The notes under the pieces: generated by a model
What the model was told of the DNA's origin: nothing
Seen by the model: the letters and a program-made list of their open reading frames with translations, nothing else
Database searches by the model: none
Source: Isoetes taiwanensis
Taxonomy: Eukaryota > Streptophyta > Lycopodiopsida > Isoetales > Isoetaceae
NCBI GenBank assembly: GCA_021234155.1
Contig: JAJEKV010000006.1
Coordinates: 8,709,003 to 8,773,002, forward strand
DNA: 64,000 nt
Direction of reading: 5' to 3'
Part shown: positions 1-64,000 of the stretch, piece by piece
How the letters are laid out: each line of letters starts with the position of its first letter
How positions within the stretch are numbered: the stretch's first letter is position 1
Program-made: the position numbers and the translations under genes

Positions 1-1353
1 ATAAAGTAAGTGAATGCAGACGATATTCTTACATATTCGCCCCTGCGACAAAAAGCATGACATTGTTGCCCTCTGATAAGAGAGCTTTGTTAGCACATAC
101 TTCTAGTTCTTTCTACTCTTAAATCGCAGCATGATTATACTTTTGTCAATCTCTGCTTGCATCCACGCCAGGCACATATCCAATTGTGTGCATCCCACTC
201 TCAAAATTGTTCCATAGGATCTAAGAAAAGTTGCAAATAAATTTGAAACCACTTTCCTTGCAATTGGCCGATCATGCAGCTGCAGTGTTGGAAAATTTTC
301 CGGTTCTTTTCCTATCAACCTGATATGGTCAAAATTTGGATACGGATCAAAGACCGAAGTCAACAGAAATCAAAGATGGTATTGACAAACTTGAGGAAGT
401 GAAGTTGCTACATTGAGTATCAATAAAAACTGATGTATCCATGACTTAATCAGCACGTATTTTCTTCCAAACTCCTGCAGATGACATTCTAGAGAGAAAA
501 GAGAAGTCCATGCCAACCTCACAGAAAACAGACCCCACACAGAATCTCCCTCTCATAGAAATAATTCTTGATACCCATAGGCCTACTTATTTCCAACAAT
601 ACCCCTCACAAGTGTCTAAATTTATCAATCTCAATCTTGACAGCTACGATATGTAATGGATCCACATGCGGATATTCCTTGATTAAGTTCTACAAAATAT
701 GGACCATGGGAGAACACAAGCAAGGTCTTGGTACTTCCAGGTTGCATGGAAATGCAAATATGAAATTCGAGTTTGGATCAAAGCAGTGGTTGGTATGCCT
801 CAGTATCAAGTCCAAAAAGCACACACTTAAAGAATTATCTTCAATTCAAATTAGTATAAAAAGACACAAGATGTTTGTGGTTTTGGTCAATACTTCCCAA
901 ACTCTGTAAGAGGGAAACTCAATGCTGCTCTGTGATTGCATGTTTACAGGGAATGGTGAAGGTATTACTTGCCCAATATAACCCAAGGCCCACATATGAA
1001 GCAGTCCTGCTTACGTTTTCTGCAACTAGGAGTCTTTCTTGACTGGTTAAGCCCCGTGTTGCTGAAAATGTCATTTTGATCTATTGAGACTCGGCTGTAA
1101 TCATCATAATCTACCGATCTGCAAGATGGTTATTCGACCATCAAATACCGGATTCCTTAGAGACTTTAAAAGCATAAGGCTAACCTTGCAATAAATGTTT
1201 ACAATATGACCATATTGATTGCCAAAGTGAAACACCGTAATGATCATTGAGATACCTTCAAAATAAGAGAATAAAGCCTATCATTTACTCTGTAATACCC
1301 AATGCAACATCACTCTCCTCTAGTATCTCTTCTGAGCATAAAGGAATTGTCTT
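1..1353. other. AT-rich spacer, no gene supported
   Basis: No reading frame here resembles a family I recognise. An 86-codon minus-strand frame at 103-363 is the longest coherent one. It lies 1 kb downstream of the phosphopantetheinyl transferase remnant on the same strand, but I see no domain, so I do not call it. The remainder is intron-like or intergenic AT-rich sequence without clear repeats. Confidence 0.5.
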
Positions 1354-2011
1354 TCAAAAATGGAAACTGCACTCGACTTTATCATTCTGAGTGCAAATAG
1401 AAGCATAGTGGGTAAGGGATGGTTCAAACAGGAGGAACCTCCAACAGTTTAGACATGGGACATCTATTTTGCTAAAAGAGATTGCCTGTGCATGTGGATG
1501 GATTGGAAGGTCTGTAACCTTTTTTAAAGAGAGATGTATAGTCTTTGACTCCATTAAGTGCAAACTAAAACACTTCAAGGATTCTCCACTGATTCCCCTC
1601 CCTGTAACCTTCACATATGCCTCTTTAAAGGTCCACAGCTGCAAGAAATTTTTTTGTTGCTCATCAGAATCATCAAATTCTTGTAACCAAGAGACTTCAT
1701 CTGGAGAGAACCTACGCTTTGCCAACTTCATAGACCCCGAACTTAGTTTGCGGATGCAGTTGACACGCCACAGGTTAAGAGGGAACTTATATGTGAGATA
1801 TTGAAGCAAAGTGATGGAGCATTCTGTTGCTTCTGCCTGGTTTTCCAAACTTATTTTTTATGAAGGTCAAAGAAGTTGGGTCTGCAAGTCCATTGGTATA
1901 TCTTGCCAGGGTAGTCCTCACTAGAACACGGGCAAGAAGGCGCTGCTTCCTTATTGTGTCAGTGCTGGCGTGGTGCACAAATGCCCTCTCATCTGGACCG
2001 ATGAAATACAT
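1354..2011 (-). pseudogene. 4'-phosphopantetheinyl transferase (Sfp/AcpT type) remnant
   Basis: Enzymes of this family move 4'-phosphopantetheine from CoA onto a serine of carrier proteins. Two minus-strand frames match in order. The upstream frame (1787-2011) has the N-terminal block RKQRLLARVLVRTTLARYTN followed by NKFGKP, which in this family precedes the ISHT segment. The downstream frame (1354-1848) has RRFSPDEVSWL and then the signature LWTFKEAYVKVTGRG, the W-x-x-KEA-x-K motif that binds CoA and metal. The segment between them is broken. After ISHI there is a stop; SLLTCGVS follows in a third frame; and the expected G-(I/V)-D-(V/I)-E metal site appears only as a decayed GVYE. The upstream start region is not visible in one piece. 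The family assignment is firm. It looks like a pseudogene, although a small intron plus sequence errors cannot be fully excluded. No other copy is visible in the window. Confidence 0.75.
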
Positions 2012-2689
2012 AACTAGTTCAACTACTTATTGCCATATCTTCATACATCGGGATGCCTTTGCCAACATAAACCAAGCAACGTAGAATACAAAACCCAACT
2101 AACCTTGACTCACACTTGCATTTTCCGAAGATGTCAGCCATTCGAATCGTGATAAAACTGCCATATTTTAGTAAGAACGGAGTAATTTACTGCAGCACAA
2201 TTGCAATTACAATAAGCAAGTCCCACTGGCGGCAGAAAAATGGCATCAGATTTGTGAAAAACGTACCCCTGGAGCTCGTTTTCAAGTAAAGCAAGGAATC
2301 CAGCCTACCCAACAGCAGAGGCAAGCAAAATCAACGGGCAGAGCAATTGAGTCTAGTGGCTCTCAAAAATTTCATGCACTTCCTGTGCGAAGCTCGTAGA
2401 ATTCCAAACGCAACCCACTGAAATAGCCGACCCCTCTGCTTTGTTCACCTAAAACCCTACTCGCGATAAGGATGCAGGCGCCACAGCAGCCCCTCCGCCC
2501 TTCGCATGCGATTCCTCGACCAGGCAACTGTAGCATCCATGCGTAAGAATCGATGTCCTTGCCTATCCTCCCAAGCAACCCCAGCCGCCCATCTCGTCAC
2601 GTGGCCAAATCAATGGCCCACAATCCCCCAGACCTCAAACGATCGTCCATCCAGACAGCACCGTGTAAGAAAGGAAGATAATATATAAA
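2012..2689. other. Spacer upstream of the phosphopantetheinyl transferase remnant
   Basis: GC content rises around 2380-2600 and a 68-codon minus-strand frame lies at 2372-2578. Its position would suit a 5' exon or promoter of the gene at 1354-2011, but it shows no family motif, so it is left unassigned. Confidence 0.3.
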
Positions 2690-2998
2690 CAAAATATAAT
2701 GGAAACACAATGGCCCGGTGGTGTGGGCGAACCCAAGCCAGGCTCAAAACCCACTGACTATTATCGGGTGGTTCATAAATTAAAAAAATATACATCGCGT
2801 TGACAGTCTAGTGGTCAAACCATTGGTTATGGGCAACCCCCAGCCAGGCTCAAAACCCATTGACTATCATCGGGTGACTCAGAAAAGAAAAAAAATATCT
2901 ATCGCGCTGGTAGTCTAGTGGTCAAGCCAAGCCATTGGTTATGGGCAATCCCCACCCAGGCTCAAAACCCACTGTCTACCATCGGATGGTGGCAAAAA
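2690..2998 (+). repeat. Tandem trimer of a tRNA-derived (SINE-like) unit
   Basis: Three diverged units of roughly 106-118 bp follow one another. Each carries CCAGGCTCAAAACCCA (near 2738, 2844 and 2956), which resembles a pol III B box (GGTTCAAAACCC type). Units two and three also carry GGTAGTCTAGTGGTCAA or a close variant, which resembles a tRNA A box (TAGTCTAGTGGTTA type). Units are separated by A-rich linkers. This is what a tRNA-derived SINE head repeated in tandem looks like. I see no intact cloverleaf, so these are not called tRNA genes. Confidence 0.55.
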
Positions 2999-3698
2999 GA
3001 GGAATGAAAAAACTGAAGGAGAACACAAGGCAATAGCACTGGGTTCAAACCCGTATGTTCTCAAATTAATACGTAGTTTAAGTGGAATTTTAGCATGTAA
3101 ACCATTAAATTGCTCACGAGTTGCATATATTCATCGAAAAATATCTCAAGTAATCATGGACCTTTCATTATTTCGGCTTCACACGATCATATGTGATTGA
3201 TTCATCACTTGCCTTAGTAATTATGTAAAATGAGGGTTCTATTGTTGAATAAGATGAGAAAGGATGTAATTGTAGTATAAATAAGATAGAATATGAAGTA
3301 GGTTCGGCATGAGAAATGTCGTATGGCCAACCACTCTCCTTCACAAGCCACATTCCCTTATAGTTAAAGAATCCTAGAACATAAGGGAATTTTGGGGAGG
3401 TTTTTTGGACTTCTTTACAGAAATTCCTGATGATAATTTTGGAAAAGAGAAATGTTTGCGGCATTTCTTGTATTTATAATTCTAGTACTATGTGAAAGCT
3501 ATCTACACATATATAATTCAGTTTCCAAATATTCGATTCTTTTATGCTCTATGATCTTGGCGACACGTTATGTAGAATGGCATGGGGGAGGCCATTCTTG
3601 ACATGACCATGACAGAGAATCGGGGAGCCCCGTAGAGGGGGCGACCTGATTCGCAGGTCATGGGGGCAAGAAGAATGGTCGACCCCATGCCATTGTAC
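2999..3698. other. Spacer, nothing recognised
   Basis: AT-rich sequence. A 98-codon minus-strand frame (3168-3464) has no recognisable motif. From about 3560 the sequence turns GC-richer and holds short repeated words such as GGCAAGAAGAAT and CATTCTTGACA that flank the inverted-repeat element at 3699. Confidence 0.4.
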
Positions 3699-3810
3699 TA
3701 CGTCAAGGCAAGAAGAATCGGATTCTCCAGGTTTTGTGGACCCATTTTCCATTCTTGACAAGAATGATCAGAGTATCGGGCAAGAACATAGACCCACTTG
3801 CCTTGACGTA
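3699..3810. mobile_element. Small MITE-like element with 14-bp perfect inverted ends
   Basis: The 14 bases TACGTCAAGGCAAG at 3699-3712 recur as the exact reverse complement at 3797-3810, enclosing a 112-bp unit with no coding capacity. The outermost dinucleotide is TA on both sides, which would fit a TA target duplication of a Tc1/mariner-type non-autonomous element, with the true inverted repeat then being 12 bp. It may instead be an internal hairpin of a larger decayed repeat, because related words occur in 3560-3700. Confidence 0.45.
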
Positions 3811-5688
3811 TAATTCTTTTTCCTGGGTACATATTTCCGGCGTACGTTTCCGGGGAATTTTCTGAGTTGTGGCGATGGAGGGCAATCGGATGCCATAGCC
3901 GGACCCTTAGCTTATTCTTTGTGCTGAAGTGGTCTGATGAGGAGTTGTGGAAGAAACGTAAATGAAAATAGATTGGCCTCGATCATCACATGCAGCTACA
4001 GAGCTTCGGATCCTTCCTTTCTTTCCCAGCGTTCGGCTTAAATCCTTCCCTTTCTCTATGATCTTTGGTGATGCAGATTATTTCCATGGATTCGTTTGAG
4101 CATGAAAGAGATTCGTGATGATATTATTGCTATGAAAGATTATTGCAGATTATTTCCATGGATTCGTGAAGAGATTATTACTATGAAAGAAACCAATAGA
4201 AAAGCATGCTTCTGGTGTTAAGCTGACAAAAGGAGGCTGACTCAGGCTGACTGGAAAGATCAGGGAAGAACAAGGAAAAATATATATATTTCTAAAAAAA
4301 AGGAGATCATGGTTTGCAAATAGGGCATTGACAATTTTTTTGAAGGACGACCGACCCAACAGCCATATTCAGAAGGTTTTTCCGGATCTCTGTTCGGCAT
4401 CAGACAAGCTATCTATCATATTCGGCCGTTTTGCCAGCATCTTCATCAATCAGTATTTCTGTTTCAACGGTTTGTGTGGAATATATTTACCCTTGCAGAA
4501 TAGGCAGCAAATGCCTTCATTTCGGATGGAGTGTATGATTTCTAGGCTGAAGATCCAGCCGTGGCATGAAATACTGGTGGCAGGCAACAGAGATTACAAC
4601 TGAACCTCTTTTTTCGTCATCATTCTTGCAAGCTTGCCTCAGTTTCGGGCCTGTGGAACTTGAATCTGGCAGCCCAACAACCCAAAAAAAAACTCCTCTA
4701 TTGAATCTGGTTATAATAAGTTTTTCACATCGTTGGGCTTCCAGGAAGAGCTTATTTATAGAATTGTTGAAGCATAGGAACATCCAGCTGCAAATACTAA
4801 ATATATTATGGAAGAGAGAAGCAAGCTATCAGTTTCAAATGGGTCATGTTTGACAACTCCGGCAAAATGAAACCTGTTAAGAAGCAAGTTATAAGTTTCA
4901 AATGGGTTATTTTGGGTTATGCCATAGCAAAGCTTAATTCTGCTATGTTTCATTATCTTAAAGTAAGGCACCATTTTGTTTGCGTGGCGCGTGCTTGGCA
5001 CTGCTCGCTTCTTTGGACCCAAAAGCCTCCCTAAATCTGCTTAAAAATCTCCAGATATATTCGACCTGCCCTGAAATTTAGCACGAAAGAGTTGCAAGGC
5101 GATGGAGCAGCGATTTGTTGCCCAAAAACTCGCCCAAATGAACAAACCTGAGATTTTTCGCCCAAATTTGAGTACTCCGCTCAGTAAACCATACTTGAGC
5201 TCATGTATTTTTAATATCATTATGGTGAAAGCCAAACTTAACATTGTCTCTAGCATCGTAATATGCTCCCACCAGATTTATCTGTCAAAACATTCAGTTT
5301 CGGGTTAAATTCATCCCTCCGCTTCTTGCCATCAAAGAGACATATTCAAGGAATAGCATAAATAGGAAGGGGCAAAAATCCATGCTATCAGGAAAAGCTA
5401 TTTGTAATTTTATGCATCAGACAATGGAAAAGCTATTTATAATTTCATGTCAGAAAATGGAAATATCAAACACCATGATATAAGATCTGTTTTGATTACG
5501 CCAGCAAGGAATAGAGAAGAAATGGAACTGAATTTATGAATTTCTAGTTGTTTGCATTCTTGATGGGCCGGTATGCTTATGTAGTGTTTTCTATTGAGAT
5601 TTCATAGTTACTTTTACTATCATTAGGTAGCTCCATTTAGTTTTTATAAATTTGCAATTCTTCACTTGATGGTGGAACTGTGTGTGAC
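3811..5688. other. Spacer with a short tandem duplication
   Basis: No gene is supported. Around 4076-4170 the segment GCAGATTATTTCCATGGATTCGT occurs twice about 74 bp apart, along with diverged copies of GATTATTGCTATGAAAGA, so a local tandem duplication is present. Opposed reading frames at 4328-5308 overlap on both strands and lack family motifs. Confidence 0.4.
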
Positions 5689-5985
5689 AGGATGAAATTT
5701 GCAAATCTGTGGAAAAGTTGGGTGGTCTAAAGATGATTGCATTTCTAGATGAAGCAACAAGTTACGCGAATATCACAGCTGTCAAAAGTGCTCTTGGTCT
5801 ATTAACGTAGTTGATATGGCGTCTATAAATACTAGTTTTCTCTTCAGCTATCTTGAGTCTATTACGTGATAGCTTCTGCAGTTAAGTGGAAGTGATGCCA
5901 ATAAAGATGCTATTGTATCATATGGTGGACTGGATAAGCTAGTGAGAATGGGCAATTGTTTTTTAGATGATCATGTTACATATGC
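5689..5985 (+). pseudogene. Armadillo-repeat protein exons (ARMC6-like), remnant
   Basis: Two plus-strand exon-like blocks read as armadillo repeat. After an AG at 5690 comes DEICKSVEKLGGL, and after a second AG at about 5880 comes LSGSDANKDAIVSYGGLDKL. The pattern 'GSDxNKxxIVxxGGLxxL' is typical of ARM repeats of plant ARMC6-like proteins (established knowledge, from memory). The 70-base intervening stretch begins with GTAGTT and ends with TCTGCAG, like an intron, but the reading phase across the junction does not close cleanly. No further exons were found on either side. It is most likely an isolated fragment of a larger gene copy. Confidence 0.5.
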
Positions 5986-6836
5986 TTATTCTTAACTATC
6001 CTCATTGTTTGTGTCCAACAACCTCAAGCCCATCTCCTCCCCTCCCCCTCCAACTAGTTCATAAAAAATAAAAAGCAACATTGGTGAGTAGCACATGTTT
6101 GATGTTAATTTTAAACTGGCATCAAGTTCAACGTCACACAAATCCATCTATGTAAGCGAGTCAATAAAGAGAAATGTTCGCGGCGGCCGCCGCGATAAAT
6201 TTTTTGTACTGATACAATGTGGTTTCTTGCTTGGACATGAAAGTTATAACTCAACATTAGAAATGGGTATTGATGGCGCTTGTTACATTGGGCTACCATG
6301 TACTTGTATGATTCTTGTATGAATGGTGTTGTTATGTATAGTTAATTGCATGGTTATGGACATGGATATGCTGGTTCTCGCTATGTCTACAAATAATGAT
6401 GACTCTAACATACATGTGGGGCATGCGGTGAGATCTTGGCTGATGCATGAGTGCATATCCTTTGGGGCAAGGGCAGGGTCCACTTGGAGTGGACTGGACT
6501 GCTTCCAAACCCTGGCATGCTTGCACAATAACCCACTCAGCCTAGTGGGTTATTGCGCAAAACCCCCTAGTGTAGCGTTAAAGTTTTCCTTTGCCAATGT
6601 CTAAAGCCTTAGAGTTGAGTCCACACATAATGTGGACATGTAAATATGCAACAATGATATCCAAATTTGTCTAGAAAGAGGCCATTACTGTCACAAACAG
6701 CATCATTTCAGTGTTTATGTAATATGAGGGGGTTTAAAAACAGGTCAGAAGGATCAAATTACCAAGTAACATACATAATACATGCTATAAGCTCCACTGC
6801 TATAAAGGAAGAAATTCTGCTAAGAAAAAGGAAGTT
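5986..6836. other. Spacer downstream of the esterase gene
   Basis: Overlapping frames on both strands at 6095-6604 show no motif. A short inverted repeat, CCCACTCAGCCTAGTGGGTT, lies near 6532. The stretch immediately left of 6837 would hold the 3' UTR of the minus-strand esterase. Confidence 0.4.
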
Positions 6837-7775
6837 TTACACATGCTGATCCAACCAGAGTTTGATTTGAGAAGTGACAATAGTTCTGTTCTCTTCAGAC
6901 TCACCTTGGAAAAGAGAATGGCGCATACCATCATACAATTTGAAGGTTTTGTCCTGACTTTGAGCTCTGTTATACAGCTCCTGGCTAGCAGTTGGATCAG
7001 CAACAACATCATCAGTTCCATGCATAACAAGAAAAGGAGCTTTAACTTTCTCCAAATTCTTCATCAAATATGCACACATGCCAACAAGTTCTCTCATGGT
7101 TCCAACCCTGGGCTTACCTGTGTAACGTCTAGGATTTCCACCAATAAGTTTACCTCTTTCTGGGTCCCTGATAGCCTTTCTCACTATGTTGTTCTCAGGC
7201 ATAACAGCCCATGAATCAGCAAATCCAAGCATCAGCATTCTATATCCATACAGATGTATCAGAGATGGTTTCATACCATCAGGAATCATAATCAATGGAG
7301 CAGAAAGAATAATCCCATCCCAGCCTTCAGGATCTTGCAAATGCATAAGTAGGGTTATACCTCCTCCCATGGATTCTCCAAATAGAAACCTTGGCAGATC
7401 CTTGTATGGCACAGAATCCCTAACAGATTTGAAATAAAGAAGGGATGTTTCTGCAAATTTGTGGACATCATAGACATAGCCATGGATACCTTCTGATCGG
7501 CCATGACCTAACAGATCCGCCGTAAAGGCGCCATAGCCCCATTGCGCCATTAATATCGCCAAGCTCTGAAATAGCCATCCTGCATCGCTGCCATAGCCGT
7601 GAGTAAGGCAAACTATGGCTTTTGGAGATCGGTTCAAGGGAAGAAAAGATTGAGTAAAGATCTTTCCGTTTGGAGTATCAAAATACTGCGAAGAATGCTT
7701 GATGCCCTGTGACGAATAGAACTCTTCTTCCGGCATGTCGCCCCAATAATTTGCAGGTTTGCTCTGCTCCGCCAT
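6837..7775 (-). CDS. CSE-like: Caffeoylshikimate esterase / monoacylglycerol lipase-like alpha/beta hydrolase
   Basis: This is an intact single-exon frame of 312 codons. It aligns along its length with plant caffeoylshikimate esterase and monoacylglycerol lipase family proteins (about 310-340 aa). Family landmarks occur in order: WGDMPEEEFY near the N-terminus, PNGKIFTQSFLP, the oxyanion-side HGYGSD at 59-64, DLLGHGRSEG at 87-96, the nucleophile elbow GESMGG with Ser135, NPRRYTGKPRVGTMREL at 214-230, HGTDD with catalytic Asp256, and GMRHSL with catalytic His286. Members hydrolyse caffeoyl shikimate to caffeate in lignin synthesis, or monoacylglycerols and lysophospholipids. Sequence alone does not settle the substrate. 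No signal peptide or membrane segment is visible, so a cytosolic or membrane-peripheral enzyme is expected. The ATG at 7775 is chosen because MAEQ..NYWG is the usual family start region. The gene has no frameshifts, unlike the repeats around it. Confidence 0.93.
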   Translation of the reverse strand: MAEQSKPANYWGDMPEEEFYSSQGIKHSSQYFDTPNGKIFTQSFLPLNRSPKAIVCLTHGYGSDAGWLFQSLAILMAQWGYGAFTADLLGHGRSEGIHGYVYDVHKFAETSLLYFKSVRDSVPYKDLPRFLFGESMGGGITLLMHLQDPEGWDGIILSAPLIMIPDGMKPSLIHLYGYRMLMLGFADSWAVMPENNIVRKAIRDPERGKLIGGNPRRYTGKPRVGTMRELVGMCAYLMKNLEKVKAPFLVMHGTDDVVADPTASQELYNRAQSQDKTFKLYDGMRHSLFQGESEENRTIVTSQIKLWLDQHV

Positions 7776-8939
7776 AGCAATCTGCTACGAAATCAAAACC
7801 GAGGCAGATAAAAGTAGGATCAAAATGCTGAACTTGAGCTCCAGATCCGGCCCTGCGGATCAGATTCAGATTTGGATTACAGACTGGAAATGGGCTGTCA
7901 AATGCAAAGCAAAATTGAAGATCGGAGCAGAGGGCGAAGCTGGCCGCATCTGCTCGAGAAATTAAAGCGGTTGAGACTGTGCACTTTTAACGGTGGGAAT
8001 TTATCTAATCCTTCATCGCAGCCGTCAAATGCGCGTGCCAATTTCTCTAGCCTACTTTCATTGAATGTTTGGTAAACAAACGTCTTTGTTTGGTAAGGAA
8101 ATGTCAAAGTGTGTGTCTTTTATCGAATAACTTTTTTTTTGTGGACTCGGAATCTTTCATTCCCCACAATATTATTCAAACATTTCTTAAAACGAAGATA
8201 GGCTAGTATAGATTTCTTACTAAGGTTGCCCAATGTTTTTTAAGGATCGAGCCCTTGGGTTTTTTTTTCAAAAAATGTTAAATTTTTCTAATCTAAGTTT
8301 TGCCACGTGCACCCTGTGTAGACCCATATGCATCGGACTATTGGGAGAAAATTTAGGATCCAACGGCTCAAGATTATTTGGATTTTTAAAACATGCGAGG
8401 AAACCAAAGGAACTTCATAAGCTTCCACAACATCATTGAAACATTTCTTAAAAGGAAAATCATAAGCTTGGATATTGCACTCTCGTAATATAAAACAACC
8501 AATATAACACTTATACATACTATATCTAGTGTTTTAGTGCTTGTGTAAGTGGAATTGGCACCTCCTACAAACCTCATTTTAAATTGGGGTAGACAACTAA
8601 TGCGCAACATGTCATAGAATTCATCATGCCTCACATGTCCCCTAAATGATCATCATAACACAATAAAACGCAACATAGTTCGAAAATAGCAGAGTTCGGC
8701 CCCTAAAAATCCGCCCACTTCCCTTACATTCCGGTTATCTCAAAAAATTTCCGGCAAGAAAACACAAAATTTCCGGTAAAATACACTAAAAATGCACTGG
8801 CATATGTTTTTTCTGATAGCCTCCAATATCAAGCGGCATTTTTACTGGCTAGGCATATTGCTATTTCCGAGCCCTAGAATGCAAGGCAAAAAAAACTTGG
8901 CATGCCTTTACTTCATTAATGACTTTATAGTTTACGTAA
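7776..8939. other. Promoter-side spacer of the esterase gene
   Basis: The esterase start faces right, so its promoter and 5' UTR should lie in roughly 7776-8200. I could not pick a convincing TATA box on the minus strand. The rest (8200-8939) is AT-rich with no supported gene. Confidence 0.35.
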
Positions 8940-10291
8940 ACGACACTTAGGTGTCATCCTTCCCCCTTAACCAATGTGGTGGTGACACGTGTCGTTTTTT
9001 ATTCGACTTTCATTTTCAGGCATGTAGCCTATATAGTCTACATCCATTTTATTTAGTTGCATTCCAAATGTTTTAGTTGCATTCCAGTATTCAAATTTTT
9101 CACTTGCATTCCAATGGACAGATCATTTTACACTAAATTTCAGAGATCATTTTACACAGAAATCATTTGGAACATCATTACACTGATCATTACACAGATA
9201 TACAAAAAGCACAGATATACAAAAAGCACAGATTATATTTCACAATGAGTACAAAATCATATTTCAAAAGCACAGATTATATTTCACAATGAGTACAGAT
9301 CATATTCCAGTAAACACAGATAATATTCCAGTATTTCCAAAACACAGATCATATTCCATCAGCCTCAACATCAAACTCATCTTCCATGTCACTATCTTGA
9401 TCATCCTGCATGTTAGAAATATCTCCAAGCACAGGGGTTCTAGAAGTACAACCCTCAGGAGTAAGAATGTTGAAGGTCGGGGCTTAACAATCCATGGCTG
9501 CAAACCTCGAAGAAGCTCTATAAAGTAGAACTAAAGTATGCAATAGAACCTTCAGATGAGAATCCATATCAAACCTTCACAGCAGATCTTCAATCTACAA
9601 CACATTCAAATTAGAATGTTCACCATAAACATGCACAATGTAAATACCTAACATGCAGAATACTTAACATACAGAATACTCAACATGCAGAAAGCTAACT
9701 GGTTATCTCAGGGATGCAGAGTCGACAGACCAAAACTGGGCTAACTCACTCGGCTAAGCTGTTGTATTCTCCACAAAACGTCACTCCAGCACTATAAACT
9801 TCCAAAATATTGCAATGTACCTTCAGAATTAACAATATGATGAACCTAGAAGCAAGATCCATGTCTGCAAGTAAAAGAACAAGAAAGTTAGCTAAAAGAA
9901 AACTCACACTTCAAGAAAATCACAAAAATACCTGAGTTTAGTGAAACAGATCTTCAGAACCTTGAAAACTCTCGAGCAAAACAAAATTCCAGCTTGCTTC
10001 AGGTCAAAAATCATGCATCTTAGGCCAGCGCCATAGATTCTTTCCAAAAAAACCTTCAAATCTTGAAAAAATGATACCAAATCGATCTTCCAACTTGCGC
10101 CAACTGAAATCCTAACAAACTAAGGCCAGCGCCTTAAAAAATCTGGCCGGCGCCTCAAAAAGAAACAGGACGACGTCTCCGAAGATCCATCGCCTACTTG
10201 CAAGCAGTAAAGCGTAAAAAAACGAGGAAAAAAATTTGTGAAGGAAAAAAATGGTGACGTGGCGCCGAGGGGGATGACACCTAAGTGTCGT
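8940..10291. mobile_element. Non-autonomous DNA element bounded by 20-bp inverted repeats
   Basis: ACGACACTTAGGTGTCATCC at 8940-8959 is repeated as its exact reverse complement at 10272-10291, enclosing 1352 bp. Just inside, C-rich (TTCCCCC) and G-rich (GAGGGG) tracts continue the symmetry loosely. The interior has no coding frame with family features. It contains short irregular repeats built on CACAGAT, ATATTCCA and AAAGCACAG (9050-9360) and a repeated word GCCAGCGCC (around 10025 and 10125). No clear target duplication was found next to the inverted repeats. Size and structure suit a Mutator- or hAT-derived non-autonomous element, but the superfamily is not determined. Confidence 0.5.
9057..9360. 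repeat. Irregular short-unit repeat tract
   Basis: Words such as CAGATCATTTTACAC, CAGATATACAAAAAG and CACAGATTATATTTCACAATGAGTACA recur in close succession, several in exact duplicate (for example, the last occurs twice between 9225 and 9297). It is a low-complexity AT-rich tract inside the 8940-10291 element and has no coding content. Confidence 0.6.
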
Positions 10292-10443
10292 CCACGTTTT
10301 AGGAATGTCCACTTAGTGGACATTCCTATATACAAGAATTCTAGGCCATCGCGATTGTTGACCACTTGTGTAGAAAATTGAGTCATTGAAGAGGAATTTT
10401 CATAAAGCATGTATACTTTGCAAGTTATTCATATTTCCACTTA

Positions 10444-10519
10444 AGGTGACATTCTCATGTGGAAACACTGCCAACGTGCAGAGGCGCAGAGCTAGTGTTG
10501 ACACATGAGAATGTAACCT
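10444..10519. repeat. 76-bp imperfect hairpin
   Basis: The left arm AGGTGACATTCTCATGTGG..AACACT pairs with the right arm AGTGTTGACACATGAGAATGTAACCT, giving arms of about 25 nt around a short loop. Another copy of the GTGACATT word follows near 10558. It could be a miniature MITE or the end of a larger inverted-repeat family. Confidence 0.55.
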
Positions 10520-12468
10520 AAAGTGACTTTTTTTTTTTTTAATTGAAGGCTATGCTAAAGTGACATTTTTGTTACGTGAAAACCGCCTATGTTACATTAT
10601 GTGGCAGAATGTCGAGTAAATGTATAGAATGTTAGGTAAATGTCTAGAAAATAGAATGCAAAATCTACTAAACATTCCTTAAAAGAATCAATGCCACATG
10701 TCAACACGATTCGATTCGACTAAGAGGCAGAATGTAATGTAAGTGGTTTTTACTTGTTTCATCATGTGCATCCAAGCAATTTTTCTTGTTGGATAAACTA
10801 TCAAATTTCTTTCTATTTTGTTTTTGTCGGGACGACTTTTGTTGGTTGGTCAAAAGATTTTTATATTTTTCATTTTGTACATCCAATGTGCCAGTTGAGT
10901 TGAACCCCGATCATGAAGTCAAATCATTACCTTATTTCAGCTTAACTGTTCATACCCTTTTAACATGGGTGATTGGGCTTTTTGAAGTTCAAGTTACCCA
11001 ATGAAAGCAACATGCTATAGATGTAAGAATCCTACTTCATGGAGGAGGATTGGCTACAAAATCGTGAACTTTACTTCAATAGCCTGAGTAAAAAAGGCTT
11101 TCTAGACCTGTTTCAAATCTTCCCAGATGGCAAGTGATATCAATGTCCCCCTTCCAATATATGAATGAACTAGTTCCACCAAAACCCTAAACAAGCATTC
11201 CTGATGGGACCAACCGTAAAGATTGCATTTGTGGCAAATGTTCTGCATCGCATATAGTGCCTTTCAACCAGCTGTTACTCTTTGTTGGGCACATGTATCC
11301 CAATATGTGGGAGTAGTGATTTGTGACGAGCCTGCTGAGTTGGCCCTCCTGGCAACTCGAGATCTTGTCCAAACTTACAAGACTATGCTATGTTGTTATG
11401 AATTGATCTTCAAATCATTTCATCATCCATTTAAAGATCTTAAGAAACTATTATTAGCTTTAATAAACTATTACTACTTTTAGTTTGTAATGAAATGATC
11501 TCATCAACTACAACTAGTTTTAGCAAATCACTACATTAGTAACTGACATCAATAACCATGTGGTAAACCACTATTCATTTTGACAAACCACTATAGCATA
11601 TAGTTTCCTTTTATTAAATAAATTGTTGTACAAAAAACCATGTCTATCATGGTTTTTAGATTATCTGATACTATTTTTATATGGCAGTTCATTTTTAGGC
11701 GTTGTAATTCCAAGCCATGTAGGGGGAGTGGTGGGATAAACCTCGTATATGCATACCCTCTCTGCCGACATCTGGCACTGGAGGACCTCTTACTATGGAG
11801 TCATAGAGTTGACGTAACATCTTTGTCAGGAGAACTACATCTGATGTCACAGAGCATAACAACAACGGAGAAACACAGATGAATATGAGAATGATGGAGA
11901 AACCCAAGCTACAAAACCTAAAAGCCCGACCCCGGAGGATTCAAGAATATATACTAAGACAGTAGTAGGACAATGCAAAGGCCATGGACATGTGATGCTT
12001 TTTACAACATTTACTATACATGTGCTTAAGCCATACCCTTGCCGAAAATGCCCATACAACCTAACCATGTCGAAGCACCTTTGCTATTAAACAGTTCTCC
12101 ATAGAAATACAAGCAACATCTCACTACCTTTCCTCCATAAGGAATACTACATCTCAATGTAATTTACTAGCTAAAATAATTTGTTTTTAATTGCAAAAGT
12201 GAGACCAACAATGTTGTTTATAGTCACTTCGTAGAAGCCCCTAAGCTTTTTATGACTCTCTTCACCCAACTAGGTTCGATCTCAGTAAAAAATCCCCAGG
12301 TTCTATCTCCAAGCCCAATACTTACAATTAAACCACTTAGCTATCTAAACCTATTCAAAATATTATCTTGAAATTCCTACCTAATATTTTGGCATGTAAT
12401 CAAATTTTGTGCGCAGCACTCCTCCGTTTTGTCACCTAAGCTATTTCTAACATTTATCAGATATAGTT
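10520..12468. other. Spacer left of the hAT insertion
   Basis: AT-rich DNA without a supported gene. Several 60-86 codon frames on either strand (10701-12068) overlap one another and show no family motif. The segment is interrupted at 12468 by the hAT target duplication. Confidence 0.4.
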
Positions 12469-12476
12469 GTTCCTAG
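12469..12476. repeat. hAT target site duplication, left copy (GTTCCTAG)
   Basis: The 8 bp GTTCCTAG directly precede the terminal inverted repeat that starts CAGGG. The identical 8 bp follow the other end at 22214-22221. An 8-bp duplication is diagnostic of hAT insertion. Confidence 0.93.
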
Positions 12477-12594
12477 CAGGGATAGGTTCAATACTGTATA
12501 TGTTTTATACGTAATACGTATTTTTCGTTTGATACGGCACAAATTTGACGTTTAATACGTCAAAAATATGTCAAAAAAAAATTCCGGCGTCGGA

Positions 12595-12880
12595 AAAATT
12601 TCGCGTGTTTAAACAAATTTGCTTAAACTACTAAGTCATATCTTCAGCGTAAAAAAAGTTTGTTTTTTAAACGCCTTGAACCAAAAGTTTCATAAAGCGA
12701 AATGAACTGTTTAAACTACGAAAAAAAAACTTCGGCGTTTAAACAGTTCTTTTCGCTTACGCGAAATTTTTTAAACTTCGCGTAAGCGAAAACAACTGTT
12801 TAAACTTCGCGCGAAAAGATACTTCAGCGTAAAGTGAAGCGGTTGTTTTAAACTACGTAACTTTGCAAAGCATATTGGGG
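12595..12880. repeat. Left subterminal repeat array of the hAT element
   Basis: Dense, mutually inverted short motifs occur here: several copies of GTTTAAAC and TTTAAACT, TTCGGCGTTTAAAC, and GCGTAAGCGAAAA against TTTTCGCTTACGCG. Equivalent motifs occur near the right end (21860-22110). hAT transposases bind such subterminal motif clusters, so this is the likely binding region. Confidence 0.7.
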
Positions 12881-13314
12881 CATTTTGCTAGGGGAAAAAA
12901 AATCTTTTAATAATTGTTTGGTCTATTTTGTGCATGTGAAATATTATATATAAGAAAAACGTGTTTAGCTCTAGAATTCGCCTTGAACGTTGACTACCAG
13001 GTCGAGTCCACATACTCCTTGGGAAACGGTCAGCCTTTGAGGTGTGGGTATTTGCGTCCCGGGGGCGACGGAATTGTGAAGTGAGATTCCTCCTTCACGA
13101 AGTTTTCCCGACACCTTGGTTCCTACCCCGCTCCTTAGAGACCTATAGGTTCCTGTCCTTCACTCCTTACGTTCGAACGGGACGTCGATGTAACATATGC
13201 GTAGTGAGCTTGCTCCTTCGCGTATATAGACGTCGGCCTTTAGTTCGGACGATCAAGGAGACTTTACCCTTTAGCATACCAGAGCAGAGACAGTAATTTT
13301 AGATAGCAGCAGGG

Positions 13315-15891
13315 ATGGCAGTTGGTCATGCATCTACATCAGGCGCCACTGGCGGCCATGCATCTACATCCGGCGCCGCCGGCGGTCATGCATCATCGTC
13401 TAGGGGTGCGCGGCCATCGCGCGGTCATGGCAGGGCCACGGGGGTTGGAACAGCACGTGGAAGAATTATATGTCGAAATACTGGTGGTCGAAAGAGAGGT
13501 CCTGAGTGGGGATTTGTGAAGGAATTTGGTCAGAATGAGTGGCAATGCGTATTTTGTGGGTACACGTCAATAAATGGATCCTCGACAAGAATACGAGCTC
13601 ATCTTTTACGGGATCCTAAAATTGGGGTGCAAACATGTACGGCATCTGCTGACATACGACAAGATGCAATTGAAGTGTTGGGTCAAAAAAAGAATAGCAG
13701 CAGAAGAACACAGCCAAGGGATAGCCAAGGACCTTCACCATGCCAAGAAGAGATCAATTACACCACCCCTCCTGCAGCGGCAGCGCCAATGTACCAACCA
13801 GAGGGTGGACTAGGGTCGGGTGAAAAAAGAATGGCAGAGACAATTGAGATAGTGGAAAGACAGACTAAGCAACAGAGGGTTGACCAGTGCTTAACATCAG
13901 AGCAACTGAAGAAGACGCAATTGAAGGTTGTAGAGGCATTTTTATATGCCGGGTTGTCTCCACATATTTTGGAGCACAAAGCAATGAAAGAAGCCTTCCA
14001 GGAAGTTGCCAAAGCAGGGCCGGCTTTTATATTGCCTTCATACAAACATGCCAATAACAAAATGGTGGATGAAATACACGGGAGAATGGTCGAGAGGGTG
14101 GAAATGAAGTTAAGTCGTGTTACTGAAGCCAGGCCGGCCTCACTAGTGACTGATGGTTGGAGCAATGTAAACAAGGACCATCTTATAAATTTCATGATTG
14201 TGTATCCGGGGGCTAAAGTATTCTTGAAAACCGTAGAAACCAAAAAACCACCAAGTCACGGGAGATTGGATTTTCAAAAACAAAGGTCGTGGATAGAGAG
14301 TTTTGGGGTCGAAGAGAATATTTCAGGTCGTAATGGACAACGCTAATTGTAAATTAGCGGGTGAATTGTTGAGTCTGAATTTCCGTGATTGCACGCCGGT
14401 ACCGCCAATGCCATTGCCTGAACTTATTCTTTGAAGGACCGGTTTTCACAAAGACACTTGGTTCAAAGATCCCATTCAAAAGGCCCGCCGCCTCGTGAAA
14501 TTCATCACAAAGAAGCCGCAATTTACGCCATATACAAGTCATTATGCGTCGAAGGCCCTAGCACTCATGAATCCCGCCGGACTTCGATTTGGTTCCAATT
14601 ACATTTGTCTTGAAAGAGTGCCGAGGTGTCGCGACTTCGATTATCTCGACCTTCAACCATACGAGTTCTTTGAATGGGAGAGGAGACGAAGGGAAAAATG
14701 CCTCAAAACACCGGCAGAAAGAAAGTGCCACCCTTCGAGAAATGCTTGGGCGGAGACATTTTGGAGAGGCGTAAAGAATGTTGTCAAGTGCATGCAACCC
14801 GTTTGTCATGCCATCAAAACCCTTGATTCTTCAAGGCAAGCACCGAAAGGTGCGGAGGTGCCGGGCACTCCATTCAATCCTTTCTACGTGATGGCCCCAA
14901 TGCACCCTTTGACAATGCTAAGCGCAAGCAAAGACTTAGAGACTTCAATGAACGATGGAATAAGTCCTACAATGATCTTCATGGCGCCAAGACATGCTTT
15001 AGACCCACACAACCCGATATGGACCAGCATACGGATAAAGAAGTGATGGGTTCATTGAAGAAGGTTGCAAAAATGTTTTACCCCAACAAATCGGACTACA
15101 AAACTTTCATTGCCGAAGTTAACTCAATACCGTAACTTGAGTGGAAGGTGGGCGATGAAGAGCTTCACGATACACCGGAGAGTCACAAGAAGGAACCAAA
15201 TATGGAATCTTATGCATGGTGGCAAGCCCATGGACCAGTTAATGATACGTTCTATGTGCCCTTGCAATGACTATCCTCTCCTTGGTATCCTCCAATAGTG
15301 CAAGTGAGAGGAACTGAGTGCTTATAAGTACATACATAGTGTGACACCTAAATCGCCTCTTGCATAAGAAGGTGACAAACTTATATATAACTTCTCAAAT
15401 TGGCGGCTCTTGAATCGCAAATGATGGTGCGGCCGTGAGTTGATAAGCTACAGCTTTCCTTTTATGGATGCAGATTCCCGAAGTGGAAGAGGACAACTTC
15501 AAGACAAAGGAGGACGAAGCGCTTGTCAGTAAATGCCGCTAACCATGTCAATGAGGACATTCAAGGTACCCATTTTGTCGATGTCGAAGATGATTTAGAC
15601 AAGAACATGTTCTCGGATGACTCAGACGACAGCGAAGATACAGAAGAGGAGTCTGATGATACAGAAAGGCCAGGTCTAAATAATACAGGAGATCTGCTTG
15701 AGGACTTAATAGTACGTGAGCCAGCGGACTCTCCAATGCCAATCTCCCAGACAAATAGGCAACGTGTCAGAAGAAATACAACTCGAGGACGTTGCAGTAA
15801 GGGAAAGGGCCAAAGGAGGTTGAACCTAGGCCAGCATGCAGAAGAGGATGGAAGCCCAGATGATGCAACTGATGAAGATGGTGACGTCTAG
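13315..15891 (+). pseudogene. hAT transposase (BED finger, DUF659, hAT dimerisation), frameshifted
   Basis: The first frame (13315-14346, 343 codons) opens with three GHASTSGA-type repeats. A BED-type zinc finger follows with ligands Cys78, Cys81, His96 and Cys108 in the context WQCVFCGY. Then comes a DUF659/hAT core start containing SLVTDGWSNVNKDHLINF, which holds the first catalytic Asp. The core continues in another frame from about 14440 to 15046, with hAT-like text such as ARRLVKFITKKPQF and NAWAETFWRGVKNV, and onward to 15270. The hAT C-terminal dimerisation region is readable at 15300-15420 (ASERN, then SAYKYIHSV one base out of frame, then FSNWRLLNRK). An acidic 122-codon tail follows (15523-15891, rich in DDSEDTEEESDDTE). 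At least three frameshifts and one stop interrupt it. The start ATG at 13315 fits the BED architecture. Confidence 0.85.
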
Positions 15892-16379
15892 AAAGATGAT
15901 GCGATGAGTATCCTACCCTCAGTCTATCTATTGTAACTGTTTATGAGGATGTTCAAACTATTGTAACCATTTTGGCACTATGAATAACAAGTAAAGTTTT
16001 TTGTTACAAGTATTTGTCTTCTATATATTTCGTCACCTTGTTTTATGTTTCTTTCATGTACGATGTTTCTTTCATGTATCATCATGGTTCACGTAACTTC
16101 GGTCCATGTTTCATTCATGTGTAACATCAGTCGACCTAAGTGCCTAGAGAAACCTCACACCCGCCAAAGCCGGATTTGGCGTAGCAAAGTTACTCGTCAA
16201 TCACTAATCTCAAATGAACCCACCTCGCCAGAGGGGACACATCCTCCAATTTCAAGTCATAGTGATGCTCAAGGTTCATCAATAGAAGGAGTTAGGATGT
16301 TCCATGATTTGGTGCCTAACAGCCGCTATATAGATGGACAACGCCCAGCCACCATTTTGGCTTGAAATTAGAGTGCGCT

Positions 16380-16900
16380 CTCACCTCTGACGCCTCGAGA
16401 CCTGGGTCCAGGCATCGAGACGTCCCAATCTTTGCTTTCCCCCGGCTCTTTGGACAATGGAACTTAGCATGTAAACTTTGAACCTCAGTGCAAGCATCGA
16501 GACTTCCCAAGCCTTGCTTTCACCCCTCTTTGGACGATGGAACTTAGCATGTAAACTAAGCTACATTGCCCAAAGAGGAGGGGAAAGAAAGACTGGGAAG
16601 TCTCGATACTTGAACTCATCAATCACTAACCCCTAATGAACCCACAGAATCGCTATGAGTCACTAGGCCTTATATCCTCCGTGGCCATAATAAAAATAGA
16701 GTACTCAAAAACCTTGTAACCTCCTTTAGAACGAACGATTTCTGCTCCCACCCCCATTTTGGGCGTCTTTGTGTAATATAACCTAGCAAAGTATCTAAGA
16801 TACATTGACACAGAGACACCCAAAAGAGAGTGAGAGCAAAGCTCGCTCCTTCTAAAGGAGGTAACAAGAATTTCGAGAAGTCTATATCGTTTGCCATGGA
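16380..16900. repeat. Inverted repeats between the convergent hAT genes
   Basis: Two long imperfect hairpins lie here. The word TCGAGACTTCCCAAGCCTTG near 16498 is answered by an inverted CTGGGAAGTCTCGA near 16592, with an inverted CCCTCTTTGGA/CCAAAGAGGAGGG pair inside. Then ACCTCCTTTAGAACGAAC near 16720 is answered by CGCTCCTTCTAAAGGAGGT near 16845. They sit between the 3' ends of the plus-strand transposase and the minus-strand genes, so a shared termination role is possible but unproven. Confidence 0.5.
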
Positions 16901-17463
16901 GAATATAAAGCCTAGTGACCTGACAACCATTCAAGAGGGTCGCAATCTAATTCAGGCAACCATTCAAGAGGGTCGCGCTCTTGGCTTACTCCCTTCTCGA
17001 GTTTCCTGCTTGATGTATCTAAATCGCCACCTAAAATGAGTGAGCGACCTTATCCTAGGGGGCAATTTAGACACATCAAATAGGACAAACAAAAGCGACT
17101 AAGCCTGACATGAGGTCCAGATGTCAAATAGGTTGCGTGTGCAGATGTTTTGACTCCCTCACATACTTACTTTACTTAACTATAATACAAACAACTCAAT
17201 GCGGCAGCCCAAACCCAAAATTTTATTAAGACAAAAGAAATCCTCGTCAACGAGCGTTGGTTCGTTCATGTGCATCTGAGATCTTAGGGAAAAATATCAA
17301 AAAATAAATGTAGATAGCTGATAGCTCATGGGTTCAAGTACTCGTCCCGCATCCAAGTTCACACCTTCGCCACCGCCGCCCCTGAGCGGGCGGCAGTGCT
17401 TGATTGATGTCTGGTACCTCTTCACCTTCACGCGGTTCTTCTACCCCCCTCCAAAGGTCCATT

Positions 17464-18795
17464 TCACGTTGGGATTGGAACACATGAGCCATTCCATCCC
17501 TCCTGCGAGCAACCAGAGGTGGCAAGGGAGGCATGCGTGATTGCGGGTTGAGCATTGCATACCGGGCGCCTGTATAATATAACCATCATCTGGCCGGACG
17601 TAAACCCACGCCCATCATCCAATCCAACAAGCACCTCAAATGCACGATGTCCACACCCTAAGGCATACCAACCAACTTGGGTTAGATTGTCCGCACACAC
17701 TTGACAATATCTAAAGTCCCCGCTCTTTACATCGTCCCACCGACTTTCATATAGGTATTCGGAGGGAGGTATGCAATACCCCTCGCCCTTGGAGACTCTA
17801 AGGGGATCAGAATCTAAGACTCTTGATATTGTGTGCATGTGCTCATTGTCTACTCTCAACACCGCATTTTCCCTACCCAAAGTCGCAAGTTGATTCTTCG
17901 TGTCGTCTAATAATTACTCGGCTGACCATCTTGTCATGAGCATTTGCACGATTTTTTAAGCCGCATAAAGTTTTCCTTTGACAGAGTGAGGTTTCGACTT
18001 CTTTCATTCTCTAACTGAGCCTTCAGTTCTATCTCATCTGTTACTGCACCTGCTGCTGCAACCCCCGCCACATCTAAAAGTTTTATGGCATCTTGAAGCA
18101 GATAGGTTATAGTCACGGGCTCATCACCAAGAGCGCTTTTCCGACCACCGCGCCCCATGAAGCTTCACTCTCTTTGTCTGCTACCACGCCACTTCCTTGT
18201 TTCCACTTTCTAATCGGCATAATTTACGGGCTCCCCTCACAATCTCATAGTACACTTGCTTGGCAAACGCCTTTGTCAATTCGTGGTTTTTTATCATTGT
18301 TCCTTTTACTTGCACCCACCTCTCCAAAGCTTTAGCTCGGACTTCGTGGATCTTGCAAATGTTATGCCTTATACTTACACCGCTCTCCTGCTTGGCGGTC
18401 GACGCCAAACCTGCTTGACGCCTAAATTGGCCTCGATATCCTCAAAATCTCCTCCATGTGGGCAACAACCTGGGCCCATGTCACATGCAACTCCATGCAC
18501 CTCTCAGAATTGTGACACCTTCTTTCTTTGCCACTTCGCCATTGCCCTCAACCTTAACAACTCTTTTGCACGCGCTTCATTCATTCTAGCATGTTCCTCT
18601 GCTTTCTGTATCTGTTGTGCCCTAACCTCTAACAATGTAGGTAGAGAAGGCAAATCAAATCCGTCTGGGTCTGGAGTTCTCAAAGTGTCCGGCACAGAGA
18701 AGTCTCCTCTATGCGCGGTTTCATCAGCCCCTTCTCTCGTGTGCTGATGAGAAGAACTCGGTTGCCCATGAGACGAACTGGGTCGTTGAGACATT
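17464..18795 (-). pseudogene. Accessory hAT gene: coiled-coil protein with CxxC..CGH segment, frameshifted
   Basis: Reading begins at ATG 18795 with a Ser/Gln/His-rich start (MSQRPSSSHGQPSSSHQH) and then a charged helical stretch (VRAQQIQKAEEHARMNEARA) predicted as coiled coil by its heptad-like pattern. It continues, with frame changes, through a basic helical block (18181-18408), a second helical block (17934-18158, with KAQLENERSRNLTLSKEN) and a C-terminal block (17464-17880). The last contains YCQVCADN and, 11 residues later, LGCGHRAF, which is like half of a RING or treble-clef zinc site. I do not recognise the family. It lies inside the transposon ends and downstream of the kinase-like gene on the same strand, so it is probably element-borne. 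It may be a second part of that gene, joined by splicing. Confidence 0.45.
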
Positions 18796-19188
18796 CTTAA
18801 GTGTTTGGCACTAGGTAGTTGTGAGTTCGTTATCTTGCGGATAGGCTTTACATTAACTGCGCGAAATAAAAAACAACTCAATATGACTTATAAATTATAA
18901 AAAAAAAACAAGTGCAACAAAAATAAATACATAAGAATGCCAAAGATGTTTTATTGAATGTAAAAGCAATTGATCAATGATTATTTTCTTTGGTTGCATA
19001 CAAGAGAGCTCATAAATGGCACGCTAAGCGTGACTTGGTCCAGCTTGCTCAGCATCGTCTGCCCCTAACCCAACTTGAGGAATCCAATCTGATTCCGATT
19101 GGGGTCTTGTGCAATGTGTTGGAGAGCAATTCCGTGTGCTCGCATGATGGTGTTCGAGAGTGGGTTCAGATCAAACTTATGCCTTATC

Positions 19189-20504
19189 TCAGATTGGGAT
19201 TCGGCCACGATGCTTCAAATAATCGCACATGTTTCGAAACCTCTGTCTTTGTTCATTGGTACCCATACTATCCAAGAAAGAGTGCTTGCGTGCAAAATCA
19301 GCAAGGTAATAGATAAAGTAGGCTGCCCCTAAGAGATCGAAGTCTACCCTTGCAAGCATCGTCTTAGTTCCATCTCTTTTTGGACCCCAATATAAATCAT
19401 CATGCATGTATGGATATGCAAGCCTTTCATTCTCAATGGCCTTTTTGGCAGCAGCATCCATGCCTTTGTATGCCCACCGCTTCACTTCCACTGGCTCGCC
19501 TATTAGGCGTTCTTCTCCCCAATCACATATACCAATATAAACAGCCTGGGGGTCCGTGCATCCTCGCTCTTTCCCATATTCAAAATGAAGCAAGACATTG
19601 CCCGGGTGCAAGTCCATGTGTAGATGGTGCTCTTTATGAAGCTTAAGCAAGCCGCTTAAAAACGACATAGTTAGATCACCCACTCTTTGAGCAACATATA
19701 ACTCCCGCTTTCGCTGCTCAAGCTTATGGACGCCAACCTCGACAAAGAGGGCTTGCACCCTAATCTCTTAAATGCATGCCTGGCAAACTCATTATCTCCA
19801 TGATGCACAAAAAGAGATGCACAAGAACCCCATTCCAAAGAGGGAAATATCAACCTTGTTCTTTCCAACCCGGTTGTAACGACCAATGCAACAGATGATA
19901 GAGCCATGTCTAACCCGTGATTTGTGATTCCCCATGTTTTTCATCATGGCCTTTACTATCACATCAGTCTGGCCGCATCTAACCGCACATCCTCATTCTC
20001 AAATTTAACACAATAGGGTTCGCTCTTTAAGAAAACTAGAACCCAAGATATTGCATTTGAACACCGCTCCATATGTTCCCCGAACCAATTCTCGGTCCCG
20101 TTCATTATTTGAGAGGAATCCACCATTGCAAACCATATAGTCTTGGCATCTGCCCTTTTTCTTGCTTCCCACTCTTTATCGGGCCTCACCAGATGCTTGG
20201 CTCTAATAGTCTCAGGCCAACACTTTCTTAACTAGGTGAGGGGGTTGATGTGTTTTTTTCTAAGCTTTCGATTCGTCCCAAGCCGTGGTTCCATTCCACA
20301 GCCTTTATCTTTTAAAGACTCTCTCAAGCTGGGACTAGTTAGATTTGCCAACGATGAATCATATTTCCAGTTGCACGGGATACATTGCCATCTATCCAAG
20401 CATACCTTTCTCGGGAGTCTTTTTCGTGTTCTACGCCTATCATTCGAGGCCCAAAAGCTCTCTCTCAAAGATCTCTCATGAGACTTGAGTGGAAGTCTAG
20501 CCAT
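19189..20504 (-). pseudogene. Accessory hAT gene: kinase-like fold protein (HxDLHPGN .. DWG)
   Basis: The 3' frame (19189-19758, 189 codons) has HLHMDLHPGNVLL with H47, D49 and N54, followed 25 residues after N54 by ICDWG (D79). These are the catalytic-loop HxD....N and metal-binding D-x-G elements of the protein-kinase/aminoglycoside-phosphotransferase superfamily; DLHPGN is the APH/RIO/ABC1-like form. A downstream helical segment (RVDFDLLGAAYFIYYLADFA) could be the usual helix after the lobe. The N-terminal part lies in frames at 20504-19959 (same phase, one in-frame TAG near 20232) and 19907-19671, so at least two frameshifts or introns separate them. A lysine-containing VAVK-type strand was not identified. 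Because it sits between the hAT ends, the gene travels with the transposon. Its role is unknown. Confidence 0.55.
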
Positions 20505-20649
20505 CCTTCATCCTGCTTGTAGTAATCAACTCTAACTCGATGGGGTGGCAAAGACATATTCGCCACAGAGCCAATTCATTAAAGCTGGTCTTAAGGAGGA
20601 CCATGGTCGCTTGGGGTCTTGATCTTTTTTTCTCAGATCTTAGTAGAGG

Positions 20650-20795
20650 ACTCACCTCTCGGGTTCATGTGAGGCTCTCGCTTCTACCCTAGGTCCTTCT
20701 TTAGGGGCTCATGTGAGGCTCTCGCTTCTACCCTAGGTCCTTCTTTAGGGCTCATGTGAGGCTCACGCTTCTAGTCTAAGCCCGCCTAACTCTTG
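20650..20795. repeat. Tandem repeat, about three copies of a 47-48-bp unit
   Basis: The unit CTCATGTGAGGCTCTCGCTTCTACCCTAGGTCCTTCTTTAGGGG is repeated nearly exactly twice, with a third diverged copy on each side. It lies upstream of the minus-strand kinase-like gene inside the hAT element. No coding sense is apparent. Confidence 0.75.
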
Positions 20796-20899
20796 TGGAT
20801 TCATAGCAGCTTTTAGAAGAAACCGTATAGATAGCAATATGCTTATATGACAAATGTAGCAAAGCAAAGAACAATACCTACAAGTCCGGGAAAAAAAAA

Positions 20900-22200
20900 A
20901 AAAAAAACCCACTTTAGTGAGTGTCAATAATGCCAAAATAGTTCATTAAGATTCTAGTAAACTACTAAGTTTCAAGCTTGACAGCTTGTAGGCACCACGA
21001 AGTTTAACAAGTTCTCTCGCTTTCTTCAATAAGTTTAACTTATGATCCGACCCAGCCTATCACTCCATTAGGAAACTCCTGGCACTCAACTGAACATATT
21101 GCATAAGACCACCTAGTAAAGTCACAAATATTTAATGAAATATACGCCACTCCCTATATTAGTGTTGGACTTTCACAACAACACCGCCGTAAAATAGGGT
21201 ATATCTCATTAAATATTCTCCTAACCTTCCATAAGAGTACAACACCCACCTTTTAGCACCAATCACAGGACCGCCAACAAGCGGCGGAGAGGGCTATACA
21301 CCTAAATGGGAGGTTGACCCTAGCAATCCCGACATCAGCAATGACACCCACCCTCGGCATGGCACAATTCAATGTGGCACGCCAGCGAGGGTCACCGCCT
21401 CGCCCAAGGATCAATCTCAACTAAAACCTAGTCTTTCTTTTTGGGAACTCCCTACCCTCACCGCTATCGTTGTCGATGAAAGGGTAGGCAACCAAATTTC
21501 TTTCTTATTTATTATTTTATTTTTATTTCATTATTTTTTCTTTTTTATTGTTTTCGTTTCTATTGTTTTTTTTTTTTTTTTTCGTTTTTTTTTACAAAAA
21601 TCGGTCCGGATTCGACCACGTAATCCAGACGCCACCATCGCCACGCCCCTCAATGGAGGGGGGCAACAAAGAGGGCCTCACTATGGAGGAACCCTAGACC
21701 TACAATAAAAAAAACAACAAAAACTAACTAGGTTTTGCCTAAAAACTAAGAAAAAAATGAAAAAAAGGGAAAAGGGGCACGGTGTTGTGAAGGAGGGCGC
21801 TAGGGTTTACCTTTTTCTCAAGAAAAACAAAGGAAATGCGCCTCAAAATATATAAAGAAAAGTTCATTAAGTTTAAAACTACTATTTCGCTTAAACCTCG
21901 CCACAGAAGTTTTAAACTTATAAAACAAAATTTTAGCGAAAAAAGTTTCGCTGTGAAGTTTAAACCTTCCGTTAAACTACTTTTACGAAAAAATAAGCGA
22001 ACTTAAGACTTCGTGATACGCCAAGTCGGAGGCGATTCGCATAGTTTAAAAATAAAGTTTCGCTTACGGCGAAAAGGTTTTCGCTTTACGCCGAACTTTT
22101 TTTTCGGTAAGGCAAGTATTTAATACAAAAAATACCTATTTTTCCCAAAAATACGTATTTTTGGACTTTATACGTCTGAAAAAATAATTTCATACGTACA
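20900..22200. other. Right non-coding arm and subterminal array of the hAT element
   Basis: No gene is supported. It contains an inverted pair, ATATTTAATGAAATATACGCC near 21128 and ATATCTCATTAAATATTC near 21200; a T-rich tract at 21490-21600; and, from 21860 to 22110, motifs matching the left subterminal array (TTTAAACT, TTTCGCTTACGGCGAAAAG, AATACGTATTTTTG). This is probably the promoter side of the minus-strand genes plus transposase-binding sites. Confidence 0.55.
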
Positions 22201-22213
22201 GAACCTATCCCTG

Positions 22214-22221
22214 GTTCCTAG
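22214..22221. repeat. hAT target site duplication, right copy (GTTCCTAG)
   Basis: This exactly matches the 8 bp at 12469-12476 and abuts the right terminal inverted repeat GAACCTATCCCTG. Confidence 0.93.
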
Positions 22222-22483
22222 ATAACGATTAGCATAGCAAGGAAGTCAGGACCGATAGTCGATGACAAACATATGTTTGCATCTGTAAATACGAAATGAA
22301 ATTGGTAAGAATTGTTTATTCAGGCACGACAAATCGCACAATCATAATGATGGTTCGAACTCTCTTGTTTGACATGAATGTCCTTTTACGTATTTGAGGG
22401 AAAGCAACCAACACAATCGTCTATCTTTTAAACCATCTACCTCACCGCAACAATGACAATTACACAATTTTGGTGTAACAATT

Positions 22484-24352
22484 TTGGTGTTAATTTGGTG
22501 TAACAATCAACAATTCGGTGTTTGCAAAACTGCTTGTTGGGATTCTCGAGGAGCAGTTGACGGGCTGGGCAGAGGCAGCAGAGGTGCGGCCCTCACCCAA
22601 AGCAGATTCAGCACCCGCACTCAACCATTGACCACATCTTCACGCTATAACTCGATTGAAGACAAAGAACCGCCGATCTATATTGTTGCTTTGTGGATTT
22701 TGGCGAAGGCATTTGACAATCGCGGCTCGAAAAACTATGGGCAAGACTGCAATACCGGGGTTCCCATAGATTTGCGCAATGCAATTAACGCACTATATGA
22801 AAGATGCTCGGGTCGGTTGCAGCAGACAAGCCAACCATTTGATAGTAGTATCGAGTTCGCCGTGATGCCCTCTCCCCAACATTGTTTGGACTTTACATTG
22901 ATCAATTGGAGAACCGGCTTGTCCGATAATGGGGCTATGGAGCTCACCTTCTCTATCGAGATCATAAGACAGCTTAATATATGCCGATGATGTGGACCTC
23001 CTAGCTTACACACCAGCCAGCATGCAACGACATCTCAATGCCCCTCGACACATTCGCGCCAGTTTAATCGATATGCGTCAACCCGCCAAGACTAAGGTGG
23101 TTTTCATATCATCTTCACGTCACCGAGGGTCCCTCCCTTCGCTACCAAGGCCGTAATGTGGAAGTTGCATCCACATACAAGTATTTGGGAGTGGAGTTTC
23201 CTTCTACTATGCACCGGACACATCCATACCTGGCCACGAAAGTGACGGTAGTGGAAGGCACTATATGCAATGCAAAACAATAGTCATAGAGCGAGTTGTA
23301 TGATTGGGCCCATCACCACACCTGCTCAAGGTCTTAGTAGAGCCCGTCCTTTTATACCTGGTGGAAGTATGGGGTCCAAAAAGGTATCACTTGCTACTTG
23401 GAATGACTTGGAGCAGTCCGTAAAGCCTTCTTAGTACGAAAGCACTAGGGGTGAAGTCCACAAATCCCCATATCAAATTCTCTACCGCAGAGACGTAATT
23501 TTGCCTCTTCGTAGGGCCCCTTGATCGCCACATTGTTTATTTTCCCAGGAAGATGGTCAACATGGACGATGCTCGCCTCCCTAAACTAGCTTATATCATG
23601 GCAATGGGGCGCAGCCCCTCAAGGCCTCTTTGGAAGGAAAAGAGAGCCTCAATGGTTGGCTAGATGGAATGTGCAGAGCACGTGCATACATGTGCAAACA
23701 GAGGCGCATCGCCATAGCTTGAGGCAATATCTTGACGCTTGCTTCCTCAGCAAGCTTTGGGATGCCAATGCCCTTGAACATGTCAAGACAAAGACACTAC
23801 CGCCACATAAATCCCACATTGAACGAGGCCCGCAATGCTATCTCAAGCACCCACTTGCCCATGAAAAGGCGCAGACTCATTGCCGCCATTCGCACAGGGG
23901 CACATCATCTTCGAATTGAGATGGGCAGATGGATTGATGAGCCACGCCAGGACAGGCTCTGTCAATGCTGCCAAATGGGAGTCATTGAGGATGGATCTCA
24001 TACCCTTCAAAGTTGCCCAGCATATGATCAAATTCGGACGCTATGCCGAAGGTGGTCGTCGCCCGCCCACCGTTACATGTGACATTGAGCACAGCATCCG
24101 TACGGGTGCTGGTATCATACCTTCAGGAGGTTATGGACATGCGAGATCAGCTATGTCCTCAGGCACACACTTGACATGTATATATACATTGATGTATACT
24201 TGTACAGTTTGACAGCATTCTTATTACTGCCACGGTTTTTCCCTCGAAAACCCTTCGGGGCGGGGGTTTTTTAACCTGGACAGTAATAGTTATGGGTCCC
24301 ATAGGCCGATTGGCCTCAGTGGACGATAAAAAAATCATTCTCATTCTCATTC
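22484..24352 (+). mobile_element. Non-LTR retrotransposon (LINE) remnant, RT to 3' end
   Basis: The plus strand carries decayed LINE reverse transcriptase text: AKAFD near 22706, GVPIDLRNAINALYERCSGRLQ at 22760-22825 and SPTLFGLYIDQLENRL-like wording near 22870-22920. The catalytic YADDVDLLAY is readable at 22980-23012 in a different frame. A C-terminal cysteine/histidine region follows at 23870-24060: RLIAAIRTGAHHLRIEMGRW, then CQCC..GSHTLQSCPAYD. That is typical of the end of plant LINE ORF2. The element ends in a non-coding 3' part and a short tail of repeated CATTCT (24337-24352), the kind of microsatellite tail LINEs carry. Frameshifts and stops are frequent and the 5' half (endonuclease) is absent. 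Confidence 0.8.
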
Positions 24353-24389
24353 TACTGATACCTTACTTTCACCTCCTCTTATGTCATCA

Positions 24390-25480
24390 GCTCTTGCATC
24401 CCCTCATCCAACTCGCATAATAAAAGCACCTGCGTGGGCAGAGGATTGCTTGTTCATTTCGAATTCTCCCTATTGAACCTCTTACATACCATCAAGCAAT
24501 TTATAATCCACCTAAAGGTGAGTGGATATGAGCCATGCAAGATGAAATTCACTCTATTCATGAAGCTGAAATATAGTCTCTGGTTTCTCGCCCTTCTGAC
24601 AGGCCCATCATTTCTTGCAAATGGGTTTATATGTTAAAATATCACCCCAACGGAGACATTGCCCACTTTAAGGTGCATTTGGTGGCCCATAAATTCAATT
24701 AAACAGAAGGTATTCATATGCTCCTATAGCACCCATAATATCAATTCAGACTCTTCTTGCCTATGCTACTCTCAAACGTTATTTAGTTCATCAAATGGAT
24801 GTTCAAAATGCTTTTTTAAATGGTGGTCTAATAGAAGAACTTTATTTAGAACAACCATAGGGATTTGTTGCAGCAGATTCCAGTCAAGTATGTCGCCCAC
24901 ACAAGGCACTTTATGGTCTTCCTCAAGCCTCTGCGTCTTGGTACACAAGGCTAGATCGGACCCTTTACCAATTGGGCTTTTAGCACAATGATGCCAATCC
25001 TTCAGTCTAATTCTGCCTCAAACCTTCCTTTCTTACTATTGTTTGCTATGTCAATGATCTCTTGATCATTGCTGCCTCTCAGAAAGAGTGCAGCCCCTCA
25101 AATCACAACTCCATTCCTTTTTTGAAATGAAAGATTTTGGGTCTATTCATTACTTTCTCAGTCTACAAATTGATTAAAATCATGGCTATCTCTCCCTCAA
25201 CCAGACCAAATACCTGTCTGACATTCTCGCCAAATCCCATATTCTTGATTGCAATTTTGTCTCCACTTCTCTTGAATTCGGCGTCCATCTAGTTCTTGAC
25301 GACCCTCCCTGCTCTAGTTCCCTTCATCACATTCATTTCCAATACCGAAATATTCTTGGAATGATCAATTTCACTGTATTTCTACCCCACCAGCTGCACT
25401 TCCCCTTTGCAAGCTTTCTCAGTTCTCCAATGATCTTCCTTGGCATTCTTTCTAATATATAGTGTTGCATATTCTTGAGG
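24390..25480 (+). mobile_element. Ty1/copia reverse transcriptase remnant
   Basis: The plus-strand frames give copia RT landmarks in order: AMQDEIHSIHEAE and CKWVYMLKYHPNGDI (24530-24660), then QMDVQNAFLNGG near 24797, LEQP-GFVAA, ALYGLPQASASWYTRLD (24902-24960), and the catalytic YVDD site as YVNDLL near 25050. The second-Asp-adjacent position has changed to Asn. Frames change several times and stops are present. No copia LTR was identified, and the 3' side is cut by the solo LTR at 25542. Confidence 0.8.
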
Positions 25481-25541
25481 CTTATATGATTTGGTCAATA
25501 TATTAGGTAGGGAAGTAGAATCACATCTTCTATGCCATAAC

Positions 25542-27148
25542 TGTGACGTATATTTCTAGGCCACGTCACCATACAAGCCTACCTTAGTAGCCTTGTATTC
25601 TGTATAAGCGTGGAAGGGTGTATGGCTAAGTTATTCACATAACTTAGCCAATCTTAGGGATGGACCATTTTCCACATGGCCCCATCCTATTGGGCACCTG
25701 CCACACGGATGCACCCAATTGGGTCACGTGGCATGACATGGCAACCCTAACCTATAAATGGCCAAACCCTAATCCTAGGCCAATTTTCTGGCTCCAACAG
25801 TCTTGGAACCTTGCTCGTGCTTGAAACATCGTTTCGAGAACTGTCTGTTGTGGCATAGCCTAGCTCAACAGTCCCCAGAGCGTGTGCACATCGAAGAGCA
25901 CGGGGTCTACTTCGAACTCCTTGAAGATCATGGAGATGCCGGGTGCAGGAGGGAGTTCCTTAGGAGCAGGTATTTAGAGTATAGTCTTTTGTAGATCTCC
26001 TGAAAGTTATAGTTCCAGGTGGGTTAGCGTTTCGTAAGGCATTCTAGAACCTTCAATGTAGATTTTGAACCCTAATCAATGAACCCTAATTGTAAGTTAG
26101 ATGCATGTGATTAGGATTAGATGGTTTTCTCATTATTTATCATGTTATATGGATATATAATGTTGTTTGATCATGTTTGCTCCTCTTGTATTGGGAAGGG
26201 GGATAGAGACCTAGTGGCCATTATCTAGATGATGCTCCTAGTTTAGACCCCTTAGTTCCTATTAGATGCGGCCTGTGCATAGAGCCCACCAGGCTATGGA
26301 GGCTATGGAGTGATTGAGCACCACATAACGGGGTTACTGGTAAAGTGGAGGGAGGTTCCTGCTGAGTGGGCTACTGAGGACCCATAGCGGGCTAGGCCTA
26401 TAGTCGGTCATTTCGTGTGGGCCGGGTATGGGTCCGACACTTCCTGGGTCAATAGTGTCGCCCTGACTCTCAAGAGTTGCAGGTATCGGCCTGACTCTTA
26501 TTTTGGGGGAGTTCAGTTGAGTACGGACGTGTGTCGCCACGATCCTCTAGCCACCCATGGAGCCACTATTCTCTGGGAAGGGGAGATGCAACCCTTCCTA
26601 CCTCATCGAACCGAGGAGATTCAATCCGGAGTAGTCTTGTTGGGTGATACTATGAGACTGCATCTTCGGCAGGTTACAATCATGTTAGAGTCTGATTTAA
26701 CCCATCTGCAAAATATGCACAGGAGCGATGGATGGAGTGGTCAACCCTAGCCATTGTCTATAGCCAGCCCCGCCATTGTTATATCTCAGCCTGCTCTATC
26801 TTGAGGCCTAGCCATCAGTCTACTTTCCTTACGAGTCTGAGCCTGGGTAGGAGCTCATATGTTTTGCAGTTTGTTGTTATCTTTTGATGTATCTATGCTT
26901 ATATGGATGCGCTACCCTTCGAGGTAGTTGATTGTGCTGTTATTGCTAATGCTGCCGATATGTTTATGCTTCTGCTGTTATAGGAGCCCATAGAGGAAGG
27001 GCACGCAAGACACCTTTGTATTCCCTTCCCGCACCATGGTGATCCTAGGTGCGGGATAGACAGAGGGCCCATGCGGCCGGAGGGTGGGATGCAAGATTTC
27101 CGACGAGATGTACGACGGGGCGTCGTATATTTGGTGGGGAACGTCACA
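25542..27148 (+). mobile_element. Solo LTR of a gypsy family, with ATAAC target duplication
   Basis: The segment starts TGTGACG and ends CGTCACA, a 5-TG..CA-3 LTR with matching inverted tips. It is flanked on both sides by the 5-bp duplication ATAAC (25537-25541 and 27149-27153). Length is 1607 bp, similar to the 1.56-kb LTRs of the chromovirus at 37307-62747. Several blocks are related to those LTRs, including CTCCTTGTATTGGGAAGGGG-like wording, GGCCTGTGCA and the terminal GTATA..GAGAGC..GGCGTC region. A TATA box (CTATAAATGG) lies near 25762. No internal sequence remains, so this is a recombination product of an older relative. Confidence 0.88.
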
Positions 27149-27504
27149 ATAACATAGAATGGTTTTCTTGCTTTTCCTTATTAAGACTTCTATTTTATTC
27201 CAGTGCCATTCTATCTACAGCAAGAGCAACGTTGCTTCCTTTTTTTCCTGTAAGAGAAAAAGGAGAGCAACGTTGCTTCATTTGACTTCTTCCTCAAACA
27301 CATATGCAAGAGCTCATTATGGTGCAAGAGCTTGCTTTCTTGAGGCCGACACATATGCAATCTACCATTCAATGATGAAAGCACTACATGCTTCTATAAA
27401 TAATGCTTATCTTGGTGGACTGATGCCTAAGATGGTCTACCTTTATCCTAGCCCATAACATTCTTATGAGATGTGCATAATAGATCTCAGTAGAAATATG
27501 TTCA

Positions 27505-28161
27505 ATTTTAGAGATGGTACCTGCTAAGGACATGTGTTGCACGATCCTCTAGCCACCCATGAAACCATTGTGCTCGGGGAAGGGATTTGTTCCATTCCTG
27601 CCTCATCAGACCAAGGAGATGCAACCTGGAATAGTCTTATGGGGTGACTCTATGAGATTACGTCTTCAAAAGGCTACAATCATGCCACAACATGTTTCAG
27701 CCTATCTGCAAAGTGTGCATATGAGGGACAAATGGAGTGGACTACCATAGCCAATGCTCTATGCCAGCCAACGCCATTGTCATGACTCTATCTGTTGTTG
27801 CCCAAAGAACTTGACCATCATTTCGACCCCCTTTGAGTTTGAGCCTGAGGTAGAACCCTCATTTATGATGCATTGTATATGTTATATTAATGTTATGTTG
27901 ATGATGGATGGGCCACTCTTTGTGGTGGCATATTATTATGTGTAATGTTGCTAGTGTAACATATATATACGCTCCTGTAGTATAGGATATTCTAGAGAAG
28001 GCATGGGACAAATGACACTTCCATATCCTTCGCTCAGACACTTGGCCATTACAAATGGTCCGACTCAGATGGGGGACCTGTCATGGTAATAGTTTTGTTG
28101 GGAAAAGGAATTTCTCGTATTTATACGATGAGAGCATCGTTTAGGTTTGGGGAGTGTGACA
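27505..28161 (+). mobile_element. Truncated LTR (3' portion) of the same family
   Basis: From CACGATCCTCTAGCCACCCATG (27541) onward the sequence parallels the solo LTR from 26540: CTCATC..GAGATGCAACC, TATGAGA, CTACAATCATG, ATGGAGTGG. It ends GGAGTGTGACA at 28161. The 5' part of the LTR is missing, so it is a 5'-truncated relic. Confidence 0.65.
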
Positions 28162-28181
28162 ATTTCCAATCAAAAACTATG

Positions 28182-28930
28182 CTAACCTTCTCTAGATCTA
28201 TGGAGACACCTTGGTGTGATATGATAGCCAAGAAACTCTACATTATCCTGATTGAACTGGCATTTCTCCAGTTTGGCATAAAGTCCATGTTCTTGCAGCT
28301 TCTGAAGGACCTTCCAATCATGTTCGTCATGCTCTTCTAGAGTCTTCAAATAAGCCAGAATATCATCCAAATAAATGATAACAAAGAGATCTAACAACTC
28401 TCGAAAGACGTCGTTACCCATGTGCTAAAAGACTGCTGGATCATTAATAGGACCGAAGGGCATGACAGTATACCCAAAATGACCATACCAAGTTCAAAAA
28501 ACTATCTTTCACTCATCACTTTCTTTGATCCGAATAAGATTATTGGCACCTATAAAATCAATTTTAGTGAATTACCGTGCACCTTGCAGTCATTCAAGCA
28601 ACTCTCAAATCAGAGGAAGAGAATGTTGATTGTGCATCATGACCTTGTTGAGGCTACAATAATCCACAACTAACCGCAAAGAACTATTCTCTTGAAGAGA
28701 AATAAGATGGCAACTTCTGTAGATGATTGAAAATGCTGGACAGACTCACTTGCAAGATTCTTCTCCATATAGGTCTGCAAAGCTTCTAACTCTGTTGGCA
28801 GCAAAGAGGCCACATGGTGGGTTTTGTCCTTCGCTAGAGATCAATGAGGCAGTCATAGAGACAATGCTCCAGAAGCTTGCTGGCTTTAACCTTATTAAAA
28901 AATGTCGATAAAGGAAGGGCAGGAGTGGGC
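28182..28930 (-). mobile_element. Ty3/gypsy reverse transcriptase remnant, reverse orientation
   Basis: The minus-strand frame 28182-28421 reads as the gypsy RT active-site block [20 protein letters not shown], then [14 protein letters not shown] and VEFLGYHI, all typical of Ty3/gypsy. Further upstream on the same strand (28422-28700, in changing frames) are FTKIDF, RIKESDE and LVVDYCSLNK-like blocks. It is split by stops and frameshifts. It is unrelated to, and older than, the chromovirus at 37-63 kb. Confidence 0.75.
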
Positions 28931-31430
28931 ATCACTGAAGTTGACGGATGAACTTGAATTGCAAATGTTGAACTCGATCTTGCTTGCAAATTTGATAAAC
29001 TTGTGGAGATAAGTCTTCAAGATACAGATCTGAGGACATGACTAGGATGAAGCTTTTACAGAAACGGGAACCTGGACTGGAGCAGGGACATGAACTAGAG
29101 CAGGAACTAGGACATCATCTGAAACATGGACTGAATAGGAGAAGGGAATCAGATCAGGATATGGAGCAGAAATAGGAACTGGAACATGAACAAGAGCGGA
29201 ATCAGGTGCCCACAATACTACACAGACTGGAATAGATATAGAGACAAAAAATTACAAATGAACTAGAATTAGAACTAGAACCAGTAAACCAAAATGATCT
29301 TGAATGTCAGTCAATCTGTGGGTTATGCAACTCGAGCCAGAGAAGACCCAAGGCTATGGCGCATGTGGCCTAACAATGAGATTAAAGGAAATGCTCCAAT
29401 AAGCTCCTTCAAAGAGAACCCAAAGAGGTATAATACATTCTATGACTGCATCCGAAGAGATCTCTCATCCATCAATCACACTAACAAAACTCAGGTGGCT
29501 CAATCTTGATTCTAGAGATGGCATGCTTAGGAGCAAATGCACTATCCATAAAAGGAGGCATTTGCACCACTATTGAGTTATGTCAAAGCATCTAACCTTC
29601 CTACCTTAAGGAATAAACCTTCATCACATTTGGAAGGAGTCTGACAAATATAGGCCAGTCGTCGAGAGACTCCTACTACTTAGATTGGACTCGAAAGATT
29701 TTCGACCGATTTGATCGCTTAACAGGACATCCGCAATCGATATGGTTAATACCTCCATCGTAGAGGCAGAGGTTGGCCTCTCTTTAGTGCTGCTTCTCGA
29801 CCCGGGGGATTCAGCATTCTTTGCAGTACGGGACATGTGCATGCAATAAAGGGGAATTTTTACCATTTTGTATTTGTATACTTACCAATAGGAGGTTTTT
29901 TCGCCATTATCTGGGCCAAAATATATACTTTAGGGTTAAATTTTCTTTCAAAGATCAGTATACTAGGGATGTTTTTGGACACTCTTCGAACGTAGATGTC
30001 CATACGTTTTTATTACTAAGTGCATCCCCCAGGCTTCTCGATTGCAGACAAGGGCCCTCGAATCACACGATCAATCTGCATAGGTGTCTGGCCATCTGAC
30101 TTAGGGGATACGAGCAGTTCAGAAACTGTTGTGACTACTAGAGCTTGCGAAATTAGACAATGAGGTTGATTTCGTATTTCTTGTTTCGCTTAAAAAGACG
30201 GTTATTACAAACAGTCTCGAAAGGCCGCATCATTATAGAGTATATCTATAGAAATATAGTGGAACTCAGAAGGATAAATGGAAGCTGGATGAGAACCTTG
30301 TCTGAGTTTGCCATGCTAAGTAACAGTTGGCACTGCCGATCGATATCTCAAAAACATGCCTCATGTTCATGAGTGAACGTGGCAAAATTCTGCAACTCGA
30401 GAGCCCCTCTCTTCAGCAAGGGGACAAAATGCTTAAAGCTTATCTTGAAAGTAGAGAGCCAACTAGCCGACATGTTCCCGATCCGTGAGATAAATTATAA
30501 GGGTGGAGGTGCATAACGAGACGAATCTGATTCAAAAACCATCAGAGCTTGGATCTAATGCTATCAAATTTCTCTAACAAGTTAATCTTAGGCTCTGATA
30601 ACCTCCTCTCAAAGCTAGAGGTTGACTCATGAGACGATACTCGTTCTTTGAGCTCTTTATTGTCTAGTTGCAATTGCTGGCATACTTGAACAAGCTGTTG
30701 GACTTGCTATAGGCTGACAAAAGTTGCAACTATATTCTAGAGATACAAATAAACATTACGGGTATTATGCTCATATGTATAAAGATGGTTGTCACACGGA
30801 TACAAAAATGTAGTTGCACGAGGCTGGATTCAAACTTGCAACTCTCTTCGCCACATATCTTTATCAACTATCTTTATCAACTGAGCTGCCTATATTCTTT
30901 GAGAATATTATCTTATATCATCCTTACAGTGATGGTTCCTGAACCTAGGTGCATGTGCGACACTTGGTATAATCTCATCTATTGGAGTGGTCCGACTCCT
31001 CTAGGTATATATAGAGGAGTCTTATTCTTGTCGAACTATTCTGGTTCAACGCCAATCTTCAGCCTTTAGCTCAAGCCCTTATATTCAGCTCTAATCTATC
31101 AAGTGTTCCAGCATTCTCTCGTAGTTTCCCTTGTGGGCACCTCCCTTAAAGGATGTACTTGCTTGTTGGTCTCCGTGGACAAAGTATAAATGCATTGGAC
31201 TTGCTTGTTGGCCTCATTTCAAATGCATCTCATATGAATTGGTTTTCATTGAACAATGGTAAGAACGGTAATTTTCATCAGGTAAGAATGGTAATTTTCA
31301 TCAATGTACAGGATGGGTGGACAATGTCCTATTATGGTTCTTACTAGAAGTATCAAATTGTATTGGAATCTCTAATACAAGTAATGCTTTCCGCAGTCAT
31401 AATTACATAATATACAAATAACAATCTCTA
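28931..31430. other. Repeat-derived spacer
   Basis: Minus-strand 29048-29270 reads as a Val/Pro-rich string (HVPVPISAPYPDLIPFSY), probably a linker from the same decayed gypsy polyprotein. A motif close to a reverse-complement tRNA-Met primer site (GCTCTGATAACC) lies near 30594. Other frames (29294-30372) show no family. No host gene is supported. Confidence 0.4.
30805..30896 (-). repeat. tRNA-derived (SINE-like) head
   Basis: On the minus strand, GCAGCTCAGTTGATAAAG resembles a tRNA A box/D arm, and AAGTTTGAATCC some 55 nt downstream resembles a B box/T arm. A 17-bp duplication (TAGTTGATAAAGATA) lies between them. There is no intact acceptor stem, so it is read as a SINE or tRNA relic, not a functional tRNA. 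Confidence 0.4.
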
Positions 31431-34088
31431 CTACACATCTCCTTCATCATCAACAGAATAGGGGTTATTTTCGTCATTGACATGGCGATATCCTTGCCTG
31501 TTGAAGACATCACTACCCTCGAGCATTTTGACAACCCCCTTCATAGAGGGGCGCATATTAGCATCTTCACAAGTGCACAAAAGTGCAACTTCTGTTGCCC
31601 GTCTCCCTTCTTCCTCATTGTAATCTTCCTGCATTAGCAATCGAGGATCAATTAATGTGCCATTTTTTATGCTCTCCTTAGCCCACTCTGAAAAATTTGT
31701 AGATTCTTCTTCTAATGCAACTGTTGCATAGCTTCTATGATCACTCAGAACCTCCAACACGACTATCCCAAAGCTGTAAACATCGTTCTTTTCGGAGACG
31801 CTTCCATTTATCCATTCTGGTGCCAAATAACCAAAAGTTCCCATCATTTTAGTGATAAACATTGAAGTCTGATCACCAGGCATCAACCTGCACAGTCCAA
31901 AATCTGAGACCTTAGCATTGAATGATTCATCCAACAATATATTTTGAGGTTTGACATCTAGATGAAGAATTTTGGGTTGGCATTCCTGATGCAAGTATGC
32001 TAGTCCTTGTGCAGTCCCTAAGAGAATTCTCATTCTCTTTGTCCAACTGAGAAAGACATCATCACTAAAGATCCATTTTTCTAAAGAGCTATTGGACATG
32101 AATTCATAAACAAGAAGTTTGTATGGGCCTTCTACACAGAATCCCAGTAACTGCACAAGATTGACATGGTGTATCCTTCCCAAAGTTTCAATTTCTGTCT
32201 TAAATTCCTGCATTCCCTGGCTATTGCTTTCCAACTTTTTGACTGCAACCTTCTTTCCATCAAGCAAGGTTCCCTCGTATACTCCACCAAACCCACCTTT
32301 CCCTAGCATTTTGCTGAAGTTATTCGTAATTGCTTCCAATTCCGGATAGCTAAAATTGGACAAAGACACCATTATGCCAGGAGAATCATCCGGACGCCCA
32401 CGTAAAAAAAGCCAGAGAAAAACTCTTTTGAATATTTGTATAGACAACCTGATAGACTGCATCTTTGCTGCATCAGATATGATGTAATGGGAGAAATAAG
32501 CCCATATTGAGGTAAACAACAAGATAAGAGTTAGCCCAGAGAAGGTTATTATAATGCCGTTTTGAAAATATTGAGAAACAAGTTGTACACTGATAGAAAT
32601 GAAGGCAGCAGCAGTGAAAAAGTTTAGAAAAACAACTAAGCAAATGCGTGCAGTGCGGTTGCAATGTTTACGTCCTGGCAGTTCTGTTATGATGAGACAT
32701 ATGGTGTTGATAACAGAGAAAGGGTAAAGGAAAAAGGAACCCCACGAAAAAATCTCTGCCACATATATAGCTTGTTGATTATCAGGCTGTTGTTGTGCCA
32801 CCACTGTTACATATGAGAACAGAATTGTTGTCATGTGCAGTATCACCAACACCTTGATAGCTTTTGAAGAATTAGGGTTTCTGCGCAGGAACTTGAGTAG
32901 GAATATTATGGTGGTTTGCAAAGTGACTAGATCAATGGCCAAAGCAGCTGCTGTGAATTTTGTAAATCGCACATAGCTAAACCAAACATAATAATAATAC
33001 ATATCTATGTAATACCAATACAGATGATGAAGCAGCAAGCTAGGTAGTCTAGCCATGGCTGTTACAGTTGCAAAGGTCGAACAAAGGATGATGATAAGCA
33101 GAACAGAGTTCAGACGAGAAGTCCTTTTGAAGACCCATAAAAATTGCAGGTAGATCATGGGAATGACCAGGCCAAGGATCAAACATGTAACCAAGATTGT
33201 TTTCCAGCGGGCTTCAAGGCAGTTAGCAAAGGCAATAGAATTATCATAATAGGGCGTTAGGGTTGTGCCATTATTTTTACCAGAACAACAAGCAGGGTGC
33301 CAACTCCACGTACCCGTTTCATATTTGTAGACGATGAAGGATCCATCCGGTTGCAGTCTCATGAAAACGTAGTTTATGCTAGAGTATGTTCCTTTTATAA
33401 GCGCATCAATGCGTACTTGCCATCTGAAATCTGTAGGCAAATCGCTGCTGTTGAAGCTATACAGGCCATCTTTATGGAGCTGGGCTTTTACTCCACCTGT
33501 CCAAAGCTGGCATAGCCGTTTTGAGGAGCTTTCGTTCACCATTAGGGTTCCGTCCTGCCATATGGCTGTAGCATTTCCTGCTGAATACATCTTTGTAAAA
33601 TTTTGCCCTAAAGGCAGGATGTCTGATATATAATCCGTGCTGTGCCATACCGCTGCATCGTTCCCATCATACAGAACTAAGTTTCCACTTGATTCCATCT
33701 TCCAGCTCTTCACGCCTTTGCCTGCCGACCAAACAGCTTCCTTGCCATCATCCTTCAGCACAATTGTTCCACTTGAATTTAGCACTAGCGTAGAATCCCA
33801 TCCTACTCTCTGCTTTGAGTCCCAGATCATCTGAGGCTCTCCGTTGTCAATTCTCACAAAAATTCCAAATACAAATTTGTGTTTTGATTTTGGCACTCGT
33901 TGAAAGGAAAGCGAGAATTCCTCGTTACCTAAAATGGTGAAATTGTCGACCAGAACCGGATATAGGGGACCCATATCAGTATCCCAGTGGACACTGCGAG
34001 GAATAAGAGTATAGTTGATTGAAAGAGATTGAGCTTGTATTGTAAAGCAGCATAATAAGAAGACGACGACACTGGTTAGTAGCGCCAT
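31431..34088 (-). CDS. B-lectin receptor-like protein kinase with seven predicted membrane spans
   Basis: This is an intact, intronless frame of 885 codons. Residues 1-20 form a signal peptide. Residues about 35-155 are a bulb-type mannose-lectin (B-lectin) domain (GWDSTLVLNSSGTIVLKDDG, SGNLVLYDG..AVWHS), and residues 160-290 are an extracellular region with several N-glycosylation sites. Ordinary G-type lectin kinases have one span here. This protein shows seven hydrophobic segments at about 296-319, 326-346, 376-398, 411-430, 442-467, 481-505 and 511-533. Positive residues sit in the loops expected to be cytosolic (KRTSR, FLRRN, GRKHCNRTAR, KMQSIR). A kinase domain follows (about 590-857) with glycine loop GKGGFGGV (596-603), Lys617, HLD711VKPQN, DFG at 729-731 and APE at 756-758. 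All key catalytic residues are present; Arg of HRD is replaced by Leu (non-RD), as Cys is in SD2-5-type relatives. The kinase is closest, from memory, to SD2-5 lectin kinases. It is likely a plasma-membrane receptor; the ligand is unknown. Confidence 0.9.
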   Translation of the reverse strand: MALLTSVVVFLLCCFTIQAQSLSINYTLIPRSVHWDTDMGPLYPVLVDNFTILGNEEFSLSFQRVPKSKHKFVFGIFVRIDNGEPQMIWDSKQRVGWDSTLVLNSSGTIVLKDDGKEAVWSAGKGVKSWKMESSGNLVLYDGNDAAVWHSTDYISDILPLGQNFTKMYSAGNATAIWQDGTLMVNESSSKRLCQLWTGGVKAQLHKDGLYSFNSSDLPTDFRWQVRIDALIKGTYSSINYVFMRLQPDGSFIVYKYETGTWSWHPACCSGKNNGTTLTPYYDNSIAFANCLEARWKTILVTCLILGLVIPMIYLQFLWVFKRTSRLNSVLLIIILCSTFATVTAMARLPSLLLHHLYWYYIDMYYYYVWFSYVRFTKFTAAALAIDLVTLQTTIIFLLKFLRRNPNSSKAIKVLVILHMTTILFSYVTVVAQQQPDNQQAIYVAEIFSWGSFFLYPFSVINTICLIITELPGRKHCNRTARICLVVFLNFFTAAAFISISVQLVSQYFQNGIIITFSGLTLILLFTSIWAYFSHYIISDAAKMQSIRLSIQIFKRVFLWLFLRGRPDDSPGIMVSLSNFSYPELEAITNNFSKMLGKGGFGGVYEGTLLDGKKVAVKKLESNSQGMQEFKTEIETLGRIHHVNLVQLLGFCVEGPYKLLVYEFMSNSSLEKWIFSDDVFLSWTKRMRILLGTAQGLAYLHQECQPKILHLDVKPQNILLDESFNAKVSDFGLCRLMPGDQTSMFITKMMGTFGYLAPEWINGSVSEKNDVYSFGIVVLEVLSDHRSYATVALEEESTNFSEWAKESIKNGTLIDPRLLMQEDYNEEEGRRATEVALLCTCEDANMRPSMKGVVKMLEGSDVFNRQGYRHVNDENNPYSVDDEGDV

Positions 34089-36685
34089 ATTTGCGCTTAT
34101 TTTACAACAGCGACTGTCGAACCAGACACCAGAACAAGTTAGATCCAGAATCTAGAACAAACCAGGCACTAGAAGAAGCGCCAAAGTTTTGATTTGGCCA
34201 AACTCTACAGTCCAAAAACTAATAACTAATGACAAATATCTTAGTAACAGTCCACACATAACTGTGACTACACGACTTCTGGCTCCCTTGTGTTTGGGGG
34301 AGTGAATGTATGCAGACCAATGTTAAATTTTAGTGCCATTATGTGGTTTCAAATTTGTGGAGTCGTTTGTAGACGCCCATAAGTTATGATGAAGGGGATG
34401 GGGATATAAATATCTTTCTACAAATAATTTAATTGCCTCAAGTTTATAGGTCCAAAATGCAACAAAAAATTTCGAAAGTAAACAACAAAATGGCCAATTT
34501 TAGAACTGAAAGTTTTCTTCTCAATGCAAGCTTCTTGCTAAGTCTGCATAGCAAAACTAGAGAAAATTATATTGGAATTATGTCTTAATTTTGAGACAAA
34601 TTTTATATTGTGTGTTTTTAGTGACATAGTCAAATCCTCAAAGTCTTATGTGAAAAGCACAAAAATATAATATCATATTACAAAATGGAAGTTGGCCCGC
34701 CGTCTTGAATGTGGGGTCGCCACGTGCCATGTCTCTACAACATGGAATGGAAATAGGCCCAACCATTCCGCTAAACAAGTCAAAGAACCGGACGAAGCGG
34801 TAAAACTCCGACGTTTTCAGCTTGACGCCAAAAGATAAAAGATCCGGCAAAAGATCTATATCAGATGATTTTAGCTCTGTTCTAGTCCATCTCTGTCTTG
34901 TTTTAGCTTTGTTTAGCTCTATTAAAAATTGATTTAGCTCTGTTCAGTGCTGGATCTACACCATATGATCTGGCAAAAATATCTACACCAGATGGTTTTG
35001 TTACCTGTGCCAGCTTTTGTGCCGAATCTACACCGGATGTATTCTCTGTCGGATCTACACCAAAAGCTCTGGCCGGATCTAAAGAGATAAATCTACAACA
35101 AAACAACAACGGTTGAAGCTAAAAAACGGCTCCCAAACTTCCATTTTGTAGAATAGAAATGGGGGCTCCCTTTCCAAGGATAGACAACATTTCACAATAT
35201 AGCATAATAGCATGCAAATGATGGAGAAATTTGAATACGACAGTATTATTATAGAAGTAGGCACACACAACCGAGTTTCATAAAGTTGTAGAACACCAAA
35301 TAAAAAAAGACATTCCATGTTGCTTTTTATAGAACTACAATTTTTTTCCTCCACCTTCCACATTCCATCTTTTAGAACTACAATGTTTCTCCTCCACCTT
35401 TTAACCTACAAATCCTAATGTAGAACAATTCTTCACTGTCCAAAGAAGAATTCATCCCAGCATATTTCTTCTTGTAAGCATCATGCCATTACGACCAAAG
35501 CTACAATATTGAAAACGCAGAGGATTAGTCCTTTGAAATTCACATGGCAGAAGTTGAACATACAAGAAGATTCACATTTTCGAAGTTGGACTCACAATAA
35601 GAAGCCGAACATGTAAGAAGATACACATTTTCAAATCGACACTACCCACCTAAATTGTGCTACCAGAATCATTTTGAAAATAGAGTAAAAAATATATTCT
35701 AAACCAAAAAGTTTATGGTACCTAACAACATGAATAAGTTTAGATATAGTCAGCAAACGTAATGGTGTAATACAAAAGTGTTTAGTTTATCTTGAAAATA
35801 TGTTTAAAGAGGTGGGTTTTCTCCGAAATAGGCTTACTTATATATGCATCCCATCACCTAAAAATAAGCCAAAAAAAGACCAATTTAACTAAAAGATAGG
35901 CTTAAACAGAAGTTAGTTGTTATCTAAAAAAAGTTGGATAAAGGCCAAAAAAGAGAGCATGCTTAATGTGGTTTTTCAAGCCCATTTACATGCTAAAACT
36001 AAAAGCCGAATATAACAAACTTGCTTGCTTATATGTAGAAGAAATGAAAATAAAGAAAAAATGAGAAACTTTGTTGCTATGAATCAGCAGATTACATGCC
36101 CAAAACTCATTACTGGCACATACGTACCTTAAAAAATCAGCAAAGGAAACCCTCTAACTGGCTATTGCAACCTCAGACGAAGAACAAGCTCTGAAGAAGA
36201 AGAAGAACAAGAACAAGAAGAAGCAATCTCGGCAAGAAGAACAAAGCTCTGGCACCATGGCAAGTGGACAAGGAGTTGTTTAGGTTATTAGAAGTGCTAA
36301 CAAGAGTGTCCGGCACTGCATCCTTGCTGGAAAATGGCGCTCCTCATGATCATGCCAGAAAAGGTCTTTCTCCTTCCTTTTATATATATCCGCGTTTTCC
36401 TCCTTATCGATCTTCAGATGTATCTCCAGATGCAAACGTAAAAGAAAGAAGTACCTAGTTTAACAGAAATGGGCTTATGGCTTTTCTTGAACGTCATTGT
36501 ACCTAGCAGAAACGGGCTTGTGGCTCTTCTTGAATGTCGCTGGAGAAGGGCTCCAAGAGGTAGTTTAGGCGGGCAATAAAATTTGTGTGAGCGGGAAAAT
36601 AAGATTCAAAATAATAACTGAGCGAGGAAAAGTTAGAATAGAATTCATTTACGGACATTTTATTAAAGAACATAACATGCTGGGA
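34089..36685. other. Spacer upstream of the receptor kinase
   Basis: This must contain the kinase promoter near 34089-34400, but no firm TATA box was chosen. At 34940-35080 the word GATCTACACC or close variants recurs at irregular spacing together with TCTGGC(A/C), which is a minor local repeat. No gene is supported up to 36685. Confidence 0.4.
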
Positions 36686-36689
36686 TAGC

Positions 36690-36785
36690 ATGGCTCTGGA
36701 TGCACAAGCACGAGACTTGGCTCTTGATGCACAAGCACGAGACTTGGCTCTTGATGCACAAGCACGAGGCTTGCGAAGTCATTAG
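36690..36785 (+). repeat. 30-bp tandem repeat (three units) in an open frame
   Basis: The unit GATGCACAAGCACGAGACTTGGCTCTT is present three times with a 30-bp period. Because 30 is divisible by three, an ATG at 36690 reads through all copies as an ALDAQARDL decapeptide repeat and stops shortly after. It is probably a minisatellite; translation is not supported by any other signal. Confidence 0.6.
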
Positions 36786-36914
36786 CTGAAAATGTTGCCA
36801 TTCTTGCATCTACGAGAGGTACAAATCAATATTTCTTGTGTACTTACATCTCAAATGTTTTAACTGTCTCAAATGTTTTTTAATGTTATTCTTAGTTGCA
36901 TCTTTCTATACTAG

Positions 36915-37080
36915 CGCCTTGTTCACTTTCTCTCTCTCTAGCTCTCTTTCTCTCTCTAGCCTTCTCTTACCTTCTTCCTCTCTGCTCTGTCTCTCCCTTT
37001 TTCCACTGTCTCTCTAGCCTTCTTTTCTTTCTCTCTCTGCTATGTCTCTCTAGCCTTCTTTCTCTCTCTACATCCTATCA
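36915..37080. repeat. CT-rich microsatellite tract
   Basis: A long pyrimidine tract is dominated by CTCTCT and TCTAGCCTTCTTT runs, with the near-repeated phrase CTCTAGCCTTCT recurring four times. It lies just left of the chromovirus 5' LTR and has no coding content. Confidence 0.75.
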
Positions 37081-37306
37081 AGGCGATCCTATTAAGGCGA
37101 CCCATGGCGCGCCAATAGAGTGTTCCAGGTTCTATAACACTCAAAATTCACTGCATTTGTCGCCTTCTCTTCCTTCCTTGTGTTCTGCCTTCTCTTCCTT
37201 TCCCATTTCAACCTATTCCAAAAAGCTCATTCAAACCAAGCCCATACCAAAAGTATTCCGACAGTAGCCGGAATCGAACCTCCTCCCCAACTCTCGGGCC
37301 AATCAG

Positions 37307-38869
37307 TGGCGTTCGGCCAAAGATTATCGGTCCCCTGGGCGTATCTTTGTGCGCCGCTCATCACGCAGCATACCGCCCACTCCGACCGACGTGTACGCCA
37401 ACGGATAGCCAGGTAAGTAGCCCTAGGGGCAACTTGCTAGGAGTGTTCATATATTATTAATGTGCACATGTGCACATTAATGTGGGCACACCTTTCCATG
37501 TTGGCATATTTTGCCACCTAGCCATTAAAGGCAAGTTGGGCCTTTCCAATTATCCCACATGCCAAAATGGGTAATTGGAAACCCTAGCCTAAACCCCATG
37601 TCTATTTAGGGTAGGAAAACCCTAGCTTGCTAGTTTTTAGTCCTTAGGGTTTTAGAGCTTCGGTTTTGGCTGCCCCAGGAGCCAAAACAGCCTCCCGAGC
37701 AGCCGCCTGCGAATTGGCCATCGGTTCCCACAATTGATCAGCCCAAAGAGGATGGTTGAACTTCGGTCGAGGAGGAAACCACTCAAGGATCAGGTATTTG
37801 GTCAATTTAATAGCTTAAACCGTCTTCTAGTCATAGAATCAGTAGGTTTAGACTATTAAATTGCCCATAGCAGCTATCTAGATCTTAGATCTCGGACACT
37901 AACTAAAGAACCTAACTCTATGATTAGATCTAGTTCTTTAGTTCTTCTGTGATGTATTTGGATGATGTATCTCTGTGAACTCCTTGTATTGGGAAGGGGG
38001 GTAGAGGCCCTAAAGCTTGTAGTTGATGCTCCTAGAGTAGCCTCTCTAGCACACTGTAGATTCGGCCTGTGCACAAGAACCACACACCGTGGGTGAAGGG
38101 GCCAGGGCCGGCTTAGAAGGAGGTTAGGTGTTCGACTCTTGAACGATCCCTATGGTGTGTTAGTGCTACCGGGGATCATTGTGACTAGGTCTAATGGCTT
38201 ACCACTGAGTGCGGGTAAGGCATGGGCTCGACACCCGTGAAGTGGTGTACACTTTCCAGTGGGTTCAGTCGAATACGGGCAGTGGCCCTCTAGTCACCTT
38301 GAGTCAGCATGTAGACCTCTGGAGGGAGTGATCCCTACCTGCCCCATCGGAACTGGGGAGATGAAACCCAGGAATAGCCCTTTTGGCTATGCATCCCGGA
38401 GGAGCTGATCGTCCCCCAACACTTTTCACCTACTGCAAAGTGTGCACAGGGGAGGGCGGATGGAGTGGACAACCCTAGGCCATGTTCATATGCCAGCCAA
38501 CTCCATTGCCATGAATTAAATGCGCAATGAACTCTGGAGACCCAAGCCGTCAGTCACTCCCTTGAGTCTGAGCCTTGGGTAGGATTCCCTATGTGATGTG
38601 CTGACCATTGTCTATGCAGATGTTGATATACCACCCCTCTGGGTGGATGGAGGATTCTGTTGGTACTGACATGTATGTTTACGCTTCCGCAGCTAGGTAG
38701 GCCCTGAGGGAGACAGGGTAGAATGACACCTTCACTCTTCCCACTGGGACTCGTTACGGGTGCAGTGATATGTGGAGGGCCCTGTATCAGCATGGAGCTG
38801 GTGTGGGGGAAGAACTCCTGTTTGTATACGGTGAGAGCACCGCACCCCCACGGTAGGGGGGCGTCCGCA
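37307..38869 (+). repeat. 5' LTR of the chromovirus
   Basis: This pairs with 61191-62747. Stretches such as 37781-38085 and 61658-61962 are identical over 305 bp, while short GC-rich patches differ heavily. The right boundary is set by CA followed after one base by the primer site TGGTATCAGAGC. The left boundary is set by comparison with the 3' LTR, whose first bases are TGTGACGATCC. A 69-codon minus-strand frame occurs identically in both LTRs but has no known domain. Confidence 0.88.
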
Positions 38870-38870
38870 G

Positions 38871-38882
38871 TGGTATCAGAGC
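38871..38882 (+). promoter_or_regulatory. Primer binding site, tRNA-iMet type
   Basis: TGGTATCAGAGC lies one base after the 5' LTR and is the standard plant LTR-retrotransposon site complementary to the 3' end of initiator tRNA-Met, where minus-strand DNA synthesis starts. Confidence 0.93.
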
Positions 38883-39071
38883 AATGTTCTTGGAGACCAA
38901 GAGCAAAGCACTGGCCATGTCCCAGTAGTACTAACTTGATAGGATCCTCAAGCCTCGAAAAGTGGGAAATTTTTTTCTCATCTTTGTAGTTTATGCTAAG
39001 CTAGTAACAATTAAGTGAATTGGAATTTAACAAGATTAAAAAGAATGAGACAAAATTTTTCCAAGTGAGGT

Positions 39072-39140
39072 GGTCTCCACATTTCGGCGCTGGTCCTTGA
39101 AACTAAATTTTAGTTTTGAAGCGGTAGGCTGTGAGACATC
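39072..39140. repeat. Hairpin repeat copy 1 upstream of the H3-like gene
   Basis: The arms GGTCTCCACA..AAACTAAA and TTTAGTTT..CTGTGAGACAT form an imperfect inverted repeat with a perfect 8-bp inner stem. It shares its outline with three other copies (39259, 40933, 41130). Confidence 0.7.
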
Positions 39141-39258
39141 GAATAAGAACACCAAAACATGATGAATTTGAGAAAAATAATGTGGTAAGGCTAATTCTAA
39201 GGTAGGAATTAGTTAGAATAGCATGTTTTAATTACCTAAAAACCCTAGAAATGTATGA

Positions 39259-39327
39259 GATCTCACAGCTCGCGCCTGGTCGCAAAACTAAACATTAGTA
39301 TTGGAACGAGGCGCAAGCTGTGAGACC
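39259..39327. repeat. Hairpin repeat copy 2 upstream of the H3-like gene
   Basis: The left arm GATCTCACAGCTCGCGCCTG pairs with the right arm AGGCGCAAGCTGTGAGACC with very few mismatches, and the inner word CAAAACTAA is answered by TTAGTATTGG. It lies about 100 bp upstream of the TATA box of the H3-like gene. Confidence 0.78.
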
Positions 39328-39429
39328 AATAGGTAGAAAAAAGTCTGAAATAAGTATAAGTTTTAGCTAAGTTGGTGCCTTAGCATGTTAAACAGAGCAA
39401 CTTGAGTTTTGACCTAAAATTCCCCAAGC

Positions 39430-39437
39430 TATAAATA
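39430..39437 (+). promoter_or_regulatory. TATA box of the H3-like gene
   Basis: CTATAAATAG lies about 110 bp before ATG 39540, giving an expected 5' UTR near 75-80 nt. The flanking text CTATAAATAGA..CCCCTCATTT recurs in front of the second gene at 41390, which supports a real and duplicated promoter. Confidence 0.65.
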
Positions 39438-39539
39438 GATGTAGAACCCCCCTCATTTTTTCGTCCAAGCCCTAGAAATCCGCTCTTCCCAACTTAGGCG
39501 ATCTTTCGGCGCTTTTATCCGATTGACGATCCGTAAAGC

Positions 39540-40789
39540 ATGGCCCGAACCAAACAGACCGCAAGGAAGCGTCGCCCAGGCGAAACCACCAGCGCCACTG
39601 AGGCGGAGATCATTCGGAAGATGCTTCGTGAGAGGCTCGCGAGAGGGGGTCGTTCGCCTTCGGACGAGGAGCAAGACACGTCCGATCTGATTGATGTCTT
39701 CAACCAGCAGGCGGAGCAGGACGAGGCCACATCACCGAACTCCATGGACGAGGAGACGAGGGAGGTGTATGAAGAAATAGAGCGGGAGATCCGGCAGCAG
39801 GAACAAGCAGAAGACCATTCAGACGCACCCACAGAGATCCTCGAGCAGGATGAGCAAGTGACAGGTCTGGAGCCAGCAGAGGTAGCAGACCTTAGAAGGT
39901 TCATCAGAAAGTACAGAAGAGAAGGGAAGACAAAAAGAGGAAAAGGGAGGAAGAGGAACAAAAGGCAGCAGAAGAGAAGAAGAAGGCGAAAGGGAAGTTC
40001 GTGGCTGGCATAAGGAGAACGGCGGGACCGCCTCGCCAAGGAAGAGGCCGAACCCCAAGATTGTCATCAAGGAGCGGCAACCCGACGAACCCCCAAACCC
40101 CTCCGACGACTCTTCTGAGGAGGACTTCAACCCTAATGCTGCAGGTGGAAGCTCTTCCAAGCACCCAGCGACGAAGAAGGGGAAGTACCCGAAAGCAGCC
40201 GACCCTGAAAGCAACCCCAAAGAAGATCAAGTGCGTAAGGCCCCCGAAAATACCCGGCATGGGATAGAAAGAAGCAACCACGACCTGCCCGGGAAGCCTA
40301 CGTCACCGGATGAGGTGAAGATTTACGAGAGGAAGATGAGGGAGCACGAGGCCTACATGAAGAAATGGGAGGCCTACAACAAATATTATGAAGAAAACGG
40401 GGTCAGTTCATCGAGGGAGGGCGACCAACGGCAAAGAAACCTTAAAGCCGCCACCAATCGGGCCAAAGGTTCCCAAGCCACCACCCAAGAAGAAAGTCGA
40501 TAGGAAGGAGGTGGAGAGAAGAGCGCTAAGGGAGATTAGACACTTCCAACAAGCAGCCTACGGACTTCTAATCCCCCGCCCCTTCGCCTTTCGGTTGAGC
40601 GAGAAGTGATGCAGCCTCTGAGCAATTTTAGAGTCACTTGACGAGGCGCGGGCAATGCAAGAGGCGGTTGAGGCAAAAATAGTGCAACATTTTGAGGATT
40701 CAACAGCTTGCACTATTCACGCCAAGCGGGTAACCCTAATGCGGCAAGACATGAGTCTTGCGAGCCGTATAAAGGGAGAACGCCCTTAG
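39540..40789 (+). CDS. Histone H3-like protein encoded inside the retrotransposon (frameshifted as read)
   Basis: ATG 39540 opens [10 protein letters not shown], identical to the first ten codons of canonical histone H3 (H3 K4 and K9 context), then diverges. A charged region of about 320 residues follows: acidic Glu/Asp-rich blocks, then a Lys/Arg/Glu-rich coiled-coil-like stretch, then Pro/Ser/Lys-rich linker sequence in shifting frames. At 40523 the H3 histone fold begins. Helix N reads [18 protein letters not shown] (H3: ALREIRRYQKSTELLI). Helix 1 follows with REVMQPLS. Helix 2 (from 40643) has [15 protein letters not shown], then [14 protein letters not shown] (H3: CAIHAKRVTIMPKD), and helix 3 ends RIKGERP before TAG 40787 (H3: RIRGERA). 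LLIP and VTLMR resemble CENH3 usage, while FED.. and the end resemble canonical H3. At least four single-base frame changes occur (near 39895, 40015, 40500-40600 and 40640). The gene is on the same strand as gag-pol, between primer site and gag, with its own TATA box. The H3 identity is sequence-evident; its function is unknown. Confidence 0.87.
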
Positions 40790-40932
40790 AACTTGTTTTG
40801 TAAATAATTAAAAATTTTGTAATATAGAGCAGTTTTGTGTACCTTGATTGCATAAACTTGATTAATTAGAGCAAATTAATAAGTTTTAGCTTTTATTTCG
40901 TGAAATAGGACATTTGCAAGCCGAGAGACATG
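40790..40932. other. 3' flank of the H3-like gene
   Basis: The sequence after the stop is AT-rich, with TTGTAAATAATTAAAAATTTTGTAATATAG, plausible as a plant polyadenylation region ending the H3-like transcript before the next hairpin pair. Confidence 0.4.
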
Positions 40933-41000
40933 ATGTCTCCCAACTTTACCGGGTCGCAAAACTAACTTTTAGTTTTGAAGCCAGGCTAAGTCGTGAGACC
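40933..41000. repeat. Hairpin repeat copy 3, upstream of the second gene
   Basis: GTCTCCCAACTTTACCGGGTCGCAAAACTAA pairs with TTAGTTTTGAAGCCAGGCTAAGTCGTGAGAC; the inner 9-bp stem CAAAACTAA/TTAGTTTTG is perfect. The core words match copies 1, 2 and 4. Confidence 0.8.
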
Positions 41001-41129
41001 TAAACAAACTTGACCAAAACAGCTCCAAATCGGCCAAATAAGGGGTCAATTCTGCACCGATTTGATGAGCCCATCACCCTTACACCATCGGTTTACCCAA
41101 ATTAGACAACTTTTGATCGAAATGAGATC

Positions 41130-41203
41130 GATGTCTCCGCATTTCGCGCTGGTCAAAGAACTAAAAGTTAGTTTTTTGGCGAGGCGCAAAGTCGCGAGAG
41201 ACC
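41130..41203. repeat. Hairpin repeat copy 4, upstream of the second gene
   Basis: The left arm GATGTCTCCGCATTTCGCGC pairs with GCGCAAAGTCGCGAGAGACC, with inner AACTAA/TTAGTT. It lies about 190 bp before the TATA box at 41391. Confidence 0.75.
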
Positions 41204-41390
41204 TCTTACCATTTCTTCACCAGACTTGTCAAAGTCACCTTCAACCTATTGCATAGCATCTTTTAGGTAATCTAGCCTTGTTCAAGCATCCCACATAGTC
41301 CTCAAACTCCCATTTTGACCTCGGATAGGCTAGAATTACCCAACCCTAGGAAATTTTCAAGTCATCCAAAATTAGGGTTTTCCCCTTTTC

Positions 41391-41397
41391 TATAAAT
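41391..41397 (+). promoter_or_regulatory. TATA box of the second internal gene
   Basis: CTATAAATAGACCCCTCATTT matches the H3-like gene's promoter context. The next ATG in good context is at 41512, giving a 5' UTR near 90 nt. Confidence 0.6.
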
Positions 41398-41511
41398 AGA
41401 CCCCTCATTTCTCGGATAGCACCCTACAAATCGCATACCCCTTCTAGCCAATTTCTCAACTCCTCCGGCGCTCTTGCAACCGTTTGTTACCCTCTTACTC
41501 GCAATTAATCA

Positions 41512-42905
41512 ATGGCAACTTCGATTTCCACCAGATGGTACAGCGCCCGGCTCATATGTCTTGAGGGGACGTCGACCAGAATCTTCCGGATCTTCGGGAA
41601 GGAGGTAGATGTCCAAGCAACCTTGCACCGCAGCGACCCGGCTTATAGTAGAGTCTTGACTGAAGTTCCAAGCTAGGGTAGAACCAGCTTAGTGCAACTC
41701 CCCCTTGTGTAGGCTATTTTGTTCCTAGACAGGTCCCTGAGCAAGATTAGACGATGTCCCTAACATCGCCAAATACCTCACAAACAAAGCGCCACAAGCG
41801 CCTTTGAGCCAATGGTCCTAATCGTCAATAGGACCAAGTACTTCTCTTTCAACACCGCCTTGGCAATCTTTCTTACCCAATTGCGAGAACACCGTGGGGA
41901 AACCTCCATTCCCCCATGGACGTGGACCCATTAGCCATAGCAAAGAGAGCAACGGCTCCTCACCACAGTATGAACAGAGGGCGGGAAGGGAAGGAAGAAG
42001 ACTTAAGAACAGAATCAAGAAGAGGAAGACTATGTCGAGCTCGACCCAAATGGAGGAGCGCGACAAGCAGCAAGAGTGGCAAGACTTCAAAGAAGCCGGC
42101 AGACTCTCAGTCGCGCCACCCTCGGTTAGGCATCACAAGCCTAGCTCCCATTATTGTCGAAGGTGAGGAGTTTACGCTCTAAGCGACATTCAAAACCTCC
42201 CGAGGGGAAAGGGAGTACCGACCAAGAGTTGCTACACCAACTCCGAAAGAATGGACTTGGGCGACTTCATCGTCAGGAGAATCGACTTCCCCTCCAAGTA
42301 AGGGAAGCCGACACTTACACGGGAGAGTTTACCTCCGATATCCAAGCCTCTGACAACATCGGCCGGTTATGGAGGCGGACAAGGCCGAGAACAAGCTACC
42401 GACGGAGGAAGAGTTCCTTGCTCTTGAGAAGCAGATGGGGATCCGCTATGCGACCTCAAACATCCTAACGGCAAGCTCGTCCCGCAGAACCTCCCGGGGA
42501 GAGGGCCGGCCCGATTCGACCTCGGGAGGGCTTCAAAGAATAGAGACTACAGGGAGCTCACCACGGTGGAGGTTGATGACTTGAGAAGCGCATACGTAGC
42601 CGGATACCGAAGTGGTCGAGGACCCGATCCTAGCGAACTCAAATCACTACGGTATTACACCGCCACTGGCGATGGATGGAAGAATAGCGGTTATCCACCG
42701 CAAGTTCACCCCTGGGGCGAGGAAGGAGTATCGCTGGTGATTGCACTCTCGGATTCGCCGCATCATTGCGGTTACCCTTAACACCGAAGTATGCAATCAC
42801 GGTGAAGAGAGCGGTAGCACTCGACGCCTTCGACTTCGCCATACCTTACAAAAGGCAAAAGCAAGACTGCCGGTGACAGCAGACTTATACCCCCCACGCA
42901 TGAAT
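41512..42905 (+). pseudogene. Second internal retrotransposon gene, unknown family, frameshifted
   Basis: ATG 41512 opens MATSISTRW and reads 50-odd codons before a stop. Coding-like text resumes in other frames: a basic Lys/Arg/Glu-rich stretch (41900-42080), a block with IIVEGEEFTL and STDQELLHQLRKNGLG (42145-42255), a block with EVDDLRSAYVAGYRSGRGPD (42569-42640), and a C-terminal block with PKYAITVKRAVALDAFDFAI ending near 42905. I do not recognise the family. The region sits between the H3-like gene and gag, on the same strand, with its own promoter and hairpins. The last block faintly recalls the C-terminal helix of histone H4 (TVTAMDVVYALKRQ), but the preceding H4 fold is not seen, so no histone call is made. 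Confidence 0.5.
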
Positions 42906-43134
42906 AGAAGATTTGGCAAGAGCATTACAAGGTGGATCTCCACCAATGTCGCTTAGGAACTTGGGCCATTCATTAGGAACGGCCCAAGTGAAAAAAAGTT
43001 CTGGAGGACAATCCATCTTACCGGCACAACCGGGAATGATTAGCCGTAGTTGTAATTTCTCAGATTAGCGTAATATAAATATAAATATAATATTCTCTTG
43101 CACTATAAATGTTTTGTTGATATATTTTGTGTCC

Positions 43135-44470
43135 CCCCCTAACCATGCCAACAAACATAAACAATCCAAGAAAACAAGGAAAACTAACCATGTAGCTATG
43201 AACCGCTTGTGTATGCGACTAGAGGCCTAAAGCCGGAGGAGAACGACAAGCTACTTGGAACTTATAGAGGAACAGAGTCCGCCAGCCACGCCGGACAAGG
43301 AACCCTTGAAGAATTTGGACAAATGACCCGGAAGAAGAAATATCGCAAAATGAGGACGGACCTCTCGAACGGATAAAGGCTTTGCTAGCCGCTGCAAAGC
43401 GGGAGCGGTTCGGTGGGTAACGCTCAACTGCCGCAAGCATCATTTCGGAGAAACGGTAGAGACAGGAAAGAGCAACAAGAGAGGAAGGTCCCAGTTGGAC
43501 TCCTCGATTCAAGCTCGATTCGGACTCGGCCCGGGAGGAAGAAGAAGAGCGTAACCAAGACCCAAACACGATGGAAGGCGAGGAACGCCCGGACGGACGA
43601 CAAAGGGACACAAGAACCTCGACTACCGGGGAGAAGAAGGTAGATTACGCGACCGGGCAATGTATGGAAGGCCCGAATCTGAACAGTTCGGGGAGAACAG
43701 TGTCGATTATTAAAGCGAGAGGCATGGCTGGACCTAAATGAGTGAATGCGGCAATGCTTATGGCATGAAGGATAAGGACAAAGGTAGAGTGGCAAATGAC
43801 CAACTTGAAAGGAGCGCCACGAATTTGGTGGAAAGGTTATGCAAAGGCACATGGCTTAAGCGGGGATGCTTGCGGGTTCAAGAAGTTTGCTAAAGCCTTC
43901 AAAGCGCCATTACGTTCCAAAGAGAGCACAAGTCCAAGATGATCACGCCCATTCTGACGGTTTGCGGCAAGGCAACAAGTCGAGACACGAAATACACCTG
44001 AGGAATTTATGAGGCTAAGGTCAGATGTGCCAAAGTTAGGTGAGAAGCATGCGGTGGAAAGCTACATTGAAGGTCCGAATGAGGACATCCGCAAGTTTGT
44101 AAGGGCAATAAACCCTAGAACAAGATGTCGAGGCGGAGTCCAAGGCAATAAGCTTGCAAGGAACAGGGACCTCGGAATAGCGGCGAGGCGGCAGCGATAT
44201 TACCAAGATAAAGGCAAGGCGTGGCCGGTTTTAGCGGAGGAGGACCGGCCGGGACCCAAATTAGAGCCCCATATAGTGGCAATCAAGGGAAGCGGCGGGG
44301 AGAAGAAGCGGAGTGTCTTTCAAAGACAAACGAGAAGGGTCAAACTACTCCAAAGCGGTCGCGATCCTTTCTGCGAGCCATGCCCAAGGAAAAGAGAGCG
44401 AGAGTGCATAGAAAAAGCGGCTTTGCTTTCATTGCTTCCAGCCGAAAGCCATAGGGCAAAATGAACCCCA
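43135..44470 (+). pseudogene. gag: Chromovirus gag (capsid and zinc knuckle), frameshifted
   Basis: After a basic, charged leader (43250-43640) the capsid region is readable across frames: GNAYGMK, then WQMTNLKGAPRIWW-type wording (43790-43830), and an intact 151-codon frame from 44009 with RLRSDVPKLGEKHAVESYIE and EDIRKFVRAINPR, typical of retrotransposon gag helices. A decayed CCHC-type knuckle (CFHCFQ followed by IGQN) lies near 44425-44460, just before the stop. Gag forms the virus-like particle and binds RNA. The many single-base frame changes may be sequence errors, given the young LTRs. Confidence 0.7.
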
Positions 44471-46010
44471 TATGTCATGAGTCAAATAAGCCAGAGAGTT
44501 GGGAGATTGGGACACTCACCGACGACGGCGGCGGCCGAGGAGGCCCGCGACTACATTCGGGTGAGTGTCATATCTTTGCCGCAATAGATCTGAGCAAGCA
44601 GAGAGCCGGTATAAAGTAATTTCCATTTGCGATTAGGAAAGGCCAAGGCCAAGTCATTTATAGTCCCCGATAGATTCTGAAGTAGCCATAACTTTGCATC
44701 TCCCGAATGGTTCAAATGTTGAAGTTGAAACCATTAAAGTCAAAGCCAAGGCCCGTTGTCTTAGCAAGTGGAGCGATAAAGGCGGGGCGGTAAAAAGAAT
44801 CAACTTTGACATCGACTTGCAGGGATTAAGATCCGGATAGGGGCGGAAGTAATGGGCATCGGCAAAATCACGACTTGATAATAGGTATGGAGTACCTTGG
44901 ACCAGCGAGGGCCATTATTGATTGTGGAAAGCGGAAGGTGACCTTCCGGCACCCGACGACAAGATCATTGAGATAACAGGGTAAAGAAGTTGTTCCCATC
45001 ATGCGGTGTATGTCTTCTAAACGCATTTGTTCAAGTGCATCAAGAGTGAGCAAGTGGCATACATCTTCAAGCTTGAGAGTAGTGAGCGGAATTGGAAGGA
45101 AGCAAAGAAGACAAGATGCTCAGCAAGTTGCCGAGGCAAATAGCTAAGTTGATCCGCGGAGTTCCACGATCTCTTTCGGATGAGATCAAGCAGCTCCCTC
45201 CTTATAGGGGAGTCGAGTCGCGAGATAGCACTTTCGAACCGGGAACAAAACCAACAAGCAAGGCTCCATATAGAATGACAACGCAAGAGTTGCCGAGTTT
45301 GAAGCGATTGCGGGAGCTGCCGACCTAGGTTTCATTAGACCTAGTGTCTCGCCGTTTGGAGCCCATTCTTTTTGTCAAGAAGAAGGATGGATCTTTGAGG
45401 ATGTGCATAGACTATAGGCAGTTGAATAAGCACACCATTAAGAACAAGTATCGCTTCCAAGATCGGGCGACTTGATGGATCAGCTTCAAGGAGCAAAGAT
45501 CTTCTCCAAAATCGACTTAAGGCTCGGGTTATCATCGATCGGATAAAGGAGGAAGATATCCACAAGACCGCCTTCGGACGCGGTATGGGCATTATGAGTT
45601 CCGCGGTAATGCCTTTTATCTATCAAATGCCCCTCAACGTTCATGAGGCTCATGAGCGATATCTTGAGGAGTTCCCGGACACCTTTGTGATTGTTTTCTT
45701 TGATGACATTTTGGTGTATAGCGAGATCCCTTGAAGAGCACGTGCAACACTTGAGAAAGAGTGCTAGAGAAGTTGAAGAGGCACCAGTTATGCGCCAAGT
45801 TGTCGGGCGAAGTGCCGCCGCCTAGCGAGAAAGGTGGAATACCTTGGTCATGTGATCTCGGCGAAGGCATCTCGGCGGACCCCGCCAAGATTGAAGCAGC
45901 TGATTCGATGGCGGCACCGAAGAATGTGCATGAGGTCGGAAGTTTTCTCGGGCTAGCGGTACTCTGAGAAGTTCGTGAAGAACTTTGCTAAGATAGCAGC
46001 CGTTAACACC
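44471..46010 (+). pseudogene. pol: Chromovirus protease and reverse transcriptase, frameshifted
   Basis: The RT lead-in reads EPGTKPTSKAPYRMT (45237-45280), then [20 protein letters not shown] (45368-45425), [15 protein letters not shown] and RYGHYEFR. The active-site block is FVIVFFDDILVYS (45688-45722), where FFDD replaces the usual YIDD-type tetrad while both Asp residues are kept. Further on, PKNVHEVGSFLGLA (45920-45955) is the gypsy RT thumb marker. A protease region should lie in 44500-45080, but only vague similarity is visible. Frame changes occur roughly every 100-200 bases. Confidence 0.85.
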
Positions 46011-46569
46011 GACGGCGGGCGAGAGAAGGTGAAAAGATTGGGTAGAGCATTGGCACAAGAAAGCCCAAAAGGGGTTTGAATTGTTGAAAGAAGCTCGATG
46101 GCACTGCCTTGACCTTGCCGGACCGGGAGAAAGATAAGCTTGTAGCAACAGATCGCGAGTAAGATAGCTACAGTGCGGTGCTTATGCAAGAAGAGCGGCG
46201 TGGTAGCATATGATTCCAGAAGATGAACGACGCCAGAGCGCCACCAACGACGATCGGGAATTGCTTGCGGTTGTCAGGGCATTAAGAATATGGAGGCACT
46301 ATCTCTTGGGAAGGAAGTTCCAATTGGATACCGACCATCAGAGCCTCCAATATGTATTCACGCAACCACACCTTAATCTGAGGCAGCGGAGATGGATGGA
46401 GTTCCTCGAAGAATATGACTTTGATATAGTCTACAAGCCGGGGAAACTCAATGTGGTAGCAGATGCGCTTTCAAGGCATCCCTTGACAACTAGAGTGCAT
46501 TGCAATGCAATTTCGACGCTCTCCAGCAACTTTGGTAAGAAGATTGAAGAGTCCTTAAGTCGTATTTAA
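46011..46569 (+). CDS. pol: Chromovirus RNase H domain (3' part in one open frame)
   Basis: The RNase H start (ATD-type, near 46140, with VAYDSR-like wording near 46200) is frameshifted. From 46210 a 119-codon frame is open. It contains [31 protein letters not shown] and [19 protein letters not shown], then VADALSRHP, the standard Ty3/gypsy RNase H ending. It degrades the RNA strand during reverse transcription. The frame runs into a foreign insertion at about 46565, so the polyprotein is cut between RNase H and integrase. Confidence 0.85.
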
Positions 46570-46752
46570 TTAAAGTGGGACAAATCTTGAATTTTGGAAC
46601 TCGGACTGAAAATGGGACTCACACACCATAAAAGAAATTTCTGAATTGATTGCTTGAATAGAATTACACATGACACACATAGAATTGGGTTACTTGTTTT
46701 CCTCATAAATTTTACAAACCAGTAGTTGAGAAAGTTTTCAAACTTCTCAATA

Positions 46753-49399
46753 TTATGCACCCTCATACAATGATATAGCATGGAGGTTGCTCATGGCCTT
46801 GTCCATCTCCTTTCTTGGGATCTTGTGTGTGTTGTCTTTTGCAATGTGAGAACTTGGATATGACCATACCACACACTCCACCAATTCCCTCCTTTGAGGG
46901 TCGGCATAATTTGGCCTCCACTTCTTCTCCCAAAGCCGATCGGTGTATTGCTCCTTCAAGTTGCCCTTCTTGTGCCTCCCAATGGGCTCCCAATATTGAA
47001 TTTGGAATCGGGGCGCAAACTCCTCTCCATCGGGCATAGTGGTGGTCACATCGAGAGAGTGCCACCCCTAACCATATTGGGCCGGTCCTCATCATCGGGC
47101 CTTACTAGCACAAAGTATCCTTCCTTGATGTCCTCAAAGGGATCCCACTCGGGAAGATCAAACCACTTCGGCTTTGAGGCCTTACTTCCCACAAACCACT
47201 TGGGACCCAAGTGAGCATTCTTAGACGTGCTTGCACCTTGAGAACCCTCCCATCTTGACTCGGCAGAACCCGTCTCTTAGCTCCCTCCCACATGGGTACA
47301 TTCGGTTTCTAAGCATGTCACAACTTTCTCGATGACTTGATTAGGGAGTCCATTTGATTTTTCTTAAGAGTGGAGGTGTGCTTTCCATTTCGAACATCAT
47401 CCCAAAGGCGTTATGTAATCCTTGATGCCCTTCACCCGGTTGGCTAGAGTCTTTGACTGTCTTGAAGGGAGGTAGTGGTTTTGGCTACCCTTTAGGAATG
47501 AGAACTTCACCAAAGAAGCACCCCTTTGCCACAACTTCGATACCTTGTGCACAGGCATCCACAACTTGTCACTGGTCTCCACTTATATTGCATGATTGGT
47601 ATTCCATCCCTAACCCAAAACTTGAATTGAAGTGGCTTTGTGTGTCTGTCAACCTGGTCCTTGCCATCTAGCAAGTATCCTTCTACAAATGATTTCCAAT
47701 CGCAACCTCATCCATCAAGAAAGCCATTGGGTTGGGGTCAATGCAGCTCTCAAACACATCCATTAGTTCGGGGAGAATGGTCACGTTTTTCTCTCTTGAG
47801 CTTGGTGGAGAAAGTTCAAAGAATCCATCTATATCATCATGCGTATGCCCAACCATCATGAATCCCACTTTCACAACTTTGAATACTCCCACTGCCAAAG
47901 TATGACATTGCCCCAAACATCCATCTATTCTTGTTTTCTTTCCAACGGTTGTCCAAGCGAACACATAGCTCCTCGGTGATTTCTCAAGTAAGGGGAAATC
48001 ATCCCAAGTCCTCCTTGATTCACTAGACACCTTGGATGTGAGCTTTTTATCGCCTTTGGTAACAAAGCGGTTGATCATCCATCAAAGCCTCAAAAATGGG
48101 TCTTTGAAGGGAATACCTCCTCCCTTCTATCGTTCCTTTCTCTAGTGTTCTCAAGCACTTGAAAATAGAGCTCACATGGAAGTTTGGATCATCTCTCCAT
48201 AGATCAAGCACAAAATGACCATATGTTCCAGTTCCATGACCATGTGTTAATACACCCGGACTTACTTTCATCACGAAAAGTTTTGACAACGCTTGGGTAA
48301 AGGATCTAGCTTTGGCAAGAAAGTCTTGTGTTGGTCCATCTTATCATGAATTATACACAAAAATTTGTCCTACCGCATCTCGAGGAAAATGTTCTCCACT
48401 TTGCCAATACAACTGTCTACATGATATTTGGTCCCTTTGGTGATCTGCAAATTGCTCCCTAATTGCCATTCTTTCTTTTCTATTGCGGTTGATGCAAGTG
48501 TATCCTTGAGTTGAATGCAAGTGTTGCACTTTGAGAATGGCATGTGTTGTAGGACACTCACGTCCAGAAGTGAGTGCTCCATAACTTGCTGAAATGTGAT
48601 TGAGAAAGAGGCCTACCTCCGGTAGTTTCTAGGATGGAGTTGACCTCCTTAAGGCACTCCTTTTGGATATAGTGTTGTGGCAACACTCTTTTGCACCACT
48701 ACGCACAGGTGCTCGTTCTGCTCGACTTGTGGGGCATAGATTGAGACATGTATCTCACAAAGCTCTCTAAGAGCTGCAATGGCCTTTAGAGTATTTGCTC
48801 TAGGTTTCAAAGTGAGTGCATTACCATGTTGGAACAAAGTGTGCCCTTTTCTAACCTGCTCCCAAGATATCACGTAAAATGAAGACTTGCTCACCCCAAG
48901 AATCCATCTCAATGCTCTCATACATACCTTCATTCCCCTCAATTGATATAGCGGTAGTCTGTGTTTTCATCATAGCCGGAATTCCTACACAAGGAGTAAA
49001 TGAAATTAATCCTATCTTTTTGAAGTTGTCCAATGTATTGGGACCTTATCCAAGACGAGGTCATCCACATTGTAATGCACCTGTGCAATCTAGGTTGCAA
49101 CACTCTTGTCCCCTAATTGCCTCGGGTTTTCTTTGGTTGGTGCCATACTTTCCATCCTTTCTAAATATTTGTCACTTCTAGGCCTCTTGGGCACCTTTGG
49201 CTGCCTTTTATGAAAGACATAAGCGTCTCTTCCTTGTGATCAAAGGATGCTCATCGACCACCAAATCTTCCACATGGCCTTGGGTGGGCCTTGGGGTGTG
49301 TAGTTCAGTGGGGCATTCTAGAGTATCACCATTCTTGTGTGTAATAAATCTAATTGGCCATCTCAACTGAGCTTGGGACTCCGGCACCACTGAGCACAC
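46753..49399 (-). pseudogene. DUF7869-like (GHTHxDID) transposase-like gene, frameshifted
   Basis: Minus-strand frames read in order as a family I know from non-seed plants, algae and invertebrates as DUF7869-type proteins: FSKCNTCIQLKDTLAST (about 48530), KMDQHKTFLPKL (about 48330), GTYGHFVLDLWRDDPNFHVS (48157-48220) with SSIFKCLRTLE, and KVGFMMVGHTHDDIDGFF (about 47810-47865), then C-terminal blocks to a stop at 46753. The KCxxCxxLK, DxxDQxKTxLP and GHTHxDID motifs are the family signatures (from memory). The spaced Asp/His residues suggest an RNase-H-like fold, which is inference. At least six frame changes are present. Its position next to one end of the nested element makes it the best candidate for the element's own mobility gene. 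Confidence 0.65.
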
Positions 49400-49449
49400 A
49401 ATGCAATCACTAGAGCTTCCCTAGGACATGATAGTATCAACCCGATAAG

Positions 49450-50880
49450 AAGCTTCACAATGCCAACTCCAAGATGTTCATCTCCCAACCTCTCATCATT
49501 CACACTATCAAATGGATCAAGCTGCGGTTATTATGCCCTCTGCAAATACCCGTGCAGTTTGCAAGGGTGCAACAAAAGGCAACCCATCTTCCTCCATTGG
49601 AGCCTAGGGCAATGGCCTCCTTTGGACTTCCACGGCTCCATTTTACTCATCTCACATGCTCCCCGAATGAAAAAGCTCACATTAAAACCATATAGCCCCA
49701 AACACCACAAATATGACCATATGAACCATATAAAACCATACAAACATATTAAATATAACCATATTAAATCATACAACCATATTAACTAAAATCATATAAC
49801 CATATTAAAGCATACAACCACACTCATTCTAAACCATATGTGAACATTGTAACCATATATACCATTGATACTATTCAACCATTGAAACCTTATTAAATAC
49901 ATAAGATAACATATATAAATATATAACCTACCCTTTCATATCTTGGCATGGCCCGCGTGGCGCCTCTTGAGAGGTTTGAAACCGTTACCCGTCGGCTAAA
50001 TCCTTTGCGTCATGGAGGGCATGGCCCACACGTGACAATGGTTTTATATTATTGCACTTTTACGAGGGTTCGGGGGTGCGGCCCGATTAACTTGCACCCT
50101 CTTCCTCTCCCCCACCATTCTTCCTCCCCTGTTTTCTCGATCACTCTTGAGCTCCTGTTTTCCTTAAAGCGCCCGCTTTTTCGATAAAGCGATCGATCGA
50201 GCAACCGAACGATTCCAAGGCCATCTTATGACAAAGCAGCTTGGTCGACGGATCGGGGCGCTTCCAGCAGCCAGAAGTTCTCGCCTTGATTCATTGTTCG
50301 GCGGGCATTACCTTTGAGAAGAAAGTGAGGCCCTTTTTAGTCTTTGCTTTTAGTTTTACGTAAGTCGTTTAGTGCATTTTTACTTATATTACATTTGTTA
50401 GAGGCTCTTATTAATCCACGATACAATTTACTGCCCGACAAATCCTTATTCACGCTTTGCCAACGACTATACCCACATGGAAGCGAACTTCGGAAGCCTC
50501 CTCCTCATCCAACAAATCTTCGGGTATGTTTTTGTAATATCATACCCTTTTTAATCTCATTTTTTCTATCTTGTTCTCCAACCATTCTGCATTTGTTCTC
50601 CAATTTGTTCTCTTTTTCTCATTAATCTTTGTATTGTTTTCTGTTTTTTGTGATCTTTTTCTTGCTTGTGGTTGAATTGAATACATTGTATGCGGGCACA
50701 AGTGAGAATAGTGGTTAGAGTAGTAGCAAACAACCAAGATAGAAATCATCGGTAGACCTGGTGTTAGGAAGTAAGATATTGCGAGCATTAATGTAACATA
50801 ACTAGGAATGTCTTTCTCCCGCAAGAACTAAGAATAGGAATTGCTTCCGCGGAATCTCCATTTCTAACTCACGGCAAATC
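49450..50880. other. Non-coding part of the nested element with an AT microsatellite-like tract
   Basis: At 49690-49890 a tract built from ACCATATTAAA/AACCATATGA words (20 or so irregular copies) is evident. 49950-50230 is GC-richer and may hold a promoter for the minus-strand gene. No coding frame with family features is present. Confidence 0.5.
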
Positions 50881-50924
50881 CAACTGCGGGGAGACATGCG
50901 AGAAGGGAGTGGCGAGTTGAGAAT

Positions 50925-52345
50925 ACTTCACTTTGCCAGCAGTCCGGGAAGTACAGGCCTTCTTCTCGACTCCCGAGTCGAGAACTTCTCTCTTCAGGCG
51001 GTAGAAGAGGGAGTGTACACTGGACCATTGGCGGAGTTGAGGGATTCTCGACTTCATGACCGAATTGCACGGCTACCCAATGTCTTCACATTCTTTAGAA
51101 CCCTGCTGCAGCCTTCTCGACTTCGTGAGTCGAGAATGTGATACTACCAATGGCTCTTTGTGCGGTCGCGGAGTGCCTCCACCCACCCGAGCCACTCTCC
51201 TTCAACCATGCTCGCCGAATATTGCGAAGAGGACCGGCTCCGGCCGGGTGGAGGCCTCGGCGACTAACCAGCGAGTCTTTGGCGGCTTTCTCGACTTCGT
51301 GAGTCGAAAAAAACGCTCTAGTGCACTCTAGAGCTGGCTGCGGAGGCGATCTCAACCACTCTCCTTCTATCTTCCTCGGACATTGCGAGAGGGAAGTGGT
51401 TTTGGCCGTCTGCAGCGCCAACTCTTAGCAACCCAATTCTCTGTGTGTGGTCGCAAAGGCCTCTACCCAATCAAAGACCGTCTCCTTGAACCATCTTCGT
51501 CGAATATTGCGGGGATGGGCTCGATTGGTGGAGGCCTCGGCGACTAACCACGAGTTGTGCGGCTGCTTTCGGCTGGTGAGTCGGCTTGAAACTCTAGTGC
51601 ACTCTAGTGACTCTGGCACAGCAGGCAGTCTTAAACACTCTCCTTCTATCTTCCTCGGACATTGCGAAGGGGGAAGTGTTTTTTGACCGCCTGCGGGCCA
51701 ACTCTTAGCAACCCAATTCTCACATGTGTGGTCGCAGATGGCCTCTACCCAATCAAAGACCGTCTCCTTGAACCTTCTTAAAATTGAATATTGCGAAGGG
51801 GATGGGCTCGATTGGGTGGAGGCCTCTACAACCAACCACTTGAAACCACGAGCTTGTTGTATGCATTCTCGGCTCGCTGAGTGGGAATGCCTCACCCAAC
51901 CGCACTCCATGTGTACTAACCGGAGTTCGGATGGCCAAGGCATTCTCGACTTGCGGTCGAGAATGTAGACGAGAAGCCAAGCATTCTCGACTCGCAAGTC
52001 GAGAATCCCTTAACCGACCAATTCTCCTGCATTAATGCGGTAGCGATTGGCCTCGACCCGGTCGAGTCACTCTCCTTGAACCATCTTCGTCCGAATATTG
52101 CGAAGGGGAGGGACTCGGGGGGTGGGAGGCCTTTACAACTAACCACGCGGGGAAACCACGAGGAAGCCAAGGCTTGCATTCTCTACAAGTCTTGCACTTT
52201 CTATTCTCTGTTTTTAGTCCCAAGTGCCTCTAGCACATGCGAGCCACTCTCCTTGAACCATCTTCCTCGAATATTGCGAAGAGGAGTGGTTGGACAGTGG
52301 AGGCCCCTCCGACTAACTACAAGAGGATGCATTTGAACCGCATCT
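50925..52345. repeat. Diverged tandem array with embedded CTCGAC palindromes
   Basis: A block of the form CACTCTCCTTGAACCATCTTCxTCGAATATTGCGAAG..GTGGAGGCCT..GACTAACCAC occurs at least five times (starting near 51190, 51480, 51765, 52067 and 52246) at 180-300-bp spacing. Between blocks sit imperfect palindromes such as TTCTCGACTCCCGAGTCGAGAA (near 50962), TTCTCGACTTCGTGAGTCGAGAA (51114) and ATTCTCGACTCGCAAGTCGAGAAT (51984). Such arrays recall subterminal transposase-binding repeats, but these are internal. Confidence 0.75.
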
Positions 52346-52548
52346 CACGGGCCTTAGTCCTAGCACGATCTATGTACAACATTCCAAGTAAACAGTCCAT
52401 GAAAAACACACCTAAAAGCGGGCTGTTCTTTACCCCGATCAATGTTTCCTTGCCGAGCATCTCTCAACCTAGAGAGTAAATCATCTCGAAGCTGAAAAAT
52501 CTTTGGACAAGGAAACACTTGAATCCGTCGAGCTTATCAGCAGTTCCA

Positions 52549-52917
52549 TTATTTAAACACATCGGCATGTTCTACAAGCGAAATAACATAGGCATCTCTG
52601 AAACTCACCTCTTCCGCGTAATTCCTTGGGCCCTTTGTATCCACGGATCCCATGACCTCACCCGAGTCTTTGCTTCTTACATCCGGTCTCTTCAAGAGTG
52701 TATTAGCATCTAATACTTTCAGATCAACTGCGATTCTCGCGTATCCCCTTTCCATGGCGCCCTTGATGTAGAGTTCGATTGTCGGCGGCTCCTCTCCGCT
52801 TCCTACCTTAGCTCCGTGCTCATCGATCAAATCAAGCTGCTTGCAATAGGGCCAGCGGTCGGGGAAAACACACATATGCAAGGCATTTGTTAGCGGCTTA
52901 CAGCGTCGCGGCGCCAT
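52549..52917 (-). CDS. 122-codon minus-strand frame of unknown function
   Basis: An open frame starts MAPRRCKPLTNALHMCVF and contains PTIELYIKGAMERGYARIAV. Composition is protein-like, but I recognise no domain. It lies between the tandem array and the plus-strand cargo frames, with no partner on its strand nearby. It could be a piece of a larger spliced or frameshifted gene. Confidence 0.3.
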   Translation of the reverse strand: MAPRRCKPLTNALHMCVFPDRWPYCKQLDLIDEHGAKVGSGEEPPTIELYIKGAMERGYARIAVDLKVLDANTLLKRPDVRSKDSGEVMGSVDTKGPRNYAEEVSFRDAYVISLVEHADVFK

Positions 52918-53049
52918 TCCGGAAGTCGCTAACGGTCGATGATCCCCTCCGACCTCGAGTTCCCCAATGCGCGGGGAAGATAAACTTCACGCTCCACTCA
53001 CTTAGTCCCTTGATGTGATTAAATTTGAAATAGTGTTTGGGGGGCTAAA

Positions 53050-54490
53050 GCCGGCCGTCTTTGTACCCTTAGCCCGCTTTTTTTCATAAATGATTGCATG
53101 TCCTTAACTTCAAATTAAAAGAACACGCCCGATCTTTTTTTACATGCAGTCCTAAAACTCACAATGCTTGCGGAGGAAACTTAATTTCTGAGTGGTCAGA
53201 AGAGGATGAGAGGGCATACACACATGACTCCGTCCAAGAAGCGGGCCGGAGGATGCTTACGCCAAGCGGCAAGAAGAAGAAGACAAACACCCGGGTAAGC
53301 TCGAGGTTTTCTTTTGTCGGAATACTTTAAGCGATCCATCCTTTCTTCTTGCGGCATTCACCTCGGACTCACTTGGTGATCAGCGGCGAACTCCATTCTT
53401 AGTCATCGAGGGGCTGGAGCGAGCTTCTTGAAGCAATGGCCGGTTCTTGGTGGTATGTCGAGGTATCGACAAGTGGGAAGGAGAAAGATCATTTCTACAC
53501 CAAAGGGACAAGAAGAGCTCCGGAGACAAGTACAAGAAAATCGGTGTTGTGCTCTCGTCTGCGCCCGGTTAAAGCATTTAACACTACATGTCGAGGGCTG
53601 CCGGAAAGAGTAAGTTCTATCGCCGCGAAAAAATTAGCGGTTTCAAATTATTCTCACTCTTCCATGAGCAAGGCTAAGGGCACCCGAAAAAAGGGCGCCT
53701 TTAAATTGTCGAGAACCTTGGGTGGAAGGATGCGGAAGGGATGAAGGAGGCGGAACCCTAACATCCGGGGAGCTTGGTATGGAGATTTCGAGTCGGGGAA
53801 AAGCTGTTCAATACGGGGAGCTTCACTTCTCTTGTCTTTGAAGACTCTACAACACTCTGCGGTGGGGAATGTTGTGGTTCATACACAAAAAGTCCACCAA
53901 AAACAAAGATGGGGATGATGACACCACCACGGGAGGAATCGGATGACCGAAGGAGACGAAGATATGGTCGACTCCCCAAACCTCGATCCGGATGATCGAT
54001 CAGGATTTCACAGAGAGGGGCCGCGAAAATGGAAGCGTCTAGCTTCGGTATTATCCGTTGGGAATATCACACACAAACTGCTGCTTCTTTGGACATTAGG
54101 CGGCTGAAGGTTTGCACGGGAGATGCCGTCTTGTTCAACCACGGGAATTTAATCCAGGCACACATCTTTGGAGATTCTCGAACCGATGGTGCGACATCTG
54201 TTCGCATCCAATGCCTGCGGATGTCATACCTTTTAGCGAGTCGGCAATGAGTTGTTCACCGGAAGTCCGAGGAAGATCTGAAGGGAAAAGAAGTCCGGTT
54301 ACGGGTTGTAGGCGGTCGGCGATTCGATGAGGCGGCTCAAGTATTGCGAGCGGAGAAGGAGGTGCCGCAAAGGATCAAGGATAGATATGCCAGCGAGAGT
54401 CGCGAGTTCTTTCGGTGGAGCGCCCGAACTTAACCGGCGGGCGGCATTAGCCACGCTGCGGAACACAATAGCGGCGAGTGCCCGCCTCAC
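53050..54490 (+). pseudogene. Cargo region with possible BAH-like segment
   Basis: Several plus-strand frames (53094-53330, 53436-53744, 53774-53995, 54029-54330) succeed one another with protein-like composition. One contains LKVCTGDAVLFNHGNLIQAHIF and, further on in another frame, NELFTGSPRKSEEDLKGKEV. The 'GDxVLxxxxx..I' strand followed by 'NELF..' and '..GK..V' loosely follows the bromo-adjacent-homology (BAH) pattern. Similarity is weak and the frames are broken, so the BAH idea is tentative. Confidence 0.3.
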
Positions 54491-54524
54491 GTAAGGTAAA
54501 TAACTCTCTGAATCTTTCCATTCT

Positions 54525-54900
54525 CACTTCGCTGAAGTCGAAAGCCCCGCCATCCTAACATTTGCCGATTATCACTTTGGGGTTTCGACTCGCGAAATCG
54601 AAAGCCGAAGTAACCTGAGAAAATCAAAGGATGTGGAGCTTTCGACTTCGCGAGTCGAAAACCCTTAGCCGATAAAAAGAAAATTAGACATTCAAGGGAC
54701 TTTCTCGACTTCGCGGTCGAAAAGCCTACCATCTAACATTTGCCCGATTATCATCGGAGTTTCGACTTCGCGAGTCGAAAAGCGAAGTATCTGAAAAATC
54801 AAAGGATCTAGAGCTTTCTCATTCGCGAGTCGAAAAACCGAAAGTAAAAGAAAATTAGACATTCAAAGGGACTTTCTCGACTCGCGAGTCGAAAACCGAA
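54525..54900. repeat. Tandem duplication (about 180 bp x 2) carrying palindromes
   Basis: The order CTAACATTTGCC, GATTATCA, CGACT..CGAAA, CTGAGAAAATCAAAGGAT, GAGCTTTC..GTCGAAAA, AAAGAAAATTAGACATTCAA, GGGACTTTCTCGAC occurs twice in succession (about 54545-54720 and 54730-54895). Each unit holds three palindromes of the type TTTCGACTTCGCGAGTCGAAA. The frame before and after is coding-like; this stretch is not. Confidence 0.8.
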
Positions 54901-54909
54901 CTACTATTC

Positions 54910-56540
54910 TTGTTTATTCCGGGTGTTTGTATATACTTTCATGCTCGACATTGGTACATTATCCGAATGCAGCCCCTATCTGACGGATCATACCGCGCTA
55001 GGCAACGATGGGAAAGCATTGGGTTGTCCTCGGCCCTAAAGGAAACGTGGGCTCCCTCGGATAAGTGGAAGACCTTTGAAACTATCTTGGATATGTTCTG
55101 CTGGAGGGACGAGGAAGATGGCGAGGGAGAGGAAGAAGAGGAGAAGAAGAAGAGAACACCAAGGAAAGGCGGGGAGTCTCTCTCGGACCAATATGACCTC
55201 AATGGAGAAAATGGACTGACATATGGGCTCAATGGACAAGAGGCAAGGCTGAAGGACAGCAATGGAGAATTTCCAAGCGGGCGGACCCCAAGTTGTTTGA
55301 CAAGCGGTTCATGAAGAGGATCTGAGGGGCCTCACGCGGACAAAAAACGCTTGACCTACAAGGCAAAATCTTGGAGGGAACAATCCTGGCGAGGAAGACC
55401 AGGAGTTCTAAATTGCGGGGCGCAAAAGATTATGCCCACGATCCTAAAAGCGGCGGCGTCGCGTTAGAAGAAGGCATCCGCGAGGTTACGCAGCGTTGCA
55501 TCTAATGAATACCATGATTTTGATTATTACAAGGAAAAGGCTGCCCTTGATGAGGAAGACATGAAGGAATTGAACCGTCTATGTCAACCCTACATCAACA
55601 CCAAGGCTGAAGCGTAGCGTCAAAACCCTTCCTTTCCCCTGAGCGTGCTATGGCAATTCGAAAAGGAAGCTTGGATTCGGGGGTGGTCCCATTTAAAAGT
55701 GACGATAGCTCCCCCCATTTACGGTTACTTTGGGACACAAGGGATTTGGTGATGCAGGCCTTTTTGACCCGTGGCACTATTTTCCATCAATATGATCGAA
55801 GACCCCACCCTTTTTATGACAAAGCTGACATAGAAGCGGTGGTACAAGGCGTGTCACGGACATGACCGACTGGATACTTTCGGTTTCCTTGTCTTTTTTG
55901 CATGCGGGCAATCAAACAACTTCTTTGTCTCCCAATGGGCGGTGATATTAACTTCACCAACAAGATCATGCACTCCATATCACGAACTTGATCATGAGTG
56001 CGGACTTGGCTTGCCCGAAGGCACCAAGCTTTGCCAACATAGTTTTGGTTTTGATTTCAAGATCGGTGGTCGACTGGATAAGTGGTGGTCTAGCGAGCAT
56101 CATTATCTCGACAAGTTCATGATCTCTCAAGAGCGAGATGGAACCACGGAAGGGGGGGTTTATGGAGGATGTTCCATCGATGGACAAGGTCAGCAAAGAT
56201 GGTGCGACCGGTCCTATACATAGAATTCCTATCCGGCCAAGAGTTATCAAGTACTTCATAACCAGCTTGGTGGGGAAGATCAAATTGTATCGCGAGTGGT
56301 ACATGAATGGCCTGTTCTCTCGAGGGGGCTATCTTTGTATGGAATGAAACCTATATCCGTGGTTGGAAATAAGGACATGGTTGAAACCATTCAGTCATAC
56401 ACGGATCTGCTTCATGAGCATTTCAAGGGAGGAAGACAAATGGAAGCGATAAAGGCGGCGAGGGCGAGGGAGACAAACGGCGGAGGCGAGGATGTCGAAG
56501 GTTTGGACGAGAATCTTTGCCGAAAACATTATTGAAAACA
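54910..56540 (+). pseudogene. Cargo region of unknown family
   Basis: Plus-strand frames at 54910-55314, 55580-55865, 55942-56223 and 56296-56535 read as one decayed protein. It has an acidic Glu/Lys-rich stretch (EEDGEGEEEEEKKKRTP), a block with EKEAWIRGW and PPIYGYFGTQG, a block with KLYREWYMNGLFSRGGYLC, and a charged C-terminus. I do not recognise it. It lies between two palindrome clusters, which may mark introns or gene borders. Confidence 0.35.
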
Positions 56541-56569
56541 CGAGATTGAGGTGAGTTTACTTTGCTCTA

Positions 56570-56665
56570 TCGGTGTTTCTCGACTTCAGCGAGTCGAGAA
56601 AACTCGTTCCTTTCAATACCTTTTCTTTTCATTCTCGACTTCGCGAGTCGAAAAACTCGTTCCTT
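56570..56665. repeat. Palindrome pair
   Basis: TTTCTCGACTTCAGCGAGTCGAGAAA (near 56577) and TTCTCGACTTCGCGAGTCGAAAAA (near 56634) lie 57 bp apart; each is followed by ACTCGTTCCTTT, so the unit is duplicated. Confidence 0.75.
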
Positions 56666-56799
56666 TTCGCCGGATGTCATCATTTCGAGGGAATTCCAGC
56701 TCAACGAGTCGGGATCATTGTCATTTGGCGGCGGTTCCGCGGCGCCGAGGAGAATGAGAATGAAAATCTGAGCAAGACAACGCTCCACGACCGAAAGAA

Positions 56800-57530
56800 C
56801 ACGAAAAGATAATGATCCCGCATTTGGATCCCGATGAACGGAAATATGGTCGAGAGCCAAACTCCAAGCGGGATCCGGTGGTCCCCACCAAGCTTGTAAT
56901 ATTTGGCGTCAATGGAGTATTAGGCTGCGGTATACCACGACAAAGACGTCCCGAGATTAACACCTCATGAGATCCCAATGAAAGCGAGCATAAAATAGTG
57001 TATCCGAGGCCTAGAGCTAAGGAAATTATTGGCTGGTGCACGCACGGGATTTGAAGTGGGCATATGGTCTTGTATGGCAAAGAAAAATATTGTCAATGTT
57101 CTTGGTGTTCTCGGCATTTCAGTTTTGAAGTTCAAGTTCGTTTGGAGAAACGAAAGGGTCGAGCATGTGAAGGACCTCGATCCGGCCATCACAAAGGGAA
57201 GCCTATAATGGTGAAAAGGCTGGGCCGGGGTTTATGAGCAATTCGGGACTATGGCAAACACAACAACGCTGATCATAGGCGACTCCGCCTACAAGTGCTA
57301 TCATAGCAGCGCAAAAATACAATCATTGCTAAGCCATATCGACCGAAGAATATGAGACGGATAGGTGGTTGTCCTTGGGACTCATGTCTGTCTTGGCGGA
57401 ATCCCTCTTTGCCATTCTTGTCGCCCGATGTGCTTACGAACTATCCGAGCCTCACGGAACCCGATCGAGAGAGCAAGCCGATCATGAAAGCTATGGACGA
57501 CAAATACTTTGGTGAACAAGAAGAGTGACC
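56800..57530 (+). pseudogene. FCP1/NIF-like HAD phosphatase relic
   Basis: Plus-strand frames carry TKLVIFGVNGVLGCG (from 56887), the strand-1 motif of FCP1/NIF-type HAD phosphatases, in which LxxDxNGxL is usual. The nucleophile Asp is Gly here (GGC instead of GAC/GAT). Then comes GFEVGIWSCMAKKNI (57050-57095), the counterpart of the 'VVIWSSMxxxN' motif II region; FKFVWRNERVEHVKDLDP; and TTLIIGDSAYKCYHS (57262-57306), the counterpart of 'TLLIDDSPYK'. Two or three frame changes and stops interrupt it. The family dephosphorylates the RNA polymerase II tail or related substrates. It is probably a host gene fragment captured by the nested element. The missing nucleophile argues against activity unless it is a sequence error. 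Confidence 0.65.
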
Positions 57531-57624
57531 CTTGCTTTTCGATAGTCAAATTGTGTGAATATTGTAATCAAAGCGTGAACACATGTATTGACCATTTTGT
57601 AATGAATATACTTGTATATTGAGT

Positions 57625-57920
57625 TTTGATGCCTTTCTCGACTCACGAGTGAGAAAGGCATGCTTGTCTGTTGATGAAACCATTTGTATGTTTGATTGTG
57701 TCACTAGATGCAGCCACAATCTATTATGATAATGCTTGTACATTGGGTTTCACGGGCCTTTCTCGACTCGCGAGTCGAGAAAAGGCATCTTTAATTTTCT
57801 CGTTGACAAAAGCATTTGTATGCTTCCGTGTGTGTGATTGGATGCAACCATATTCTAATGAGTATGGTTGTACTTTGACTTTACGGGCCTTTCTGATTTC
57901 GAGTCGAGAAAGACACTACT
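57625..57920. repeat. Palindrome cluster
   Basis: Three copies about 125 bp apart are present: CCTTTCTCGACTCACGAGTGAGAAAGG (near 57632), GCCTTTCTCGACTCGCGAGTCGAGAAAAGGC (57756-57786, a near-perfect 31-bp palindrome) and CCTTTCTGATTTCGAGTCGAGAAAG (near 57886). Sequence between copies is itself repeated (AAAGCATTTGTATG / TGATTGxxTGCAxCCA), so this is a three-unit tandem array with a palindrome per unit. Confidence 0.8.
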
Positions 57921-57959
57921 CCCCGTCATTGGATGCGGTTGTATGGAATGAATGTTCTC

Positions 57960-58800
57960 CGTTGTAATTTGATTTCAACGTTCTTTTCTTCGTTTTGACT
58001 AATGACACCGTAATTGTTAATCATACTCTCCTTGCTCCGGTGGTTCGGCCACGGATCCGACACCAGCGCATCCCCGCTCGAGCATCCACGAGAGACCGCT
58101 CCAGGCGGCACGGATCCCGCTCAAGGCGGAAGAAATACCGTTAACAGCACGATTCGATCCACGCTACACTCTTGCCCGGCCTTTGGGACAAGGTTGCTCG
58201 CGAATTCGAGAGGTTGCTCGCTACACCACAGGGATAAAGAACGGCGAAGAACAAAGAGAGACAGTCCAACAAGCTCAAAGCATCTTGCAAGCATTGCATA
58301 ACATCCACGGAGGGTGGGGAAGGAGCATATTCGATGAAAGGCTGCGGGAGGCGAAAGTGGAGAAGTCGGGTGGGCAGGGCGGCGGTAGCTCGAGGCACCT
58401 CCACGTGAGGCATTCCACACTCTTCGGGTTGCCCCAAGGCTTCGAGGCGGCATGAAGAAGCGCCACAAGTTAATCCCCTAAGGTGGACCACCTACCAAGA
58501 TGATGTAATGTAGTGACAAAGCCAAGACCGCCATGGTCTCTGCGTCCGATGTAAAAATACATTGTATCTGCTCAATTTATTAATAAAAATTCTTTTTCAA
58601 CTAGATCTTTGGTTTCAAACTTTAATGAATTTCCTTTGTTTTTGGTTTGCATTGTTTTTGTTCTCGACTTCATGAACACAGGAAAAGCTGGAGCAAAGCT
58701 TCGGATTCGAGTTTTATTCAAAAATTCGAATTTAGGATAGTTTTCGGTCGGGGGTGCTACTTTTATGTAAAATTACCGGGGTTCGAAAAAAAATGGGAAT
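57960..58800. other. Right arm of the nested element
   Basis: A 90-codon plus-strand frame (58183-58455) contains EEQRETVQQAQSILQALHNI and may be the end of a cargo protein; the family is unknown. From 58480 to 58800 the sequence is AT-rich with one more CTCGACTTCATGAAC half-palindrome (58672) and no coding sense. Confidence 0.4.
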
Positions 58801-58824
58801 GGAATGAGTCCCACTTCAATTAAA

Positions 58825-60113
58825 TCGACTTCCTTGCCAACGGATGTGGATTTCGGGGAAGTATGGGCAAAGCCTCTCTAAGGAGGCTAGAAACGGATAA
58901 AGAGCGGGAGGCCTTCAAGCATTATAAGAAGGAAGGCAACCTGTTATACCATAAGAACAAGTTGTGCGTGCCGAATCATCGGTGTAAGGAAGTTGATCCT
59001 CCATGACACGCTACAACAGCAATAGCCGGCCATGCGGGATTCATGAAAACATATTTCAAAGTCTTGGCAGCAAACTATTATTGGCTAGGAATGAAGAAGC
59101 AAATAGCTTCGCTACATCAAGGAATGTCGGCTATGCCAGTGAGGCGAAGGCGGAGGCAGCTTGAATTCGAGGGCATTAGAGCCATTAGCGGTGCCAAACG
59201 CTAAGTGGGAGGTAATCGGCATGGATTTCATCCGCAGGACTCCCAAAAACGGCGAGAGGCAAGGATGCCTTGATGGTAGTGGTCGACAAGTTGTCGAAGA
59301 TGGCACATTTTGTGCCTTGCGGGACCACGAATCTGACTATGGATCTGACAAAGCTCTTCACCAAAGAGATCTTGAGGCTTCATGGCATGCCAAGGGAGAT
59401 TATCTCCGAGCGGGGATCCAAAGTTCATGAGTGCCTTTTGGCAAGACCTCTTTCGCGGCGATTCGGACCAAGCTATCCATGAGCACGGCGTATCATCCTC
59501 GGACGGATGGCGAATGGAGCGGACCAACGAGGATTTAGAGGACATGCTTTCTGAAACTATGTCCGGAATAAGCAAGGTATGTGGGAAGAATTTATTCACT
59601 TGGTGGAGTTTGCATACAATAGCACCAAGCAGGAATCATCCCAAATGTGCGCCGTTTATGATCAATTCACGGCTATCGATTACTAACTCGGACACTTGGC
59701 ACAACCCGTGTCAAAAGTGGAAGTTTCCACGGCCGGATGTTGGCTGATATGCAGCAGCTTGTGGAAGAGGTTCGAGGGTATCTGCTAGCGAAAGAAGAAG
59801 TCGACAAAAGAGCATCGTAGACAAGCATCGAGCGATAAGGGAGTTCAAAGTTGGAGATGATGTTTGGCTCAAGATCAAGGTGAAGCGGCGGCTTCGAGTT
59901 GGGAATTGCAAGAAGCTTGCTCCAAAGGTTAGGCGGACCTTCGGAATAGTCGAGAGAGTAGGTAATCAAGCCTACAAGCTAGACTTGCCGGACACCCTAA
60001 AGATTCATAAGGTCTTCCATGTGAGTTTGTTGAAGAAGCACACTCCAAATCCGGGCGAAGTCTTGGACACTCCAACGTTGTTGGAAATGACAGAGGAGCA
60101 ACGGTGGAAATAG
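58825..60113 (+). pseudogene. pol: Chromovirus integrase, frameshifted, altered catalytic triad as read
   Basis: Text resumes with DVDFGEVWAKPL right of the insertion. The HHCC-type zinc region is readable at 58990-59140 (AIAGHAGFMKTYF, YYWLGMKKQIAS). The core starts with KWEVIGMDFI (first catalytic Asp, near 59222); then VVVDKLSKMAHFVPCGTTNL, FTKEILRLHGMPREIIS (59280-59400). The second catalytic position reads SERGSK instead of the usual SDRGSK. The Glu site falls in ERTNEDLEDML near 59540. The C-terminal domain reads KLAPKVRRTFGIVERVGNQA and HKVFHVSLLKKH (59908-60045). Frame changes occur as elsewhere in this element. Confidence 0.87.
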
Positions 60114-60120
60114 TTCGAAA

Positions 60121-60324
60121 ATGATTCTTGATAAAGCTTTCAAGAAGACAAGGAGGTCGGAGTTCCTCCAATACTTGGTCAAGTGGAAACACTTGCCCAC
60201 GGAAGACGCGACGTGGGTACTTAAGAAGGATTTAGTAAAGCGGTACCCACGGTTTATGGAGCAATGGGACGGCAAGGTCATCTCCAAGAAATCGGCTCGA
60301 GGCATGTCGATTTCGCGAGGTTAA
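60121..60324 (+). CDS. Chromodomain at the end of pol
   Basis: A 67-codon open frame starts MILDKAFKKTRRSEFLQYLV and continues KWKHLPTEDATW, the chromodomain core (YLVKWK..P..ATWE pattern). Chromodomains of chromoviruses bind methylated histone H3 tails (H3K9me in several studied cases) and steer integration into heterochromatin. It follows the integrase after a short frame break near 60113 and is probably part of the same polyprotein. Aromatic residues Tyr and Trp of the cage region are present. This element also encodes an H3-like protein with the K4/K9 tail. Confidence 0.85.
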   Translation: MILDKAFKKTRRSEFLQYLVKWKHLPTEDATWVLKKDLVKRYPRFMEQWDGKVISKKSARGMSISRG

Positions 60325-61178
60325 TTCTTGTGTAGTTAGGATTAATCTCGCGATGCCACCTATGCTTGGTATGGGTCGCGATGTGTTGTTACCGATGATG
60401 AGACCACTACGGGGATCTCTAGGGCGTGGTGTAATGTCAACGTAGGCATGACCGCTTTTTAGCAGGCAGTGGAAGGTAGATTAGAAAGTCTACTGCCCCA
60501 CGGAAGTAGACGACCTCGAAGAAAGGAGGTCATTAAGGAATGCACCGATAGGAAAAGCACCTCTAGCCCCATATATGCTTTGATAGGAGGAATCAGGGCC
60601 TTCACGCCCCATATCTGGGAAGGACCTATCCTCCACGGCCCCAGGCAACTAGGGTGTAGGCATGAGCGCATATAGGCACATAAGCGCCTGTCTCCACGGC
60701 CATAATGGAAGATTCACCCTCTTCCCTCTGGCCGGAGATTAGCCATGCATCCATGTAGATAGGTGGGGTGGTCACCATATAACCAAAAATTTATTAAATA
60801 ATTAAAAGCGGTACTAACGTGAGTGTCGACACCAGGCGGTAGAGAGCCCGGAGGGCAAGGAGGTCGAAGACGAAGACTTGCAACACAAGTTTTGTTAGAA
60901 TGTGTTGCAAGGAATGAAGAGTACCTCCTGGACAATAATTATAGATATGAAATGTTGAAATTTTGTCTAATTTAAGATAGTGAATAACTTGTTAGTGGTG
61001 TTATGAATTGTTAAGTATTCCATAGTATGATGACGTGATAATGTTTTAAAAATATTACCTTAGGGTAATCCCGGTAAATGTATAACTATTATATTGTATG
61101 CATCACGTTGATTGCATTGCGGATTAGGAAGATCCCAAGGTGGGGAGACCCGCGATCTTTGCGGGCGACATCGTTTCA
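60325..61178. other. 3' untranslated region of the chromovirus
   Basis: No recognisable protein. Opposed 60-75 codon frames at 60459-60935 lack motifs. The stretch is typical of the long 3' non-coding region between pol and the polypurine tract. Confidence 0.5.
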
Positions 61179-61190
61179 AGGTGGGGAGAA
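61179..61190 (+). promoter_or_regulatory. Polypurine tract
   Basis: AGGTGGGGAGAA immediately precedes the 3' LTR start TGTGAC and primes plus-strand DNA synthesis. A second similar run (AAGGTGGGGAGA) lies at 61137-61148. Confidence 0.85.
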
Positions 61191-62747
61191 TGTGACGATC
61201 CAAAGCCGATTATACGGTCCCGGGGCGTTATCTTGCTTCGGCGCCGCAGCGTACCGCGCCACTCCGACCAAGCGTAATGCCACGCAGCGGATAGCGAGTA
61301 AGTAGCCCTAGGGGCAACTTGCTAGGAGTGTTCATATATTATTAATGTGCACATGTGCACATTAATGTGGCACACCTTTCCATGTTGGCATATTTTGCCA
61401 CCTAGCCATTAAAGGCAAGTTGGGCCTTTCAATTATCCCACATGCCAAAATGGGTAATTGGAAACCCTAACCTAAACCCCATGTCTATTTAGGGTAGGAA
61501 AATCCTAGCTTGCTAGTTTTAGTCCCTTAGGGTTTTAGAGCTCGGTTTTGGCTGCCCTGTGAGCCAAAACCGCCTCCCGCCGCCCAAGCGAATTGCGCCA
61601 TCGGTTCCCCAGATTGATCAGCCCAGCCCGGGATGGTTGAACTTCAGTCGAGGAGCCACTCAAGGATCAGGTATTTGGTCAATTTAATAGCTTAAACCGT
61701 CTTCTAGTCATAGAATCAGTAGGTTTAGACTATTAAATTGCCCATAGCAGCTATCTAGATCTTAGATCTCGGACACTAACTAAAGAACCTAACTCTATGA
61801 TTAGATCTAGTTCTTTAGTTCTTCTGTGATGTATTTGGATGATGTATCTCTGTGAACTCCTTGTATTGGGAAGGGGGGTAGAGGCCCTAAAGCTTGTAGT
61901 TGATGCTCCTAGAGTAGCCTCTCTAGCACACTGTAGATTCGGCCTGTGCACAAGAACCACACCTGGTTGTGGGTGAAGGGGCCAGACTGGCTTAGAAGGA
62001 GGTTCGTGTTCTGACTCTTGAACGATCCCTATGGTGTGTTAGTGCTACCGGGGATCATTGTGACTAGGTCTAATGGCTTACCACTGAGTGCGGGTAAGGC
62101 ATGGGCTCGACACCCGTGAAGTGGTGTACACTTTCCAGTGGGTTCAGTCGAATACGGGCAGTGGCCCTCTAGTCACCTTGAGTCAGCATGTAGACCTCTG
62201 GAGGGAGTGATCCCTACCTGCCCCATCGGAACTGGGGAGATGAAACCCAGGAATAGCCCTTTTGGCTATGCATCCGGCGGGCTACAGTCAGGTCCCAACA
62301 CTTTTCAGCCTACTCTGCAAAGTGTGCACAGGAGGGGCGGATGGAGTGGACAACCCTAGGCCATGTTCATATGCCAGCCAACTCCATTGCCATGAATTCT
62401 GTCTGCAATGAACTCTGGAGACCCAAGCCGTCAGTCACTCCCTTGAGTCTGAGCCTTGGGTAGGATTCCCTATGTGATGTGCTGACCATTGTCTATGCAG
62501 ATGTTGATATACCACCCCTCTGGGTGGATGGAGGATTCTGTTGGTACTGACATGTATGTTTACGCTTCCGCAGCTAGGTAGGCCCCGGAGACAGGGGTAG
62601 AATGACACCTTCACTCTTCCCACTTTGGGACTCGTTCACGGTGCAGTGATATATGTGGAGGGCCCCCTGACGGCATGGAGCTGGTGTGGGGGAAGAACTC
62701 CTGTTTGTATACGGTGAGAGCACCGTACACGAGTAGGGGACGTCACA
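61191..62747 (+). repeat. 3' LTR of the chromovirus
   Basis: It begins TGTGACGATCC after the polypurine tract and ends ACGTCACA, with matching inverted tips. Its 1557 bp pair with the 5' LTR (1563 bp). It is identical to the 5' LTR over 305 bp (61658-61962), but patches such as 61255-61300, 61560-61660 and 62270-62300 differ heavily. Confidence 0.9.
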
Positions 62748-64000
62748 CCAACCACTGAGGGCGGGTTGTTTATGTTTTTAAACATCTTTCAATTCTTCAT
62801 AGCACTTTAACTCTTTAACCCTCATCCATACCATAGAACTTCATGGCCGCTTCTGTAGCCCCTTGCCCAGACCCCCATTTGGAGGGAGACATTCCTCAGC
62901 CCCAGCCTCAGCCCGCCTGGGAGACCCAGGGGGAGGGGCCGCCGCGAAAACGGCCCCGGTCAGATAACAAAGACAAGGGAGAAACCTCTTCGATGAGGAG
63001 GGAAGCCCGGGCGAAGGCCCAATCTATGAGATTGACTCGGGAGATGGATGAAGGCTGCTCAAGCCCGGCACAGGCGCAGACGAGGGCCATGAAATAGCTG
63101 GAGGAATAGATCTAGAGTAACAGAACCCAGATTGCAAGATTGATAAAGAGAGATACTGATCCTCGGCATCCCTCGTGCTCAAAGGACGGTTAGCGTGAAA
63201 AGGCAACGGGTTCTGAGAGATGGAGACCCGCATGCAGCAGTTAGAAGACGGTCTTTGCTTGGCCCACTTTGAGAGGCAACAGGATAAGCAGGGCCTTGCC
63301 GACTTGCGAGCTCGCATGGATTCCCTCCTCACCACCATGGAGACTATGGCATCACGGCGGACATGGTGTTGAGCGAGGATCACGATGGCAACTATTTCCC
63401 GCCTCAAGTCCCGGTTCAGGGGTATGCCACCGTGATACGAAACGTCCGAGCCATCGTCGAAGCCAGCCAGGCAGAGCTAAGAAACATGCAGAGTAAGGCT
63501 GAGACACAAGATCAGGAGATTCAGGAGCTCAAAGCAATCATTGCCCAGCAAGGCAGCGGCCTCCATGCTGAGGTCCATGAACACCTGCGGCACTGCACAA
63601 ATGAGTTGGCCAAGCAGCAGAGATTCCAACAGGAGCTAGGCTCCCGACTCCACGCAACAGAGGCCGTAACACAGGGACAGCCAAAGCGCCGCGTGCCCCA
63701 CACCCCCAGTGTCGCCAAACGCATGCCAGACACCACCTCCTCCATCTCGCACCACCACACCCCCGGGCCGTGGCAGCCCACACACTCGATAACAAAGGCC
63801 ACCTGGGGACAGCTAATGTTGCCCCTCGACTCAGTGAGCAGCAGGAGCAGAGCCGCCGACGCCATAATGTGGTGTCAAGGTTGCACCAAGAAAGGGAGAG
63901 AAGGGGATGCACACCAATATCCGAGAGCGCAAGCTCCCAAAACAAAGGCAAATCAGAATTGTATTAATCGTAAGTATGAATACAAGATATAAAAGGGGCG
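62748..64000 (+). other. Coiled-coil, gag-like coding region (partial at window end)
   Basis: Right after the LTR comes ATG 62843 with an 84-codon frame (Pro/Gln-rich start, then PPRKRPRSDNK, a nuclear-localisation-like cluster). A 209-codon frame at 63363-63992 follows, with ELRNMQSKAETQDQEIQELK and a long coiled coil followed by a Pro/Ser/His-rich tail. A further helical block in another frame lies at 63220-63370. These read as one protein interrupted by frame changes. The plan (basic/disordered head, coiled coil, low-complexity tail) is like the N-terminal part of some plant gypsy gag proteins, but no capsid or zinc knuckle lies in the window. Confidence 0.35.

Follow-up and report, generated by a model that had tools for sequence, protein, structure and literature searches.

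Giant DNA viruses encode histones and a polydnavirus encodes H4. Like the element described here, they are genetic parasites with a core histone, but they are DNA viruses whereas ours is a reverse-transcribing element. The closest precedent that we found among mobile elements is fungal: a hAT DNA transposon of Pyrenophora tritici-repentis carries, and thereby multiplies, an H3-like gene named H3L (Manning et al. 2013, PMC3538342). According to the part of that report available to us, H3L fully matches neither H3 nor CenH3 and has insertions in its tail, the transposon has terminal inverted repeats and 26 very similar copies in the reference genome, and the authors suspect drift (PMC3538342). 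On the retrotransposon side, group II chromoviruses (Tekay, Galadriel) place RNase H ahead of integrase and close the integrase with a chromodomain, and the accessible text about them mentions no histone gene (PMC3350952). Additional open frames are described in other plant LTR elements, where a host-type gene has become a fixed part of a Ty3/gypsy lineage and has spread to its subfamilies (PMC7264820, PMC9289625, available parts); orchid LTR elements, for example, carry an RNA demethylase domain (PMC9289625). A screen of 121 angiosperm genomes, with lycophytes outside its coverage, reported 15 extra LTR-element domains, and no histone is named in the accessible text (PMC9289625).

Here we describe a quillwort element that shares the domain order of group II chromoviruses and has an extra gene before pol. 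On the best reading, a large quillwort retrotransposon family carries a selectively maintained H3 gene, and we put the probability that this gene belongs to a Ty3/gypsy chromovirus and is under selection at about 0.97. In contrast to the fungal hAT, this is an LTR retrotransposon found at hundreds of listed places, with diverged subfamilies of low dN/dS, and its H3 keeps the tail tip about 320 residues before the fold. No histone encoded by an LTR retrotransposon was found in the open-access full texts searched, a coverage outside which most subscription papers and preprints fall. Within that literature the original prediction was right that no described LTR family has its own H3, the fungal DNA transposon (PMC3538342) being a precedent of another kind. 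The word "histone" is also absent from the main text of the Isoetes genome paper, as far as it was accessible (PMC8566536).

Results

An H3 gene inside a Ty3/gypsy element

The window, that is, the whole 64,000-nucleotide stretch of Isoetes taiwanensis DNA analysed, holds the gene on the plus strand at 39540..40789, where a tail tip, a charged extension, a conserved helical part, an H3 fold and a TAG follow one another, frame-broken as assembled. The original prediction placed the first ten residues of H3 at 39540 and an H3 fold further along the same strand. Reading confirmed the former exactly (39540..39569, +), and the latter was recovered by tblastn on the window with an Arabidopsis H3 query, which matched 40490-40783 at 2.3e-15 and the stretch starting with the tail at 6.7e-4, the next match in the window having an E of 1.4. 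The profile check suggested for the fold region was significant: a Pfam search identified the fold (40490..40786, +, followed by the TAG) as core histone PF00125 (E 1.5e-9), and a PDB search returned H3 chains, with H3.1 as the best match (1.2e-14). A single open frame in this copy was not borne out. By reading, the path runs in frame 0 to about 39905, then in frames 2, 1 (open to 40500) and 2 again, and two in-frame stops sit within the fold. The long extra sequence that had been called an N-terminal extension is present, but it is better termed an insertion between tail tip and fold.

The gene lies between two LTRs whose aligned parts, at 37364..38842 (5′, +) and 61245..62725 (3′, +), pair with 94% identity over 1507 columns; the 5′ LTR probably extends to just before the primer site. 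The primer binding site TGGTATCAGAGC (38871..38882, +), which we take to be of the tRNA-Met type, is an exact match 669 bases before the ATG. Plant Ty3/gypsy chromoviruses have a primer site of this type. Downstream of the H3 gene, the element body at 40833..43135 (+), the gag/protease region by position alone, is common to other copies and is 83-86% identical to the five compared (blastn). It is followed on the same strand by the RNase H of reverse transcriptase (RT_RNaseH PF17917, 46252..46416, +, 3.2e-15), the C-terminal SH3 of integrase (SH3_Tf2-1 PF24626, 59853..60041, +, 3.8e-18) and the integrase chromodomain (PF00385, 60124..60270, +, 2.2e-8), and the Pfam search of the window also gave weak matches, each below its cut-off, to Integrase_H2C2 (59007-59108, 0.0037) and to the reverse transcriptase domain (0.047). 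The order RNase H, integrase, terminal chromodomain in the window is that of Ty3/gypsy chromoviruses. LTRs, primer site, RNase H, SH3 and chromodomain together bear out the claim of a Ty3/gypsy element with the H3 gene in its own orientation. The more precise placement between primer site and gag stood in part: the gene comes after the primer site (38871) and before pol, and the position of gag was only partly shown. No Pfam match to gag was obtained at 41-51 kb of the window or, for three other copies, within 2.4 kb after the H3 gene, the frames being broken in both. A hAT transposon was set aside as the identity of the element, since LTRs and a Ty3-type pol are present, no inverted pair of at least 60 bases was found at 34.5-64 kb (shorter terminal repeats would escape) and a Pfam search of the plus strand between 41 and 61 kb gave nothing of hAT type.

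The element had also been called young. Differences within the LTR pair form 21 clusters separated by identical runs of up to 307, 261 and 181 columns, a weak sign alone because 359 of 20000 random placements equal them. However, 64 of the 92 columns that differ are no more than two bases from a CHG site, and more than two bases away from such sites only 4 substitutions are left in 942 ungapped columns. This scarcity supports a young element despite the raw identity of 94%.

The H3 gene recurs across the genome at a nearly fixed place in the element

In the genome searched (1,658,258,908 bases, 1110 contigs), the exact 30-base tail start occurred at 60 places, compared with none for a reversed control, and the first 40 in list order, window excluded, were read. 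A primer site of the tRNA-Met type, sought from -760 to -560 while allowing two errors at most, was present at -662 to -692 from the ATG in all 40, and it was exact upstream of each of the three diverged copies examined. The fold was found in 39 of the 40 copies, at +911 to +1266 from the ATG in 37, from +1484 in one and from +3382 in another. When all synonymous codon variants were allowed, the tail tip occurred at 841 places, host H3 genes included (reversed control, 0). Searches with the fold itself gave, for the first query, a best 150 of 9263 candidates whose E values are at most 4.1e-47 and whose identity is 80-100%, 30 of them with frames of at least 400 codons; for a second query taken from a diverged copy, 42 of the best 150 of 9207 candidates had such frames, and some places are common to both lists.

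Linkage to pol was counted between 330 distinct listed H3 loci and the best 150 of 13575 candidates for the integrase SH3 region of the window. In 61 listed pairs the integrase followed the H3 on the same strand at no more than 25 kb, and in 35 of these the distance from fold to integrase was 6.9-7.2 kb. The reversed order was seen in 3 of 64 same-strand listed pairs, and opposite-strand pairs were absent. A listed H3 thus lay upstream of 61 of the 150 listed integrase loci, or 66 after adding further loci read. At 16 integrase loci without a listed H3, picked mostly for long frames, the fold was found in seven of the 700-base stretches taken at the expected place; in one of the nine misses (C1019) the H3 lies just outside the stretch fetched. 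The stretches without a fold indicate that some integrase copies may lack the H3 gene. Other family members had been proposed as a check, and they exist, with the exact tail at 60 places, the fold in 39 of 40 copies read and hundreds of listed loci; this recurrence and the near-fixed integrase spacing among listed pairs argue against a one-off chimera. That the gene always keeps its position in the element is upheld by the primer site upstream in 40 of 40 copies and is tempered by the integrase loci that possibly have no gene.

In the window copy the H3 tail lies 20.3 kb from the integrase, compared with the 6.9-7.2 kb of those 35 listed pairs, and 12.6 kb separate its RNase H from the integrase zinc region. 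From this spacing we infer a later nested insertion that splits pol, with an approximate extent of 46600..58900 and no strand assigned. A minus-strand DUF7869 domain lies inside it (47704-47892, −, 2e-11); its MVGHTHDDID motif presumably links it to KDZ-type DNA transposons.

Copies with broken frames disagree mainly at CHG sites

None of the 40 near copies has one frame from ATG to fold as assembled, and the longest from the ATG reaches 233 codons. In another frame, the copy L039 stays open for 422 codons, starting shortly ahead of the ATG and reaching the fold end. In 36 comparisons with L039, copies disagreed most at CTG (0.43), CGG (0.32) and CAG (0.29), compared with 0.03-0.17 at other trinucleotides (next highest 0.165; CCG 0.13), while CG sites outside CHG disagreed at 0.118 and the rest at 0.088. 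Altogether, 17% of positions disagree within a base of CHG sites and 6% elsewhere, and the CHG-centred disagreements include indels. The available part of the genome paper describes an assembly of 1658.30 Mb (204 scaffolds and 909 unplaced contigs, 1113 in all) for which R9.4.1 nanopore reads were the main source, polished with Illumina data and combined with optical maps (PMC8566536). Given the CHG-centred disagreement and this type of read, the broken frames look like base-calling errors at methylated CHG sites of a young element. True misassembly or decay was set aside as their cause, because the disagreement is concentrated at CHG; a literature search on nanopore CHG errors found nothing. 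Errors of this kind could hide other element genes in the repeats of this assembly.

Intact copies encode a single protein under purifying selection

Ten diverged copies, picked for long frames and spanning 80-98% fold identity, were read. In eight of them tail to fold end forms a single frame of 421-451 codons, a few running slightly past. The tail tip is exact in five and carries one change in three (IARTK, MAQTK, MARTKET), the copy L050 opening with I instead of M. The product of the intact copies is thus a single protein, about 420-450 residues long, that starts with the tail tip, continues through a charged extension some 320 residues in length and closes with a complete H3 fold. Pooled Nei-Gojobori estimates over the 28 pairs of these eight copies, whose choice for long frames biases toward low values, gave dN/dS of 0.069 for the fold, 0.109 for the tail, 0.095 for the helical part before the fold, 0.270 for the extension, 0.300 for a proline-rich linker and 0.189 for the whole, at a dS of 1.06 for the whole gene and 0.74 for the tail. 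Purifying selection, proposed as a check on the gene, was thus found in fold and tail of the copies measured, with the caveat that they were picked for long frames.

Near copies were compared by codon position with L039 over clean stretches (36 copies and the window; L028, L029 and L035, with the fold absent or displaced, were excluded). Fold mismatches at positions 1, 2 and 3 numbered 0/278, 0/352 and 13/316, and those of the extension 8/1102, 11/1119 and 88/1200. The helical part, so called from reading the sequence by eye, ends in YYEENRV in the copy L049; it gave no Pfam match and is kept almost like the fold.

The fold is a divergent H3 outside the CENH3 clade

The unrepaired element frame matched the Histone family PF00125 at 2.3e-28 (Pfam), and a PDB search showed 60 of 171 matched sequences, all of them H3 kinds, the best at 7.3e-27. 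Folds of this type (A-type, 11 rows) are 55-61% identical to plant H3.1 and H3.3 in a gapless alignment, so that loop 1 has the canonical length. Residues 106, 110, 113, 114, 116-118, 123, 126 and 130 show no change across the 11 A-type folds or in L078, a copy of a second type described below. We take this set to serve H3-H3 and H3-H4 contact and to form the face toward H4 and chaperones, and its retention makes pairing with H4 plausible. R63 is replaced by P in all 11 A-type folds and R129 varies, both being positions that we assume to matter for nucleosomes. The tail tip retains K4 and K9, and the H3 tail beyond the first ten residues, with residues such as S10, is lost and replaced by other sequence. 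The charged extension gave no Pfam match apart from the fold.

A-type folds form one clade in two trees (support 100/99 and 98/99) and fall outside the CENH3 clade (7 rows, 99/97). The likeness to CENH3 lies in a divergent H3 with a long variable N-terminal part and in the shared HFQ, LLIP and TLMR. In contrast, the element H3 has the canonical loop 1 length and the canonical tail tip and stands apart in the tree, which speaks against a CENH3 identity. Compared with public proteins, the fold alone retrieved 20 H3/CENH3-type proteins at 42-53% identity, and no relative with the fold was seen among 79 proteins of length 228-726 at E ≤ 0.001. Pieces of the whole protein gave at least 1136 matches at E ≤ 0.1 among 8000 candidates scored, the best five of the 120 listed being H3 fused in tandem. 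Within these length limits and those of shared words, no relative of the whole protein was found in public proteins, nor was one found in the viral contigs scanned. Two short H3-like proteins from assembled reads (P0002 and P0003) stand nearest to the element folds among the tree rows, a placement with weak support (85/85 and 69/85 in two trees).

A second lineage carries an H3 fold

A search with canonical H3 gave 15 host-like loci with 96-98% identity, followed by 135 further loci with 71-86%. We termed the latter B-type on the reading of one of them, L078 (C1061:1000160-1001640), and not all need share the type; 51 of the 135 have frames of at least 400 codons. L078 starts with MAITKSAPD, without the exact tail tip, and continues in an unrelated extension of about 320 residues. 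Its fold and plant H3.1 have different residues at 14 of 89 positions (Pfam Histone, 5.8e-41), and outside the fold its matches to the A-type are weak, with E values of 0.13 or worse. An integrase SH3 (3e-9) and a chromodomain (7.3e-8) lie about 5.0-5.3 kb downstream of the fold. Between the best 150 of 10252 candidates for this chromodomain and the 135 loci, 23 pairs had the chromodomain as a downstream neighbour on the same strand within 25 kb, 17 of them at 7.0-7.5 kb; among the listed matches there were no pairs with the chromodomain upstream and none on opposite strands. No integrase among the 150 listed for the first lineage was found within 40 kb of any of the 135 loci. In the tree L078 groups with plant H3.3 (support 94/92), and forcing A and B together costs 18 log-likelihood units at a p-AU of 0.051, with B represented by one sequence. 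A single capture for both H3 types is therefore disfavoured on these alignments, though not rejected at that value. With an unrelated extension and no exact tip in the copy read, the second lineage suggests that the fold is the common part.

The chromodomain read from each lineage lacks a cage aromatic

Group I chromodomains bind methylated H3K9 through an aromatic cage (Y24, W45, Y48), while the partner of group II chromodomains is not known, according to the available text (PMC3350952). By eye, the tryptophan is kept and the third cage aromatic lost (KWKHL) both in the chromodomain of the window and in the one sequence taken from the second lineage, which also has no first aromatic. A group I chromodomain was rejected on the third aromatic, missing in one sequence of each lineage, and by these residues the element chromodomain is in the group II state. 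The element H3 is a candidate partner supplied by the element itself, which makes the question of what such a chromodomain binds a testable one.

Discussion

Core histones are seen as a property of the host, and here reverse-transcribing elements carry an H3 that is apparently kept by selection. Judging from sequence, genomic parasites appear to make their own chromatin protein. The original prediction was right to treat its role (packaging, marking or mimicry) as inference. We lean slightly towards an action through histone-type H3-H4 assembly, and consider an action on the chromatin of the element in particular somewhat less likely than not. The H3 protein would be translated as the first open frame of the element RNA and carried into the nucleus by its basic stretches, where the conserved fold would pair with host H4. 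The resulting H3-H4 units, with their long charged arm, would enter nucleosomes on element DNA or nearby chromatin. Arm and transplanted tail tip might then change the way in which the host's silencing machinery recognises or preserves element chromatin, and silencing altered in this way would favour its expression or insertion.

Other roles are conceivable. The fold might serve as a tether that holds the DNA-integrase complex to H4, to histone chaperones or to sites of replication-coupled assembly, aiding nuclear entry or target choice. The gene does sit in an integrase-bearing element, the residues that we take to face H4 and chaperones are kept and an adaptor could well consist of a fold with a long charged arm; yet the tail tip, which a tether does not need, is kept at a dN/dS of 0.11, and we regard this role as rather unlikely. 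Alternatively, the tail tip may act as a decoy: ARTKQTARK could soak up or misdirect the host methyltransferases and readers of H3K9 or H3K4 and weaken silencing. Plant CHG methylation depends on H3K9 methylation, and the CHG-centred disagreement among copies suggests that the element is heavily CHG methylated. Of the H3 tail, it is the tip that was kept, and it is coded by many synonymous codons, although the 841 places include host genes. However, a decoy needs no H3 fold, which is the most constrained part of the protein, the one B-type protein read lacks the exact tip and three of eight intact frames carry a change in it, and we consider this explanation improbable.

Two further explanations are less likely still. 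Pickup of host genes by retrotransposons is known (PMC7264820, available part), and drift is suspected for the H3-like gene of the fungal hAT (PMC3538342), so a captured H3 might be a mere passenger copied along without function. Low dN/dS in tail and fold at a dS of about 1, fold changes among near copies at third positions only in clean stretches, and the presence of an H3 fold in two lineages make this very hard to accept. A host H3 variant family or a misassembly, which the broken frame of the window copy might suggest, is scarcely credible: the primer site precedes the gene in 40 of 40 copies, an integrase follows on the same strand in 61 listed pairs and in none on the opposite strand, and the 15 host-like H3 loci stand apart, being 96-98% identical to plant H3.

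Within the histone-type reading, a more ambitious version is conceivable as a long shot, namely that element H3 nucleosomes form on the element's own copies and are read by its cage-less chromodomain. If true, such self-made chromatin would let a retrotransposon mark, shield or find its own insertions, and two chromovirus lineages would have reached it separately, each with its own H3 and arm. Aside from its role in the element, a natural H3 with the tail tip about 320 residues from the fold is useful for asking what the position of the tail does.

Sequences around the gene and the element

A motif of about 70 bases lies upstream of the H3 gene in the window (39255-39327). In the five elements compared, similar copies follow the gene closely, at about 1.4-1.7 kb from the ATG. 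Outside the element, an open frame of 885 residues (31431-34088, −), which we take to be receptor-kinase-like with a lectin-like front part, lies about 3 kb ahead of the 5′ LTR. A 234-codon open frame (63288-63989, +) that closely follows the 3′ LTR may belong to another element, with this one nested inside it.
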